NCBI RefSeq assembly: GCF_008274585.1
Contig: NZ_VTRT01000013.1
Coordinates: 1 to 47,236, forward strand
Origin: Pedobacter sp. BS3
GTDB taxonomy: Bacteria; Bacteroidota; Bacteroidia; Sphingobacteriales; Sphingobacteriaceae
Direction of reading: 5' to 3'
DNA length: 47,236 nucleotides
Part shown: one piece after another, positions 1-47,236 of the stretch
How positions within the stretch are numbered: position 1 is the stretch's first letter
How the letters are laid out: the number at the start of each line of letters is the position of its first letter
Position numbers and translations under genes: made by a program
The notes under the pieces: generated by a model
Told to the model about the DNA's origin: nothing
Databases searched by the model: none
Seen by the model: only the letters and a program-made list of their open reading frames with translations

Positions 1-60
1 TTAAGCCCGCCAGAGCCGATGGTACTGCCGTAACAGGTGGGAGAGTAGGTCGGTGCCACC
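1..60 (+). rRNA. 5S ribosomal RNA, 3' part
   Basis: The first 60 bases match the 3' half of a bacterial 5S rRNA: the run around GAGCCGATGGTACTGCC and the closing GGGAGAGTAGGTCGGTGCC are hallmark helix IV/V and 3'-strand sequences. The 5' half lies outside the window. A strong hairpin follows at once, so this is the end of an rRNA operon read left to right. The exact 3' end (about 57-60) cannot be fixed by eye. Confidence 0.88.
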
Positions 61-70
61 CCTTTTTTTG

Positions 71-107
71 AACGCCTGGTAATGACTATTACCGGGCGTT
101 TTGTATT
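71..107 (+). terminator. rRNA operon terminator
   Basis: Arms 71-83 (AACGCCTGGTAAT) and 88-100 (ATTACCGGGCGTT) pair over 13 positions with one T-G pair and a GACT loop, followed by a T-rich tail. It sits 10 bases after the 5S end and closes the rRNA operon. A run of T at 63-69 precedes the stem. Confidence 0.85.
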
Positions 108-135
108 TAAGGAAGTTTTTAATTTTTAGAGATAT

Positions 136-570
136 TTAGCGATGTAATACCATCTTATAATGCAGTATACCTGCTTCTTCAAACGGATTGTTTTCCTTTA
201 CAAATCCAAATCTTTCATACAGCGGTATTGCCATTATTTGTGCATGAAGGCAAACCTGATCTCCTGGTGCCGGCCGGATATCGGCCAAAACGTTTTCTAC
301 CAGTGCACTTCCTACGCCTATCCCTCTGTAGTCTTTTAACACAGCGAAACGTTCTAATTTGATCCCCTGTTCTGTCTTACGCCAACGGGCTGTTCCGGCT
401 GCATTGCCGTTAACAAATGCCAGAAAATGAGTAGATTCTTCATCGTACTCCCACTCCATTTCCGGTGGACAATGCTGTTCTTCAATGAAAACAGTTCTCC
501 GGATATCAAATACTTTTTTTAGCATTTCCGGATCGGTTGTTTTTTTGACCTCGAGCTGATGATTTAGCAT
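136..570 (-). CDS. GNAT-family N-acetyltransferase
   Basis: This 144-residue protein has the GNAT fold: an N-terminal region with RRTVFIEEQ (about residues 24-32), then the acetyl-CoA pyrophosphate loop in the context DYRGIGVGSAL (about 80-90), and a C-terminal YERFGF strand-helix typical of the family. The VFIEEQ and ARWR segments resemble the YjcF/ElaA-type subgroup, which acetylates small molecules or protein N-termini; the substrate is unknown. Its start codon lies 65 bases inside the 3' end of the upstream iron-permease-family gene in another frame, so the two are probably co-transcribed. A later in-frame Met (residue 17) would avoid part of the overlap but would remove the first beta strand, so the long form is preferred. 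Confidence 0.85.
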   Translation of the reverse strand: MLNHQLEVKKTTDPEMLKKVFDIRRTVFIEEQHCPPEMEWEYDEESTHFLAFVNGNAAGTARWRKTEQGIKLERFAVLKDYRGIGVGSALVENVLADIRPAPGDQVCLHAQIMAIPLYERFGFVKENNPFEEAGILHYKMVLHR

Positions 571-1060
571 GTTTTATGTTCTTATCAATGGCTTCTAATT
601 CCTTCTCTTCAGTCTTTAATTCATTTTTAATTTCTTTAGCATCAATAGAATGGGAGCAGGTAATATCACGTTCCTTTTTTGCTACCTGCGCCAGATGTGC
701 ATAGAATTTATGAAGATGATCCAGTTCTTCTTCTGTAAGATCTTCTATATCGACCATTCGATTGCTTGAACCTTCCTGTGCTGCTATCAGCTCATTAAGT
801 TTGAGCTGTATAGCTTTTGAATCTTTGTTCTGAGTTTTCTGAATAAGAAATACCATTAAAAAGGTAACAATGGTGGTACCTGTATTGATTACCAGTTGCC
901 ATGTTTCCGAGTAATCGAAGAATGGGCCTGATACTGCCCATAAAACAACAATAAATACGGCTGAAATAAAGGCATAAGAACTTCCTGTGAAGGTTGTGGC
1001 TGCGTTAGCAAAGCGTTCAAAAAAGCTTTTTTTTACTTTGCTGTGCTTTGGATTATCCAT
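506..1060 (-). CDS. Low-affinity iron permease family membrane protein
   Basis: The 184-residue protein has two hydrophobic helices (about residues 25-50 and 57-77) joined by a short loop containing FDYSETWQ, then the conserved FLIQKTQNKDSKAIQLKLNE stretch and a long charged C-terminal tail of coiled-coil character. This is the small bacterial family annotated as low-affinity iron permease (related to part of yeast Fet4). Direct iron transport by these short bacterial members is not well shown, so the name is by family only. The tail (after about residue 135) is rich in Lys and Glu. The gene overlaps the downstream acetyltransferase by 65 bases. A terminator between it and the aldolase gene upstream suggests that it has its own promoter. 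Confidence 0.8.
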   Translation of the reverse strand: MDNPKHSKVKKSFFERFANAATTFTGSSYAFISAVFIVVLWAVSGPFFDYSETWQLVINTGTTIVTFLMVFLIQKTQNKDSKAIQLKLNELIAAQEGSSNRMVDIEDLTEEELDHLHKFYAHLAQVAKKERDITCSHSIDAKEIKNELKTEEKELEAIDKNIKHAKSSARGQKNNRSGNAKKSI

Positions 1061-1150
1061 GCAATATATATTTAACTATGAAGTTTGATGGGCTGACTAT
1101 CAAGATTTTCGTTCCTGATGTGCCAAATCTTCAGTATATATACATAAAAA

Positions 1151-1175
1151 AACCACCGATAAAACATCGGTGGTT
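1151..1175 (-). terminator. Terminator after FBP aldolase
   Basis: Perfect 10-bp arms at 1151-1160 and 1166-1175 (AACCACCGAT / ATCGGTGGTT) with a 5-base loop. On the minus strand the stem is followed by a T run (1144-1150 complement), as expected for intrinsic termination of the aldolase transcript, which ends at 1199. Confidence 0.85.
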
Positions 1176-1198
1176 CTAAAAAAGAGTAAATAACTTAA

Positions 1199-2278
1199 TT
1201 ACAGTTTATCATTTACATTTAAGCAGTTGAGGTCTTCAAATGCTTGTTTTAATCGTTTTACAAAAGCTTCTTCACCTTTACGCAACCACACACGGGGATC
1301 GTAATATTTTTTATTTGGTGAATCTTCACCTTCGGGATTACCGATCTGGCCTTGCAGGTAAGCTTCCTTAGATTTGTAGTAATCTAATACGCCTTCCCAG
1401 AATGCCCATTGCATATCGGTATCGATATTCATTTTTATAGCTCCGTAAGAAATGGCTTCGCGTATTTCTTCTTTTGACGAGCCTGAGCCACCATGAAATA
1501 CGAAATTAATCGGCTTTTCGGTAAACAGGTTATGTTGCTGTTTTACGAAATCCTGCGAATTTTTAAGAATTACAGGTTGTAATTTTACGTTTCCTGGTTT
1601 GTATACGCCGTGAACATTGCCGAATGCTGCAGCTATAGTAAAGCGCTCGCTAACACTTTTCAGTTCCTTATAGGTATATTCTACTTCTGCTGGCTGGGTG
1701 TATAATCTTGAGCTGTCAACATCTGAATTATCCACACCGTCTTCTTCACCGCCGGTTACGCCAAGCTCTACTTCGATGGTCATTTGCATGGCCTTCATGC
1801 GCTCCAGGTATTTTTTGCTGATCTCAATGTTCTCTTCCAGCGGCTCCTCTGAAAGGTCGAGCATGTGCGAAGAAAATAACGGCTTGCCATGCTGTTTGTA
1901 AAACTCTTCACCATAGGTAAGCAATCCGTCTATCCAGGGTAATAATTTTTTGGCAGCGTGGTCGGTATGAAGAATAACTGCAACTCCGTATTTTTCGGCT
2001 AACAAATGTACGTGCTTTGCTGCAGAAACTGCGCCTAATACGCATGCCTGTAAATTATCGTTGTTCAGTGATTTTCCTGCATAAAACTGGGCTCCGCCGT
2101 TTGATAGTTGAATAATAACCGGAGAGTTTACCGCTTTGGCTGTTTCCATTACAGCATTGATCGAGTTGGTGCCAATAACGTTTACTGCCGGTAAGGCAAA
2201 CTGATGCTTTTTAGCTTCTTCAAATAATTGTTGTACCAAATCGCCGTATAAAACGCCTTTATAATTTTTAAGATCCAT
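1199..2278 (-). CDS. fbaA: Class II fructose-bisphosphate aldolase
   Basis: The 359-residue protein matches full-length class IIA aldolases. Visible landmarks are FALPAVNVIGTNSINAVME near the N-terminus, the zinc-binding and catalytic segment HTDHAAKK (about residues 104-111), EVELGVTGGEEDGVD (about 169-183), the second metal site in AAAFGNVHGVY, the substrate loop FHGGSGSS and the phosphate-binding KMNIDTDMQ segment. It cleaves fructose-1,6-bisphosphate to glyceraldehyde-3-phosphate and dihydroxyacetone phosphate in glycolysis and runs in reverse in gluconeogenesis, in the cytoplasm. The gene stands alone with its own terminator and is divergent from accD (157 bp between the two starts). Confidence 0.96.
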   Translation of the reverse strand: MDLKNYKGVLYGDLVQQLFEEAKKHQFALPAVNVIGTNSINAVMETAKAVNSPVIIQLSNGGAQFYAGKSLNNDNLQACVLGAVSAAKHVHLLAEKYGVAVILHTDHAAKKLLPWIDGLLTYGEEFYKQHGKPLFSSHMLDLSEEPLEENIEISKKYLERMKAMQMTIEVELGVTGGEEDGVDNSDVDSSRLYTQPAEVEYTYKELKSVSERFTIAAAFGNVHGVYKPGNVKLQPVILKNSQDFVKQQHNLFTEKPINFVFHGGSGSSKEEIREAISYGAIKMNIDTDMQWAFWEGVLDYYKSKEAYLQGQIGNPEGEDSPNKKYYDPRVWLRKGEEAFVKRLKQAFEDLNCLNVNDKL

Positions 2279-2435
2279 AGTTTAAGTTTGACTTTATTTG
2301 CGTGCCCGAAAATAGGAATTTTAAATGACCTGAGTATCATTAAGGTGCAGTTTTTAACGGCTGCCGGGAATGGTTTAATGTTTAGGCAATCTATTTTTTA
2401 AATTTTTTGTTTATTTGTACCGATAATCCTACTAC

Positions 2436-3278
2436 ATGGCTTGGTTTAAAAGAGAGAAAAAAGGAATAATTACAACTACCGAAGAGAAAAAAGAAGCTCC
2501 GGATGGCCTTTGGAATAAGTGCCCTAATTGTAAGAAGCCGCTGCATTACACAGAACAAGTTGAGAATAAGTACGTTTGCCATTATTGTAACTATCACTTG
2601 CGTATCGGATCAAAAGAGTATTTTTCTATATTATTTGATAATAATGAGTTTACAGAGTTGTTTGGGAACCTGAAATCGGGCGATCCTTTGCACTTTGAGG
2701 ATACTAAAAAGTACACCGAGCGCCTGGAGGATAGCTATAAAAAAACCGGTCTTAACGATGCCATTCGGGCAGCTCAGGGTAAAGTTAACGGGATTGATAT
2801 GGTAATTGCCTGTATGGACTTTAGCTTTATCGGTGGTTCTATGGGTTCTGTAGTGGGCGAGAAGATAGCCCGATCTATAGATCACTGTATAAAAAAGAAA
2901 TTGCCTTTTCTGATGATATCAAAATCAGGCGGAGCCCGTATGATGGAAGCTGCTTTTTCATTGATGCAGATGGCTAAAACATCGGCAAAGCTGGCTTTAT
3001 TGAGCAAGGCCGGCATTCCCTACGTTTCGTTGCTAACGGATCCTACAACCGGTGGCGTTACAGCTTCGTACGCAATGCTTGGTGATATTAATATTGCTGA
3101 ACCGGGAGCGTTAATTGGCTTTGCCGGCCCACGGGTTATTAAAGAAACGATTAAGAAAGAACTTCCTAAAGGATTTCAAACTGCAGAATTTGTATTGGAA
3201 CATGGTTTTCTCGATTTCATTGTAGACAGAAGACATTTAAAATCCAAGCTATCGGCGTTTTTGCGGATGGTAGAGTAG
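2436..3278 (+). CDS. accD: Acetyl-CoA carboxylase carboxyltransferase subunit beta
   Basis: The 280-residue protein begins with the AccD zinc ribbon (Cys29, Cys32, Cys48, Cys51) and continues with the crotonase-like carboxyltransferase core, including SGGARMMEA and [18 protein letters not shown], which forms the acetyl-CoA-binding oxyanion region, and AFAGPRVI-type sequence (here [12 protein letters not shown]). With AccA it transfers the carboxyl group from carboxybiotin to acetyl-CoA, giving malonyl-CoA for fatty acid synthesis. Length and motif order are normal. The start follows a T-rich tract with no Shine-Dalgarno, as usual in this phylum. A 144-bp inverted-repeat element lies directly after the stop codon. 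Confidence 0.96.
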
Positions 3279-3302
3279 ATAACAAAAATATACCTGCAAA
3301 AA

Positions 3303-3446
3303 GAAGGGGTTGTCTCAAAAGTCAGTAAAACCATCTATTTACAGTCACGCTTCCCCCGAATTCTCGGGGGAAGCGCCTGTAGCCATAATGAACCAATCCT
3401 TCGACAGGCTCAGGATGACCATAGGGGACTTTTGAGACAACCTCTT
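3303..3446. repeat. MITE-like element with terminal inverted repeats
   Basis: The 16-base ends GGTTGTCTCAAAAGTC (3308-3323) and its exact reverse complement (3427-3442) bound a 144-bp non-coding element. In its middle is a 12-bp perfect hairpin with arms CGCTTCCCCCGA (3348-3359) and TCGGGGGAAGCG (3364-3375) around ATTC. The right half carries CTTCGACAGGCTCAGGATGA, a sequence I know as widely dispersed in bacterial genomes. The ends resemble those I recall from Bacteroidota IS elements (IS1182/IS5-like, from memory), so a transposase-less derivative is likely. The hairpin may also end accD transcription. Confidence 0.75.
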
Positions 3447-3466
3447 TTGTTTATTGTTCTTTCTGA

Positions 3467-3811
3467 TTATTGCTTTGCGGCGTTTTGTTCTTTAATGGCT
3501 TTTTTCATTTCTTTTACTTTTTCGTTTTGTTCAGGAGTAAGCACTGCTGAAATAGCGTCATTAGTTTCTTTTGACATCTGTTTAGCTTTTGCCTTTTTAT
3601 CCTCATCACTTAACGTGGTGTCTGCAGTGAGGGCTTTCCGGTCGGCACTGGCCTTTTTCCTGATCTCTGTAATTTTTTGCTGCTGATCTGCCGAAAGACC
3701 TAATTGTTCCATTGTTTCTTTGTTCCATGAAAACGTGGCCTTTTTCTCCTGAGCATGTGACGCTACACCCAGAAATAACGCAATAATTGCTGTTAAAAAT
3801 AATCTTTTCAT
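3467..3811 (-). CDS. Spy-like periplasmic protein (LTxxQ-type)
   Basis: The 114-residue protein starts with a clear signal peptide (about residues 1-20, ending SHAQ) and is otherwise mostly helical and Lys/Gln-rich. It holds two LTxxQ-like elements, LGLSADQQQKI (about 37-47) and AVLTPEQNEKV (about 89-99), as in the Spy/CpxP family of small periplasmic chaperone or stress proteins and the Bacteroidota DUF4890 relatives. The function in this organism is unknown. A bidirectional terminator at 3861-3904 separates it from the next upstream gene, so it should have its own promoter. Confidence 0.75.
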   Translation of the reverse strand: MKRLFLTAIIALFLGVASHAQEKKATFSWNKETMEQLGLSADQQQKITEIRKKASADRKALTADTTLSDEDKKAKAKQMSKETNDAISAVLTPEQNEKVKEMKKAIKEQNAAKQ

Positions 3812-3860
3812 AAATTTATTATCATTAATATAAGGGATTAAATTACTATTTTATTTGAAT

Positions 3861-3904
3861 AAAAAAGGCTTCGCTGAAAAAATATTTTTCAGCGAAGCCT
3901 TTTT
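3861..3904 (-). terminator. Bidirectional intrinsic terminator
   Basis: Long near-perfect hairpin: AAAAAAGGCTTCGCTG (3861-3876) pairs with CAGCGAAGCCTTTTT (3890-3904), extended by A/T pairs to a tiny loop. On the minus strand it terminates the Asp-rich protein gene, whose stop is at 3926. Confidence 0.85.
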
Positions 3905-3925
3905 GTAATGTATTGAAAATGAGTA

Positions 3926-4231
3926 TTATATTCCGGGTTCGTGCCCCGGGCCCAAAGGTTCATGGGTACGTCCGGTTGGGCGACTGGCAAAGTCCGGGTC
4001 TATTGGCGGACTATTTGTATGATCGATGTGTATTTTTTCGTTAGAATCTTCATTCTCGTCCCAATCTTCATCGTTGTCAGTATCCGGGTTACCGGTATCT
4101 TCATTTTCATCCCAGTCTTCGTCATCATCAGGATCCGGAATATCCTCTGGTCCCGGGTGTTCTGGCCCCACATCATAGGGTGAATAATTCCTTGAATCAT
4201 CAGCCCATTCGGTTTCTTTGATAGTTTCCAT
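3926..4231 (-). CDS. Small acidic Asp/Glu-repeat protein, function unknown
   Basis: The 101-residue reading begins at the Met encoded at 4229-4231 (METIKETEW...). A longer in-frame extension to 4366 is rejected because it runs into A- and G-rich repeat DNA. The protein has no signal peptide or membrane segment. The centre (about residues 28-63) holds two copies of DEDWDENED, spaced by Asn/Pro/Asp-rich sequence, and the C-terminus is Gly/Pro/His-rich. It is very acidic and probably disordered. The family is not recognised; calcium binding or an extracellular or stress role are only possibilities. The terminator placed just after the stop supports it being a real transcribed gene. Confidence 0.6.
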   Translation of the reverse strand: METIKETEWADDSRNYSPYDVGPEHPGPEDIPDPDDDEDWDENEDTGNPDTDNDEDWDENEDSNEKIHIDHTNSPPIDPDFASRPTGRTHEPLGPGHEPGI

Positions 4232-4293
4232 AGGTTTATTTATTGATAATAACAAGTGAGCGGGTAGTAATTGTTTTGGGGAAATTGTTAAAA

Positions 4294-4430
4294 GATGGAA
4301 GGTGGAAGGCTGGAAGGTAAAAGGAGTAAGGTTTAGGGCGTAATGCAAACAACGAAGGACTAACAACTAACAACTAACAACGAAACAACCAACAAACCAA
4401 ACAACCAACATACTAACCAACGAAGGATTG
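4294..4430. repeat. Low-complexity intergenic repeat (GGAAGG and AACAACTAAC blocks)
   Basis: A block of GAAGG/GGAAGG units (4294-4330) is followed by AACGAAGGACTAAC and many AACAAC/ACCAAC units (4350-4430). The same two block types recur at 9352-9400 and 9568-9600, and weakly at 32750-32790 and 36265-36290. It is non-coding and lies between the Asp-rich gene and the structured element at 4434. Confidence 0.7.
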
Positions 4431-4433
4431 CCC

Positions 4434-4545
4434 TGACTTATTTAAACCTGATTGAAGTGTATACCGGCCCGGTGCGTAATGCCCCGCGAGGTATCGGGCC
4501 GGGCAGCAGGCGTATGAACGGAAAGCAGGACTATTTTTGCCAAAG
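4434..4545 (+). ncRNA. Structured intergenic element, copy A (Flavo-1-like?)
   Basis: This segment aligns with 9024-9140 over almost its whole length. Shared blocks in order are TGCCC(T/C)GAC, AAACC, GAAG(T/C)G, ATACCGGCC, GTGCGTAATGCC, AGGCGTATGA, CGGA-AGC and GG-CTA, ending near TTGCTTTTCAA. Copy A carries about 21 extra bases between GCCCCGC and AGGCGTATG, which form an additional GC-rich arm (CGGCCCGG / CGGGCCGGG type pairing). The order 'GAAG-G-ATCC ... GCGGA-AGC-GGGAcTA' resembles the Flavo-1 RNA motif of Bacteroidota as I remember it; this was not checked. It lies between two minus-strand genes, so if transcribed on the plus strand it is free-standing. Confidence 0.5.
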
Positions 4546-4579
4546 CCACACTGACCTTGCTTTTCAAAATTTCTTAATG

Positions 4580-5716
4580 CTATTTCTGAGGGTTAAATAG
4601 TTCTTTAATGCAATTGATGGCATAGTCTATTTCTTCACGGGTGGTGTATTTGCTGAAGGAGAAACGTACTGCCGGGCGATTGGGATCGGCGCCGATTGCA
4701 GTGAGCACGTGCGAGCCAATGTTGCTGCCGGAACTGCATGCGCTGCCTCCCGAAGCGGAAATTCCGGCTATATCCAGGCTGAACAGTAGCATATCGGCCA
4801 TTTCGGTTTCGGGAAAGAGTACGTTTAAAATGGTGTACAAACTTTTACCGGGCGATGTTTCGCCGTTAAACGTGATTCCGGGTACGGCTTGTTGCAGTTG
4901 CTGCATCATATAGGTTTTGATTCCCTGGATGTAGTTTCTGTGGTTATCCAGGTTGGCATAAGCTAATGTGAGCGCTTTGGCAAGACCTGCTATGCCGTAA
5001 ACGTTCTCGGTTCCACCACGCATGTTTCGTTCCTGTGCGCCACCGGTTATGAAGGGCTGTATTTTTATGTTGTGGTTGATGTATAAAAAGCCGGCTCCTT
5101 TGGGCCCGTGGATTTTGTGCGCTGAACAGGTTACAAAATGTACGTTTAGCTTGCTCAGGTCAAAGCGGTAATGTCCCATAGTTTGCACGGTATCGCAATG
5201 AAACAGGCTGTTATAGGTTTTGCACAACTCGCCTACTTTTTCAATATCGGTTAGGGTGCCTATTTCGTTATTGGCATGCATCAGCGATACAAAGCTGCGT
5301 TCGTTTTGCTGTAGTAATTGTTCCAGGTGCTGCAGGCTGATATTGCCTTTATCGTCGGTTTCTACGTAGCTTAAGCGGATGCTGTTTTCTTTTTCGAGCG
5401 CCTGAAGGGTATGCAGTACGGCATGATGCTCTAGTTGAGAGGTAATGGCATGTTTGATACCGTAATCGTGTATACCACAACGGATGGCCATGTTATCGGC
5501 TTCTGTGCCGCCGGACGTGAAAAATATTTCTGCCGGTGATACACCCAATAGTCCGGCGATGGCTTTGCGGGCTTTTTCTATAATGGTACGCACCTCACGC
5601 CCGTGCGCATGTATGGATGACGGATTACCGAAATGTTGTTCCATAACCTGGTACATTTCGGAAAGCACTTCCTTATCAATGGGTGTGGTGGCTGCATTAT
5701 CCAGATAAACTCGCAT
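4580..5716 (-). CDS. Cysteine desulfurase (NifS/IscS class)
   Basis: The 378-residue protein is a fold-type I PLP enzyme. It shows the N-terminal YLDNAATTP motif, SGGTEADNMAI (about residues 68-78), the PLP lysine Lys201 in SAHKIHGPKG, GGAQERNMRGGTEN, and the active-site cysteine Cys327 in GGSACSSGS. It removes sulfur from cysteine to form alanine and an enzyme persulfide, feeding Fe-S cluster assembly and tRNA thiolation. The short class I loop around Cys327 supports the NifS/IscS rather than the SufS type. No IscU or other Fe-S scaffold gene is adjacent, so pathway assignment is by family only. Confidence 0.93.
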   Translation of the reverse strand: MRVYLDNAATTPIDKEVLSEMYQVMEQHFGNPSSIHAHGREVRTIIEKARKAIAGLLGVSPAEIFFTSGGTEADNMAIRCGIHDYGIKHAITSQLEHHAVLHTLQALEKENSIRLSYVETDDKGNISLQHLEQLLQQNERSFVSLMHANNEIGTLTDIEKVGELCKTYNSLFHCDTVQTMGHYRFDLSKLNVHFVTCSAHKIHGPKGAGFLYINHNIKIQPFITGGAQERNMRGGTENVYGIAGLAKALTLAYANLDNHRNYIQGIKTYMMQQLQQAVPGITFNGETSPGKSLYTILNVLFPETEMADMLLFSLDIAGISASGGSACSSGSNIGSHVLTAIGADPNRPAVRFSFSKYTTREEIDYAINCIKELFNPQK

Positions 5717-5760
5717 AGGGATTATAAAGGTGTAAAGTTAAGATAGTATGGGTTTTCTTT

Positions 5761-6066
5761 TTACAGTTTGATTGAGAGTTCTAAATGCCCGCCAAATCCA
5801 AGTTCAACTATCTTTTGTAGTGTTGAAATTCGAGCTTCTTTAATGTTATTCTCAATTTTTGAAATGTAAGATTTGGTTGTGCCTACTTTTGCAGCCAGTT
5901 CTTCTTGCGTTAATCCTTTTTCAAGTCTGGCCTGGTGCAATAAAACTCCTATTTTGAAGTTTTCATAACCCGCTTCCAGTTCGTCCCGCTTTTTTGTTCC
6001 GCGTTTGCCGTAGTTCTTTTCTTTAAACTCCTCAAGAGTCATCACATTTTTATTTTTCGTTTTCAT
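5761..6066 (-). CDS. XRE-family antitoxin (HigA-like)
   Basis: The 101-residue protein has a helix-turn-helix of the Cro/C1 type at about residues 37-90: LLHQARLEKGLTQEELAAKVGTTKSYISKIEN. It is encoded second in a toxin-first pair and overlaps the toxin gene by 17 bases, the usual order for HigBA/RelE-like modules. It should neutralise the toxin and repress the operon, probably at the palindrome at 6415-6432. The N-terminal 30 residues are basic. Confidence 0.88.
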   Translation of the reverse strand: MKTKNKNVMTLEEFKEKNYGKRGTKKRDELEAGYENFKIGVLLHQARLEKGLTQEELAAKVGTTKSYISKIENNIKEARISTLQKIVELGFGGHLELSIKL

Positions 6067-6397
6067 ATTCTTCTTTTATTTTGAGCGCCAACTCAATCTC
6101 TTTTTTAGGTGTTTTTTGTGTCTTCTTATGAAATCCGTTTGCCAATACGACTAATTTTCCTTCGTCGAAAAAACAGAAAATGCGAAAAATATCGCTCCCT
6201 GACTGAACTCTTATTTCGTAAAGCCCGGCTGTATTCTTAATATGCTTGAGATAAGTTTCAGGGACTCTTTTTAAATCTTCTACCAGGTCAAATGTCCAAA
6301 CAATCTTCGCTTTTACTTTCCTGTTCTGTTTCTCAAAAAAAGTTTGGAAGTAATCCTTGTAAAAGATAATGGTTCTGTATTTCCGATTTTCATTCAC
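6050..6397 (-). CDS. RelE/HigB-family toxin (Gp49-like)
   Basis: The protein of about 115 residues contains the family core VKAKIVWTFDLVEDLKRVPETYLKHI, LYEIRVQSGSDIFRIFCFFDEG and VLANGFHKKTQKTPKKEIELA, that is the RelE-fold mRNA interferase with conserved Arg, Phe and basic Lys residues. Two in-frame GTG codons could be the start, at 6421 and 6397; there is no ATG. The 6397 GTG is preferred because homologues I recall start just before the YRTIIFYKDYF-like strand, and because the predicted -7 box lies at 6402-6409, inside the longer reading. This makes the message leaderless or nearly so. It cleaves ribosome-associated mRNA when free of the antitoxin (family knowledge). Confidence 0.85.
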   Translation of the reverse strand: MNENRKYRTIIFYKDYFQTFFEKQNRKVKAKIVWTFDLVEDLKRVPETYLKHIKNTAGLYEIRVQSGSDIFRIFCFFDEGKLVVLANGFHKKTQKTPKKEIELALKIKEEYENEK

Positions 6398-6401
6398 ACT
6401 G

Positions 6402-6434
6402 CAAAGATACGCAAGTTTCACTTTAGTGAAACAA
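6402..6434 (-). promoter_or_regulatory. Toxin-antitoxin promoter with palindromic operator
   Basis: On the minus strand TTG (6434-6432), 22 bases, then TATCTTTG (6409-6402) fits the Bacteroidota -33/-7 promoter. Between them lies the 18-base perfect inverted repeat GTTTCACTTTAGTGAAAC (6415-6432; 7-bp arms), the right place for autorepression by the antitoxin. The predicted start of transcription is at or within a few bases of the GTG at 6397. Confidence 0.7.
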
Positions 6435-6619
6435 TGTTTTGTTTTTAATAAGAATGTTTGTTCGGGAAGCTTGAAAGCGAGCGAAGCGGGGCTTTGTCAT
6501 ATAAACCAGACAAAGGACAGCGATAGTTGTCCGGAGTTAGAGACTTATCAATAAATGAAGCTGGAGCTTCGTTTAATCGAGCTTCTAAGAATTAAATTGT
6601 TTACCTATCTTTAAATGCC

Positions 6620-7561
6620 ATGAGAAAAATATTTTTATTACTTGCCGGGGTATTCATCGGAATAGCGGCAAGCGCACAACATATTGGTACAGCGTACCGG
6701 TTAAAGAAAGTGATACCCGTATCGGGGCGCCAGGGAATTGCCATTGATAAGGACTATTATTATGTATCGGACACGAAGGCGCTTTATAAATACGATAAGG
6801 CAGGTAATGTTGTCATGAAGAATCTTCAACCGTTCCAACATCCGGAAATCGCGAATCATTTTGGGGATATAGATATTTTTAACGGTGAACTATATTGCGG
6901 CATTGAGAAATTTGAGTATGGACGCGGGCAGAATATAGCGGTTTCGGTTTATGATACGAAGACTTTAAAGTGGAAACGCGATATGAATTGGGAACCGGCT
7001 TCGGGGCAGGTTGAAGTTTCGGGCATTGCTATTGACCGTGAAAAGAATATGGTTTGGATGTCTGACTGGGTAGATAGTCGCTATGTGTATTGCTACAGTC
7101 TTGAAACCGGCAAGTATTACACTAAGATGCAATGCCGGCCTGCACCTTACTGGTGCCAGGGTATATTCATTGCAGATGGAAAGATGCTGTTTACCGCCGA
7201 CGATGGCGAAGCTACGTACCAGATTGCCGATAATATTTATATTGCTGATATCTCTGCAGTTCCATTTACGGGTTTAAAGGACGGCGAACAATTTTCTGTG
7301 GTTGATAATAAACCGGTAAAAACACCTGGCAAGGTTGCTGCCGGAGCTATGGCGGGGCGTTTGACGCTGTTCCGTGAAATGTCCGACTTTCGGCGTGCAG
7401 GGGAGATAGAGGGCCTTTCTATCGACCCGGCGAATGATGACCTTGTTGTTTTAAACAATCGCGGCACACAAATTCTTCTTGGCATGTCGCAGGGGCCTTT
7501 TACCGATGAAGGCTACACGCAAGAAATTCATGAGCTTTATATTTATGAGAAAATTAAGTAG
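6620..7561 (+). CDS. Secreted beta-propeller protein, function unknown
   Basis: The 313-residue protein has a signal peptide (about 1-19, ending ASAQ) and repeating strand patterns such as GIAIDKDYYYVSDTKALYKYDKAG, GDIDIFNGELYCGIEKFE, VSGIAIDREKNMVWMSDWVDSRYVYCYSLETG and IEGLSIDPANDDLVVLNNRG. These look like SMP-30/NHL-type six-bladed propeller strands. Three cysteines (including CRPAPYWCQG) may form a disulfide. No catalytic motif is recognisable; periplasmic or outer-surface binding or lactonase-like activity are possibilities. It stands alone, followed by a dispersed repeat. Confidence 0.7.
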   Translation: MRKIFLLLAGVFIGIAASAQHIGTAYRLKKVIPVSGRQGIAIDKDYYYVSDTKALYKYDKAGNVVMKNLQPFQHPEIANHFGDIDIFNGELYCGIEKFEYGRGQNIAVSVYDTKTLKWKRDMNWEPASGQVEVSGIAIDREKNMVWMSDWVDSRYVYCYSLETGKYYTKMQCRPAPYWCQGIFIADGKMLFTADDGEATYQIADNIYIADISAVPFTGLKDGEQFSVVDNKPVKTPGKVAAGAMAGRLTLFREMSDFRRAGEIEGLSIDPANDDLVVLNNRGTQILLGMSQGPFTDEGYTQEIHELYIYEKIK

Positions 7562-7567
7562 GAAAGG

Positions 7568-7687
7568 AGCTTTAGGCTTTACCATGATGGCATAAGGTAA
7601 ACTCTGTACGGTTTAACCTTACGCCAAGAGTGGGCCTTCTAAGGCTTATTTATGCCAGCTTAGTCTCGCTGAAATCTAAGCCAGGCA
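7568..7687. repeat. Dispersed intergenic repeat, module order M2-M1
   Basis: M2 (7568-7638) contains AAGGTAAAC ... GTTTAACCTT, a hairpin with one bulge. M1 (7640-7687) begins GGCTTATTTATGCCAG and closes with TAAGCCAGGCAG, so GGCTTA and TAAGCC can pair. Both modules recur at 8778-8904 in the opposite order M1-M2 on the same strand. The element is non-coding. Confidence 0.75.
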
Positions 7688-7693
7688 GAATGT

Positions 7694-8224
7694 TTATTTC
7701 TTTATGGGTTGATAAGTTAGCTGGATTGTCCCTGTACTAAAAGTTTCAGTTTTTATCAGTTTAAAAATCGTTTCATCAGGTTTGTTTGCAAATAATGGTA
7801 ACCCTTCTCCAATTACAATCGGTACAATCCGTATCAGGAGTTCGTCTACAAGCCCTTTGTTTAAAAACTCAGTATTGATCTGTCCGCCGCCAATCAACCA
7901 AATATCTTTTCCGCCTTTTGCTTTTAAGTTTCTTACCAGATTAGAAATGTCGGACGTGAACTGTACAAATTCTGTGTCAGCATGATTTGTTCTGCTTATA
8001 ACATAGTTCTCTTTATCGGGGAAAGGAAATGGGATACCGAACCCCAAAATTTCTTTGTAGGTACTGTTCCCCATGATGGTTGTATCAATTTTCTTGTAAA
8101 ATTCGCTGAATCCGTGGTCGGTCTTGTCAGGGTTGGGCACACTTTTTAACCACTCTACATCTCCGTTTGGTTTAGCAATATACCCGTCTAAGCTCATTGC
8201 TAATGATAAAATGATTTTTCTCAT
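7694..8224 (-). CDS. Dihydrofolate reductase family protein (RibD C-terminal-like)
   Basis: The 176-residue protein shows the DHFR/RibD-C fold: the N-terminal strand and loop MRKIILSLAMSLDGYIAKPNGDVEWL, the TTIMGNSTYKEI segment, ENYVISRT, the NADPH-binding DIWLIGGGQINTEFL, and VDELLIRIVPIVIGEGLPLF. This matches the YwjB/YyaP-like reductase family, whose natural substrates are mostly unknown; it is not the folate-pathway enzyme FolA. No folate or riboflavin genes are nearby. Confidence 0.88.
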   Translation of the reverse strand: MRKIILSLAMSLDGYIAKPNGDVEWLKSVPNPDKTDHGFSEFYKKIDTTIMGNSTYKEILGFGIPFPFPDKENYVISRTNHADTEFVQFTSDISNLVRNLKAKGGKDIWLIGGGQINTEFLNKGLVDELLIRIVPIVIGEGLPLFANKPDETIFKLIKTETFSTGTIQLTYQPIKK

Positions 8225-8404
8225 CTATTGCCTATATTAACTTATTTGGTTTAATGATATACAGCGTAAACTTTTTTTTGTGACAGAATTATTTGAAACT
8301 GGTCAAATTAAACATGTTCTAAAGTTCCAGATAGCATGAGCAAAATCGTAAGTATTTCGGACTTTAGAAAGAAAAATATTATTTTTGAATAAAGGCCAGC
8401 AATC

Positions 8405-8637
8405 ATGGATACGCATGTTTATATCGAAGTCAATCCACAGATTATGATGGGTAAGCCCGTTGTAAAAGAGGTACACGCATTGCCGTAGAAATGATTTTAG
8501 AATCACTTTCGGAGGGTAAATCTATTGAAAATTTGTTGGAAGCCTATCCCAGGTTGTCCAGGGATGCCGTTTTAGCAGCCTTGTCTTTTGCCGCTGATGC
8601 GTTAAAAGGAGAAAAGATTTATCCGGTTGCGGTATGA
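8405..8637 (+). pseudogene. DUF433 antitoxin-like gene, frameshifted
   Basis: Reading from ATG 8405 gives MDTHVYIEVNPQIMMGKPVVK and then leaves frame. The family core GTRIAVEMILESLSEGK continues in another frame after two extra bases (GA) near 8466-8469, through AYPRLSRDAVLAALSFAAD to the stop at 8635-8637. The joined product is a typical DUF433 protein of about 76 residues, the small antitoxin paired with DUF5615 PIN-like toxins. The stop overlaps the start of the toxin remnant (ATGA, 8634-8637), so the original operon layout is preserved. Confidence 0.82.
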
Positions 8638-8772
8638 AGTTCTTAGCCGATGAAGGGATTGAATACTTTGGAACGTTCTAAGATGGTTTGCCCGGCTATC
8701 TCTCAATATCATGAGCAATTGAACGGTTCGTTTACCGTTATCCAGCCTAATGCTGCCCGGATAAGGAAATAA
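8634..8772 (+). pseudogene. DUF5615 PIN-like toxin remnant, internally deleted
   Basis: ATG 8634 encodes MKFLADEGIE, the characteristic N-terminus with the metal-binding Asp, and then hits a stop after a few more codons. The natural C-terminus survives downstream (ISQYHEQLNGSFTVIQPNA ... ARIRK, stop 8770-8772). About two thirds of the roughly 110-residue toxin is missing. With the frameshifted partner this is a dead toxin-antitoxin locus. Confidence 0.78.
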
Positions 8773-8777
8773 ATACC

Positions 8778-8904
8778 GGCTTATTTATGTCAGTCACTAT
8801 GCTTTGTTGAAATTTGAGCCAGATGAAGCTTAATGCTTTATCAGGATGGCACAAGGTAAGCCTTGTACGGGTCGCCGCTTAACCTTGCGCCAGAGTGGGG
8901 CTTA
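8778..8904. repeat. Dispersed intergenic repeat, module order M1-M2
   Basis: M1 (8778-8824) begins GGCTTATTTATGTCAG and ends with TTGAGCCAG. M2 (8826-8904) contains CAAGGTAAGC and GCTTAACCTTG, which can form a hairpin, then GCGCCAGAGTGGGGCTTA. It begins six bases after the stop of the toxin remnant. See the copy at 7568-7687, where the modules are in reverse order. Confidence 0.75.
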
Positions 8905-9023
8905 ATCTTTTCTCTTTACCCTTTTTCTTCTCCAATAAATCTACTATTTTACTCCTAATCATTCAACTCCTACAAACATAGGATGACGAGAGCTTTTTTG
9001 GTCAGCCCCTATTCGTAAGTTAA

Positions 9024-9140
9024 TAGCAGCACTGCCCCGACCCATCTAAACCGCGATGGAAGCGGATACCGGCCTTGTGCGTAATGCCTCGCAGGCGTAT
9101 GAGCGGACAGCCGGGCTACCGGAAACTAAGCGGCAATAGT
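9024..9140 (+). ncRNA. Structured intergenic element, copy B (Flavo-1-like?)
   Basis: Second copy of the element at 4434-4545, same strand. It has GATGGAAGCGGATACCGGCC, GTGCGTAATGCC, then a short hairpin GCCTCGCAGGC, GTATGAGCGGACAGC and GGGCTA. The extra arm of copy A is absent, so the difference is a clean loss or gain of one internal helix. It sits between the decayed toxin-antitoxin locus and rpsO, about 600 bases upstream of rpsO. Just before it, TTTTTTGGTCAGCCCC (8994-9009) is nearly repeated at 17129-17145. Confidence 0.5.
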
Positions 9141-9274
9141 TTTGCTTTTCAATAAAAAAATAAACCTGTTTGCCGTTCGCTCAACACTTTCTTTTAATAT
9201 CGGTAATGATTTTATTGGGCGGGTAGCGTTAATCTCCGGCTTTATGAAAATATTACGGGGAAGTTGTAAGTGGG

Positions 9275-9462
9275 CTTATGGTTCATAGCTTATGGTTCAT
9301 AGTTCATAGCTTATAGTCCGGAAGTCGGGAAGGTCAGAAAAGACCGGAAGCGAGAAAGGTGGAAGGTTAGAAGGCAGAAGGTTTAAGGCATAAGGGTAGC
9401 TAATGGCTTATGGTTCATGGCTTATAGTCCGGAAGTCGGGAAGGTCAGAAAAGACCGGAAGC
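9275..9462. repeat. Tandem copies of a TTATGGTTCATAG / AGACCGGAAG repeat
   Basis: A 42-base unit is identical at 9310-9351 and 9421-9462; it begins CTTATAGTCCGGAAG and ends AGACCGGAAGC. Each copy is preceded by short TTATGGTTCATAG-type repeats, and a GGAAGG/GAAGG block (9352-9390) lies between them. A diverged third copy is at 32655-32721. The region is non-coding. Confidence 0.8.
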
Positions 9463-9600
9463 TTTCTCCCTCCCTTTGGGAGGGTCGGGGTGGGCCAAAC
9501 AAGAGACAAGACAAGGAGCAGAAACTACTCCCTCTCCGCCAGCCGGCGGAGGGTTGGGGGTGAGGCCTAACAACGAAGGACGAATAACGAACAACAATAT
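9463..9600. repeat. GC-rich palindromic intergenic repeats
   Basis: CCCTCCCTTTGGGAGGG (about 9468-9484) and CTCCGCC-AGCC-GGCGGAG (9534-9551) are compact palindromes, each followed by a G-rich stretch (GGTCGGGGTGGG, GGGTTGGGGGTGAGG). A CTCCGCC/GGCGGAG core also appears at 17191-17209. An AACGAAGGACGAATAACG block follows. Confidence 0.65.
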
Positions 9601-9657
9601 AACCATTTAGTATTTCAGCCTGGTGACCGGGCAGGCGCTGGCATTTTTACTTTTTAC

Positions 9658-9690
9658 TTTTGATTTTTGACTTAACAATGCGTACCTTTG
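9658..9690 (+). promoter_or_regulatory. rpsO promoter
   Basis: TTTTG (9658-9662), a 20-base spacer, then TACCTTTG (9683-9690) is an excellent match to the Bacteroidota -33/-7 promoter. It leaves a leader of about 38 bases before the rpsO start at 9735. Confidence 0.8.
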
Positions 9691-9734
9691 CGGGCAATTA
9701 ATTCATTTTTAACCGCTTTAATATTATTCAGGTA

Positions 9735-10013
9735 ATGTATTTAAGTAAAGAAGCAAAAGCAGATATTTTTGCAAAGTATGGAAAAGGGGCAACCGATACA
9801 GGTTCCGCTGAAGGTCAGGTAGCGTTGTTTACTACACGTATTGCTCATTTAACCGAGCATTTGAAAGCAAACAAAAAAGATTTTTCTACCCAGCTTGCAC
9901 TGCAAAAATTAGTAGGTAAACGCCGTGCAATACTGGCATATCTCTACAAAAAGGATATTGAAAGATATCGTGCTATTATCAAAGCCCTGCAGCTAAGAGA
10001 TATTATTAAATAG
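9735..10013 (+). CDS. rpsO: 30S ribosomal protein S15
   Basis: This 92-residue protein carries the S15 signature, with TGSAEGQVALFTTRI, LTEHLKANKKDF, LVGKRRAILAYL and YRAIIKALQLRD. It binds 16S rRNA helices 20-22 in the central domain of the small subunit. It is followed by a terminator and then pnp, the conserved rpsO-pnp order. The AGG-free leader is typical for the phylum. Confidence 0.97.
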   Translation: MYLSKEAKADIFAKYGKGATDTGSAEGQVALFTTRIAHLTEHLKANKKDFSTQLALQKLVGKRRAILAYLYKKDIERYRAIIKALQLRDIIK

Positions 10014-10028
10014 ATCTGGCCGGGCACA

Positions 10029-10058
10029 AAAAAGCCATCTCAGCGGGGATGGCTTTTT
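10029..10058 (+). terminator. Terminator after rpsO
   Basis: AAAAAGCCATC (10029-10039) pairs with GATGGCTTTTT (10048-10058), followed by more T. It separates rpsO from pnp, so pnp is probably expressed largely from its own promoter; AGCTTATCTTAG-like sequence near 10150 is only a weak candidate. Confidence 0.85.
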
Positions 10059-10230
10059 GTTTTTTCATCAGTAAATGCCGGCTTCAAAACCTGGTGAAAA
10101 AATGATAAAATTCTTTACGCTGTTTTAGCAAAATTCACCCGAAAGAATTTTATCTTAGCTGCAAAACAAACAAAAATTATCATATAAAAACGGTGTATTC
10201 AAAAGAGGAAAAATACACTACTTAAACAAC

Positions 10231-12387
10231 ATGAGTTATAACACAATTAAAAAAACATTCGATCTGGGCGATGGCCGTATGATCGAGATTGAGACCGGTA
10301 AGCTGGCCAAACAGGCCGATGGATCGGTTGTAGTGAAAATGGGCGATACTATGCTGCTTGCCACAGTGGTTTCGTCAAAAACAGCTAAAGAGGGCGTTGA
10401 TTTTCTGCCCTTATCGGTAGATTACCAGGAAAAATATGCGGCTACAGGCCGTATCCCGGGAGGCTTTCTCCGTCGCGAAGCAAAATTATCAGATTACGAA
10501 GTATTGATCTCACGTTTGGTAGACCGTGCCTTGCGCCCGATGTTCCCGGACGATTATCATGCAGACACACAGGTAATGGTTACCCTGATCTCTGCCGATA
10601 AAAATATTATGCCCGATGCGCTTGCCGGCTTAGCAGCTTCGGCGGCATTGGCCGTTTCAGATATCCCGTTCAACGGGCCTATTTCCGAGGTTCGTGTAGC
10701 TAAAATTGACGGAAAGCTGGTGATAAACCCGCTAATGAGCGACCTGGAAAGAGCTACGCTGGAATTTATTGTAGCCGGCTCTGAGAATGATATTGTGATG
10801 GTTGAAGGCGAGGCAAGCGAAATTTCTGAAACCGAAATGGTGGAGGCTATTGAGTTTGCCCACAAAGCAATTAAAGTACAGGTACAGGTACAAAAAGAGC
10901 TGTCTGAAATGGCTGGAAAAACCGTTAAACGGGAATATTGCCATGAAGATAGTAATCCTGAGCTTCGTGAGAAGGCTTTCGCCGATACATACGATAAGGT
11001 ATATGCTATTGCCAGATCCGGTTCATCCAAGCATGAGCGTTCTGAGAAATTTGCCGAAATTGAGGAAGCGTTTATTGCTTCGTTAGGCGAAGAAGCAGAT
11101 GATACAACCGTATTTCTGGCCAAAAAATATTTCCACGATGTGCAATACGATGCGGTTCGTAACCTGGTGCTGAACGAAGGCATCCGCTTAGATGGCCGCG
11201 ATGTACGTACGGTACGCCCCATCTGGAGCGAAGTAGGTTATCTGCCTGCCGCACACGGTTCGTCGATATTTACCCGTGGCGAGACCCAATCGTTAACCTC
11301 GGTTACGCTGGGCGCTAAAATGGATGAGCAACTGATTGACGGTGCATTCATTAACGGTTATAACCGTTTCCTGTTACACTATAATTTCCCGGGATTTTCA
11401 ACCGGAGAAGTTCGTCCGAACAGGGGCCCTGGCCGTCGTGAAATTGGTCACGGTAACCTGGCTATGCGTTCGTTGAAAAAAGTTCTGCCACCGGATGATG
11501 AGAATCCGTATACTATCCGGGTAGTATCTGATATCCTGGAATCTAACGGTTCCTCATCAATGGCAACAGTTTGCGCCGGTACGCTGGCGCTGATGGATGC
11601 CGGTGTAAAGATCAAAGCACCTGTATCCGGTATTGCCATGGGTTTAATAACCGATGAGAAAACCGGTAAATATGCCATTCTGAGCGACATCCTGGGAGAT
11701 GAAGATCACTTAGGTGATATGGATTTTAAGGTTACCGGAACAGAGAAAGGTATTGTTGCCTGCCAGATGGACCTTAAAATTAACGGTTTGCGTTGGGAAG
11801 TGCTTACCGCTGCCTTAGAGCAGGCTAAAGAAGCCCGTTTGCATATCCTGAACGAGATGAAGAAAACCATTTCGGCTCCGCGTGAAGACTACAAGCCGCA
11901 TGCGCCACGTATCATTACGCTTAAAATCGATAAAGAGTTTATCGGTGCGGTTATCGGGCCGGGTGGTAAAATTATCCAGGAGATACAGCGGGAATCCGGC
12001 GCTACCATCGCTATCGAAGAAAAAGATAACCAGGGCATTGTTCAGATATTTGCTGATAATAAGGAAGCCATTGATAAAGCGCTGTCGCGTGTACGGGCTA
12101 TAGCCGCAAAACCGGAAGTGGGCGAGATCTATGAAGGTAAAGTGAAATCAATTATGCCTTTCGGTGCATTTGTTGAAATTATGCCTGGTAAAGATGGCTT
12201 ACTCCATATTTCGGAGATTGACTGGAAACGGTACGAATCAATGGATGGCATTTTCAATGTAGGCGATGAAGTTCGTGTGAAATTGCTGGATATTGATAAG
12301 CAGGGCAAGCTGAAATTATCGCGTAAAGCGTTAATTCCGCGTCCGCCAAAACCAGAAGAGAAAAAAACGGAAACAACAAATCTGTAA
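10231..12387 (+). CDS. pnp: Polyribonucleotide nucleotidyltransferase (PNPase)
   Basis: The 718-residue protein has the full PNPase order: first RNase PH domain (about 12-145), an alpha-helical linker, second RNase PH domain (about 310-540) with the phosphate-binding and catalytic segments [23 protein letters not shown]-like and [17 protein letters not shown], then a KH domain ([19 protein letters not shown], about 575-593) and an S1 domain ([28 protein letters not shown], about 640-667). It degrades RNA 3'-5' by phosphorolysis and can add tails. Length and domain order are normal. Confidence 0.97.
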
Positions 12388-12388
12388 T

Positions 12389-12418
12389 AAAAAAGGCTGC
12401 CAACAGGCGGCCTTTTTT
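12389..12418 (+). terminator. Terminator after pnp
   Basis: AAAAAAGGC-TGCC and GGCGGCCTTTTTT pair around an AACA loop (12389-12418) directly after the pnp stop, ending in a T run. Confidence 0.85.
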
Positions 12419-12565
12419 GTTTAGGGCCGAAGTGATCAAAGCGTGATAATGATACTTCCTCTATATAGTGATTAGAGCAACATTTCCTTGAATTTCACCG
12501 TAATAAGAAATTGCATACAGCGTGTAACATTGCTATTTTGCATTTAATCTAAGTGGCATAGCCTC

Positions 12566-13843
12566 ATGGAAAACTACACCATCATATTATTGTTGCTCGG
12601 TGTTATGGTGTTGCTAAGCACTATATCCGACAAGATAAAAGTTGCGTCGCCTATACTGCTTATCTGTGCAGGTATCGGTATGGGCTTTTTGCCCGGTATG
12701 CCGCCCTTACAGATCGATCCTGAAATTATTTTCCTGCTGTTTCTGCCGCCATTGCTGTACGATGCGGCCTTTAACATCTCACAACCACATTTTAAAACCA
12801 ATTTTGGCACTATCAGCGCTTTAGCCATCGGGCTGGTGTTTCTCACTACGGCCGGCATAGCCGTTATTGCCCGGTACACTATTCCGGGTATGACCTGGCC
12901 GGTTGCTTTTGTACTGGGCGCCATACTTGCAGCCACCGACGCTGTGGCGGCCATTGGTATCACCAAAAATCTTGGTCTTACGCATAATACTGTTACCGTG
13001 CTGGAAGGCGAAAGCCTGATCAACGATGCCTCTGCATTGGTAGCCTATCGTTTTGCCGTAGCTGCTGTTACCGGCATCACTTTCGTCTGGTGGAAAGCAG
13101 CATTGAGTTTTGCGATCCTGATGGCCGGGGGAGCACTTACCGGCCTGCTGATGGGCAAGCTGTTAGGCATCCTGTTACGCTTTGTCCGGAAAAACAGCTT
13201 GGCCGTTCTGAGCTATACCTTGCTGGCTCCGTTTGTTACTTATCTGGTAGCCGAAGAATTTCATTTTTCCGGCATTATCGCGGTGGTGGTATTAGGTCTT
13301 GCGGTATCGAGATTAAGCGCCGCCAAATTTCCGGAGCATTTGCGCCAGCAATCGCATACTATCTGGAGTATGATCGTCTTCCTGTTAAACGGACTAATCT
13401 TTATCATTATTGGTTTAGAGCTGCCTATGGTCATCAGGTCAATAGACAGTAGCCTTTTGCTGCCATATATGGGGTATGCGTTGCTCATCTCAATTGTTGC
13501 GTTGCTTATCCGTATGCTGATGGTTTTCAGGGAACGGAAAAGCGTAGAACGTGTGCAGCAGCGTGCTCATCAGATACCGGCACGAAGAAGAGTGTATAAG
13601 TCGGTGCTCTTAACGGTGAAAGAAAGTCTGATCATTGGCTTATCCGGTATGCGGGGCATTGTGTCGCTGGCTATTGCGGTAGGTTTACCGGTAACATTAG
13701 AAAGCGGTGCAGATTTCCCGATGCGCAATGCTATTATTTTTATATCAACGATGGTGGTGCTAATTACCATATTAGGCCAGGGACTTTTGCTGCCCGTTTT
13801 TATTAAGAGACTTAATGTCAGAAACTCTGCAAAAGCAGCATAG
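12566..13843 (+). CDS. Na+/H+ antiporter, CPA1 family
   Basis: The 425-residue protein has about 12 hydrophobic helices. It carries the CPA1/NhaP ion-site region ILAATDAVAAIGITKNLG (about 122-139) followed by LEGESLINDASALVAYR (about 147-163), where the two Asp residues bind Na+ or H+, plus ESLIIGLSGMRGIVSLAIAVGLP near the C-terminus. It exchanges cytoplasmic Na+ (or K+) for external H+. It ends shortly after the last helix and lacks the long cytoplasmic tail found in many members of about 525 residues. It is monocistronic; the neighbour AraC has its own promoter. Confidence 0.92.
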   Translation: MENYTIILLLLGVMVLLSTISDKIKVASPILLICAGIGMGFLPGMPPLQIDPEIIFLLFLPPLLYDAAFNISQPHFKTNFGTISALAIGLVFLTTAGIAVIARYTIPGMTWPVAFVLGAILAATDAVAAIGITKNLGLTHNTVTVLEGESLINDASALVAYRFAVAAVTGITFVWWKAALSFAILMAGGALTGLLMGKLLGILLRFVRKNSLAVLSYTLLAPFVTYLVAEEFHFSGIIAVVVLGLAVSRLSAAKFPEHLRQQSHTIWSMIVFLLNGLIFIIIGLELPMVIRSIDSSLLLPYMGYALLISIVALLIRMLMVFRERKSVERVQQRAHQIPARRRVYKSVLLTVKESLIIGLSGMRGIVSLAIAVGLPVTLESGADFPMRNAIIFISTMVVLITILGQGLLLPVFIKRLNVRNSAKAA

Positions 13844-13931
13844 TTCAATATTCCTGCACGGCATCCTAGAAAATTGAATGTCTGAACGGTAAATTAAGTA
13901 CGATTGACAATAGGGACGCTCAACTGTAAAG

Positions 13932-13963
13932 TTGAATTAAAATGATTGATTTTCTTAATTTTG
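13932..13963 (+). promoter_or_regulatory. AraC-gene promoter (leaderless geometry)
   Basis: TTG (13932-13934), 21 bases, then TAATTTTG (13956-13963) matches the -33/-7 consensus. The ATG at 13968 follows the -7 box by only four bases, so transcription should begin at or inside the start codon. Confidence 0.65.
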
Positions 13964-13967
13964 TTTT

Positions 13968-14843
13968 ATGGATAAGCAAGTGCGTCCGGTGTCTGCATTC
14001 AACAATGAACTCAAGCTGAAAGGTTTCAATGTATTTGAGATTGAAAGCGACAGCCCGGCGGTGCGCTTTTACAGCCGGAAGGATTTTTATAAGATCTGCC
14101 TGACGACCGGCAAGAGCGTCATTCACTATGCCGACCGTAGCTTTGAAGCTGAAGGTACGGTTCTGTTTTTCGGTAACCCGCATATTCCATATTCATGGGA
14201 GACGATCTCCTCAGCTTATGCAGGCTATACTTGTCTTTTTTCGGAAGGATTTTTAAACACTTCTGAACGAGCAGCCATCTTGCAGCAGCCGCCTTTTTTC
14301 AGGGTAGGGGGAACTCCAATCTTAACCATCACCGAGCAGCAACGCATTTTTCTGAATGGCATATTCCGGAAAATGATCGAAGAGCAGCAGAGTGATTATG
14401 TTCACAAGGATGACCTGATCCGCAATTATATCAGCCTGATCATTCATGAAGCCATGAAGCTTCAGCCCTCTGAAAATTACGATCAGCATAAAAACGCGGC
14501 TTCCCGTATTACCGCTGTTTTCTTTGAGTTACTGGAGCGGCAGTTTCCCATTGAAAGTCCTGATAAACCTTTGCAGCTCAAAACAGCGCAGGATTATGCG
14601 CAACACCTTGCCCTTCATGTCAACTACCTGAACCGGGCGGTGAAAGAAGTTACCGGAAAGCCGACAACTGCCCATATTGCTGAACGGATCATCAGCGAGG
14701 CCAAAGCATTGTTACAACATACCGATTGGAATATCGCCGAAATTGCTTATGCCCTCGGCTTTGAATATCCAAGCTATTTCAATAACTATTTTAAACGCCT
14801 TACAGGTACCAATCCAATGTCGCTTCGTGTTGCCGAAGTTTGA
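13968..14843 (+). CDS. AraC-family transcriptional regulator
   Basis: The 291-residue protein has an N-terminal cupin-like sensing domain (about 20-150, with FFGNPHIPYSW) and a C-terminal double helix-turn-helix (about 195-290): KTAQDYAQHLALHVNYLNRAVKEVTGKPTTAHIAERII and then IAEIAYALGFEYPSYFNNYFKRLTGTNPMSLR, the AraC signature. It is immediately upstream of the acetyltransferase, dehydrogenase and cupin genes and probably activates them; the inducer is unknown. Confidence 0.93.
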   Translation: MDKQVRPVSAFNNELKLKGFNVFEIESDSPAVRFYSRKDFYKICLTTGKSVIHYADRSFEAEGTVLFFGNPHIPYSWETISSAYAGYTCLFSEGFLNTSERAAILQQPPFFRVGGTPILTITEQQRIFLNGIFRKMIEEQQSDYVHKDDLIRNYISLIIHEAMKLQPSENYDQHKNAASRITAVFFELLERQFPIESPDKPLQLKTAQDYAQHLALHVNYLNRAVKEVTGKPTTAHIAERIISEAKALLQHTDWNIAEIAYALGFEYPSYFNNYFKRLTGTNPMSLRVAEV

Positions 14844-14904
14844 TTTTCTTAATCATTGGTTTGAAAATTATAAACAGCAGAAGCCCTGGATATCCGACCT
14901 TTGC

Positions 14905-15489
14905 ATGATGAAAGGTATTTTTGAAAGATTGAAAGGCGGCAAGACCGTTCCATTGGATGACCCTGAGTTTCTCAAGGTAAACGAGGTGGTGAACCGTACG
15001 CTATCTTTGTCTCCGGCACTCAATGCTGCAACAAGTACGGCTGAAATACGGCAAAGATTAAGTGAGATCATCGGTACTTCGCTGGATGAAAGTACTACTA
15101 TATTCGCACCATTCTATACCAATTTTGGTCGCTTTATAAAAATCGGTAAACAGGTTTTTATCAATCATGCCTGTTCTTTCCTGGATATGGGTGGTATCAC
15201 CATAGAAGACCAGGTCATGATCGGTCCGAAAGTCAACCTCATTACGGAGAACCATCCTCTGGATCCGGCCGACCGGAGATCGATGCTGTGTAAGCCTATC
15301 CTGATCAAACGCAATGCCTGGATTGGTGCGGGTGTTACCATTCTGCCTGGTGTAACCATCGGCGAAAATGCCGTAGTGGCTGCAGGAGCCGTTGTTTCAA
15401 AAGATGTACCTGCAAACACTGTTGTTGGCGGCATTCCGGCAAAGGTTATTAAAAACAATTTTTTCATAAGGAACGATTATATTAATTAA
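14905..15489 (+). CDS. Maltose O-acetyltransferase-like hexapeptide transferase
   Basis: The 194-residue reading starts at the ATG at 14905. A longer in-frame extension to 14677 overlaps the AraC gene and is rejected. The N-terminal helical part is followed by left-handed beta-helix turns with hexapeptide repeats (VFINHACSFLDMGGITIEDQVMIGPKV, then GAGVTILPGVTIGENAVVAAGAVVSKDVPANTVVGGIPAKVI) and the catalytic-type His in ENHPLD. It is a member of the LacA/Maa/NodL acetyltransferase group, using acetyl-CoA to O-acetylate a sugar or small polyol. It is 61 bases after AraC and 17 before the dehydrogenase, so likely in one operon. Confidence 0.88.
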   Translation: MMKGIFERLKGGKTVPLDDPEFLKVNEVVNRTLSLSPALNAATSTAEIRQRLSEIIGTSLDESTTIFAPFYTNFGRFIKIGKQVFINHACSFLDMGGITIEDQVMIGPKVNLITENHPLDPADRRSMLCKPILIKRNAWIGAGVTILPGVTIGENAVVAAGAVVSKDVPANTVVGGIPAKVIKNNFFIRNDYIN

Positions 15490-15506
15490 GGTAAAATAAG
15501 AATCAG

Positions 15507-16562
15507 ATGAATATAACAGCAGTTAAAGCGTATGGCACTAAAGCGGCCGAAGCACCGTTAAACCTATTAAATATTAACCGTCGGAAACCGACGCCGCATG
15601 ATGTGGCCATTGATATCCTGTATTGCGGTGTTTGTCACTCCGATTTACATACAGCCAGAAACGAATGGCATGGTACGATCTATCCATGCGTTCCCGGCCA
15701 TGAAATTGTGGGAAGAGTAGTCAGCGTGGGCGATCATGTCAGCAAATTTAAGGTTGGCGATTTGGTTGGCGTGGGTTGTATGGTGGATTCCTGCCGGGAA
15801 TGTGAGTACTGCAAGGAAGGTTTGGAGCAATATTGCGAACCCGGTATGACCGGCACATACAATTCGCCTGATAAGCATTTAAATATGCAAACTTTCGGGG
15901 GCTATTCAGAAAGTATTGTGGTTGATGAAAATTTTGTGCTGCGTATACCAGAAAACCTGGATCTGGCGGCCACTGCACCGTTGTTATGCGCAGGCATCAC
16001 TACTTATTCACCGCTGCGCCACTGGAACGTGGGCCCGGGCAAAAAGGTAGGTGTGGTAGGTATTGGCGGTCTGGGTCACATGGCTATCAAGCTGGCTAAA
16101 GCAATGGGGGCACAGGTAGTGGCTTTTACCACCTCAGAATCAAAGTTTGCAGAGGCCAGGCGGTTGGGTGCAGATGAAGTGGTATTATCCAAAGACGCTG
16201 AGCAGATGGCTGCATATCGCGGTAAACTGCATTTCATACTGGATGCTGTTTCTGCCGAACATGATATCAATGCTTATCTCAGCCTGTTGCGGGTAGACGG
16301 TTCGCTGGCGTTGGTAGGCGCTCCGGAGCAGCCATTGCCGGTTGTTGCCTTCAGCCTGATCCCTGGGCGCAAAAGCTTTTCCGGCTCGATGATCGGTGGT
16401 ATTGCTGAAACCCAGGAAATGCTTGATTTCTGTGGTAAGCATAACATTACGGCCGATATCGAAATGATCGGTATACAGCAGATCAATGAAGCGTATGAAC
16501 GTTTGCTGAAAGGCGATGTAAAATACCGCTTTGTGATCGATATGGCATCATTGAAAAAATGA
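15507..16562 (+). CDS. Zinc-dependent NAD(P)-alcohol dehydrogenase (CAD/YahK-like)
   Basis: The 351-residue medium-chain dehydrogenase has catalytic zinc ligands in GVCHSDLH (about 38-45) and PGHEIVG (about 63-69), four structural-zinc cysteines in CRECEYCKEGLEQYC (about 95-109), and the Rossmann motif GIGGLGHMAIKLAKAMG (about 185-201). The GGYSESIVVDE segment and overall sequence fit the cinnamyl-alcohol/YahK aldehyde reductase subgroup, which reduces broad-range aldehydes with NADPH. It sits in the AraC-controlled set, which suggests aldehyde handling. Confidence 0.93.
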   Translation: MNITAVKAYGTKAAEAPLNLLNINRRKPTPHDVAIDILYCGVCHSDLHTARNEWHGTIYPCVPGHEIVGRVVSVGDHVSKFKVGDLVGVGCMVDSCRECEYCKEGLEQYCEPGMTGTYNSPDKHLNMQTFGGYSESIVVDENFVLRIPENLDLAATAPLLCAGITTYSPLRHWNVGPGKKVGVVGIGGLGHMAIKLAKAMGAQVVAFTTSESKFAEARRLGADEVVLSKDAEQMAAYRGKLHFILDAVSAEHDINAYLSLLRVDGSLALVGAPEQPLPVVAFSLIPGRKSFSGSMIGGIAETQEMLDFCGKHNITADIEMIGIQQINEAYERLLKGDVKYRFVIDMASLKK

Positions 16563-16603
16563 GCACGGGTCTGAACCAGGAATTTTAACTATAAATAGCT
16601 ATT

Positions 16604-16999
16604 ATGGAAATTACAAGAAATGGCTCGAACCCATCCGTAAAGGGATCAGCGGATTGGTTCACCGGTGCAGTGAGGATAGATCCTTTATTTGACGCGAATG
16701 AAGCCCGGCGTGGGGCGGCTGCTACCGTAACCTTTGAACCAGGAGCGAGAACTGCCTGGCATACACATCCACTTGGGCAAACCCTGATTATTACAGCCGG
16801 GCTTGGTTGGGTACAACGCGAAGGCGGCCCGGTAGAGCAGGTTCGTCCCGGAGACGTAGTTTGGTTTGAACCTAACGAAAAGCACTGGCATGGTGCTTCG
16901 GCAACAAACGGAATGAGCCATATTGCCATACAGGAAAATCTTAACGGGAAAGTGGTTGACTGGCTGGAGCAGGTCTCAGACGATCAGTATAAGATCTAA
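16604..16999 (+). CDS. Cupin protein related to Mn-dependent hydroxynitrile lyase
   Basis: The 131-residue single-domain cupin has metal ligands visible in [15 protein letters not shown] (two His and a Gln) and HWHGA (a further His), with [30 protein letters not shown] and [12 protein letters not shown] are characteristic of the group to which the bacterial cupin (R)-selective hydroxynitrile lyases belong (the Granulicella enzyme, from memory). That activity would convert cyanohydrins to aldehydes plus HCN, but most relatives are uncharacterised. It follows the dehydrogenase by 41 bases, consistent with a shared aldehyde/cyanohydrin theme. Confidence 0.8.
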
Positions 17000-17082
17000 G
17001 CAAAAACTGGCGTTTTGTACAGTGGTTGCCCCGAAATAAACTTTTGTTTCTATTTATTATTTATTTCCGGACTTTTTAGTAA

Positions 17083-17148
17083 AACGGGGTTGACTAAAAA
17101 GTTCTCGTCAAAATGACAGTGTTTTTTGACTTTTTGGTCAGCCCCGTT
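17083..17148. repeat. Inverted repeat with 20-base arms
   Basis: AACGGGGTTGACTAAAAAGT (17083-17102) is matched by the reverse complement of 17129-17148 with one or two mismatches, around a 26-base centre. It is non-coding and lies between the cupin gene and the SusD gene. The right arm sequence TTTTTGGTCAGCCCC also occurs at 8995-9009. It looks like a small mobile-element relic. Confidence 0.6.
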
Positions 17149-17184
17149 AAAAATAGTTGCCGTTATAAAAACAGGTTAATAAAG

Positions 17185-17216
17185 ATTGCTTCTCCGCCAA
17201 CTGGCGGAGAAGCAAT
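17185..17216. repeat. Perfect 15-bp palindrome downstream of susD
   Basis: ATTGCTTCTCCGCCA (17185-17199) and TGGCGGAGAAGCAAT (17202-17216) are perfect reverse complements separated by two bases. It lies 36 bases after the SusD stop on the minus strand, where it may act as an mRNA 3'-end stem. Its CTCCGCC/GGCGGAG core is shared with 9534-9551, so it is also a dispersed repeat. Confidence 0.7.
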
Positions 17217-17251
17217 GATGCTCTATTTTCGTCATTACCCCGAGGCCCAGT

Positions 17252-18886
17252 TTAATAATCTTTATTCTGCGGCATGGGTGTCACCCGGTTGGCATCAATT
17301 ACATCCTGTGGAATAGGCAACAAGGTATCCCGTGCAGTTACTACCGGCCCGGCTATATGGTTGTATTGTTTTACACGCGTTAGCCAGGTGTGTGTACGCA
17401 GCAGCGTATAGCGGCGTTCTTCTTCAGAGAATAGTTCCCTGGAACGTTCGTCTAAAATAAAGTCAAGCGTGATCTGGCTGGCATTCACCGTTGGTGCATG
17501 AGCACGGTTACGCAAGGCATTAATTGCATCGCTGGCCAGATCGGTGCGGCCTAATTTCAGATACGCTTCGGCCAGAATAAGGTATGTTTCTGCCGAGCGG
17601 ATATACATCTGATCGTTATATTGCCGGTCAACGTTAACGTCGATAGGGCTGGTATAATCCCATTTACGGGTACTGGGCCAGTTAGCATTAGAGTTTTTCT
17701 CTATAGAGGTACGGTTGAGTGCAACGACGTCTCCCAAATGATACCCGGCAGGAACACCGTTGGGGTTATTGATGGTATAAGAAAATCGCCAGGCGTAATC
17801 CGAACCGCGATCATCGCCGGCATCGTACAGGCTGATAGCATACAGGGTTGGCCCGAACCGCCCGATACCACGGCCGCCAAAGTCGGCTGATACCAGGAAT
17901 GGCGAAGTGCTTTTTCCGTCGGTACCTTTCATTGTAAATGAGTAATAGCGATTCACCCAATAACGGCGCATCAGGTTATCACCTTCGCCGCCAGCCACAT
18001 TTAATTCGTTTTGCAGTACCCAAAGCGCTTCGGTGTTACCTGCGCTGCGGTTCGCGTTGTCGCCGATAAACATATCGGTAAATGGGGTGCCGGGTTGCGA
18101 GGCATTAGCGCCAAAGCGTGCTGTTACCAGTTTATATTTGGCATTGGTGGTAACTTTTAACGCGTAATCCCTGGCTTTTTCGTTAAGCCCTTCGGCAAGA
18201 TAAAGCTCTGCCAGGTAATGCTGGGCAGCGCCTTTGGTCATTTCGCCGGCATTGGAGGGTTCTTCGGGTAAATATTGTTCGGCAAATAACCAGTCATCTT
18301 CCATCGCTTTGCGTACTTCTGCTACGCTGTTGCGTGGCCAATCCTCGCGGATATTTTCTCCCGACGATTCTTCAAGCGTTAGCGGAACATCGCCCCATAA
18401 ATAGGTTAAATGGCGGTAACACCAGGCCCGGATGAAACGGGCATTGGCCAGTATCTCATTTTTCTGAGCTTCTGTCCAGTCTATACCCGGGTTTTCTGCC
18501 CGGTGGATAATGGTATTGGCCGCGTTAATGGTTTCATACAGCCAGGCCCATTCTTTGCTGAACTGTGGTTGCGAGGAGTTGTTATTGGCTCCGAATTTAT
18601 TGAAGATGTCTTCTAAAACGCTGGCATAGTTACCATACGCGTTATCAACACCGATGAATGCCGGCCCCAGCATCATGGAGTTTGGCGAGCCATAATCAAT
18701 ACCCGACCGTGAGCGTCTGACCTCGTTATACAGCCCGTTGATACCGGCATTAAAACCTGCTTTATTGGTATAGAGGTTGTCGGCAAGTAAGGTGCCCGGG
18801 GCGTCTATTTTTAGTGCATCTTTTGAACAACCGGCCAATAAGGTGATGGTGAAGATGCCGGTTGCTAATTTTTTATGTAGTTTCAT
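17252..18886 (-). CDS. SusD/RagB-family outer-membrane glycan-binding lipoprotein
   Basis: The start is placed at the Met at 18884-18886, giving 544 residues. The longer in-frame reading (to 18916) adds ten residues, overlaps susC and spoils the signal peptide. The lipobox is LLAGC with Cys20. SusD features follow: FNAGINGLYNEVRRS, the TPR-like helices (NEILANARFIRAWCYRHLTYLWGDVPL, about 150-176; MTKGAAQHYLAELYLAEG), and the C-terminal RSAETYLILAEAYLKLG and LDFILDERSRELFSEEERRY motifs. It forms the surface lid of the SusCD transporter and binds the oligosaccharide. It is 19 bases downstream of susC in the same operon. Confidence 0.95.
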   Translation of the reverse strand: MKLHKKLATGIFTITLLAGCSKDALKIDAPGTLLADNLYTNKAGFNAGINGLYNEVRRSRSGIDYGSPNSMMLGPAFIGVDNAYGNYASVLEDIFNKFGANNNSSQPQFSKEWAWLYETINAANTIIHRAENPGIDWTEAQKNEILANARFIRAWCYRHLTYLWGDVPLTLEESSGENIREDWPRNSVAEVRKAMEDDWLFAEQYLPEEPSNAGEMTKGAAQHYLAELYLAEGLNEKARDYALKVTTNAKYKLVTARFGANASQPGTPFTDMFIGDNANRSAGNTEALWVLQNELNVAGGEGDNLMRRYWVNRYYSFTMKGTDGKSTSPFLVSADFGGRGIGRFGPTLYAISLYDAGDDRGSDYAWRFSYTINNPNGVPAGYHLGDVVALNRTSIEKNSNANWPSTRKWDYTSPIDVNVDRQYNDQMYIRSAETYLILAEAYLKLGRTDLASDAINALRNRAHAPTVNASQITLDFILDERSRELFSEEERRYTLLRTHTWLTRVKQYNHIAGPVVTARDTLLPIPQDVIDANRVTPMPQNKDY

Positions 18887-18905
18887 GACTTTTCTGTTTA
18901 AGCTT

Positions 18906-21836
18906 TTACAATCCAATGTTTAACCCGAAAATAAACTCCTTTTGTAAAGGGATGCCTTTCTGATCTGTCAGTTCGGGATCCATACCCGTCCATTTGGTAA
19001 TGGTAAACAGGTTCCGGGCATTAACGTATACCCGTAGCTTATTTACGTGAATATCCCGCAGCACTTTCTGCGGAATATCATACGAAAATGAAATATCCTT
19101 TACCCGAAGATAGCTATCGCTTTGAAAAATATGTGCAGGTGCCGTGTTTGCTCCCACAACGTTGGCATAATATTCATTAGTAGGATTATCCGGCGTCCAC
19201 CAGTTCTTTTTAACCGTGTTATACCTTACGCCCGAGTTTACATCATCTATCAACAACGGGTTACTTCTGCTGGTGCCCTGTACACCCTGCATAAATACAT
19301 AGAATGTGAAGTTTTTATAGGCGAAGGTGTTACCTAAACCCCAGATGAAATCGGGTTGCCGGCTGCCGATAATGGTTTTGTCGCGAGGATTGATCAAGCC
19401 ATCGTGATTTAAATCGACAACTTTTGCATAGCCCGGTTTGGCATTGTATTTAGCGGCTTCTGTTGCTTCATCAAGCTGCCATACACCAGCATAGATGTAG
19501 TCAAAATTTACATTGATAGGCTGCCCGATAAACCAGGTATTCAGCGTATCGTTCTTGCCATCGCCGTACAGGTCTAAAATTTTGTTACGTACAAATGCAA
19601 AGGTAGCGTTGCTGTTCCATGAAAACCCGCTTTCTGTTTTCATATTGATGCTGTTCAGGCTAAGATCGAGACCTTTATTGGCTGTTTTACCCAGGTTCTG
19701 TACAATGGAACTGCTGCCATGCACAGATGATATCAGGCGTTTCAGCAGCAGGTCGTGTGTTCTTGCCGAATAGACATCCAGGCTTCCCTGTATACGACCG
19801 TTCAGCAGGCCAAAGTCAACCCCAAGGTTTGCAGTATTGGTAGTTTCCCAGCGCAGGTTGGGATTGGCCAATGTTTTGGGAATGTACCCGGGTGCTGTAG
19901 AGGAGCCATTAACATAAGATCGTTCTAACATGGCGGCTAATGTCCGGTAAGCACCTACGGCCTGGTTACCATTACTGCCGTACGATAAACGGAGCTTCAG
20001 GTTAGATACCCATTTAGTATTAAAAAATTTCTCGTTACTGATATTCCAACCCAGGGCAACAGACGGGAAGAAGCCGTATTTATAGTTCTCGCCAAAACCG
20101 GAAAATCCGTCTCTACGGCCCGTCAGCGTTAGCAGGTAACGGCTATCGTACGAGTAATTGATACGGGCCATCTGTGAGATCAGCGTTTCTTTGGTATAGC
20201 CGGCTGCGGGCAATGCAGAAAGAGCGACATTGGCCTGATAATAGGTTAAAACGTCGTTCGGGAAACCGGTAGCATCCAGCGTATCTGCTTTGTTTACATC
20301 ATACTGGTAGCTATATAATCCTGTAAAGCTGATGGTATGCTTGCCGAATGTGCGGTTGTAATTTAAGATGTTTTCAATCAATAAATTATTTTCCAGGTTG
20401 TTACGGGTTCCTAAGCTACCCTTATTTTGTACACCTGTACGGGTATTCATGCCGTAATAGGTTTTCTGCTCACGCGATGTATACTCTATACCGGTATTTA
20501 AACGGTATGATAATCCTTTAATGAACGGCAGGTCTATATTCAGGTAATTGTTGGTTAGCACCTTATAGGTTTCATCGTCATTGCTGGCCAGGGTAGGAGC
20601 AAGGGGATTGGCAAAAAAGGTGTCCTCCGGCCAGGGATATATGGTAGGAGAGCCGTCGGGGTTGTATGCTGTAGTAAGCGGGTTAAAGGTAAATGCGCCG
20701 TATTCGCCGGCAAAAGTGGCCGGCAGGCCGCTGCGGTTATTGTAGGATAATTGCGTATTGGTACCGAATGTTAACCATTTGGTCACATTAGATTCTACGT
20801 TAACACGGGTTGAAACACGCTTGAAATCATCGTTAATGGCAATTCCCTTAACACCCAGGTAGGTGCCTGACAAATAATAACGGGTATTCTCACTGCCGCC
20901 GCTAACACCCAGCGAATGTTGTGTCCGCTGGCCGGTCCGGGTTACCAGGTCGGCCCAGTTCGGGAAATTTTTAGAGCTGTATACCGCCTGTTCTGAAGCG
21001 GTAATCACACCCGGCTCGCGGGTTTGCTTAAACTGGTAAAACTCTTCGGGACTCATCATATCCGGCAGGTTGGCATAATGCTGTATGCCATAAAAACCGT
21101 CATAAGTAATGGTTGGCTTGCCTCGTGTTCCTTTTTTAGTGGTAATAAGTATTACTCCGTTAGAACCACGGGAACCGTATATGGCCGCTGATGAAGCATC
21201 TTTCAATACTTCAATGGATTCAATATCCGTAGGATTAATATCCGATATGCTGCCATTATAAATAATACCATCTAACACGATCAGCGGCGTATTGCTGGCT
21301 GTAATAGAATTGCTGCCCCGAATCTGGATATCATTGCTGTTGCCTTCGGCTCCGGCACTGCTCTGGTCAATAGATACGCCGGCAACAGCTCCCTGTAAAG
21401 CCTGTGCGAAATTGGTGTTGGGCAGGTCTTCCAGCCGTTTCCTGTCTACCGATGCTACGGCCCCGGTAATATCTTTCTTCTTTTGGGTTCCGTATCCCAC
21501 AACAACAACTTCTTCCAGGTTGGTAATGGCCGATGCCAGTACGGCATTAACGGTTGTTTTACCCGAAACCGGAATTTCCCGGGTAATAAATCCTACGGAA
21601 GTAAAAACCAGCATATCGTTATTGCCGGCTTCTATCTGGTAATTTCCGTTAGCATCGGTAACCACTTTTTTGCCTGTACTTTTTACAGCTACTGTTGTTC
21701 CCGGTAAAGGGCCGTTATCGCTCTGAGCGGTAACCTTACCCTTAATAATCTCTGCCTGAGCTAACGCTATACTGCTATAGCATAATGCAGCAAACAGCAG
21801 GAAGAGATGAATTGGATGTTTAAGTAATCGTTTCAT
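18906..21836 (-). CDS. SusC/RagA-family TonB-linked outer-membrane transporter
   Basis: The 976-residue protein has a signal peptide (about 1-26), a CarboxypepD-reg-like domain (about 30-113, with GKVTAQSDNGPLPGTTVAVK and GNYQI), the SusC plug signature EEVVVVGYGTQKKKDITGAV (about 113-132) and IRGSNSITASNTPLIVLDGI, then a long beta-barrel ending in LQKEFIFGLNIGL. There is no N-terminal secretin/TonB (STN) signalling domain, so control by an ECF-sigma/anti-sigma pair is unlikely. It imports oligosaccharides with SusD. It is transcribed divergently from the GH2 gene across a 391-bp region. Confidence 0.96.
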   Translation of the reverse strand: MKRLLKHPIHLFLLFAALCYSSIALAQAEIIKGKVTAQSDNGPLPGTTVAVKSTGKKVVTDANGNYQIEAGNNDMLVFTSVGFITREIPVSGKTTVNAVLASAITNLEEVVVVGYGTQKKKDITGAVASVDRKRLEDLPNTNFAQALQGAVAGVSIDQSSAGAEGNSNDIQIRGSNSITASNTPLIVLDGIIYNGSISDINPTDIESIEVLKDASSAAIYGSRGSNGVILITTKKGTRGKPTITYDGFYGIQHYANLPDMMSPEEFYQFKQTREPGVITASEQAVYSSKNFPNWADLVTRTGQRTQHSLGVSGGSENTRYYLSGTYLGVKGIAINDDFKRVSTRVNVESNVTKWLTFGTNTQLSYNNRSGLPATFAGEYGAFTFNPLTTAYNPDGSPTIYPWPEDTFFANPLAPTLASNDDETYKVLTNNYLNIDLPFIKGLSYRLNTGIEYTSREQKTYYGMNTRTGVQNKGSLGTRNNLENNLLIENILNYNRTFGKHTISFTGLYSYQYDVNKADTLDATGFPNDVLTYYQANVALSALPAAGYTKETLISQMARINYSYDSRYLLTLTGRRDGFSGFGENYKYGFFPSVALGWNISNEKFFNTKWVSNLKLRLSYGSNGNQAVGAYRTLAAMLERSYVNGSSTAPGYIPKTLANPNLRWETTNTANLGVDFGLLNGRIQGSLDVYSARTHDLLLKRLISSVHGSSSIVQNLGKTANKGLDLSLNSINMKTESGFSWNSNATFAFVRNKILDLYGDGKNDTLNTWFIGQPINVNFDYIYAGVWQLDEATEAAKYNAKPGYAKVVDLNHDGLINPRDKTIIGSRQPDFIWGLGNTFAYKNFTFYVFMQGVQGTSRSNPLLIDDVNSGVRYNTVKKNWWTPDNPTNEYYANVVGANTAPAHIFQSDSYLRVKDISFSYDIPQKVLRDIHVNKLRVYVNARNLFTITKWTGMDPELTDQKGIPLQKEFIFGLNIGL

Positions 21837-22227
21837 ACTTTCATTTAAATTTAGAATTGATTAAGTGTTGGCTTTTTGGATTCGTTTATTTAGTATTCTG
21901 ACTATCAGATCATTGTTCTCAGAACGAATAATAAAAAGCTGATTAGTAAAAAAGCAATGAAAAGAAGACCGGCATAAAAGTTAGACTTCAGCTTGTTTAA
22001 TATAGATTTCATAGGCAAAAACTGTTAATAAAATTAAGCTGACTTTTAAAAATTAGTACGGGTCATTTTTCCCATTTATACCTGTTAAATGCTGCAACAC
22101 ATTTGTACTGTATATTGTTACATCAGGTCTGATTTGTACGGTATATCTGTTTCATTTATCAGGTATCAATCTTTCCGGCTCTGTATACCTTGTGCTTGTC
22201 AATTTATAACCGGAATCAATACCTGTG
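21837..22227. other. Divergent control region between susC and GH2
   Basis: This 391-base AT-rich stretch holds no supportable gene. It must carry the susC promoter (minus) and the promoter of the GH2-led run (plus). No exact TAnnTTTG box with a good -33 partner stood out, and the 11-bp TTAA repeats of the second glycan locus are not present. The plus-strand ORF at 22089-22328 is a shadow of the GH2 start. Confidence 0.6.
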
Positions 22228-24816
22228 ATGCTAAAGAGATTTTTGCTATTGTGTGCCTGTATGTTGTTTCTGACACGTATAACGCCGGCCCAAACGCCAC
22301 CGGGCAGGGTGCAGTGGAGCGTGAATGATAACTGGAGGTTTAAACCTTCGGGCAGTGAGTTTGCCATGCTTGCCAAAACCAGCGACAATGCCTGGGAACG
22401 TATTAACCTGCCTCATACCTGGAACGCCAAAGACCCTTTTGACGATGATGCAACTTACCGGCGGGGAATTAGCTGGTATCGCAAAACGTTATTTGTTGAT
22501 GAAAGCCTGAAGGATAAAAAAGTATACCTGTATTTTGAGGGGGCTAACCAGGTTAGCGATGTGTATGTAAACGGTGCTTTTGTGGGGCAGCATAAAGGCG
22601 GTTATACCGCATTTTCATTTGATATTACCGGCTCCCTGAATTTTGGCGCCGACAACCTGATTGCTGTACAGGTAAATAATGCACAGGATAATTTTATTCC
22701 CCCTTTATCGGTCGGATTCGCCTTATATGGAGGCATTTATCGCGATGTATGGCTTATCGCGGTAAATAAGTTGCATTTTAATATGGCCGATCATGCCTCC
22801 TCCGGCATTTTTATTTCCACACCAAAGGTTTCGGCACAACAGGCCACGGTAAACATCCGCGGAAGCGTGAAAAACGACGGAACCGGATCAAAAACATTTG
22901 AAATTATCCATCAGATATATGATGCCCAACAAAAGCTGGTAACTACGGTAAAGCAAAACCTGTTGGCTAATGCCGGACAAACCAAAGAATTCAATCTTAC
23001 CAGCGGGGATATCTCATCACCCAATTTGTGGAGTCCCGAAAATCCCTATTTATATACGGTGGTCAGCCAGGTGATCGAAGCCGGGAAAGTAGTGGATGAG
23101 ATCCGTAATCCGTTAGGATTTCGCTGGTTCAGCTTTAGCCCCGATACCGGTTTTAGCCTGAACGGGAAGAAGTGTGTACTGCGTGGAACTAACCGTCATC
23201 AGGATATGGAAGGCAAAGGATCGGCGCTTAGCAACGAAGATCACATCCGTGATATGAAGCTGATCAAGGAAATGGGCTGTAATTTTGTGCGCCTGGCACA
23301 TTACCCGCAGGATCCCGAAGTATTGCGTATGGCTGATAAGTTGGGTTTGCTGGTATGGGAAGAAGTGCCCGTAGTGAATAACATGAACGTTGACGCAGAA
23401 TTTCTGAATAACAGCAAAAATATGCTGCGGGAGATGATCAGGCAACATTATAACCATCCATCGGTGATTGTATGGGGCTCAATGAACGAGGTGCTGCTGT
23501 GGAGCAAAGATTCAGAACGAATACAGGTACAAACCGATACCGCTTATGTCAATGGCGTTAAGAAATTCGCTGTGCAGTTAGACAGTACCGTAAGAGCCGA
23601 AGATCCTACACGTTACAGCACCATGGCCATGCACATGAGCGATGATTACGAGAAATATGGTTTTGCAAACATTGCGGCAGTTTCGGGCTGGAATATTTAT
23701 AATGGATGGTATAGCGGAGAGGTAGCGGAATTTAGTAAGCTATTTAATGAAAAGCACCGGCTTTATCCGCATGAGGTGCTGCTGATCAGCGAGTACGGCG
23801 CAGAAAGCGATAAGCAGATCAATACCGAAAATCCGCAACGGCTGGATTTTTCGGGACAGTATCAGCGCTATTATCATGAATCTTATCTGGCACAGATGAA
23901 AAATATGCCTTATTTGGCTGGTACGGCCATCTGGAACGAATTTGATTTCTCGCAGCCCAACGTGGGTGGAACCATGTCGCACATGAACCACAAGGGAATG
24001 GCTACCTGGGATCGCAAGCCTAAGGATGTATATTACCTGTATAAAGCCAACTGGAACCCCGAACCGATGGTGTATGTTGCCACCCGCGACTGGCTGAAAC
24101 GTGGCGGAAAGCCGGGAGCTCCGTCAACCATTGATGTGTATGCCAACACAGGCGAGGTAACATTAACGGTAAACGGAAAATCGTATGGAACGCATAAACC
24201 GGATGGTGTGAATAAGCTTAGCTGGAAAGTAACTCTTCAGGAAGGCGATAATGTAGTGCTGGCAACGGGGATAAAGGATGGCATAACTTATGCCGACAGG
24301 GTAGTTGTTCATTACTCGGTTTTTGATGATAAGATAGCGCCTGGTTTTAGTTCGCTGGCTGTGAATACAGGTTCAAATGCACAATATATTGATGATGCCG
24401 GACAGATATGGATTGAAGATCGCCCGTATAAAAAAGGCGGTTACGGTTATATTGGCGGCACTCAGGCGATGTTGAATATCAAGACATTGATAACCCATAC
24501 CAATGATACGCCCTTGTTTTATTCGTACCAGGATGATGTTAAAGGCTACCGGTTTGATGTTCCTGATGGCCGGTATGAGCTGGAACTATGCTTTATTGAG
24601 CCGGAAAAAATTGATAAGAATGAACGGGTATTCAACGTTTCGGTTAACGGTTCTCTTTTTTTGCGGAATATTGATCTTGCAGCCGAATACGGGCAGGGTG
24701 TGGCTGTAAAGAAGAAAGTGATCGCCGAAGCTAAGAATGGACAAGGGGTTTTTGTTGAATTTGGTAAAGTAAAAGGAAATCCTGTGCTAAGCGGGATACG
24801 GTTAGTGCGGCAGTAA
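22228..24816 (+). CDS. GH2 beta-galactosidase-type glycoside hydrolase, secreted
   Basis: The start is set at ATG 22228 (862 residues); a GTG one codon earlier is possible. Signal peptide about 1-22. The GH2 order is complete: jelly-roll sugar-binding domain (about 30-200, with WERINLPHTWNAKDP and GANQVSDVYVNG), Ig-like domain (about 205-305), TIM barrel starting at FSLNGKKCVLRGTNRHQD, and a C-terminal part with a malectin-like segment (PDGRYELELCFIEPE). Acid/base Glu421 is in GSMNEV and nucleophile Glu522 in ISEYGAE. It removes terminal beta-galactosyl (or related) residues. It leads the enzyme run of the first glycan locus, divergent from susCD. Confidence 0.93.
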   Translation: MLKRFLLLCACMLFLTRITPAQTPPGRVQWSVNDNWRFKPSGSEFAMLAKTSDNAWERINLPHTWNAKDPFDDDATYRRGISWYRKTLFVDESLKDKKVYLYFEGANQVSDVYVNGAFVGQHKGGYTAFSFDITGSLNFGADNLIAVQVNNAQDNFIPPLSVGFALYGGIYRDVWLIAVNKLHFNMADHASSGIFISTPKVSAQQATVNIRGSVKNDGTGSKTFEIIHQIYDAQQKLVTTVKQNLLANAGQTKEFNLTSGDISSPNLWSPENPYLYTVVSQVIEAGKVVDEIRNPLGFRWFSFSPDTGFSLNGKKCVLRGTNRHQDMEGKGSALSNEDHIRDMKLIKEMGCNFVRLAHYPQDPEVLRMADKLGLLVWEEVPVVNNMNVDAEFLNNSKNMLREMIRQHYNHPSVIVWGSMNEVLLWSKDSERIQVQTDTAYVNGVKKFAVQLDSTVRAEDPTRYSTMAMHMSDDYEKYGFANIAAVSGWNIYNGWYSGEVAEFSKLFNEKHRLYPHEVLLISEYGAESDKQINTENPQRLDFSGQYQRYYHESYLAQMKNMPYLAGTAIWNEFDFSQPNVGGTMSHMNHKGMATWDRKPKDVYYLYKANWNPEPMVYVATRDWLKRGGKPGAPSTIDVYANTGEVTLTVNGKSYGTHKPDGVNKLSWKVTLQEGDNVVLATGIKDGITYADRVVVHYSVFDDKIAPGFSSLAVNTGSNAQYIDDAGQIWIEDRPYKKGGYGYIGGTQAMLNIKTLITHTNDTPLFYSYQDDVKGYRFDVPDGRYELELCFIEPEKIDKNERVFNVSVNGSLFLRNIDLAAEYGQGVAVKKKVIAEAKNGQGVFVEFGKVKGNPVLSGIRLVRQ

Positions 24817-24845
24817 AGAATTGTAAACTAACATATAGTGAGAAC

Positions 24846-24953
24846 GTAAGAGATTGCTTCGTCGTACCTCCTCGCAAAGACGAAAATAGGAGCGTCATTG
24901 TCCCGAGACTTCGGGAAAGGGTTGGGTGAATGATTGGAGTGAAGCAATCTTAC
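24846..24953. repeat. Inverted-repeat element AGATTGCTTC ... GAAGCAATCT
   Basis: AGATTGCTTC (24851-24860) and GAAGCAATCT (24941-24950) bound a 100-base non-coding element, and the match extends outward as GTAAGAG / CTTAC. Inside are CGTCGTACCTCCTCGCAA and the hairpin TCCCGAGACTTCGGGA (24901-24916). The left part resembles a repeat family I know to be dispersed in many bacterial genomes. Confidence 0.7.
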
Positions 24954-25027
24954 ATAATGTAATTGAACCGATAAATCCATAATTTAACTTGTCTTAAAAA
25001 CTAAAAGAAAATCGCTACAGTATAATA

Positions 25028-28000
25028 ATGAGAAATATCAGGCAGATAAATAACATCGTATTCAGCATTTTGCTGGTTCTTACGGCAACAAAAGTCAATG
25101 CACAGCAACCCAATATAGCCTTGCATAAGCCGGTATATGTTACATCCGAAGACCCGGCTAATCCGGCAGGAAACATGGTTGACGGAGTAATATCGCGAAA
25201 GTCAAAATGGGCTGCCAGTTTGTCAAAAGCCCCGCATATTGTAGAGATCGACCTGAAAAAATATTATACCCTTACGGAGATCAGGGTGCATAGCGGTATT
25301 ATGGACAGCGAAAAGAAGCCGGATGAAATGACCCAGGCTGCCGGTTTCTGGTCGGTAAAGAATTTTAAATTGCAATATTGGGACGACGCAAACTGGAGTG
25401 ATTTCCCCAAAGCAGAAGTACATGAAAACAGGCTGACTACCGTTGATTTTAAGTTTAATCCCGGAATCAGCACCTATAAAATACGCCTCGTGTGCGATGA
25501 CGGAGAACCCATCAGCATCATGGAAATAGAAGCCTTTGGCGATGAAATGTCCAATATGCCAGCACCACCAAGTGTGAATGCTGATATCCCCGTAACCAAG
25601 AAAATAACCAGTCCTCAAGATGCGGTTATTACCGTAAACAATAAAATCATCGGCAAGAGCCTGAAATTTGTGGGTTACAACCAGGGTTACTATTTTCCCG
25701 GCAGTAACGTATCCGGCTGGATTGAATATTCAGGCGTGAATGCTTTGCGGGTATGGACAAGTCTCAATTCATTTGTCCCCGAAAGTGCTGTAGAAGTAAA
25801 TCCTGCTATAAAGACCGTAAGCGAGTTTGATAAACGGAAGGCCGGATTGCGGGCTAACCCGGAGCATAACAGCTACATCAAATGGAATGATTTATATCCG
25901 TTATACGATAAGCTCGATTCTTCATCAACCAATGCTATGGAATTTAATTATGCGCTGGATGAATTAAAACGGCTGGGCATCCAGGTGGTGCTGCAAATTA
26001 ATAATACCGATTTTAAGGATGACTGGGAAAATAAATGGAAGCAATGGCAGCGTTTTTACGCACTGGCGTACTATACGGCAAAGCGGGGTAACGTAGCTAT
26101 GTTTGCCATGCATAACGAACCCAATCACCGCAATGCAGGCCCCATGAAGCTGGAAACCTGGATCATGGGTATGCAGATCGTGTCAGACGCTATACACGCC
26201 GCCGTTAACGATGTCAATAAGCAATACAACAAAAAGCTTGAGCCCAAATTCGTAGGGCCGGTTACCGCAGGGCAGAATACCGATTGGTGGGCGGCCATCT
26301 CAAAAGCCATACGTACAGATTATCATGGAAAGACCATCGATCATGATCTGATCGATATTTTTTCCACCCATTCCTACAATTCACCTGCGGCAGGTTACGA
26401 ATCGCGGGTAAGCAATATCCGTAAAATTATTATGGATAATCATCCCGCACATCAATCATTGCCTATTGTTTATACCGAGATCGGTCGCTGGATGAATGCT
26501 TACCTGATTGATAAGGAAGAAACTATGGATTCGCCGTCGCTGTTTACCGAGTGGGCTGGTATCTATGCCAATAATATGAAGAACGGGTGTTATGGCATGT
26601 GGGCCTTTAAGCTCGCCAATACCTCAAGCAGCACCTATCCGCTAGGCATCAAATCGGGGCATCATTATATCTGGCAGGGAAAACGCATTGTAGAAGATGC
26701 TTATACCAACCTGGCGCTGGACAAAACAGTAACGGCGGGAAGCGAAACAGCATCGGCAAAATTAGTTACCGACGGAGATAAATCCGATGCCTCAACCTGG
26801 ATCTCGGATACTACGGCGCAGGGTAAATGGCTGGAAATAAACCTGGGCGAAACGCGAAACCTTGGCAGCGCCGTGGTGTACACCGGTTCGTCGTATGGCG
26901 TGTATACCAGTCCCGACAGAGTGAAGAATTTCAGTCTGCAATATTTCAGCAACGGATCGTGGAAAGATATTCCGGGTGCGGTACAGAAAAATTGCAAATA
27001 TGCCCAGGTGTTCATGACGTTTAAAACGCCGGTGTCCACCAGTCGCATCCGGTTTAAAAGTACCGATAAAGGGCAGATAAAAGTGCGTGAGATTAAGGTA
27101 TTCGATAAGAATGATGGCCCCTCTGATACACCGGATTACAATATTTCGGGTATACAGCGTACCGGCGAAGTAGTCCGTTTATTTGCCAAAGGATTTAAGA
27201 ATGAAAGGCCCTTATTGCAAACGTCGGCCTCAGTAAAAGATAATGATCTGGATAGCTGGACATCGTTCGACAAAGCATCCGGCAGCTATTATATGTGGCT
27301 GGTTCAGCGTGGTACATTCGATTACCGCTTAACCATCGATATTTCCCAGCTTGATGTGGCAGCAGGCAGCACCGCGATTGCCGAGACCGTAAATAAGGAT
27401 TATTACGGCGAAGCAAGCCACGTATTGACCGTATCCGGCGATAAAAAGCTCAGCCTGACCTTACCGTCACAGAGCGTGATGCTGCTAACCATCCCGGCAG
27501 GTAAAAAAACAGCACATTCGGTAGTATATGCTTCAGCCGATGCTTCTGTTGCAGGCGGTGAACATTCGTCAGAGAACTACGGGGCTAATAAGCAGCTTGA
27601 GGTGCAATTAGATGCCTCAAAACCGGCAAATAATAAAGTGAGCTACATTTCCTTTGATCTGTCTAAAACCAATGTGACATCCGCACGGCGCATCCTGTTC
27701 CGGGTTAAAGGCTACGCGGATAAAGATAACCGGCCGTATCGTTTGCATGTATATGCCGTACCATCGGTCGCATGGCAGCAAAATCAGCTGAACTGGACGA
27801 ATGCGCCTTTATTAGATAAAAAGGAAGCATTGATACACGAGGTAGGCACTAAAGCCGCAATAGCCGGCGAACTGGCATTTACCACAACACCGCAATATCA
27901 TAACCTGGATGTTACAAACTTGTTAAAGAAACATGTCGGTAAAGCCGTTACTTTTATCCTGGTTCGTGAAACGCGGCAACTGGGCGATGATGAAGATAAA

Positions 28001-28063
28001 GGCCGTAAAGTGCTCATCAGCTCTTCCGAATCGGCAGATAAGCCTAAATTAGAGATTTGGTAG
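25028..28063 (+). CDS. Modular clan GH-A glycoside hydrolase with two CBM32 and a CBM96
   Basis: The 1011-residue secreted protein (signal peptide about 1-25, ending VNAQ) has: a first F5/8C (CBM32) domain (about 30-170, NIALHKPVYVTSEDPANPAG ... IRLVCDDGEPISIMEIEAFG); a TIM-barrel catalytic domain (about 205-560) with acid/base Glu364 in AMHNEPNH and nucleophile Glu484 in VYTEIGRW; a second CBM32 (about 560-695); an Ig-like stretch; and a C-terminal CBM96/DNRLRE domain (about 830-1011, DASVAGGEHSSENYGANKQLEV and NQLNWTNAP). The catalytic domain belongs to clan A, but I cannot assign a GH family. The modules point to attack on a complex surface-bound polysaccharide. Confidence 0.8.
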   Translation: MRNIRQINNIVFSILLVLTATKVNAQQPNIALHKPVYVTSEDPANPAGNMVDGVISRKSKWAASLSKAPHIVEIDLKKYYTLTEIRVHSGIMDSEKKPDEMTQAAGFWSVKNFKLQYWDDANWSDFPKAEVHENRLTTVDFKFNPGISTYKIRLVCDDGEPISIMEIEAFGDEMSNMPAPPSVNADIPVTKKITSPQDAVITVNNKIIGKSLKFVGYNQGYYFPGSNVSGWIEYSGVNALRVWTSLNSFVPESAVEVNPAIKTVSEFDKRKAGLRANPEHNSYIKWNDLYPLYDKLDSSSTNAMEFNYALDELKRLGIQVVLQINNTDFKDDWENKWKQWQRFYALAYYTAKRGNVAMFAMHNEPNHRNAGPMKLETWIMGMQIVSDAIHAAVNDVNKQYNKKLEPKFVGPVTAGQNTDWWAAISKAIRTDYHGKTIDHDLIDIFSTHSYNSPAAGYESRVSNIRKIIMDNHPAHQSLPIVYTEIGRWMNAYLIDKEETMDSPSLFTEWAGIYANNMKNGCYGMWAFKLANTSSSTYPLGIKSGHHYIWQGKRIVEDAYTNLALDKTVTAGSETASAKLVTDGDKSDASTWISDTTAQGKWLEINLGETRNLGSAVVYTGSSYGVYTSPDRVKNFSLQYFSNGSWKDIPGAVQKNCKYAQVFMTFKTPVSTSRIRFKSTDKGQIKVREIKVFDKNDGPSDTPDYNISGIQRTGEVVRLFAKGFKNERPLLQTSASVKDNDLDSWTSFDKASGSYYMWLVQRGTFDYRLTIDISQLDVAAGSTAIAETVNKDYYGEASHVLTVSGDKKLSLTLPSQSVMLLTIPAGKKTAHSVVYASADASVAGGEHSSENYGANKQLEVQLDASKPANNKVSYISFDLSKTNVTSARRILFRVKGYADKDNRPYRLHVYAVPSVAWQQNQLNWTNAPLLDKKEALIHEVGTKAAIAGELAFTTTPQYHNLDVTNLLKKHVGKAVTFILVRETRQLGDDEDKGRKVLISSSESADKPKLEIW

Positions 28064-28095
28064 AGTGGGTGCTGAGATATGAGATTTGAGAAATC

Positions 28096-28188
28096 TCCGC
28101 TCACCGGGATTTGTAATCCCGGTGGCTATAACTCCGGATTTTAAATCCGGCGCTAACAAAGTCAGGATTACAAATCCTGACCAGCGGA
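28096..28188. repeat. Three-hairpin cloverleaf intergenic element
   Basis: The outer pair TCCGCT (28096-28101) / AGCGGA (28183-28188) encloses three successive stems: CACCGGGATT / AATCCCGGTG (28102-28124), CCGGATT / AATCCGG (28134-28150) and GTCAGGATT / AATCCTGAC (28161-28181). All arms are perfect, and the three stems share the word GGATT. It is not a tRNA (no anticodon-loop or T-loop sequence). It looks like a REP-type element of the kind mobilised by RAYT transposases, inserted between two co-oriented glycosidase genes. Confidence 0.75.
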
Positions 28189-28221
28189 ATGTATTGAGAC
28201 TTTAAATATAAACCTATAAAC

Positions 28222-31155
28222 ATGAAACGACTATCCTTTTTCTTTTTACTGATTACTTTATTATCCGTCCGGGTTACGGTTGCGCAGCCACCGGGAACAT
28301 TCAGGCTGACGCCCTTTACCGGAATCGATTATGTGCGCCTGGTGGTTGATGCCTCATACCGTGCATCGGCAGCCAATACATTTAAAGCAGTTATCCGGTC
28401 TGCAAAAGATAACAGCATATTGTGGCAGGGAGCAGTAAATCCCGAAGCCGTAAAAATGGTCGAGAAAGATTATTTACAGTTTACCGTTAAAAGCCTCAAA
28501 CCCATTCTGTGGGAGCCGGTAAATCCATATCTGTACGAGGTTACCCTGCAGCAGTACCGTGGCGGAAAATTGCTGAATGAGCTGAAACAACGGCTTGGCT
28601 TCAGGAGCTTTGCCAGCCGGAATGGCAATTTATTCCTGAACGGGAAGCCCATCTTTTTGCGGGGCATAGCCATTAATCCGCCCGGAAGGGGTATCCCTGA
28701 TTCCGTGGAAACTAGTCGCAGTTTTGCCGAGGATTATGTGAGGTTCATGAAAAGTATTCACGTAAATATTATCCGCATACCGGATGATGAAACCTGGTTT
28801 AATGTATGCGATGAGCTGGGTATGATGGTATTTGGCGGTAATTACGGCTCAAAGGTAGCAGCGGGAGAGAAGGTAGGAAAGTTTGAGCAGGTAGGTGATG
28901 AAACCGACGGCGGTTTTCCAAAAGATTATGACCGGGGAGTATCCTGGTATGAGAATATCAAGCTGGGCGCTATAGCGCATCACCCTAGTTTGATGGTATA
29001 CGCCATGACCAACGAAACGCCGTTCAAGGGAAGCCGTGCCGTACAATGGGAAAAATTCCTGGATTATGCCTATCATAAATTAAAGCAGTGGGATGAAACC
29101 CGTGTATATATTGCCAATGCGGGTTACGGCTATGGAAAAACCGGCGATATCTGCGATCTGCACCGGTATTGGGGCTGGTATTACAGTTCGCCGTTTACAT
29201 TTTTACACATCCGCAACAATGCCGATATTATTCCTTTTCCTAAAAAAGTGGGACAACCCATCACCTTTACAGAATGTGTGGGTAATTATACCGGCCCCGA
29301 CGGGCGCTACAACCTGACGCCGGCCCATAAAAATCCAAGCTCACAGCTTACCTGGACAGGACATGCCGCCCAGAATTTGCAGGCTCAGCTTGCCGATGAG
29401 CATCAGAGCTTTACCATGAAGCAGGTTACCGAAACTTTCCGGCAGTTACGTGTGGTAAATAATGAGCTGAGCGGTGTTTTCCCGTTTACCATACTGTTCT
29501 ATAACTGGAATACCGTTCAGAAATTTATGGATATGAACCCCAAGCCGGTAACCGACCAGGTAAAAATATCTTACCAGCCGGTGCTGCTGAGCTGGGAGTG
29601 CTGGACGCCCAATGCGTTTGCCGGTGCTGAGATACATCCTGTTGCTCATATTATCAACGATAGCGATGATTTTAAAGACCTGAAAAACGTTACACTAAGC
29701 TACCAGTTGAAAGACAAAGCCGGCATGGTGTTTCTGTCGGACAGTATAAAACTGGGCGATATTCGTTATTACGGAACAGTTCAAAAGGAATTATCCGTTA
29801 AGCTTCCGGAAAACCTGGTTACAGGAAACTATTGGCTCGCTGGAAAAGTAAAGACCGCAAACAGGATTGTTTCTGAAAATACTTACAAATTGTTTATCGG
29901 CGATAAATTATTCACCCGGCCGGTTATGCCCTTACAGGCTTCGGTGGCCTTGTACGATAACAATGGAAAGACCAAAGCTGCATTCGGCAATCTTAAAATA
30001 GATGTTAAACAGCTGAACAATCCTGGAGATATCGCTAAAGGAAGTTTCCTGGTTATCGGCGAAAATGCTGCTGACGAAACCTTTGTAAAAGCGGCAAGGA
30101 AAATCAAAGATTTTGTGGCCAAAGGCGGTCGTGTGATCGTGCTGCGCCAGGATAGCCTGCACCTGCCCAATGTGAACGCTATTCTGAATTATAAGCTGCA
30201 AAACTCAACCGTAGATATTGATGACCCGGTTTACCCGGTATCCAGCACTGCACCAAGAAATGGTTACTATGTCAATCCCGAACGACCGGAACATCCCGTA
30301 TTTTACGGCATTACCCGCGAGAACCTGAAAGTATGGTCTGATTATAGCAACTGGAATGAATCAAAACCCGGAATGCCGCAGATTTACCCGGTAACCGATG
30401 GCTTTATGTTTGAAAACCGCGATGCTGTAGGCGATATTGCCATTCTTGGTAACTATGCTTCGGGCTTGCAATCGGTGGCCCTGGCCGAACAATTTGACGG
30501 AGCAGGAAGCGTATTGCTTTGCGGAATGGATTTAGCTAACCGGGCAGGAGCAGATCCTGTAGCCAGTCGCCTGCTGACCAACATGCTCGAATACAGCAGC
30601 AAACCCGATGGTCACGAGCGTTACCAGCTGGTTACCAGCCCGATAATCTGGGGAGAATATGAGACAGAAAAGGGTATTGTGACCGATTATTATAGCGGTT
30701 TCCTGGTTAACTCCACACCCCGTATTCCGGCTTATAATGATCTGCCCAAACAGGAAATCGTAGTGACTAAAGAAGGTTACCAGTTTGCCGGTGGACGCCG
30801 GAGTGGCTTTAATACCCGGCCGGGTATACAGTATGTGGCTAATGGTCGCAGACCCTGGGGCCCTTATGCGCAGACTTTTGGTGGTCAGCCTAAGCTGATC
30901 GACTCATCCACAACCGGAACAGCAAAATTCTGGTGCCGCATCCCGCAAGGATTTAATACCATGAGTTCGGTAGTATGGAATCCCGCAAAGGAGCCGTTAA
31001 GCATACACATTAAGGTGAATGATCTGCCCGAAAAGGTTCAGGTGATCAATGCCGGCGGCAGGATATCGGTAGATTGCCCGGTAAACGCGACCAATGTCAA
31101 TGTGACCTATGCGGGAGACCGGCGGTTGGTCGTATTGGAAACGGCGTTTAAGTAG
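28222..31155 (+). CDS. GH2-family hydrolase lacking the N-terminal jelly roll
   Basis: The 977-residue secreted protein (signal peptide about 1-22) starts directly with the GH2 Ig-like domain (about 30-135, ending QRLGFRSF), then the TIM barrel (about 138-465, LFLNGKPIFLRGIAINPP) with acid/base Glu265 in MTNETPF and nucleophile Glu351 in FTECVGNY. The 170-residue sugar-binding jelly roll normally first in GH2 is absent. After another Ig-like part, residues about 570-795 look like a class I glutamine-amidotransferase/ThuA fold (FLVIGENAADE, KIKDFVAKGGRVIVL, GSVLLCGMDLANR), as seen in trimerisation domains of other glycosidases. Substrate unknown; beta-galactosidase or beta-glucuronidase are family possibilities. 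Confidence 0.82.
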   Translation: MKRLSFFFLLITLLSVRVTVAQPPGTFRLTPFTGIDYVRLVVDASYRASAANTFKAVIRSAKDNSILWQGAVNPEAVKMVEKDYLQFTVKSLKPILWEPVNPYLYEVTLQQYRGGKLLNELKQRLGFRSFASRNGNLFLNGKPIFLRGIAINPPGRGIPDSVETSRSFAEDYVRFMKSIHVNIIRIPDDETWFNVCDELGMMVFGGNYGSKVAAGEKVGKFEQVGDETDGGFPKDYDRGVSWYENIKLGAIAHHPSLMVYAMTNETPFKGSRAVQWEKFLDYAYHKLKQWDETRVYIANAGYGYGKTGDICDLHRYWGWYYSSPFTFLHIRNNADIIPFPKKVGQPITFTECVGNYTGPDGRYNLTPAHKNPSSQLTWTGHAAQNLQAQLADEHQSFTMKQVTETFRQLRVVNNELSGVFPFTILFYNWNTVQKFMDMNPKPVTDQVKISYQPVLLSWECWTPNAFAGAEIHPVAHIINDSDDFKDLKNVTLSYQLKDKAGMVFLSDSIKLGDIRYYGTVQKELSVKLPENLVTGNYWLAGKVKTANRIVSENTYKLFIGDKLFTRPVMPLQASVALYDNNGKTKAAFGNLKIDVKQLNNPGDIAKGSFLVIGENAADETFVKAARKIKDFVAKGGRVIVLRQDSLHLPNVNAILNYKLQNSTVDIDDPVYPVSSTAPRNGYYVNPERPEHPVFYGITRENLKVWSDYSNWNESKPGMPQIYPVTDGFMFENRDAVGDIAILGNYASGLQSVALAEQFDGAGSVLLCGMDLANRAGADPVASRLLTNMLEYSSKPDGHERYQLVTSPIIWGEYETEKGIVTDYYSGFLVNSTPRIPAYNDLPKQEIVVTKEGYQFAGGRRSGFNTRPGIQYVANGRRPWGPYAQTFGGQPKLIDSSTTGTAKFWCRIPQGFNTMSSVVWNPAKEPLSIHIKVNDLPEKVQVINAGGRISVDCPVNATNVNVTYAGDRRLVVLETAFK

Positions 31156-31159
31156 TGGG

Positions 31160-31265
31160 TTAGTTTGTTGAGGTTATGAGTTATGAGTTATGTGTTATGT
31201 GTTACGGGTTACCTGACACATAACCCATAACAATCTTAAATCTCATGTCTTATATCTAAAATCTC
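31160..31265. repeat. Simple intergenic repeat GTTATGAGTTATG
   Basis: Runs of GTTATGAGTTATGAG and GTTATGTGTTATGTG (31172-31205) are followed by ACCTGACACATAACCCATAAC, which is partly their reverse complement, and by ATCTCATGTCTTATATC-type words. It is non-coding and of the same style as the TTATGGTTCATAG repeats at 9275 and 32655. Confidence 0.6.
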
Positions 31266-31390
31266 AAGGCACACAAAAATAATCGTATATTGGAACAATA
31301 TGCAGGTATATCTGAACGATATACCCGGCTTTGTTGCATGGGCTCTCTGCTATTTTTGGAGCTCATACATTAACCAGAATAAATCAATTT

Positions 31391-32623
31391 ATGTTTATAC
31401 CCAGAATGATGTTACGGGTGGCTTCCTTAGCTGTTTTGCTGCCCTGTATGGTATTTGCCCGTCAAAATACGCCGTCGAATGATGGTAAGGCAGAACGGGA
31501 ATATCTCGTGAATAAGCTGACCCTGATTGCCGACCCGGTACTGAATGCATTGAGCAAAAATGAGCTGAAAAAGAAAATGCCGGTAGAAGCGGCATCGCCC
31601 AAAGACCGGCAGTACAGCACCCACCTGGAAGCGTTTGGACGTTTGCTGGCCGGAATGGCTCCCTGGCTGGAGCTGGGCCCGGATGATACTCCCGAAGGTA
31701 AGATCCGTAAAAAATATATTGATCTGGCGTTGGCAGGTATTCATAATGCTACTGATCCGAAAGCTCCTGATTTTATGAATTTTAATCAGGGACGCCAGCC
31801 GGTGGTGGATGCCGCTTTTTTTGCCCAAGCCCTGTTGCGTGCCCCGCACCAGTTGTGGGACAGGCTCGACAAACAGACACAAAAGAATGTTATAGATGCT
31901 TTAAAATCATCGCGGGTGATCACGCCGTCTTACAGCAACTGGCTGTTGTTCAGTGCCACCATTGAGGCCGCTTTACTCCGTTTTGATGGCTCCGGCGACC
32001 GTATGCGGATGGATTATGCCATCAGGCAGCATTTATTGTGGTACAAAGGTGATGGCGCTTATGGCGACGGGCCTAATTTTCACTGGGATTATTATAACAG
32101 CTTTGTGATACAACCTATGTTTGTGGAAGTGCTGCAAACGCTGAAAGATTATGGTAAAGATTCCAAATATTATGACCAGACCCTGGCCCGGGCACAGCGT
32201 TATGCGGCTGTACAGGAGCGGCTGATCTCACCCGAAGCCACCTATCCGCCCATCGGCCGGTCGCTGGCGTATCGTTTTGGCGCTTTTCAATTGCTTTCAA
32301 AAATTGCATTAATGAAAAAGCTTCCCAAAGAAATTTTGCCGCAACAGGTACGCTTTGCGCTGTATTCTGTGATAAAACGGCAGATAGAAGCGCCCGGAAC
32401 CTTTAATAAAGATGGCTGGCTGCAAATAGGTATTTACGGTCATCAGCCCGGTATTGGCGAGGGTTATATCTCTACCGGAAGCCTGTATTTATGCTCCGAA
32501 GCCTTTTTGATCCTGGGTTTACCTTCAACAGATGAGCTGTGGACAGCCCCGGATGCCGACTGGACTTCACGCAAAGTGTGGAAAGGCGAAGCTGTGCCTA
32601 TTGATCATGCTATTGCAGACTAA
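31391..32623 (+). CDS. DUF2264-family (alpha/alpha-barrel) enzyme
   Basis: The start is set at the Met at 31391 (410 residues), which gives a good signal peptide (MFIPRMMLRVASLAVLLPC...); the upstream in-frame extension to 31331 is unlikely. The rest matches DUF2264: REYLVNKLTLIADPVLNALS, LEAFGRLLAGMAPWLELG, NFNQGRQPVVDAAFFAQALLRAP, SNWLLFSATIEAALLRFDG and GDGAYGDGPNFHWDYYNSFVIQPM. The fold should be an (alpha/alpha)6 barrel like those of GH88/GH105, and I recall CAZy placing the family in GH154 (glucuronidase-type), unverified. Its position next to GH88 fits a role on a uronic-acid-bearing chain. Confidence 0.85.
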   Translation: MFIPRMMLRVASLAVLLPCMVFARQNTPSNDGKAEREYLVNKLTLIADPVLNALSKNELKKKMPVEAASPKDRQYSTHLEAFGRLLAGMAPWLELGPDDTPEGKIRKKYIDLALAGIHNATDPKAPDFMNFNQGRQPVVDAAFFAQALLRAPHQLWDRLDKQTQKNVIDALKSSRVITPSYSNWLLFSATIEAALLRFDGSGDRMRMDYAIRQHLLWYKGDGAYGDGPNFHWDYYNSFVIQPMFVEVLQTLKDYGKDSKYYDQTLARAQRYAAVQERLISPEATYPPIGRSLAYRFGAFQLLSKIALMKKLPKEILPQQVRFALYSVIKRQIEAPGTFNKDGWLQIGIYGHQPGIGEGYISTGSLYLCSEAFLILGLPSTDELWTAPDADWTSRKVWKGEAVPIDHAIAD

Positions 32624-32654
32624 TGGTAGAAATAAGAATGAAGAGATTGAGGCA

Positions 32655-32721
32655 GCTTATAGTTCATGGTTCATAGCGTTATAGACAGTCGGTAAGTCTG
32701 CAAGTCGGAAAGACCGGAAGC
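32655..32721. repeat. Diverged copy of the TTATAG / AGACCGGAAG repeat
   Basis: CTTATAGTTCATGGTTCATAG at the left, then CAGTCGGTAAGTCTG and AAGTCGGAAAGACCGGAAGC at the right, aligns with the two copies at 9275-9462. It is in the same orientation as the flanking genes. It is followed by AT-rich sequence with AACGACTAAC words. Confidence 0.7.
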
Positions 32722-32851
32722 TAAATGAAATGTATTAAAACTTATAATTTACGAATAACAATCAACGACTAACAAAAAAGGAATAGCCAGTTAACAACCA
32801 ACTTATTAGGTTTTTTACTTTTGAATTTTAACTTTTGATTTATTTATAGCA

Positions 32852-34048
32852 ATGAAGATTAGGTATTTATTTACGGCAATAGCCTGTTTTGCAGCAGTTT
32901 CTTTTGGGTATGCACAAAAAACGGTAATCAAACCCAAACCAGAGATCCTTAAATTGATCAACGATGACCTTAGTTTTGCCGGGGCGCAATATAAATTCCT
33001 GATGAAACACGTACCGGCAGATAGCCTGCCTGAGACGTTCAGGCCGGATGGCACCTGGCAAAGTTGTGCTGCCAAATCCTGGACAAGCGGCTTCTATCCT
33101 GGAACCTTGTTTTACCTCTGCCTGGATAAAAAAGATACCATGTTATATAACGAGGGTTTAAGAAGGCTGAAGATCATGGAGAGCCAGAAAACTATAAACT
33201 CGCACGATATCGGCTTTATGATGTATTGCAGTTTTGGTAATGCCATGAAGCTGAATGCCGATCCTTCGTATAAAGATATTTTGCTCACCAGCGCACAATC
33301 GCTGTCAAAGCGCTTTAATCCAAAAGTGGGCTGTACCATGTCGTGGGGATCAAAGCCGGGTGAGTTTCGGGTGATCATTGATAATATGATGAACCTGGAG
33401 CTGCTGATGTGGGCTACCAAAGCCACCGGCGATTCATCCTATGCAAAGATTGCCATTTCGCATGCCAATACCACCATGAAGAACCATTTCCGTCCCGATT
33501 ACAGTTCTTACCACCTGGTTAACTACAATTCAGAAACCGGTCAGGTGATCCGTAAACAAACGGTACAGGGTTATGCCGATGACTCAGCCTGGGGCAGAGG
33601 TCAGGGATGGGGATTATATGGCTTTACCATGATGTATCGTGAAACCAAAGACCCGAAATACCTGAAACAAGCCAAAGGGATCGCCAATTTTATCCTGAGC
33701 AGTCCTAATTTACCAGCCGATAAAGTACCTTATTGGGATTTTAATACGCCGGGTAAGCCAAACGCCTTCCGGGATGCTTCGGCCGGAGCCATTTATGCCT
33801 CAGCGCTTATTGAGCTTGCCGGTTATGTAGATGCGGTTAATGCCAAACGTTATGTGGATGCTGCCGAAACAATCATCAAAACCTTGTCCTCATCAGCATT
33901 CAGATCTCCTTATGGTGGAACCGGCGGTTTTATCCTGAAACATAGTGTAGGGCATTTACCAAAGGGCGTGTTGATTGACGTTCCCTTAACGTATGCCGAT
34001 TATTACTTTGTAGAAGCCATGCTACGGTATAAAAACCTGGGCAAGTAG
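32852..34048 (+). CDS. GH88 unsaturated glucuronyl hydrolase
   Basis: The 398-residue protein has a signal peptide (about 1-21, GYAQ) and then the GH88 core. The catalytic pair is inferred as Asp119 in SHDIGFMMY and Asp177 in VIIDNMMNLELLMWA. Other hallmarks are GYADDSAWGRGQGWGLYGFTMMYRET (about 230-255), YWDFNTPG, RDASAGAIYASALIEL and PLTYADYYFVEAMLR. It hydrates the 4,5-double bond of unsaturated glucuronides left by a polysaccharide lyase, releasing the keto-sugar and the remaining saccharide, in the periplasm. No lyase gene is seen in the window. Confidence 0.92.
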   Translation: MKIRYLFTAIACFAAVSFGYAQKTVIKPKPEILKLINDDLSFAGAQYKFLMKHVPADSLPETFRPDGTWQSCAAKSWTSGFYPGTLFYLCLDKKDTMLYNEGLRRLKIMESQKTINSHDIGFMMYCSFGNAMKLNADPSYKDILLTSAQSLSKRFNPKVGCTMSWGSKPGEFRVIIDNMMNLELLMWATKATGDSSYAKIAISHANTTMKNHFRPDYSSYHLVNYNSETGQVIRKQTVQGYADDSAWGRGQGWGLYGFTMMYRETKDPKYLKQAKGIANFILSSPNLPADKVPYWDFNTPGKPNAFRDASAGAIYASALIELAGYVDAVNAKRYVDAAETIIKTLSSSAFRSPYGGTGGFILKHSVGHLPKGVLIDVPLTYADYYFVEAMLRYKNLGK

Positions 34049-34093
34049 AGAGACGCTTAGGTGTGGAATACGGCTCATTAGTTAAGAAGTTTT

Positions 34094-34120
34094 GTCATTC
34101 TGAACGCAGTGAAGAATCTC
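34094..34120. repeat. Short dispersed repeat (GTCATTCTGAACGCAGTG)
   Basis: The 27-base string beginning GTCATTCTGAACGCAGTG and ending GAAGAATCTC is a sequence I recognise as a very common intergenic repeat in bacterial genomes. It lies between the GH88 and GH39 genes. CTTCGACAGGCTCAGGATGA at 3399-3418 belongs to the same general class. Confidence 0.55.
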
Positions 34121-34172
34121 TACTCACGCTTGTGCCTGTTTTCGGCAATCTTAACCGATTAAATAATACGCT

Positions 34173-35729
34173 ATGAAACTACAAGCTTGTTTGCTGTCGG
34201 GTGCGCTTTTTGTGCAGACATTATACGCACAAATGCTTCCCGTAAGGGAAATTAGTGTCGACCTGAACCAGGTGGCCGGGAATAAAAGCCCGGTTTATAC
34301 CGAATGTGTAGGTGCGGGTAGGGCAGGCGAGGGCCTGCGTGCCGACTGGCAGCAGCAACTGGCAGCGGTGCAAAAGGATATCGGCTTTAAATACATTCGT
34401 TTTCACGGCTTGCTGAATGATGATATGCATATTTACAGCCTGGATAAGCAGGGAAACGTAGTATATAACTGGCAGTATGTAGATAAACTGTACGATTACC
34501 TGCTGAGCATCCATATCCGGCCCTTTGTAGAACTGGGTTTTATGCCGCCCGATCTTGCTTCGGGAACTAAAACGGTATTCTGGTGGAAAGGAAATGTAAC
34601 CAAGCCCAAATCGTATGATGAATGGGATAAGCTGATTAGTAAACTGGTAACCCATTGGCAGGAACGCTATGGCCGTGAAGAAGTAGAAAAATGGTATTTC
34701 GAGGTGTGGAATGAGCCGGATCTAAGAGGTTTTTTTGATGGAACCCAAGCCGATTATTTTGAGCTGTACGCCCATACCGCCAAAGCGGTAAAAAGTGTAT
34801 CATCCGGTTATCGTGTTGGCGGGCCGGCAACCTCGGCAACCAAATGGATCGCCGAATTTCTGGATTACTGCACAACCAATAAGCTGCCTGTTGACTTTGT
34901 AAGTACCCATGATTACGGTACAACATCGGTGCTGGATGAATTTGGAACTAAGAAGCAAAAGCTCAAAAGCACACAGGATACCATTGCCATGAATGTTAAA
35001 AGGGTACGTGACCTGATCAACAATTCGGCATACAAAAACGCCGAGCTGCATTTCACCGAATGGAATACCTCACCTTCATCCCGCGACCCGATCCATGATA
35101 CCTACCAGAATGCGGCGTATGTGCTGCACGTGCTTAAAAAAGCCGTTCGTAATAGCAACTCCATGTCGTACTGGACATTTACGGATATTTTTGAGGAAGC
35201 AGGGCCCGGGCCAACACCTTTACATGGCGGTTTCGGCCTGCTGAATCTGCAGGACATCCGGAAGCCTACGTATTACGCCTATAAGTTCCTGAACGAGCTG
35301 GGCTCCGCCGAGCTTAAAAATACAGATGCCTCATCGCTGGTTTGCAAACAAGGACAAAACGTACAGGCATTGATCTGGGATTTCACCATGCCTGGCAAGG
35401 ATTATGATTCAGACCAGGGATATTTCATAAAGGAGCATCCTTCAACAGTTAAACAAACCGCCCGGTTGGTGTTAACCCATGTAAAAAAAGGAAAGTACCG
35501 TGTGGAGCTGTACCAGGTGGGATATCGCCACAACGATCCTTTTACGGCTTATATAGCTATGGGAAAACCTGCACAGGTTACTCCGGCACAGGTTGCTGAA
35601 CTGAAAAAGCAATCGTCGGGTTTACCGGTTAGCAGCTATGAAGTTAACATTACCGATGGTACGTTTCGCAAAGATATCCCGCTAAGGGATAACGATATTA
35701 TTTTTGTTAAGCTGATCCGGCTGGATTAG
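34173..35729 (+). CDS. GH39 beta-xylosidase-type glycosidase
   Basis: The 518-residue protein has a signal peptide (about 1-19), the N-terminal PVYTECVGAGRAGEGLRADW and KYIRFHGLLNDDM strands, a clan A TIM barrel with acid/base Glu181 in FEVWNEPD and nucleophile Glu296 in FTEWNTSP, GGPATSATKWIAEFLDYC, and a C-terminal beta-sandwich. The HG-LLNDDM and YWTFTDIFEE motifs are standard for GH39. Members cleave beta-xylosides, and some act on iduronate or other pentosyl/hexosyl links; the context here suggests side-chain removal from a uronate-bearing glycan. It is the last gene of the first glycan locus. Confidence 0.93.
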   Translation: MKLQACLLSGALFVQTLYAQMLPVREISVDLNQVAGNKSPVYTECVGAGRAGEGLRADWQQQLAAVQKDIGFKYIRFHGLLNDDMHIYSLDKQGNVVYNWQYVDKLYDYLLSIHIRPFVELGFMPPDLASGTKTVFWWKGNVTKPKSYDEWDKLISKLVTHWQERYGREEVEKWYFEVWNEPDLRGFFDGTQADYFELYAHTAKAVKSVSSGYRVGGPATSATKWIAEFLDYCTTNKLPVDFVSTHDYGTTSVLDEFGTKKQKLKSTQDTIAMNVKRVRDLINNSAYKNAELHFTEWNTSPSSRDPIHDTYQNAAYVLHVLKKAVRNSNSMSYWTFTDIFEEAGPGPTPLHGGFGLLNLQDIRKPTYYAYKFLNELGSAELKNTDASSLVCKQGQNVQALIWDFTMPGKDYDSDQGYFIKEHPSTVKQTARLVLTHVKKGKYRVELYQVGYRHNDPFTAYIAMGKPAQVTPAQVAELKKQSSGLPVSSYEVNITDGTFRKDIPLRDNDIIFVKLIRLD

Positions 35730-36407
35730 GTTAAACCAGTGTAAGTAATTCTAACGGACACTATAGCCCTAATCCCTTTACATTCTATTCTGAGAGCTTC
35801 GCCCTAATTCGGGAAGTAAGGGTATGTCAAGAAGGTTTGTTTTATAAATTCTAAATGTTCTTCTCCTGATACAGCATTTTACTGAATATACCTCATTACC
35901 TGAAGAAATAATTCCCGCAAAAAATACCTGATGATTTTTATGGCCTCTCGCTTACCAGAAAATATTTATCTTACTCTTGATATCAATCACAATCCAAAAA
36001 TAGTTTTCTTTTGCCTGATTGCCAAAAAATGGGGCTTTGTTGATACTATTTGACCGCGAATGGCCGCATTTGGCCGGTTATTCCTGCTGGTTTGCATGGT
36101 TTTTAGCGAAAACAGACCAAATTGTAAAACGGTATAAAAACTACCTTTTGTTCGCTAGTCCTTCGCTTCTTCTTCGCTACACAGGCCCTTTTTGCCATCA
36201 CCAGGGCACTTTCCAGCGAACAAGGTACGAACTTGAAGTAACCCAGACCTATACCAGGGCTGAGGTTGAAGAGGGAGAAGGATGAAGGACTAACAGCAAA
36301 TGCAGGAGAAAGATCGTCCTTCTACGCATAAGAGGTTGGCGCAGTGAATATAGTGGGTGTTCCGCCTTAAGAGCCATCACCTAAAAAAGTATCTTAATTT
36401 TTTTCTG
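35730..36407. other. Gene-free spacer between the two glycan loci
   Basis: About 680 bases without a supportable gene. A plus-strand 88-codon reading at 36019-36285 has no family resemblance, no signal peptide and crosses repeat-like CTTCGCTTCTTCTTCGC and GAAGGATGAAGGACTAAC words, so it is not called. No strong terminator is visible after GH39. Base composition is AT-rich at 35860-36010. Confidence 0.6.
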
Positions 36408-36452
36408 TTAAGCTATTATTAAGCTTTTTTTAATGGTTGCCGGATTACTTAG
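36408..36452 (+). promoter_or_regulatory. Direct-repeat activator module upstream of GH92 (module 1)
   Basis: Heptamers TTAAGCT (36408), TTAAGCT (36419) and TTAATGG (36430) start exactly 11 bases apart. After the third come 8 bases and then TTACTTAG (36445-36452), a -7-like element. AACCAATTTAAACC (36462-36475) follows and is shared with the other modules. No ordinary -33 TTG box is present, as expected for an activator-dependent promoter. The GH92 start is 147 bases further on. Confidence 0.65.
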
Positions 36453-36478
36453 CGGGCATTTAACCAATTTAAACCGCT

Positions 36479-36625
36479 ATGTACAGTTACAGCTTTATCC
36501 CCTTTTTTAGAATAAAAACCGCTTTCCGTATGGTCGGCTGGTATTCGGGTATTTTTTCAACTTCCACGGAATTTATTTACGACGATTTAATCACGATCCA
36601 TGTATATGCGCCTTTCAAATCATAA
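36479..36625 (+). CDS. Possible leader ORF upstream of GH92
   Basis: ATG 36479 opens a 48-codon reading that overlaps the GH92 start by 26 bases in another frame. The ATG comes 17 bases after the start of the AACCAAT element, almost the same spacing as the GH95 start (18 bases), so ribosomes could engage here. The product (MYSYSFIPFFRIKT...) matches no family I know. It could be a regulatory leader peptide or chance. Confidence 0.25.
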   Translation: MYSYSFIPFFRIKTAFRMVGWYSGIFSTSTEFIYDDLITIHVYAPFKS

Positions 36626-38873
36626 ACTATCTGTTATTTTCAGAACTTCTGTATACTGTTTCATTATTGGTTGTCATTTGGGTTACGCTCAGAACCGAAC
36701 GGCTGCTGGTGAGCCTGGTAGTTTAAAATACGTTGATCCGCGTATCGGTAACGTAGGGCAATTGCTTGAGCCTACCCGGCCAACGGTGCAGCAGCCTAAT
36801 CAACTGATCAGAATGTACCCGCAACGGAAAGATTATCTGGATGACCAGATCGATAATTTTCCGCTGACAATTGTATCGCATAGACTTGGACAAGTGTTTT
36901 CGGTTAAGCCCGATATTATGCCGGTTGATACCAGCCGATGGCACAAAAGGATGCCTTATGACCATGATCTGGAAATTACCCGGCCCTGGTATTATTCAAC
37001 ATATCTGGTTGACGATGAGATACAGGTTGAGTTTACGCCAGGTAAAAAAACAGGAATTTATCGTTTTACGTTTCCCCAAAAGGCAGTAAAGAACTTATTG
37101 TTCGGTAGCTATAACAGTGGGCGATCTGACTTTAAGTTCATTTCTCCAACCGAAATTACCGGTACGGAGACCTATCACAACGATATCAGAGTTTACCTGT
37201 ATGGGGTATTCAGCCAGGGAGGCAGTACCGGGGTGATCAAAAGCGGAAAACCGGTTTCGTCTAATGAAACATCGGGTTGGAGATCACAAGCCTTTATTAC
37301 ATTTACCGGGCAGGAGTCGGCTATTGTATTCAAATATGCCATTTCTTATATCAGTCCTGAGCAGGCCAAACGAAATTTTGAAAGTGAGCTGAAGGAGCAA
37401 AGTTTTGAAACAATTAAGGATGCAGCAGAAAAGACCTGGGATGCCGTAATTAATCAGATAGAGGTAGCTGGCGGGACAGAAGCTCAGAAGCGGTCTTTTT
37501 ATACCGCTTTATATCGTTGTTATGAGCGGATGGTCAACATCTCGGAGGATAACCGTTATTACAGCGGATTTGATAAGAAAGTCCACGAAAGCAGCAGGCC
37601 GTTTTATACAGACGACTGGACCTGGGATACTTACCTAGCGCATCATCCATTGCGGACCATCCTGAACCCCTCCCTGGAAGAAGATATGGTTAATTCGTAT
37701 GTGGAAATGTATCGTCAGGGTGGGTGGATGCCTACCTTTCCGGTGTTGTTTGGTGATCACGCCTGCATGAACGGTTTCCATTCTTCAATCATGATCCTGG
37801 ATGTCTACCGAAAAGGCTTACGGAATTTTGATGTGAATAAGGCTTACGAGGGTATGCTAAAAAATGCCGACGAGGCTACCCTGATTCCCTGGCGTACTGG
37901 GCCAAAAACGAAGCTTGATGACTTTTATCACGAGAAAGGTTATTTCCCGGCCCTGGCTGAGCATGAAAAAGAAACGGTGATAGAGGTAGACTCTTTCGAG
38001 AAGCGTCAGGCGGTAGCGGTAACTCTGGGTGCCAGTTTTGACGATTGGGCGGTAGCGCAGTTGGCCAAAGAATTGGGACGGCAACAGGATTTCGAACGAT
38101 TTACCAAACGGACCTTGAATTATAAAAATCTGTGGAATGACGATAAAAATATGTTTATCCCCAAAGATGATCAGGGTAATTTCATTGACATTGATCCGAA
38201 GTTTGACGGTGGCATGGGTGGTCGCGATTATTACGATGAGAACAACGGCTATACCTATAAATGGCAGGTGCAGCATGATATACCCGGACTGATCTCACTG
38301 ATGAAGGGAAAAGATAATTTTGAGCAGGAGCTGGATAAATTATTCAGGGAAGGGCTGGAGCGAAGCAAGTACGCGTTTTGGGCTAAGTTTCCCGATGCTA
38401 CCGGTCTTATCGGGCAGTATTCTATGGGTAATGAACCCAGTTTTCATATCCCTTACTTGTATAACTTTACCAATTCCCCCTGGAAAACCCAGAAGCACAT
38501 CAGGCTTTTGCTTGATACCTGGTTTAAAGACAATATTTTTGGTATACCCGGAGATGAGGATGGCGGCGGCATGTCGGCATTTGTAGTGTTCTCATCTATG
38601 GGATTTTATCCGATAACACCCGGACTACCGGTGTACACTATCGGAAGTCCTGTATTTCAGAAAGTTACTATTAAGCTTCCCAATGGTAAACAGTTTGCTG
38701 TGCTGGCCAATCATTGCTCTGTAAAGAATAAGTACATTCAGCAGGCAAAATTTAACGGACAACCTCTAAACACACCTTGGTTTACGCATGCGCAACTGTT
38801 GGAAGGAGGCACCCTGGAACTGGAGATGGGGCCGAAACCGAATAAAATTTGGGGAAGGCCGGCAGCCAGGTAA
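36600..38873 (+). CDS. GH92 family glycosidase (alpha-mannosidase-like), divergent
   Basis: The 757-residue protein has a signal peptide (about 1-31), an N-terminal beta-sandwich and a C-terminal (alpha/alpha)6 barrel. Family hallmarks are GNEPSFHIPYLYNF with the likely acid Glu612, GDEDGGGMSAFVVFSSMGFYP with the likely base residues Asp652/Asp654, and YTDDWTWDTYLAHHPL. GH92 enzymes are Ca2+-dependent exo-alpha-mannosidases using an inverting mechanism. The N-terminal motif is GNVGQLLEPTRPTVQQPNQ instead of the usual GTGG-H--PGA type, and the -1 subsite His after GNEPS is Phe, so specificity may differ. It is followed 47 bases later by the ROK gene. Confidence 0.88.
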   Translation: MYMRLSNHKLSVIFRTSVYCFIIGCHLGYAQNRTAAGEPGSLKYVDPRIGNVGQLLEPTRPTVQQPNQLIRMYPQRKDYLDDQIDNFPLTIVSHRLGQVFSVKPDIMPVDTSRWHKRMPYDHDLEITRPWYYSTYLVDDEIQVEFTPGKKTGIYRFTFPQKAVKNLLFGSYNSGRSDFKFISPTEITGTETYHNDIRVYLYGVFSQGGSTGVIKSGKPVSSNETSGWRSQAFITFTGQESAIVFKYAISYISPEQAKRNFESELKEQSFETIKDAAEKTWDAVINQIEVAGGTEAQKRSFYTALYRCYERMVNISEDNRYYSGFDKKVHESSRPFYTDDWTWDTYLAHHPLRTILNPSLEEDMVNSYVEMYRQGGWMPTFPVLFGDHACMNGFHSSIMILDVYRKGLRNFDVNKAYEGMLKNADEATLIPWRTGPKTKLDDFYHEKGYFPALAEHEKETVIEVDSFEKRQAVAVTLGASFDDWAVAQLAKELGRQQDFERFTKRTLNYKNLWNDDKNMFIPKDDQGNFIDIDPKFDGGMGGRDYYDENNGYTYKWQVQHDIPGLISLMKGKDNFEQELDKLFREGLERSKYAFWAKFPDATGLIGQYSMGNEPSFHIPYLYNFTNSPWKTQKHIRLLLDTWFKDNIFGIPGDEDGGGMSAFVVFSSMGFYPITPGLPVYTIGSPVFQKVTIKLPNGKQFAVLANHCSVKNKYIQQAKFNGQPLNTPWFTHAQLLEGGTLELEMGPKPNKIWGRPAAR

Positions 38874-38920
38874 GGCATTAACGCAGAACTAAAATATAGA
38901 AAAGGTTATAATACAACTTT

Positions 38921-39811
38921 ATGGAAAATTCTTATAATACTGTAACCGTTGGGGTAGATGTAGGAGGGTCGCACATTACTGCCGGAGTGATTGATCTTGC
39001 TGCTGGACTGATCTTAAACGGCTCCGTTATTCGCGAGAAGCTTGATACACAAGGGTCGCTTGATGAAATTCTCGACAGGTGGGCAACTGTGATTCATCAT
39101 GCCTTTTCTTCTTCAGGTAAGAGCAATAGTATATTAAAACTTGGTATGGCTATGCCCGGCCCGTTTGATTATGAAGATGGCGTGAGCCTGATGGTTGGCC
39201 AGAATAAGTACGATGCCTTTTACGGGCATAACATCAAACAACTACTTGCAAACCGGCTTAATATTAGCAAGACAGACATTTTGATGATGAATGATGCCAG
39301 CTGTTTTTTAAAAGGCGAAGTATATGGCGGTGTGGCTAAAGGCTATGAACATGTGATCGGCCTTACGCTGGGCACAGGCCTCGGTTCAGCTAAATATAGT
39401 TCATCATTTACATACGATGCGGAGTTGTGGTGCCACCCGTTTATGGATGGTATTGTAGAAGATTATCTGTCAACACGCTGGTTTGTAAGTCGGTTTAAAG
39501 ATCATACCGGTTTAAATATCAATGATGTAAAAGAATTAAGTCTGTATGTAAACAGCAATGTTTACGCATTGGAGGTTTTCAAGGAATTTGGGCGTAATCT
39601 TGGGGCTTTTTTGTGTGAATTTATTAATATGGAGAACCCGCAGGTGGTTGTTCTGGGTGGAAATATTGCCAATGCATTCGATTTATTTATCAGCGAATGT
39701 CAGGAGATATTGCAAAGCCGGTCAATTCGTATTCCTATTTTAAGATCTGTTTTGGGAGAGGATGCATCGCTTATTGGGGCAGCAAGTCTTTGGGCAAACA
39801 TACTGGTTTAG
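38921..39811 (+). CDS. ROK-family sugar kinase
   Basis: The 296-residue protein has the ATP-binding VGVDVGGSHITAGVID (about 9-24), the catalytic base Asp125 in MMNDASCF, and the second phosphate motif GLTLGTGLGSA (about 147-157). The usual ROK zinc-binding CxCGxxGC motif after the sugar site is absent, replaced by YDAELWCHPFMDG; no N-terminal helix-turn-helix is present, so it is a kinase type rather than a repressor. It probably phosphorylates a hexose released by the neighbouring enzymes (mannose or glucose are guesses). It is co-oriented with GH92 and probably in one transcript. Confidence 0.88.
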   Translation: MENSYNTVTVGVDVGGSHITAGVIDLAAGLILNGSVIREKLDTQGSLDEILDRWATVIHHAFSSSGKSNSILKLGMAMPGPFDYEDGVSLMVGQNKYDAFYGHNIKQLLANRLNISKTDILMMNDASCFLKGEVYGGVAKGYEHVIGLTLGTGLGSAKYSSSFTYDAELWCHPFMDGIVEDYLSTRWFVSRFKDHTGLNINDVKELSLYVNSNVYALEVFKEFGRNLGAFLCEFINMENPQVVVLGGNIANAFDLFISECQEILQSRSIRIPILRSVLGEDASLIGAASLWANILV

Positions 39812-39979
39812 AATTTAAATCATTGACAATTAACTCTATGGGTTTTTTGAGGATAGTTTCTTGTAATTTATATACAAATAACTGCTATTTTGTGAATAAA
39901 AAATTATCTAATCTGATAGTGCAAGATAAATGTATGAGCTGTTTTTAAAATCAAAAGAGCTTTAGATATTTGTTAATAA

Positions 39980-42634
39980 ATGAAGCAGGGGTATCAGACA
40001 TATCTGTATTTAATTCTGTTATTTGCTCACCTATACAGTCCGCTGATAGCCCTTTCGCAATCGTATGGGCTGGCATTCTCCAGTTATGAGGCTGTTCAGG
40101 ATTCCCGGACAGCGCTCGATCTGACTCCCGACCGGGAATTGTGCCTGAGTAATAATTTTGAGCTTTCGTTTGATTTAGCTTTGATCTCTGGTCAGCCTGA
40201 ATATTTCGGGTACGTATTCCGCTTAATAGACAATAATAAAAATAATATCGACCTGGTTTGCGATAATGCTACCGGTATTTCCCGTAACTTCACTTTGGTT
40301 GCCGGAAGCAGTTCATCGGTTATTCGCTTTGATGAACCCGATATAACGGCATTTAATACCTGGAATAAGGTAATATTGAAAGCAGATTTAGCCCATCATA
40401 CACTTACATTTAACCTGGGGCCCAAAAAGATCATCCAGAGGATTAACACTGGACAGGGTAACTGCTATAAAATACTTTTCGGCGCAAACAACTTCGGTAC
40501 ATTTAAAACCACGGATGTGCCGCCTATGCGCATTCGTAATATTATAATAAAGGAAAATAAGGTGCCGAAGTACGGTTGGGCGTTAAATGAGGCTGAAGGG
40601 GATATTGCTTTAGATTCAATATCGGGAAAAAATGCACGGGTAAATAATCCTTTGTGGATCAAAAAAATGCATTACGACTGGGAGGTTTGTGCTAAAATGA
40701 CCGTGCAGGGAGCGGCTAGTGTGGCGTTTAATAAGAAGGATGAACAGATATATATTGTAGGATTAGACTCTTTATACACTTTTTCGGTAGGGAATAATCA
40801 TGTAAACAGCTTGAAATATAAGTCCGGCCGATTAAATCTGTTAGAAGGTAACCAGTCGTATTTTGACGATAGCCGATCAAAGCTGTATACTATTTATCTG
40901 GATCAGCGGCAATTTGTAACATTCGATTTCAGTACGCAAACATGGAGCGGTAATTTTGATACTTCCGGTCCGATAACAGATAACTGGCATTTTAATAAAT
41001 TTTACGCTCCATCAGACAGCTCATTCTACATTTTTAACGGATATGGCCATTACGTATATAAAAATGATATTAAGCGTTATCATCTGCCTGATGAGAACTT
41101 GCAGGATATCATGCCGGCTAATGAGGTGTATTCTCCGCGTTATCTTGCAGCCCTGGGTGTTACTGATGACGGAGCCTATATTATCGGCGGTTACGGCAGT
41201 AAAAGCGGACAGCAAATTCTAAACCCTAAAAATTGGTATGACTTGCTGTATTTCAGTTTAAAAGACAGAAGGGTAAAGAAATGTTATGAGCTTAAAAGTC
41301 AGGGTGAGGATTTTGTTTTTGCCAATTCATTGGTTATTGATTCCAAAACCCGTTCGTATTATGGACTGGTATTTCCTAAACATAAATTCAATACGGCATT
41401 ACAATTAATCAAGGGATCATTAGATACAGCTTCGTTTATACCAGTAGGCGATACTATTTCCTATAAATTTCATGATATACAATCGTTTGCCGATCTGTAT
41501 TACTGCCCAACCAGCGGTAAGTTTATAGCCGTAACACTGTTCCATAATGAACGTGACCAAACCGAAGTGGTGATATATGCTTTAGCCAGCCCACCGTTAA
41601 AGGCCGATCTGAAATTCATCCCGGCAAGTTCCGCGGTCACCCGAAAATGGGTGTTATTTCTGCTTGCCGGGTGTCTGGTGCTTATCGGGTTATTTATAGC
41701 TGTCAGAAAACGCAGGCTGAAACAAAACCTAGCTAACATACAGCCCGTACATGCTGGTGGTGAGGCAGTTGCAATGCTTAGGGAACAATCTGCAGTACCC
41801 TCAACAGAAGATACAGGAGTTAAAGCAACTGAACCGATGGCGGCCGTGAATTTAACATCCGGTGTTGAAAATTTGCATGAAACATATCCTGCGAAAGATG
41901 AAGAAGCTGTAACGCGTAATGCCATTTACCTGTTTGGTGGGATGCAGCTGTTTGATAATGAAGGGAATGATATTACACGCTTATTTACCCCGCTTATTAA
42001 AGAACTTTTCCTGGTTATCTTGCTGTACACTATCCGATGGGAGCGGGGTATTAGTTCAGAAAAGCTAAAGGAACTGCTATGGTTTGATAAAACTGCTGAA
42101 AGCGCCCGCAATAACCGTTCTGTGAATATTGCAAAGTTAAAGTCCATATTAGACAAGATGCAGAGTTGCCAGATATCCAAAGAGACGGGATATTGGAAAA
42201 TTAACGCCGATTACAGCCAGTTACAAGTAGATTATCACAAGTATCTTACCATTGTAAAAGATAAAGGAAAACTTGATAAGCACAAGATACAGCAGCTAGC
42301 AGAAATTACCCAGCGGGGAAGTTTTTTATCAAACGTTGAATATGAATGGCTTGATTCGTTCAAATCTGAAATATCCAATGATGTAATTGATACATACCTG
42401 CACTTTGCAAATGCCATTGAAGTAACAGATGATCCGGAGTTCCTGGTTAAAATAGCCAACTACATCTTTTATTTTGACCCGGTAAATGAGGAAGCCATGG
42501 TGATTAAATGTAAAGCCCTGGTATGTCTGGGCAAGCATTCACTGGCAAAAAATACATTTGAGAGCTTTTGCAGGGAATATAAATTGCTATACGACGAGGA
42601 TTTTGAAAAATCTTTCCAGGAAATCCTGGAATAA
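39980..42634 (+). CDS. Membrane-tethered SARP-type regulator with LamG and propeller sensor
   Basis: The 884-residue protein has a signal peptide (about 1-27), a LamG/concanavalin-like domain (about 30-225: NNFELSFDLALISGQ, NTWNKVILKADLAHHTL), a Kelch-like propeller (about 230-550: AASVAFNKKDEQIYIVGLD, DDGAYIIGGYGSKSG), one membrane helix (about 557-577) followed by RKRRLK, and a linker. The cytoplasmic part has a winged helix (about 647-735: IYLFGGMQLFDNEGNDIT, GISSEKLKELLWFD, NNRSVNIAKLKSILDKM) and a helical BTAD/TPR-like domain (about 740-884). That is the SARP/AfsR DNA-binding arrangement on a sensor membrane protein. No kinase or receiver domain is present. I infer that it senses glycan outside the cytoplasm and activates the modules at 36408, 42871 and 46791. 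Confidence 0.82.
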   Translation: MKQGYQTYLYLILLFAHLYSPLIALSQSYGLAFSSYEAVQDSRTALDLTPDRELCLSNNFELSFDLALISGQPEYFGYVFRLIDNNKNNIDLVCDNATGISRNFTLVAGSSSSVIRFDEPDITAFNTWNKVILKADLAHHTLTFNLGPKKIIQRINTGQGNCYKILFGANNFGTFKTTDVPPMRIRNIIIKENKVPKYGWALNEAEGDIALDSISGKNARVNNPLWIKKMHYDWEVCAKMTVQGAASVAFNKKDEQIYIVGLDSLYTFSVGNNHVNSLKYKSGRLNLLEGNQSYFDDSRSKLYTIYLDQRQFVTFDFSTQTWSGNFDTSGPITDNWHFNKFYAPSDSSFYIFNGYGHYVYKNDIKRYHLPDENLQDIMPANEVYSPRYLAALGVTDDGAYIIGGYGSKSGQQILNPKNWYDLLYFSLKDRRVKKCYELKSQGEDFVFANSLVIDSKTRSYYGLVFPKHKFNTALQLIKGSLDTASFIPVGDTISYKFHDIQSFADLYYCPTSGKFIAVTLFHNERDQTEVVIYALASPPLKADLKFIPASSAVTRKWVLFLLAGCLVLIGLFIAVRKRRLKQNLANIQPVHAGGEAVAMLREQSAVPSTEDTGVKATEPMAAVNLTSGVENLHETYPAKDEEAVTRNAIYLFGGMQLFDNEGNDITRLFTPLIKELFLVILLYTIRWERGISSEKLKELLWFDKTAESARNNRSVNIAKLKSILDKMQSCQISKETGYWKINADYSQLQVDYHKYLTIVKDKGKLDKHKIQQLAEITQRGSFLSNVEYEWLDSFKSEISNDVIDTYLHFANAIEVTDDPEFLVKIANYIFYFDPVNEEAMVIKCKALVCLGKHSLAKNTFESFCREYKLLYDEDFEKSFQEILE

Positions 42635-42662
42635 ATATTCAAATTCAAAGCTCTTTATGTTG

Positions 42663-42707
42663 ATTAATGTTTTATTAATCATTTGTTATTTTCCGAAAGT
42701 TTACTTT
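42663..42707 (+). promoter_or_regulatory. Weaker direct-repeat module after the regulator gene (module 4)
   Basis: TTAATGT (42663), TTAATCA (42674) and a degenerate TTATTTT (42685) are again 11 bases apart, followed by 8 bases and TTACTTTG (42700-42707). The first two also form a palindrome (TGATTAAT / ATTAATCA, 42660-42680), so chance or another protein cannot be excluded. It lies between the regulator's stop and the terminator at 42761, with no gene between. Confidence 0.35.
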
Positions 42708-42712
42708 GATCT

Positions 42713-42789
42713 GTAATGGTTATTAAAGGTTTTTACCTTTCTGTTTAATTAATTGGTTCAAAAAAACTCCTGCCCACCAGGAGTTTTTT
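42713..42789 (+). ncRNA. Possible small RNA ending at the 42761 terminator
   Basis: If module 4 is a promoter, transcription should start near 42713 and stop at the hairpin 42761-42789, giving a non-coding RNA of about 77 bases. It would contain a small AAAGGT/ACCTTT stem (42725-42740) and the terminator stem. The alternative is simply the 3' untranslated region of the regulator mRNA. Confidence 0.25.
42761..42789 (+). terminator. Intrinsic terminator after the regulator gene
   Basis: AAAAAACTCCTG (42761-42772) and CAGGAGTTTTTT (42778-42789) are perfect 12-bp arms around CCCAC, with the T run inside the right arm. It closes the transcription unit of the regulator and isolates it from GH95. 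Confidence 0.88.
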
Positions 42790-42870
42790 GTTTATCACAT
42801 CCATTGTTATCACGTCAAAGAATGAAGTACAGGAAAACCGGGTTAGATAATTACCATTGAACATGCACTA

Positions 42871-42914
42871 TTAATTATTTTTTAATCTTTTATTAGGCTT
42901 TAATCACTTATTTG
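42871..42914 (+). promoter_or_regulatory. Direct-repeat activator module upstream of GH95 (module 2)
   Basis: TTAATTA (42871), TTAATCT (42882) and TTAGGCT (42893) start 11 bases apart. Eight bases after the third heptamer is TTATTTG (42908-42914), a -7-like element with TTTG at its end. AACCAATAAAAACC (42923-42936) follows, and the GH95 ATG is at 42941, giving a leader of about 20 bases. No -33 TTG is present. Confidence 0.7.
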
Positions 42915-42940
42915 TGAGCTAAAACCAATAAAAACCTGTT

Positions 42941-45439
42941 ATGCATAAGTTTTTGTGCCAATTGGCGATATGCAGTACAATACTATTTTCTGGCTGCTTA
43001 TTACCAGGGGTTTCGATGTCGAAGGATAAACATTTAAAGCTTTGGTATGATACGCCGGCTGGCGATACCTGGGAAGCCGCATTACCCGTTGGAAATGGTC
43101 GGCTGGCAGCTATGGTATTTGGTAATCCTATTAATGAAGTGCTCCAATTAAACGAATCATCGGTATGGAGCGGAGGCCCTAACCGTAACGACAATCCAAA
43201 TGCGTTAAAAGTGTTACCGCAGATCCGGAAACTGATTTTCGAGGGCCGGTATAAAGAGGCCAATGATCTTGCTGTTAAAAACATCCAGTCGGAGCGGATT
43301 AACGGTATGTGCTACCAGCCTGTTGGCGAACTGCATCTGGATTTCATGGGGCATCAGCAATATCGTAATTACTATCGTGAGCTGGATATGGAAACTGCTG
43401 AAACAAGAACATCATATATGGTGAATGGAGTAACATTTACCCGTTCTGTTTTTGCATCTGTACCAGCGCAGGTTATTGTAATGCATCTTACTGCCAGTAA
43501 ACCAGGCAGTATCACATTCAATGCCGCTCTCTCAAGTCTTCAGCGATCAGACGTAGCTGTTGATAGTGTAAATCAGTTGATATTGTCCGGTATTAGTGGC
43601 GATAGAGACGGGGTGCCGGGTCAGGTAAAATTTAAATCCCTGGTTCGATTTAAAACTAAGGGAGGGCAGGTGACCGCATCCGGTAAGACCGTGCATATAA
43701 CCGGTGCAGATGCCGTTACCCTTTATATCTCCATCGCCACTAACGTTGTACGGTATAATGATATCAGCGCCAGCGAAACAGAACAGGCAGAAAAGTACCT
43801 GGAGAGAGCATGGAATATATCTTATAATGAATTGATAAAAGCGCATATTGCATCTTACCGATACTATTTTAATCGTGTAAAACTTGATTTAGGAACAACG
43901 AAGGCAACTAAACAGCCTACAGATGTACGATTAAGTGCTTTTGCCAATGGTGATGACCCGCAACTGGCCACTTTATATTTTCAATTTGGCAGGTACCTGC
44001 TTATTTCTTCATCGCAACCTGGTGGTCAGCCGGCCAATTTACAGGGCATTTGGAATAACCGGATGGATCCACCCTGGGGGAGCAAATACACTATCAATAT
44101 TAATACGGAAATGAATTACTGGCCTGCCGAGGTTACCAGTTTGCCGGAGATGCATGAGCCGTTGGTACAGATGGTCAGGGAACTTTCTGAAACAGGTGCC
44201 GAAACAGCCAGGGTAATGTATGGCGCAAGAGGCTGGGTGGCACATCATAACACGGATTTGTGGCGTATCACCGGCCCTGTTGATGGTATATACTGGGGAA
44301 TGTGGCCTATGGGTGGTGTGTGGCTTAGCCGGCATTTGTGGGATAAGTACCTGTATAATGGCGACAAAAATTACCTGCAGTCCGTTTATCCGGTACTGAA
44401 AGATGCTGCACGGTTTTGCCTGGATTTCCTGGTGCAGGAACCATCGCATAACTGGCTGGTTATTTCACCATCTATGTCGCCCGAAAACAGTCCTTCCGTT
44501 CATCCTGAGATCTCTATTGCCGCCGGAACCACTATCGATAATCAATTGGTATTTGAGTTGTTTTCTAATGTAATTAATGCGAACAGGATATTAAAAATGG
44601 ATTCTGTATTTGCAGATAGTCTCCGGATTGCCCGCGATCGCTTACCGCCAATGCAGGTTGGCCGCTACGGACAGTTACAGGAATGGCTTCAGGATTGGGA
44701 CAGCCCCAACGACAAAAACCGGCATGTATCGCACCTGTTCGGGTTATATCCGTCTAACCAGGTATCGCCCTACCGCACGCCAGCGCTATTTGCTGCCGCT
44801 AAAAAAACGCTGCTGATGCGGGGCGATATCTCTACCGGATGGTCTATGGGATGGAAAGTAAATTTGTGGGCCCGTCTGCTGGATGGTAATCATGCCTTTA
44901 AACTTATTCAGAATCAGCTTACACCGGCAGGATTAAATCAGGGCGCACAGAACAGTGGCGGCGGTACATATCCTAATTTATTTGATGCGCATCCGCCTTT
45001 CCAGATAGATGGAAATTTTGGTTGTACGGCCGGCATTGCCGAAATGTTATTGCAAAGCCATGATAGTTATATCTTTCTGCTACCTGCTCTTCCCGATGCC
45101 TGGAAGAATGGAAGAGTAAGTGGCTTAAAAACGGTAGGAGGGTTTGAAATAACCGGTATGCGTTGGGAAAATGGCCATCTTACACAACTCAAAATTAGAT
45201 CATGGTCTGGCGGAAACTGTCGTCTCAGGGCTTACGATAAGCTGCAATTAAAAGGAAAAGGTAAACTCAGGAAGGCAACAGGCAACAACCCTAATCCTTT
45301 TTTCAGTGTGCCTCAAACGGCGGAACCAATGGTTTCGGAAGCAGCTACGCTCACGCAGTATGAGCCTGCACATACCTTTCTGTATGATTTAAATACACAA
45401 CCCGGTAAAAGCTATAAGTTGAAAGTAATATCAAGATAG
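42941..45439 (+). CDS. GH95 alpha-L-fucosidase/galactosidase-type lipoprotein
   Basis: The 832-residue protein has a lipoprotein signal with lipobox LFSGC (Cys19), then the GH95 N-terminal super-sandwich (LKLWYDTPAGDTWEAALPVGNGRLAAMVFGN; LNESSVWSGGPNRND) and the (alpha/alpha)6 barrel. Residues corresponding to the known catalytic set are Asn386/Asn388 in ININTEMNYWPAEV, Glu515 in SMSPENSP and Asp682 in FDAHPPFQIDGNFG (correspondence inferred from motifs). Members remove alpha-1,2-L-fucose or alpha-L-galactose by inversion. It is probably on the periplasmic or outer face. It forms an operon with the downstream GH71/99-like gene, 28 bases away. Confidence 0.94.
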   Translation: MHKFLCQLAICSTILFSGCLLPGVSMSKDKHLKLWYDTPAGDTWEAALPVGNGRLAAMVFGNPINEVLQLNESSVWSGGPNRNDNPNALKVLPQIRKLIFEGRYKEANDLAVKNIQSERINGMCYQPVGELHLDFMGHQQYRNYYRELDMETAETRTSYMVNGVTFTRSVFASVPAQVIVMHLTASKPGSITFNAALSSLQRSDVAVDSVNQLILSGISGDRDGVPGQVKFKSLVRFKTKGGQVTASGKTVHITGADAVTLYISIATNVVRYNDISASETEQAEKYLERAWNISYNELIKAHIASYRYYFNRVKLDLGTTKATKQPTDVRLSAFANGDDPQLATLYFQFGRYLLISSSQPGGQPANLQGIWNNRMDPPWGSKYTININTEMNYWPAEVTSLPEMHEPLVQMVRELSETGAETARVMYGARGWVAHHNTDLWRITGPVDGIYWGMWPMGGVWLSRHLWDKYLYNGDKNYLQSVYPVLKDAARFCLDFLVQEPSHNWLVISPSMSPENSPSVHPEISIAAGTTIDNQLVFELFSNVINANRILKMDSVFADSLRIARDRLPPMQVGRYGQLQEWLQDWDSPNDKNRHVSHLFGLYPSNQVSPYRTPALFAAAKKTLLMRGDISTGWSMGWKVNLWARLLDGNHAFKLIQNQLTPAGLNQGAQNSGGGTYPNLFDAHPPFQIDGNFGCTAGIAEMLLQSHDSYIFLLPALPDAWKNGRVSGLKTVGGFEITGMRWENGHLTQLKIRSWSGGNCRLRAYDKLQLKGKGKLRKATGNNPNPFFSVPQTAEPMVSEAATLTQYEPAHTFLYDLNTQPGKSYKLKVISR

Positions 45440-45467
45440 ATAAATAAAACTCCATTATATAAAAATT

Positions 45468-46745
45468 ATGAACAAAGTCCTTATTACATGTGCAGGTATA
45501 TTGCTGTTAGCTATGCAGCTTTATGCACAAAAAACGAATAAACACGCTATTGTAACACAATATCCCACATATAAGGGGCTGGTAATGGCCGGTTACCAGG
45601 GGTGGTTCAGACCACAAAAAGACGGTACTTTCTTTCAGGATGAGAAACGCATCTATATCGATATGTGGCCGGACGTGAGTGAATATGAAATTACGTATCC
45701 AACCGGCTTAAAGTTAAGAGATGGCAGCACAGCACGGTTTTTTAGTTCGGCCGATAAAAGCACGACAGCGCTACATTTTAAGTGGATGAAGGATTACGGT
45801 GTTGACGGCGTTTTCATGCAGCGTTTTTACGATGCTGCCAGAAAGGGTTCTAGGAGGCAGGTTGAAGCAGGAATTTTAAGCAATGCGTTAGAAGCCGCCT
45901 CAAAAAATAACCGGGCTATAGCATTAATGTACGATCTGTCCGGTCTTCATCCTGGCGAAGATTGCTCTTTACTGATAGAAGACTGGAAGTACCTGGTAGA
46001 CTCATTAAAGATAACCAATCAGAAAGGCAATAAAACATATCTTCATCACAATGGCAAGCCGGTTGTTGCTATCTGGGGGCTCGGTTTTCCAGACAGACCA
46101 TATAATATACGTAGCATCGGGATAGAGCAATTGATCAACTTTCTTAAAAACGACCCCCAATATGGCGGTTGTGCTGTAATGCTGGGAGTACCTACGTTTT
46201 GGCGTACATTGGATGCCGACTGTGTAAATGATCCCTACCTGCATGATCTGATCAAGCAGGCCGATATTGTGTTACCCTGGATGGTGCAGCGTTTTACACC
46301 ATTGTTGCATAATGATATGGACCGTTACCGGGATATCATTATTAAAGATCTGCAATGGTGTAAAGATAATGCCGTTAGTTATGTCCCCTGTATATACCCG
46401 GGGTTTAGCTGGCATAATTTAAGTATGCATGAATTCCCGGACGATATAAAGCCCGTCGGTTCAATTCCACGCCAGGGCGGACGTTTCTATTGGCAGCAAA
46501 TTACTACAGCCCTCAAGGCTGGAACAGAGATGTTATATGTAGCCATGTTTGACGAGGTAAACGAGGGAACGGCAATTTTTAAATGTACCGATCAACCGCC
46601 GGTAAGTGCTACCGCCCAATTTATAGATATGGACGGAAAGCCATCTGACCATTATCTGTGGTTAACCGGGCAGGCGGCAAAGATGTTACGGAATGAAATC
46701 CCATTTTCATTAAAACAACCTGAACGTTATCAGGATAAGAAATAA
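45468..46745 (+). CDS. GH71/GH99-like glycosidase
   Basis: The 425-residue protein has a signal peptide (about 1-20, YAQ). The barrel starts with KGLVMAGYQGWFRPQKDG, then HFKWMKDYGVDGVFMQRFYD and YLHHNGKPVVAIWGLGF, and ends with TEMLYVAMFDEVNEGTAIFK, where Glu363 and Glu366 have the three-residue spacing of the GH99 catalytic pair. This is the GH71/GH99-like superfamily seen in Bacteroidota, whose characterised members are endo-alpha-mannosidases/mannanases or alpha-1,3-glucanases. With GH92 nearby, action on an alpha-mannose-containing glycan is plausible but not proven. Confidence 0.85.
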   Translation: MNKVLITCAGILLLAMQLYAQKTNKHAIVTQYPTYKGLVMAGYQGWFRPQKDGTFFQDEKRIYIDMWPDVSEYEITYPTGLKLRDGSTARFFSSADKSTTALHFKWMKDYGVDGVFMQRFYDAARKGSRRQVEAGILSNALEAASKNNRAIALMYDLSGLHPGEDCSLLIEDWKYLVDSLKITNQKGNKTYLHHNGKPVVAIWGLGFPDRPYNIRSIGIEQLINFLKNDPQYGGCAVMLGVPTFWRTLDADCVNDPYLHDLIKQADIVLPWMVQRFTPLLHNDMDRYRDIIIKDLQWCKDNAVSYVPCIYPGFSWHNLSMHEFPDDIKPVGSIPRQGGRFYWQQITTALKAGTEMLYVAMFDEVNEGTAIFKCTDQPPVSATAQFIDMDGKPSDHYLWLTGQAAKMLRNEIPFSLKQPERYQDKK

Positions 46746-46790
46746 TATTTATTATTCTGATTATCAGTGTTTTGTATTAAAAATTAAATG

Positions 46791-46835
46791 TTAATCAATT
46801 ATTAATCTTTTATTAAGTGCCCGGGCGGTTATTTG
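46791..46835 (+). promoter_or_regulatory. Direct-repeat activator module at the right edge (module 3)
   Basis: TTAATCA (46791), TTAATCT (46802) and TTAAGTG (46813) start 11 bases apart, followed by 9 bases and TTATTTG (46829-46835). ACCAATATAACC (46840-46851) follows, as in the other modules. It faces rightwards, so its target gene begins beyond the window. Confidence 0.65.
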
Positions 46836-46851
46836 AGTTACCAATATAACC

Positions 46852-47236
46852 GAAGATATAATTTATAGAAAAACTAACCGCTAAGCAAACTATGTATCCT
46901 CTTTTACCACCTTAATTGTGTAGTTCAGGCCGTAAAATCACCAGGTGATGGATGGGCTGTGTATGAGAGCCCTGGCCCGTCATAACAAACGCATACCGAT
47001 TACTACGATGTATAACCAAGTTAAAACTAAATTATAAATGAAATGGCAGAAAATACCTACTTGAAATGAACATGATTATAACCGGCGATGATGTACTGTT
47101 TTTAAACCTGAATATCATCAGATTATTTAGAAAATGCTCAATTGCTACATAATAATATTAACGTGTTGTGCGATTAAAAAGCCAAAGCATATTTTAAATG
47201 ATTTAGCGGTCTGTTATTCTGTTTATTGATGAACTG
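46852..47236. other. Long untranslated stretch after module 3
   Basis: No supportable gene in these 385 bases. A CTAACCGCTAAGC ... ATGTA stretch (about 46877-46894) resembles the leader of GH92 (AAACCGCTATGTAC, 36471-36484), and the ATG there opens only a 7-codon reading. It is probably the leader of the next gene (a susC-like gene would be expected), which lies outside. Confidence 0.5.

Follow-up and report, generated by a model that had tools for sequence, protein, structure and literature searches.

SARP operators consist of heptamer direct repeats lying 11 (or 22) bp apart (PMC10936776, in the excerpt consulted). The regulator described here resembles SARP activators of Actinomycetes, such as AfsR and PimR, in joining a winged helix to a BTAD (by remote homology) and in being accompanied by heptamer direct repeats at 11 bp; there are three of these, as in the main operator of PimR, and the 3′ repeat is found 8 bp from a −10-like box. 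It differs from AfsR and PimR in that this domain stands at the C-terminus, preceded by a Kelch sensor and a transmembrane segment, and scores below the Pfam BTAD cut-off. Further differences are the repeat itself, TTAA(T/G) as against, for example, CGGCAAG in PimR, and the candidate targets, which are glycan-utilization genes in a member of the Bacteroidota. Proteins of the ToxR/CadC type also tie an OmpR-type winged helix to a membrane sensor, with no phosphorelay; the present protein shares this one-component format, but its order is reversed (sensor N-terminal, DNA-binding domain C-terminal) and a BTAD-like part is added.

Control of polysaccharide-utilization loci (PULs) in Bacteroidota has been described via SusR, HTCS, and ECF sigma/anti-sigma systems (PMC3878776, excerpt). 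Like the SusR-like regulators of Bacteroides, our protein is predicted to span the membrane, with a periplasmic sensor, a cytoplasmic DNA-binding domain, and susC-type operons as candidate targets; it is set apart by the operator description, in which SusR has two sites centred 67 or 77 bp from each other, whereas three sites at 11 bp are found here. With the HTCS of PULs it shares the format of a single-protein membrane regulator beside susC/susD and the direct-repeat operators; HTCS, however, combine kinase, receiver, and AraC domains, and their repeats are spaced by about 21 bp (same excerpt); Pfam found none of those domains here. A literature search, with subscription papers and preprints outside its scope, revealed no SARP-type PUL regulon in Bacteroidota among the matches listed, in keeping with the original prediction that regulons of this form are undescribed in the phylum. 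Our best reading, which we hold with considerable confidence, is that the regulator is a membrane-anchored SARP-like one-component activator of PULs and that the three repeat modules are the operator-promoters of its regulon. The operator, its spacing, its association with the regulator, the candidate targets, and the remote domain homology are computed directly; we infer binding, activation, ligand, topology, and the adjacency of contigs C5 and C12.

Repeat modules

The window, that is, the whole stretch of 47,236 nucleotides from Pedobacter sp. BS3 that was analysed, contains three modules on the forward strand. Module 1 (36408..36451) reads TTAAGCT/TTAAGCT/TTAATGG, followed after an 8-base gap by TTACTTA (36445-36451), and precedes GH92-ROK; module 2 (42871..42914) reads TTAATTA/TTAATCT/TTAGGCT, with an 8-base gap before TTATTTG (42908-42914), and precedes GH95; module 3 (46791..46835) reads TTAATCA/TTAATCT/TTAAGTG, with a 9-base gap before TTATTTG (46829-46835). 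Heptamer spacing is exactly 11 bp in all three. The TTAA-type triples at 36408, 42871, and 46791 and the SARP geometry that the original prediction had reported (11-bp heptamers, then 8, 8, and 9 bases, then TTATTTG/TTACTTA) are therefore all present: the heptamer direct repeats have the 11-bp spacing of SARP operators, and the 3′ repeat lies at or within a base of the SARP-type distance of 8 bp from a −10 element, which is here a predicted one.

The window contains three matches to the pattern, where dinucleotide shuffles (n=100) gave a mean of 0.01 and no shuffle had three. The genome-wide search suggested at the outset, with the full pattern including the −10-like element, gave three matches in the 4.81-Mb genome, all in the window, against 0 for the backwards pattern, which was the control for genome-wide counts as the shuffles were for the window. 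All three adjoin the genome's single regulator match. The repeats without the −10-like element gave four matches (backwards control, two); the additional, fourth site, seen with looser patterns of this kind, lies on contig C12, where it is upstream of a SusC gene. Since these search patterns were derived from the three window sites, the less biased support is that from other loci.

Regulator protein

The regulator (884 aa; 39980..42634, forward strand) possesses an N-terminal hydrophobic stretch (residues about 7-26), a Kelch-containing sensor, one strong hydrophobic segment (residues about 555-577) followed by KRRLK, and a C-terminal SARP-like domain (residues about 645-884). Its architecture is signal/Kelch/transmembrane, and its Pfam matches are to Kelch/beta-propeller families only. 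Pfam BTAD (PF03704) gave no match to the regulator at the gathering cut-off and none above cut-off in the whole genome; it was weak in 5 of 37 regulator C-termini (best E 0.03), alongside unrelated families of similar strength. An hhalign comparison of the 37 C-termini against a protein scoring above the Pfam BTAD cut-off (E 1e-16) gave a probability of 98.1 and an E of 7e-14 over 195 columns. The alignment (A1) represents 37 of 43 regulator homologues, the near-duplicates L055, L057, L061, L063, and L070 and the truncated L067:19218-19997 having been left out. On this profile comparison the C-terminus shares remote homology with the SARP (BTAD) domain, comprising an OmpR-type winged helix plus BTAD; because it falls below the Pfam BTAD cut-off, the protein is filed as SARP-like and not as a SARP family member. 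The "SARP-type regulator gene" of the original prediction stands to that extent: the remote BTAD homology is there, the Pfam assignment is not.

The structure model displays the order beta-beta, helices, wing, and then TPR-like helices, at a pLDDT of only 52.6 and with two sequences used. With this poor model as input the top three Foldseek rows are AfsR (8hvr, 8k60), at weak E values of 0.09-0.36, and a second aligner, VIA-align, placed AfsR at Z 7.4, in a tie with unrelated TPR proteins. A PDB sequence search with the C-terminus, single or as a 37-row profile, returned nothing up to E 1. NCBIfam has no family for the regulator, and weak sub-cut-off matches were seen in two of three relatives.

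Operators at homologous loci

At 42 loci of regulator homologues, there are 111 intergenic TTAR triples at 11 bp and none within ORFs, counted on both strands so that near-palindromic sites enter twice. The other spacings from 6 to 22 bp gave 0-9 intergenic and 0-5 in-ORF triples at these loci, while 20 control loci from genomes of the same set contained none at 11 bp. In leave-one-locus-out scoring, 31/45 SusC genes and 36/87 other PUL-type genes reached at least 15 bits, compared with 0/180 control upstream regions; regions shorter than 80 bp were unscored, the control loci give only three scorable SusC upstream regions, and, since many loci are related by descent and some are nearly identical, the test is not fully independent. 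Fourteen of the 45 SusC genes in regulator loci were without a site by this scoring.

The triple repeats are rich in A/T, and promoters are known to carry A/T tracts in helical phase; both would suit UP-element-like or intrinsically bent promoter DNA, or plain chance, with no specific operator. We regard such an origin as highly improbable, given that the TTAR excess is strong at 11 bp and absent at 6-10 and 12-22, that control loci and control upstream regions are uniformly empty, and that 0.01 matches are expected in the window.

Of the 43 loci with a regulator at 35-60% identity to that of the window, 38 have sites (the exceptions being L049, L059, L073, L118, and L119), compared with 0 of 8 below 35%. 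L044, the locus of a Lachnospiraceae BTAD protein, has no TTAR triple and is outside the set of homologue loci. A TTAA-free scan of 14 loci with no TTAA sites or with divergent regulators gave one 11-bp triple, a C/G-rich CCGAA run in L081, and one triple each at 10 and 22 bp, so that no alternative operator is established. The dependence of site presence on similarity to the SARP-like gene also bears on whether the repeats might be the operator of another nearby regulator, AraC-type or hybrid two-component, with the SARP-like gene a bystander. In Bacteroides, HTCS and SusR likewise have direct-repeat motifs upstream of susC-type operons, although the HTCS repeats average 21 bp and those of SusR 67 or 77 bp (PMC3878776, excerpt) against 11 bp here. 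The window does contain an AraC-type gene (13968-14843), but it is more than 21 kb from the nearest site, and the SARP-like domain is related to a family known for 11-bp repeats; a bystander role is thus unlikely.

Distribution among genomes

Regulator matches were found in 139 genomes, part of which were examined as loci picked for spread of identity; L043 is from a Mucilaginibacter relative within the Sphingobacteriaceae, and L110 comes from a different family of the same class. Among 399 family genomes, 235 contain a match to the site pattern and 69 a close regulator homologue (best E <1e-130, a cut set after both tables were seen). These 69 average 3.39 sites each versus 0.38 for the backwards control; in the 260 genomes without a detected homologue the values are 0.88 and 0.43, and an excess remains. 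Spacing specificity, controls, genome distribution, homologous loci, and the remote BTAD homology of the C-terminus agree in linking regulator and targets via the 11-bp repeats, as originally proposed.

Predicted promoter element

The oriented set (n=58) comprises sites that have an ORF start no more than 450 bp away on their own strand, a rule that drops 46791; of these sites, 20 precede SusC and 9 precede GH92. Site strand was chosen partly by TTTG-like match, which favours a −7 signal: of the 56 distinct sites, 16 have a TTTG that starts at +40 and 5 have one at +41 (21/56 together), and no other offset past +24 accounts for more than 1. Outside the repeat itself, column frequencies give no sign of a conserved −33 box. 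The predicted −7-like box looks weak, about T-W-W-T-T-T-G, and differs from the canonical TAnnTTTG.

The last repeat lies over the position of a −33 element, an arrangement which would also suit a regulator that binds these sites and represses the PUL until ligand is present. The apparent weakness of the −7-like box and the lack of a −33 box beyond the repeat itself argue against repression, as does the description of SARP proteins with 11-bp geometry as activators (PMC10936776, excerpt), and we give it little credence in comparison with activation.

Candidate targets and the neighbouring contig

The candidate targets within the window are on the forward strand. The GH92 glycoside hydrolase (36600..38873; PF07971, E 1e-157) is target 1, and a ROK-family protein (38921..39811; PF00480, E 4e-23) is a candidate for the same transcript. 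Target 2, the GH95 glycoside hydrolase (42941..45439; PF22124, E 2e-183), is followed by a distant GH99-like protein (45468..46745; PF16317, E 1e-6, below the Pfam cut-off). Downstream of the module at 46791 no ORF of at least 30 aa occurs on the forward strand within the window before a presumed IS end, which starts from about 47161 and adjoins a presumed target-site duplicate, TAATATTA (47153-47160; the whole feature 47153..47236, forward strand).

Contig C12 ends in the other kind of IS end and a matching 8-bp duplicate, next to the fourth operator and SusC; the pairing of IS ends was judged by eye. The contig encodes SusC, SusD, DUF3823, two GH43 proteins, and GH3. Gene order is similar in L043, L047, and L048, and in L047 the GH99-like relative is directly followed by SusC. 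The IS ends, the 8-bp target duplicate, and this synteny suggest that the SusC operon lies just beyond the window. The gene behind 46791 and the IS is thus probably the SusC of C12, with its own fourth site; the off-window gene of the original prediction would then be the SusC/SusD operon, though with an IS intervening. Through C12, which probably adjoins the window, the locus has the SusC/SusD pair and glycoside hydrolases that define a PUL.

Proposed mechanism and significance

In the proposed activator model, the N-terminal Kelch-containing region of the regulator would lie in the periplasm and sense a glycan fragment, and a single transmembrane helix would bear, on the cytoplasmic side, the SARP-like domain, made up of a winged helix and a TPR-like BTAD. 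Once the signal arrives, adjacent protomers would each occupy one 11-bp repeat; with one helical turn for each, the three repeats would present the same DNA face. The last repeat would occupy the place of the −33 element, 8-9 bases before the weak −7 box, and the bound protomers may recruit RNA polymerase via sigma region 4, as AfsR does. The predicted regulon comprises GH92-ROK, GH95-GH99-like, and the SusC/SusD operon on C12.

It is likely, though with less assurance than for the locus itself, that these systems form a class apart among the PUL regulators of Bacteroidota. Its one-component activators would be anchored in the membrane, sense through a periplasmic Kelch region, and use a SARP-like output domain in the cytoplasm to act on triple 11-bp operators, with sigma-docking as in the antibiotic clusters of Streptomyces. 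The class would serve many PULs across the Sphingobacteriaceae and, in a further family of the same taxonomic class, at least the L110 locus. It would represent a new regulator type for PUL control with a readable operator, so that targets would be predictable from sequence in many genomes, close homologues being present in 69/399 of the family. It would also offer a sensor-promoter pair for glycan-responsive expression, and would take SARP operator geometry, which has been studied in the antibiotic clusters of Actinomycetes, into a second phylum, a role in carbon catabolism, and a membrane-tied format.

Triple-repeat modules in the window and genome

The original prediction placed three modules, candidate operator/promoters, at 36408 (before GH92-ROK), 42871 (before GH95) and 46791, and these coordinates proved exact. 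As described, each consists of three heptamers starting TTAA or TTAG at 11-bp spacing, with TTACTTA or TTATTTG following after 8, 8 or 9 bases. The repeat pattern occurs three times in the window, where 0.01 matches are expected (100 dinucleotide shuffles). Repeats alone gave four matches in the whole 4.81-Mb genome (backwards control, two). With the predicted -10-like element added there were three matches in 4.81 Mb, all within the window (control, zero), and a looser element returned the same four genome places (control, one). Since these search patterns were built from the sites themselves, support from other loci was required.

Candidate operators in the loci of regulator homologues

A search of its own genome with the regulator (39980..42634, +) returned a single match, the regulator itself; among 399 genomes from its family 139 had a match, and so had 8 of 296 genomes sampled from the phylum, its own being counted in both. 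In 42 loci, comprising 20-kb stretches around homologues and L043, and including the C12 contig end (L045), which is without a regulator, 111 TTAR triples with 11-bp spacing lay between genes and none inside ORFs; both strands were tallied, so near-palindromic sites count twice. Other spacings (6-10 and 12-22 bp) gave at most nine intergenic and five ORF triples. Twenty control stretches held no triples at 11 bp and 21 at 14 bp, the latter probably a repeat array. A scan free of the TTAA assumption found 12 triples at 11 bp in 29 loci, and at most one at every other spacing.

Oriented sites, lying ≤450 bp 5′ of an ORF, number 58 (56 distinct). By best BLAST label the next gene is SusC in 20 cases, GH92 in nine and a regulator homologue in one; 14 are unclassified, and the remainder are other genes typical of polysaccharide-utilization loci (PULs). 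The per-repeat consensus is TTAA(T/G)(C/G)(A/T), followed by a T-rich stretch with the last base mostly A. The TTTG core starts at +40 in 16/56 sites and at +41 in 5/56, with no more than one at other offsets past +24; strand choice was weighted by TTTG-like match, which favours a TTTG signal and leaves its exact offset free. The -7 box of Bacteroidota is TAnnTTTG. The element of the sites resembles it, but has mostly T where the box has A, which suggests that it may be a weak promoter needing help. In a more divergent subgroup (L068, L069, L071, L079) the third repeat is TTAT rather than TTAA, possibly a sign that operator and regulator have co-evolved.

Using a leave-one-locus-out matrix over 54 stretches (site: 15 bits or more, upstream of a gene), sites were found before 31/45 SusC genes, 36/87 other PUL-type genes, 16/211 other genes and 2/52 regulator genes, and before 0/180 genes in control loci, only three of which are SusC. 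Leaving out the window itself, 25/29 loci have a site where the regulator is 45-60% identical to that of the window, 5/6 at 40-45%, 8/8 at 35-40% and 0/8 below 35%, an association that is not fully independent evidence, since many of the loci share a common descent and some hardly differ. No site was found in five loci of the 40-60% bands (L049, L059, L073, L118, L119). Of the 12 stretches added once the matrix existed, those with sites are L110 (from a different family within the class), L115, L116, L117 and L120; none was found in L118, L119, the distant-homologue loci L111-L114 or L121, which has no regulator.

The repeat-plus-element pattern was also surveyed in 399 genomes, the cut for a close homologue (E 1e-130) being chosen after both tables had been seen. 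The 69 genomes holding a close homologue averaged 3.39 sites each, against 0.38 for the backwards control. The averages were 0.83 against 0.49 where the homologue was weaker (70 genomes) and 0.88 against 0.43 where there was none (260 genomes); an excess over control persists in these two groups. Conserved extra operators distant from the best regulator homologue, including a common TTAAGCG..TATTAATAAnCTATTAAGTAT type, are seen in G326, G329, G392, G320, G386 and G293, and may point to a broader regulon or to a paralogous regulator.

The fourth site and the contig ends

The fourth genome match, a further candidate operator, sits at one end of contig C12, starting 88 bp 5′ of a SusC start codon, and is followed by SusC, SusD, DUF3823, two GH43 genes and GH3. 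The window is the entire contig C5, and its terminal sequence recurs at eight genome places, never more than about 80 bases from a contig end, judging from locus lengths. The recurring sequences are of two kinds, presumably both ends of one multi-copy insertion sequence with ends ACGTGTTGTGCGATTAAAAA (47153-47236, plus ends of C4, C7 (both), C12, C24, C25 and C27), which interrupts the assembly at eight contig ends; no transposase was seen. One kind is found on C5 and the other on C12; an 8-bp palindrome, TAATATTA, presumed to be the target duplicate, borders both, and at C12 the opening bases of the fourth operator belong to it. By eye, only the C12 end among four of its kind fits C5; C24 and C25 pair likewise via a different 8 bp and C4 and C7 via 9 bp, giving target duplicates of 8-9 bp, and no pairing was found for the C27 end or the second C7 end.

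Related loci show a corresponding gene order. L047 has regulator, GH99-like, SusC, SusD and DUF3823 genes consecutively; L043 has regulator, site, SusC, SusD, DUF3823 and then more C12-type genes; and in L048 the regulator adjoins a SusC and a SusD with 74% and 81% identity to their C12 counterparts. From the end pairing and this synteny, the off-window target predicted for 46791 is probably the SusC operon of C12, with the insertion sequence now between them. Without it the two modules would lie ~370 bp apart if, as we infer, C5 and C12 are adjacent.

Other genes of the window

A second SusD/SusC pair (17252-21836, -) has no triple-repeat operator upstream, and is possibly controlled by an AraC-type regulator (13968-14843, +). 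A distant GH99-like protein (45468-46745, below the Pfam cut-off), with relatives in or near several regulator loci, may represent an unrecognised glycoside hydrolase group.

The regulator and its likeness to SARPs

The 884-residue regulator has a hydrophobic N-terminus (~7-26), a putative sensor part with Kelch repeats and one strong hydrophobic segment (~555-577) followed by KRRLK. Its C-terminal 240 residues hold conserved LWFDKS..SARNNRSVNIAKLK and FDPVNEEAM..KCKAL..LGKHSLAK stretches, which we take to be the recognition-helix and BTAD patterns of Streptomyces-type antibiotic-gene activators (SARPs). Pfam gave no BTAD call for the regulator, and strict SARP membership is not claimed because that cut-off is not reached. 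A 37-row profile of the C-terminus aligned with a Lachnospiraceae protein that itself passes Pfam BTAD (E 1e-16) at an hhalign probability of 98.1 (E 7e-14). A weak structural model (pLDDT 52.6) shows a winged helix with TPR-like helices after it; the top three PDB matches to it, all AfsR transcription complexes, have poor E-values (0.09-0.36), and a second aligner could not distinguish AfsR from other TPR proteins.

PMC3878776 names three types of PUL control and puts the repeats of SusR 67 or 77 bp apart and those of HTCS, on average, 21 bp apart, neither of which fits the 11 bp of the modules. Regulons of this form had been taken to be undescribed in this phylum, and a literature search likewise showed no SARP-type PUL regulon among the matches listed. 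According to PMC10936776, SARPs bind direct repeats spaced 11 or 22 bp, with 8 bp between the 3′ repeat and the -10; AfsR protomers line up next to one another with one on each repeat, creating a docking place for sigma region 4. According to PMC5930380, the main PimR operator has three heptamers with 4-bp spacers, three being the optimum number. The modules agree with these operators in repeat length, spacing, number and distance, bearing out the SARP geometry originally proposed, and on this match we propose a membrane-tied activator. We infer its topology, ligand, binding and activation as follows: the Kelch sensor would detect a glycan fragment, and the cytoplasmic domains would assemble on the triple repeat and draw polymerase to the weak promoter. 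As far as computation can show, the system would work like a SARP.
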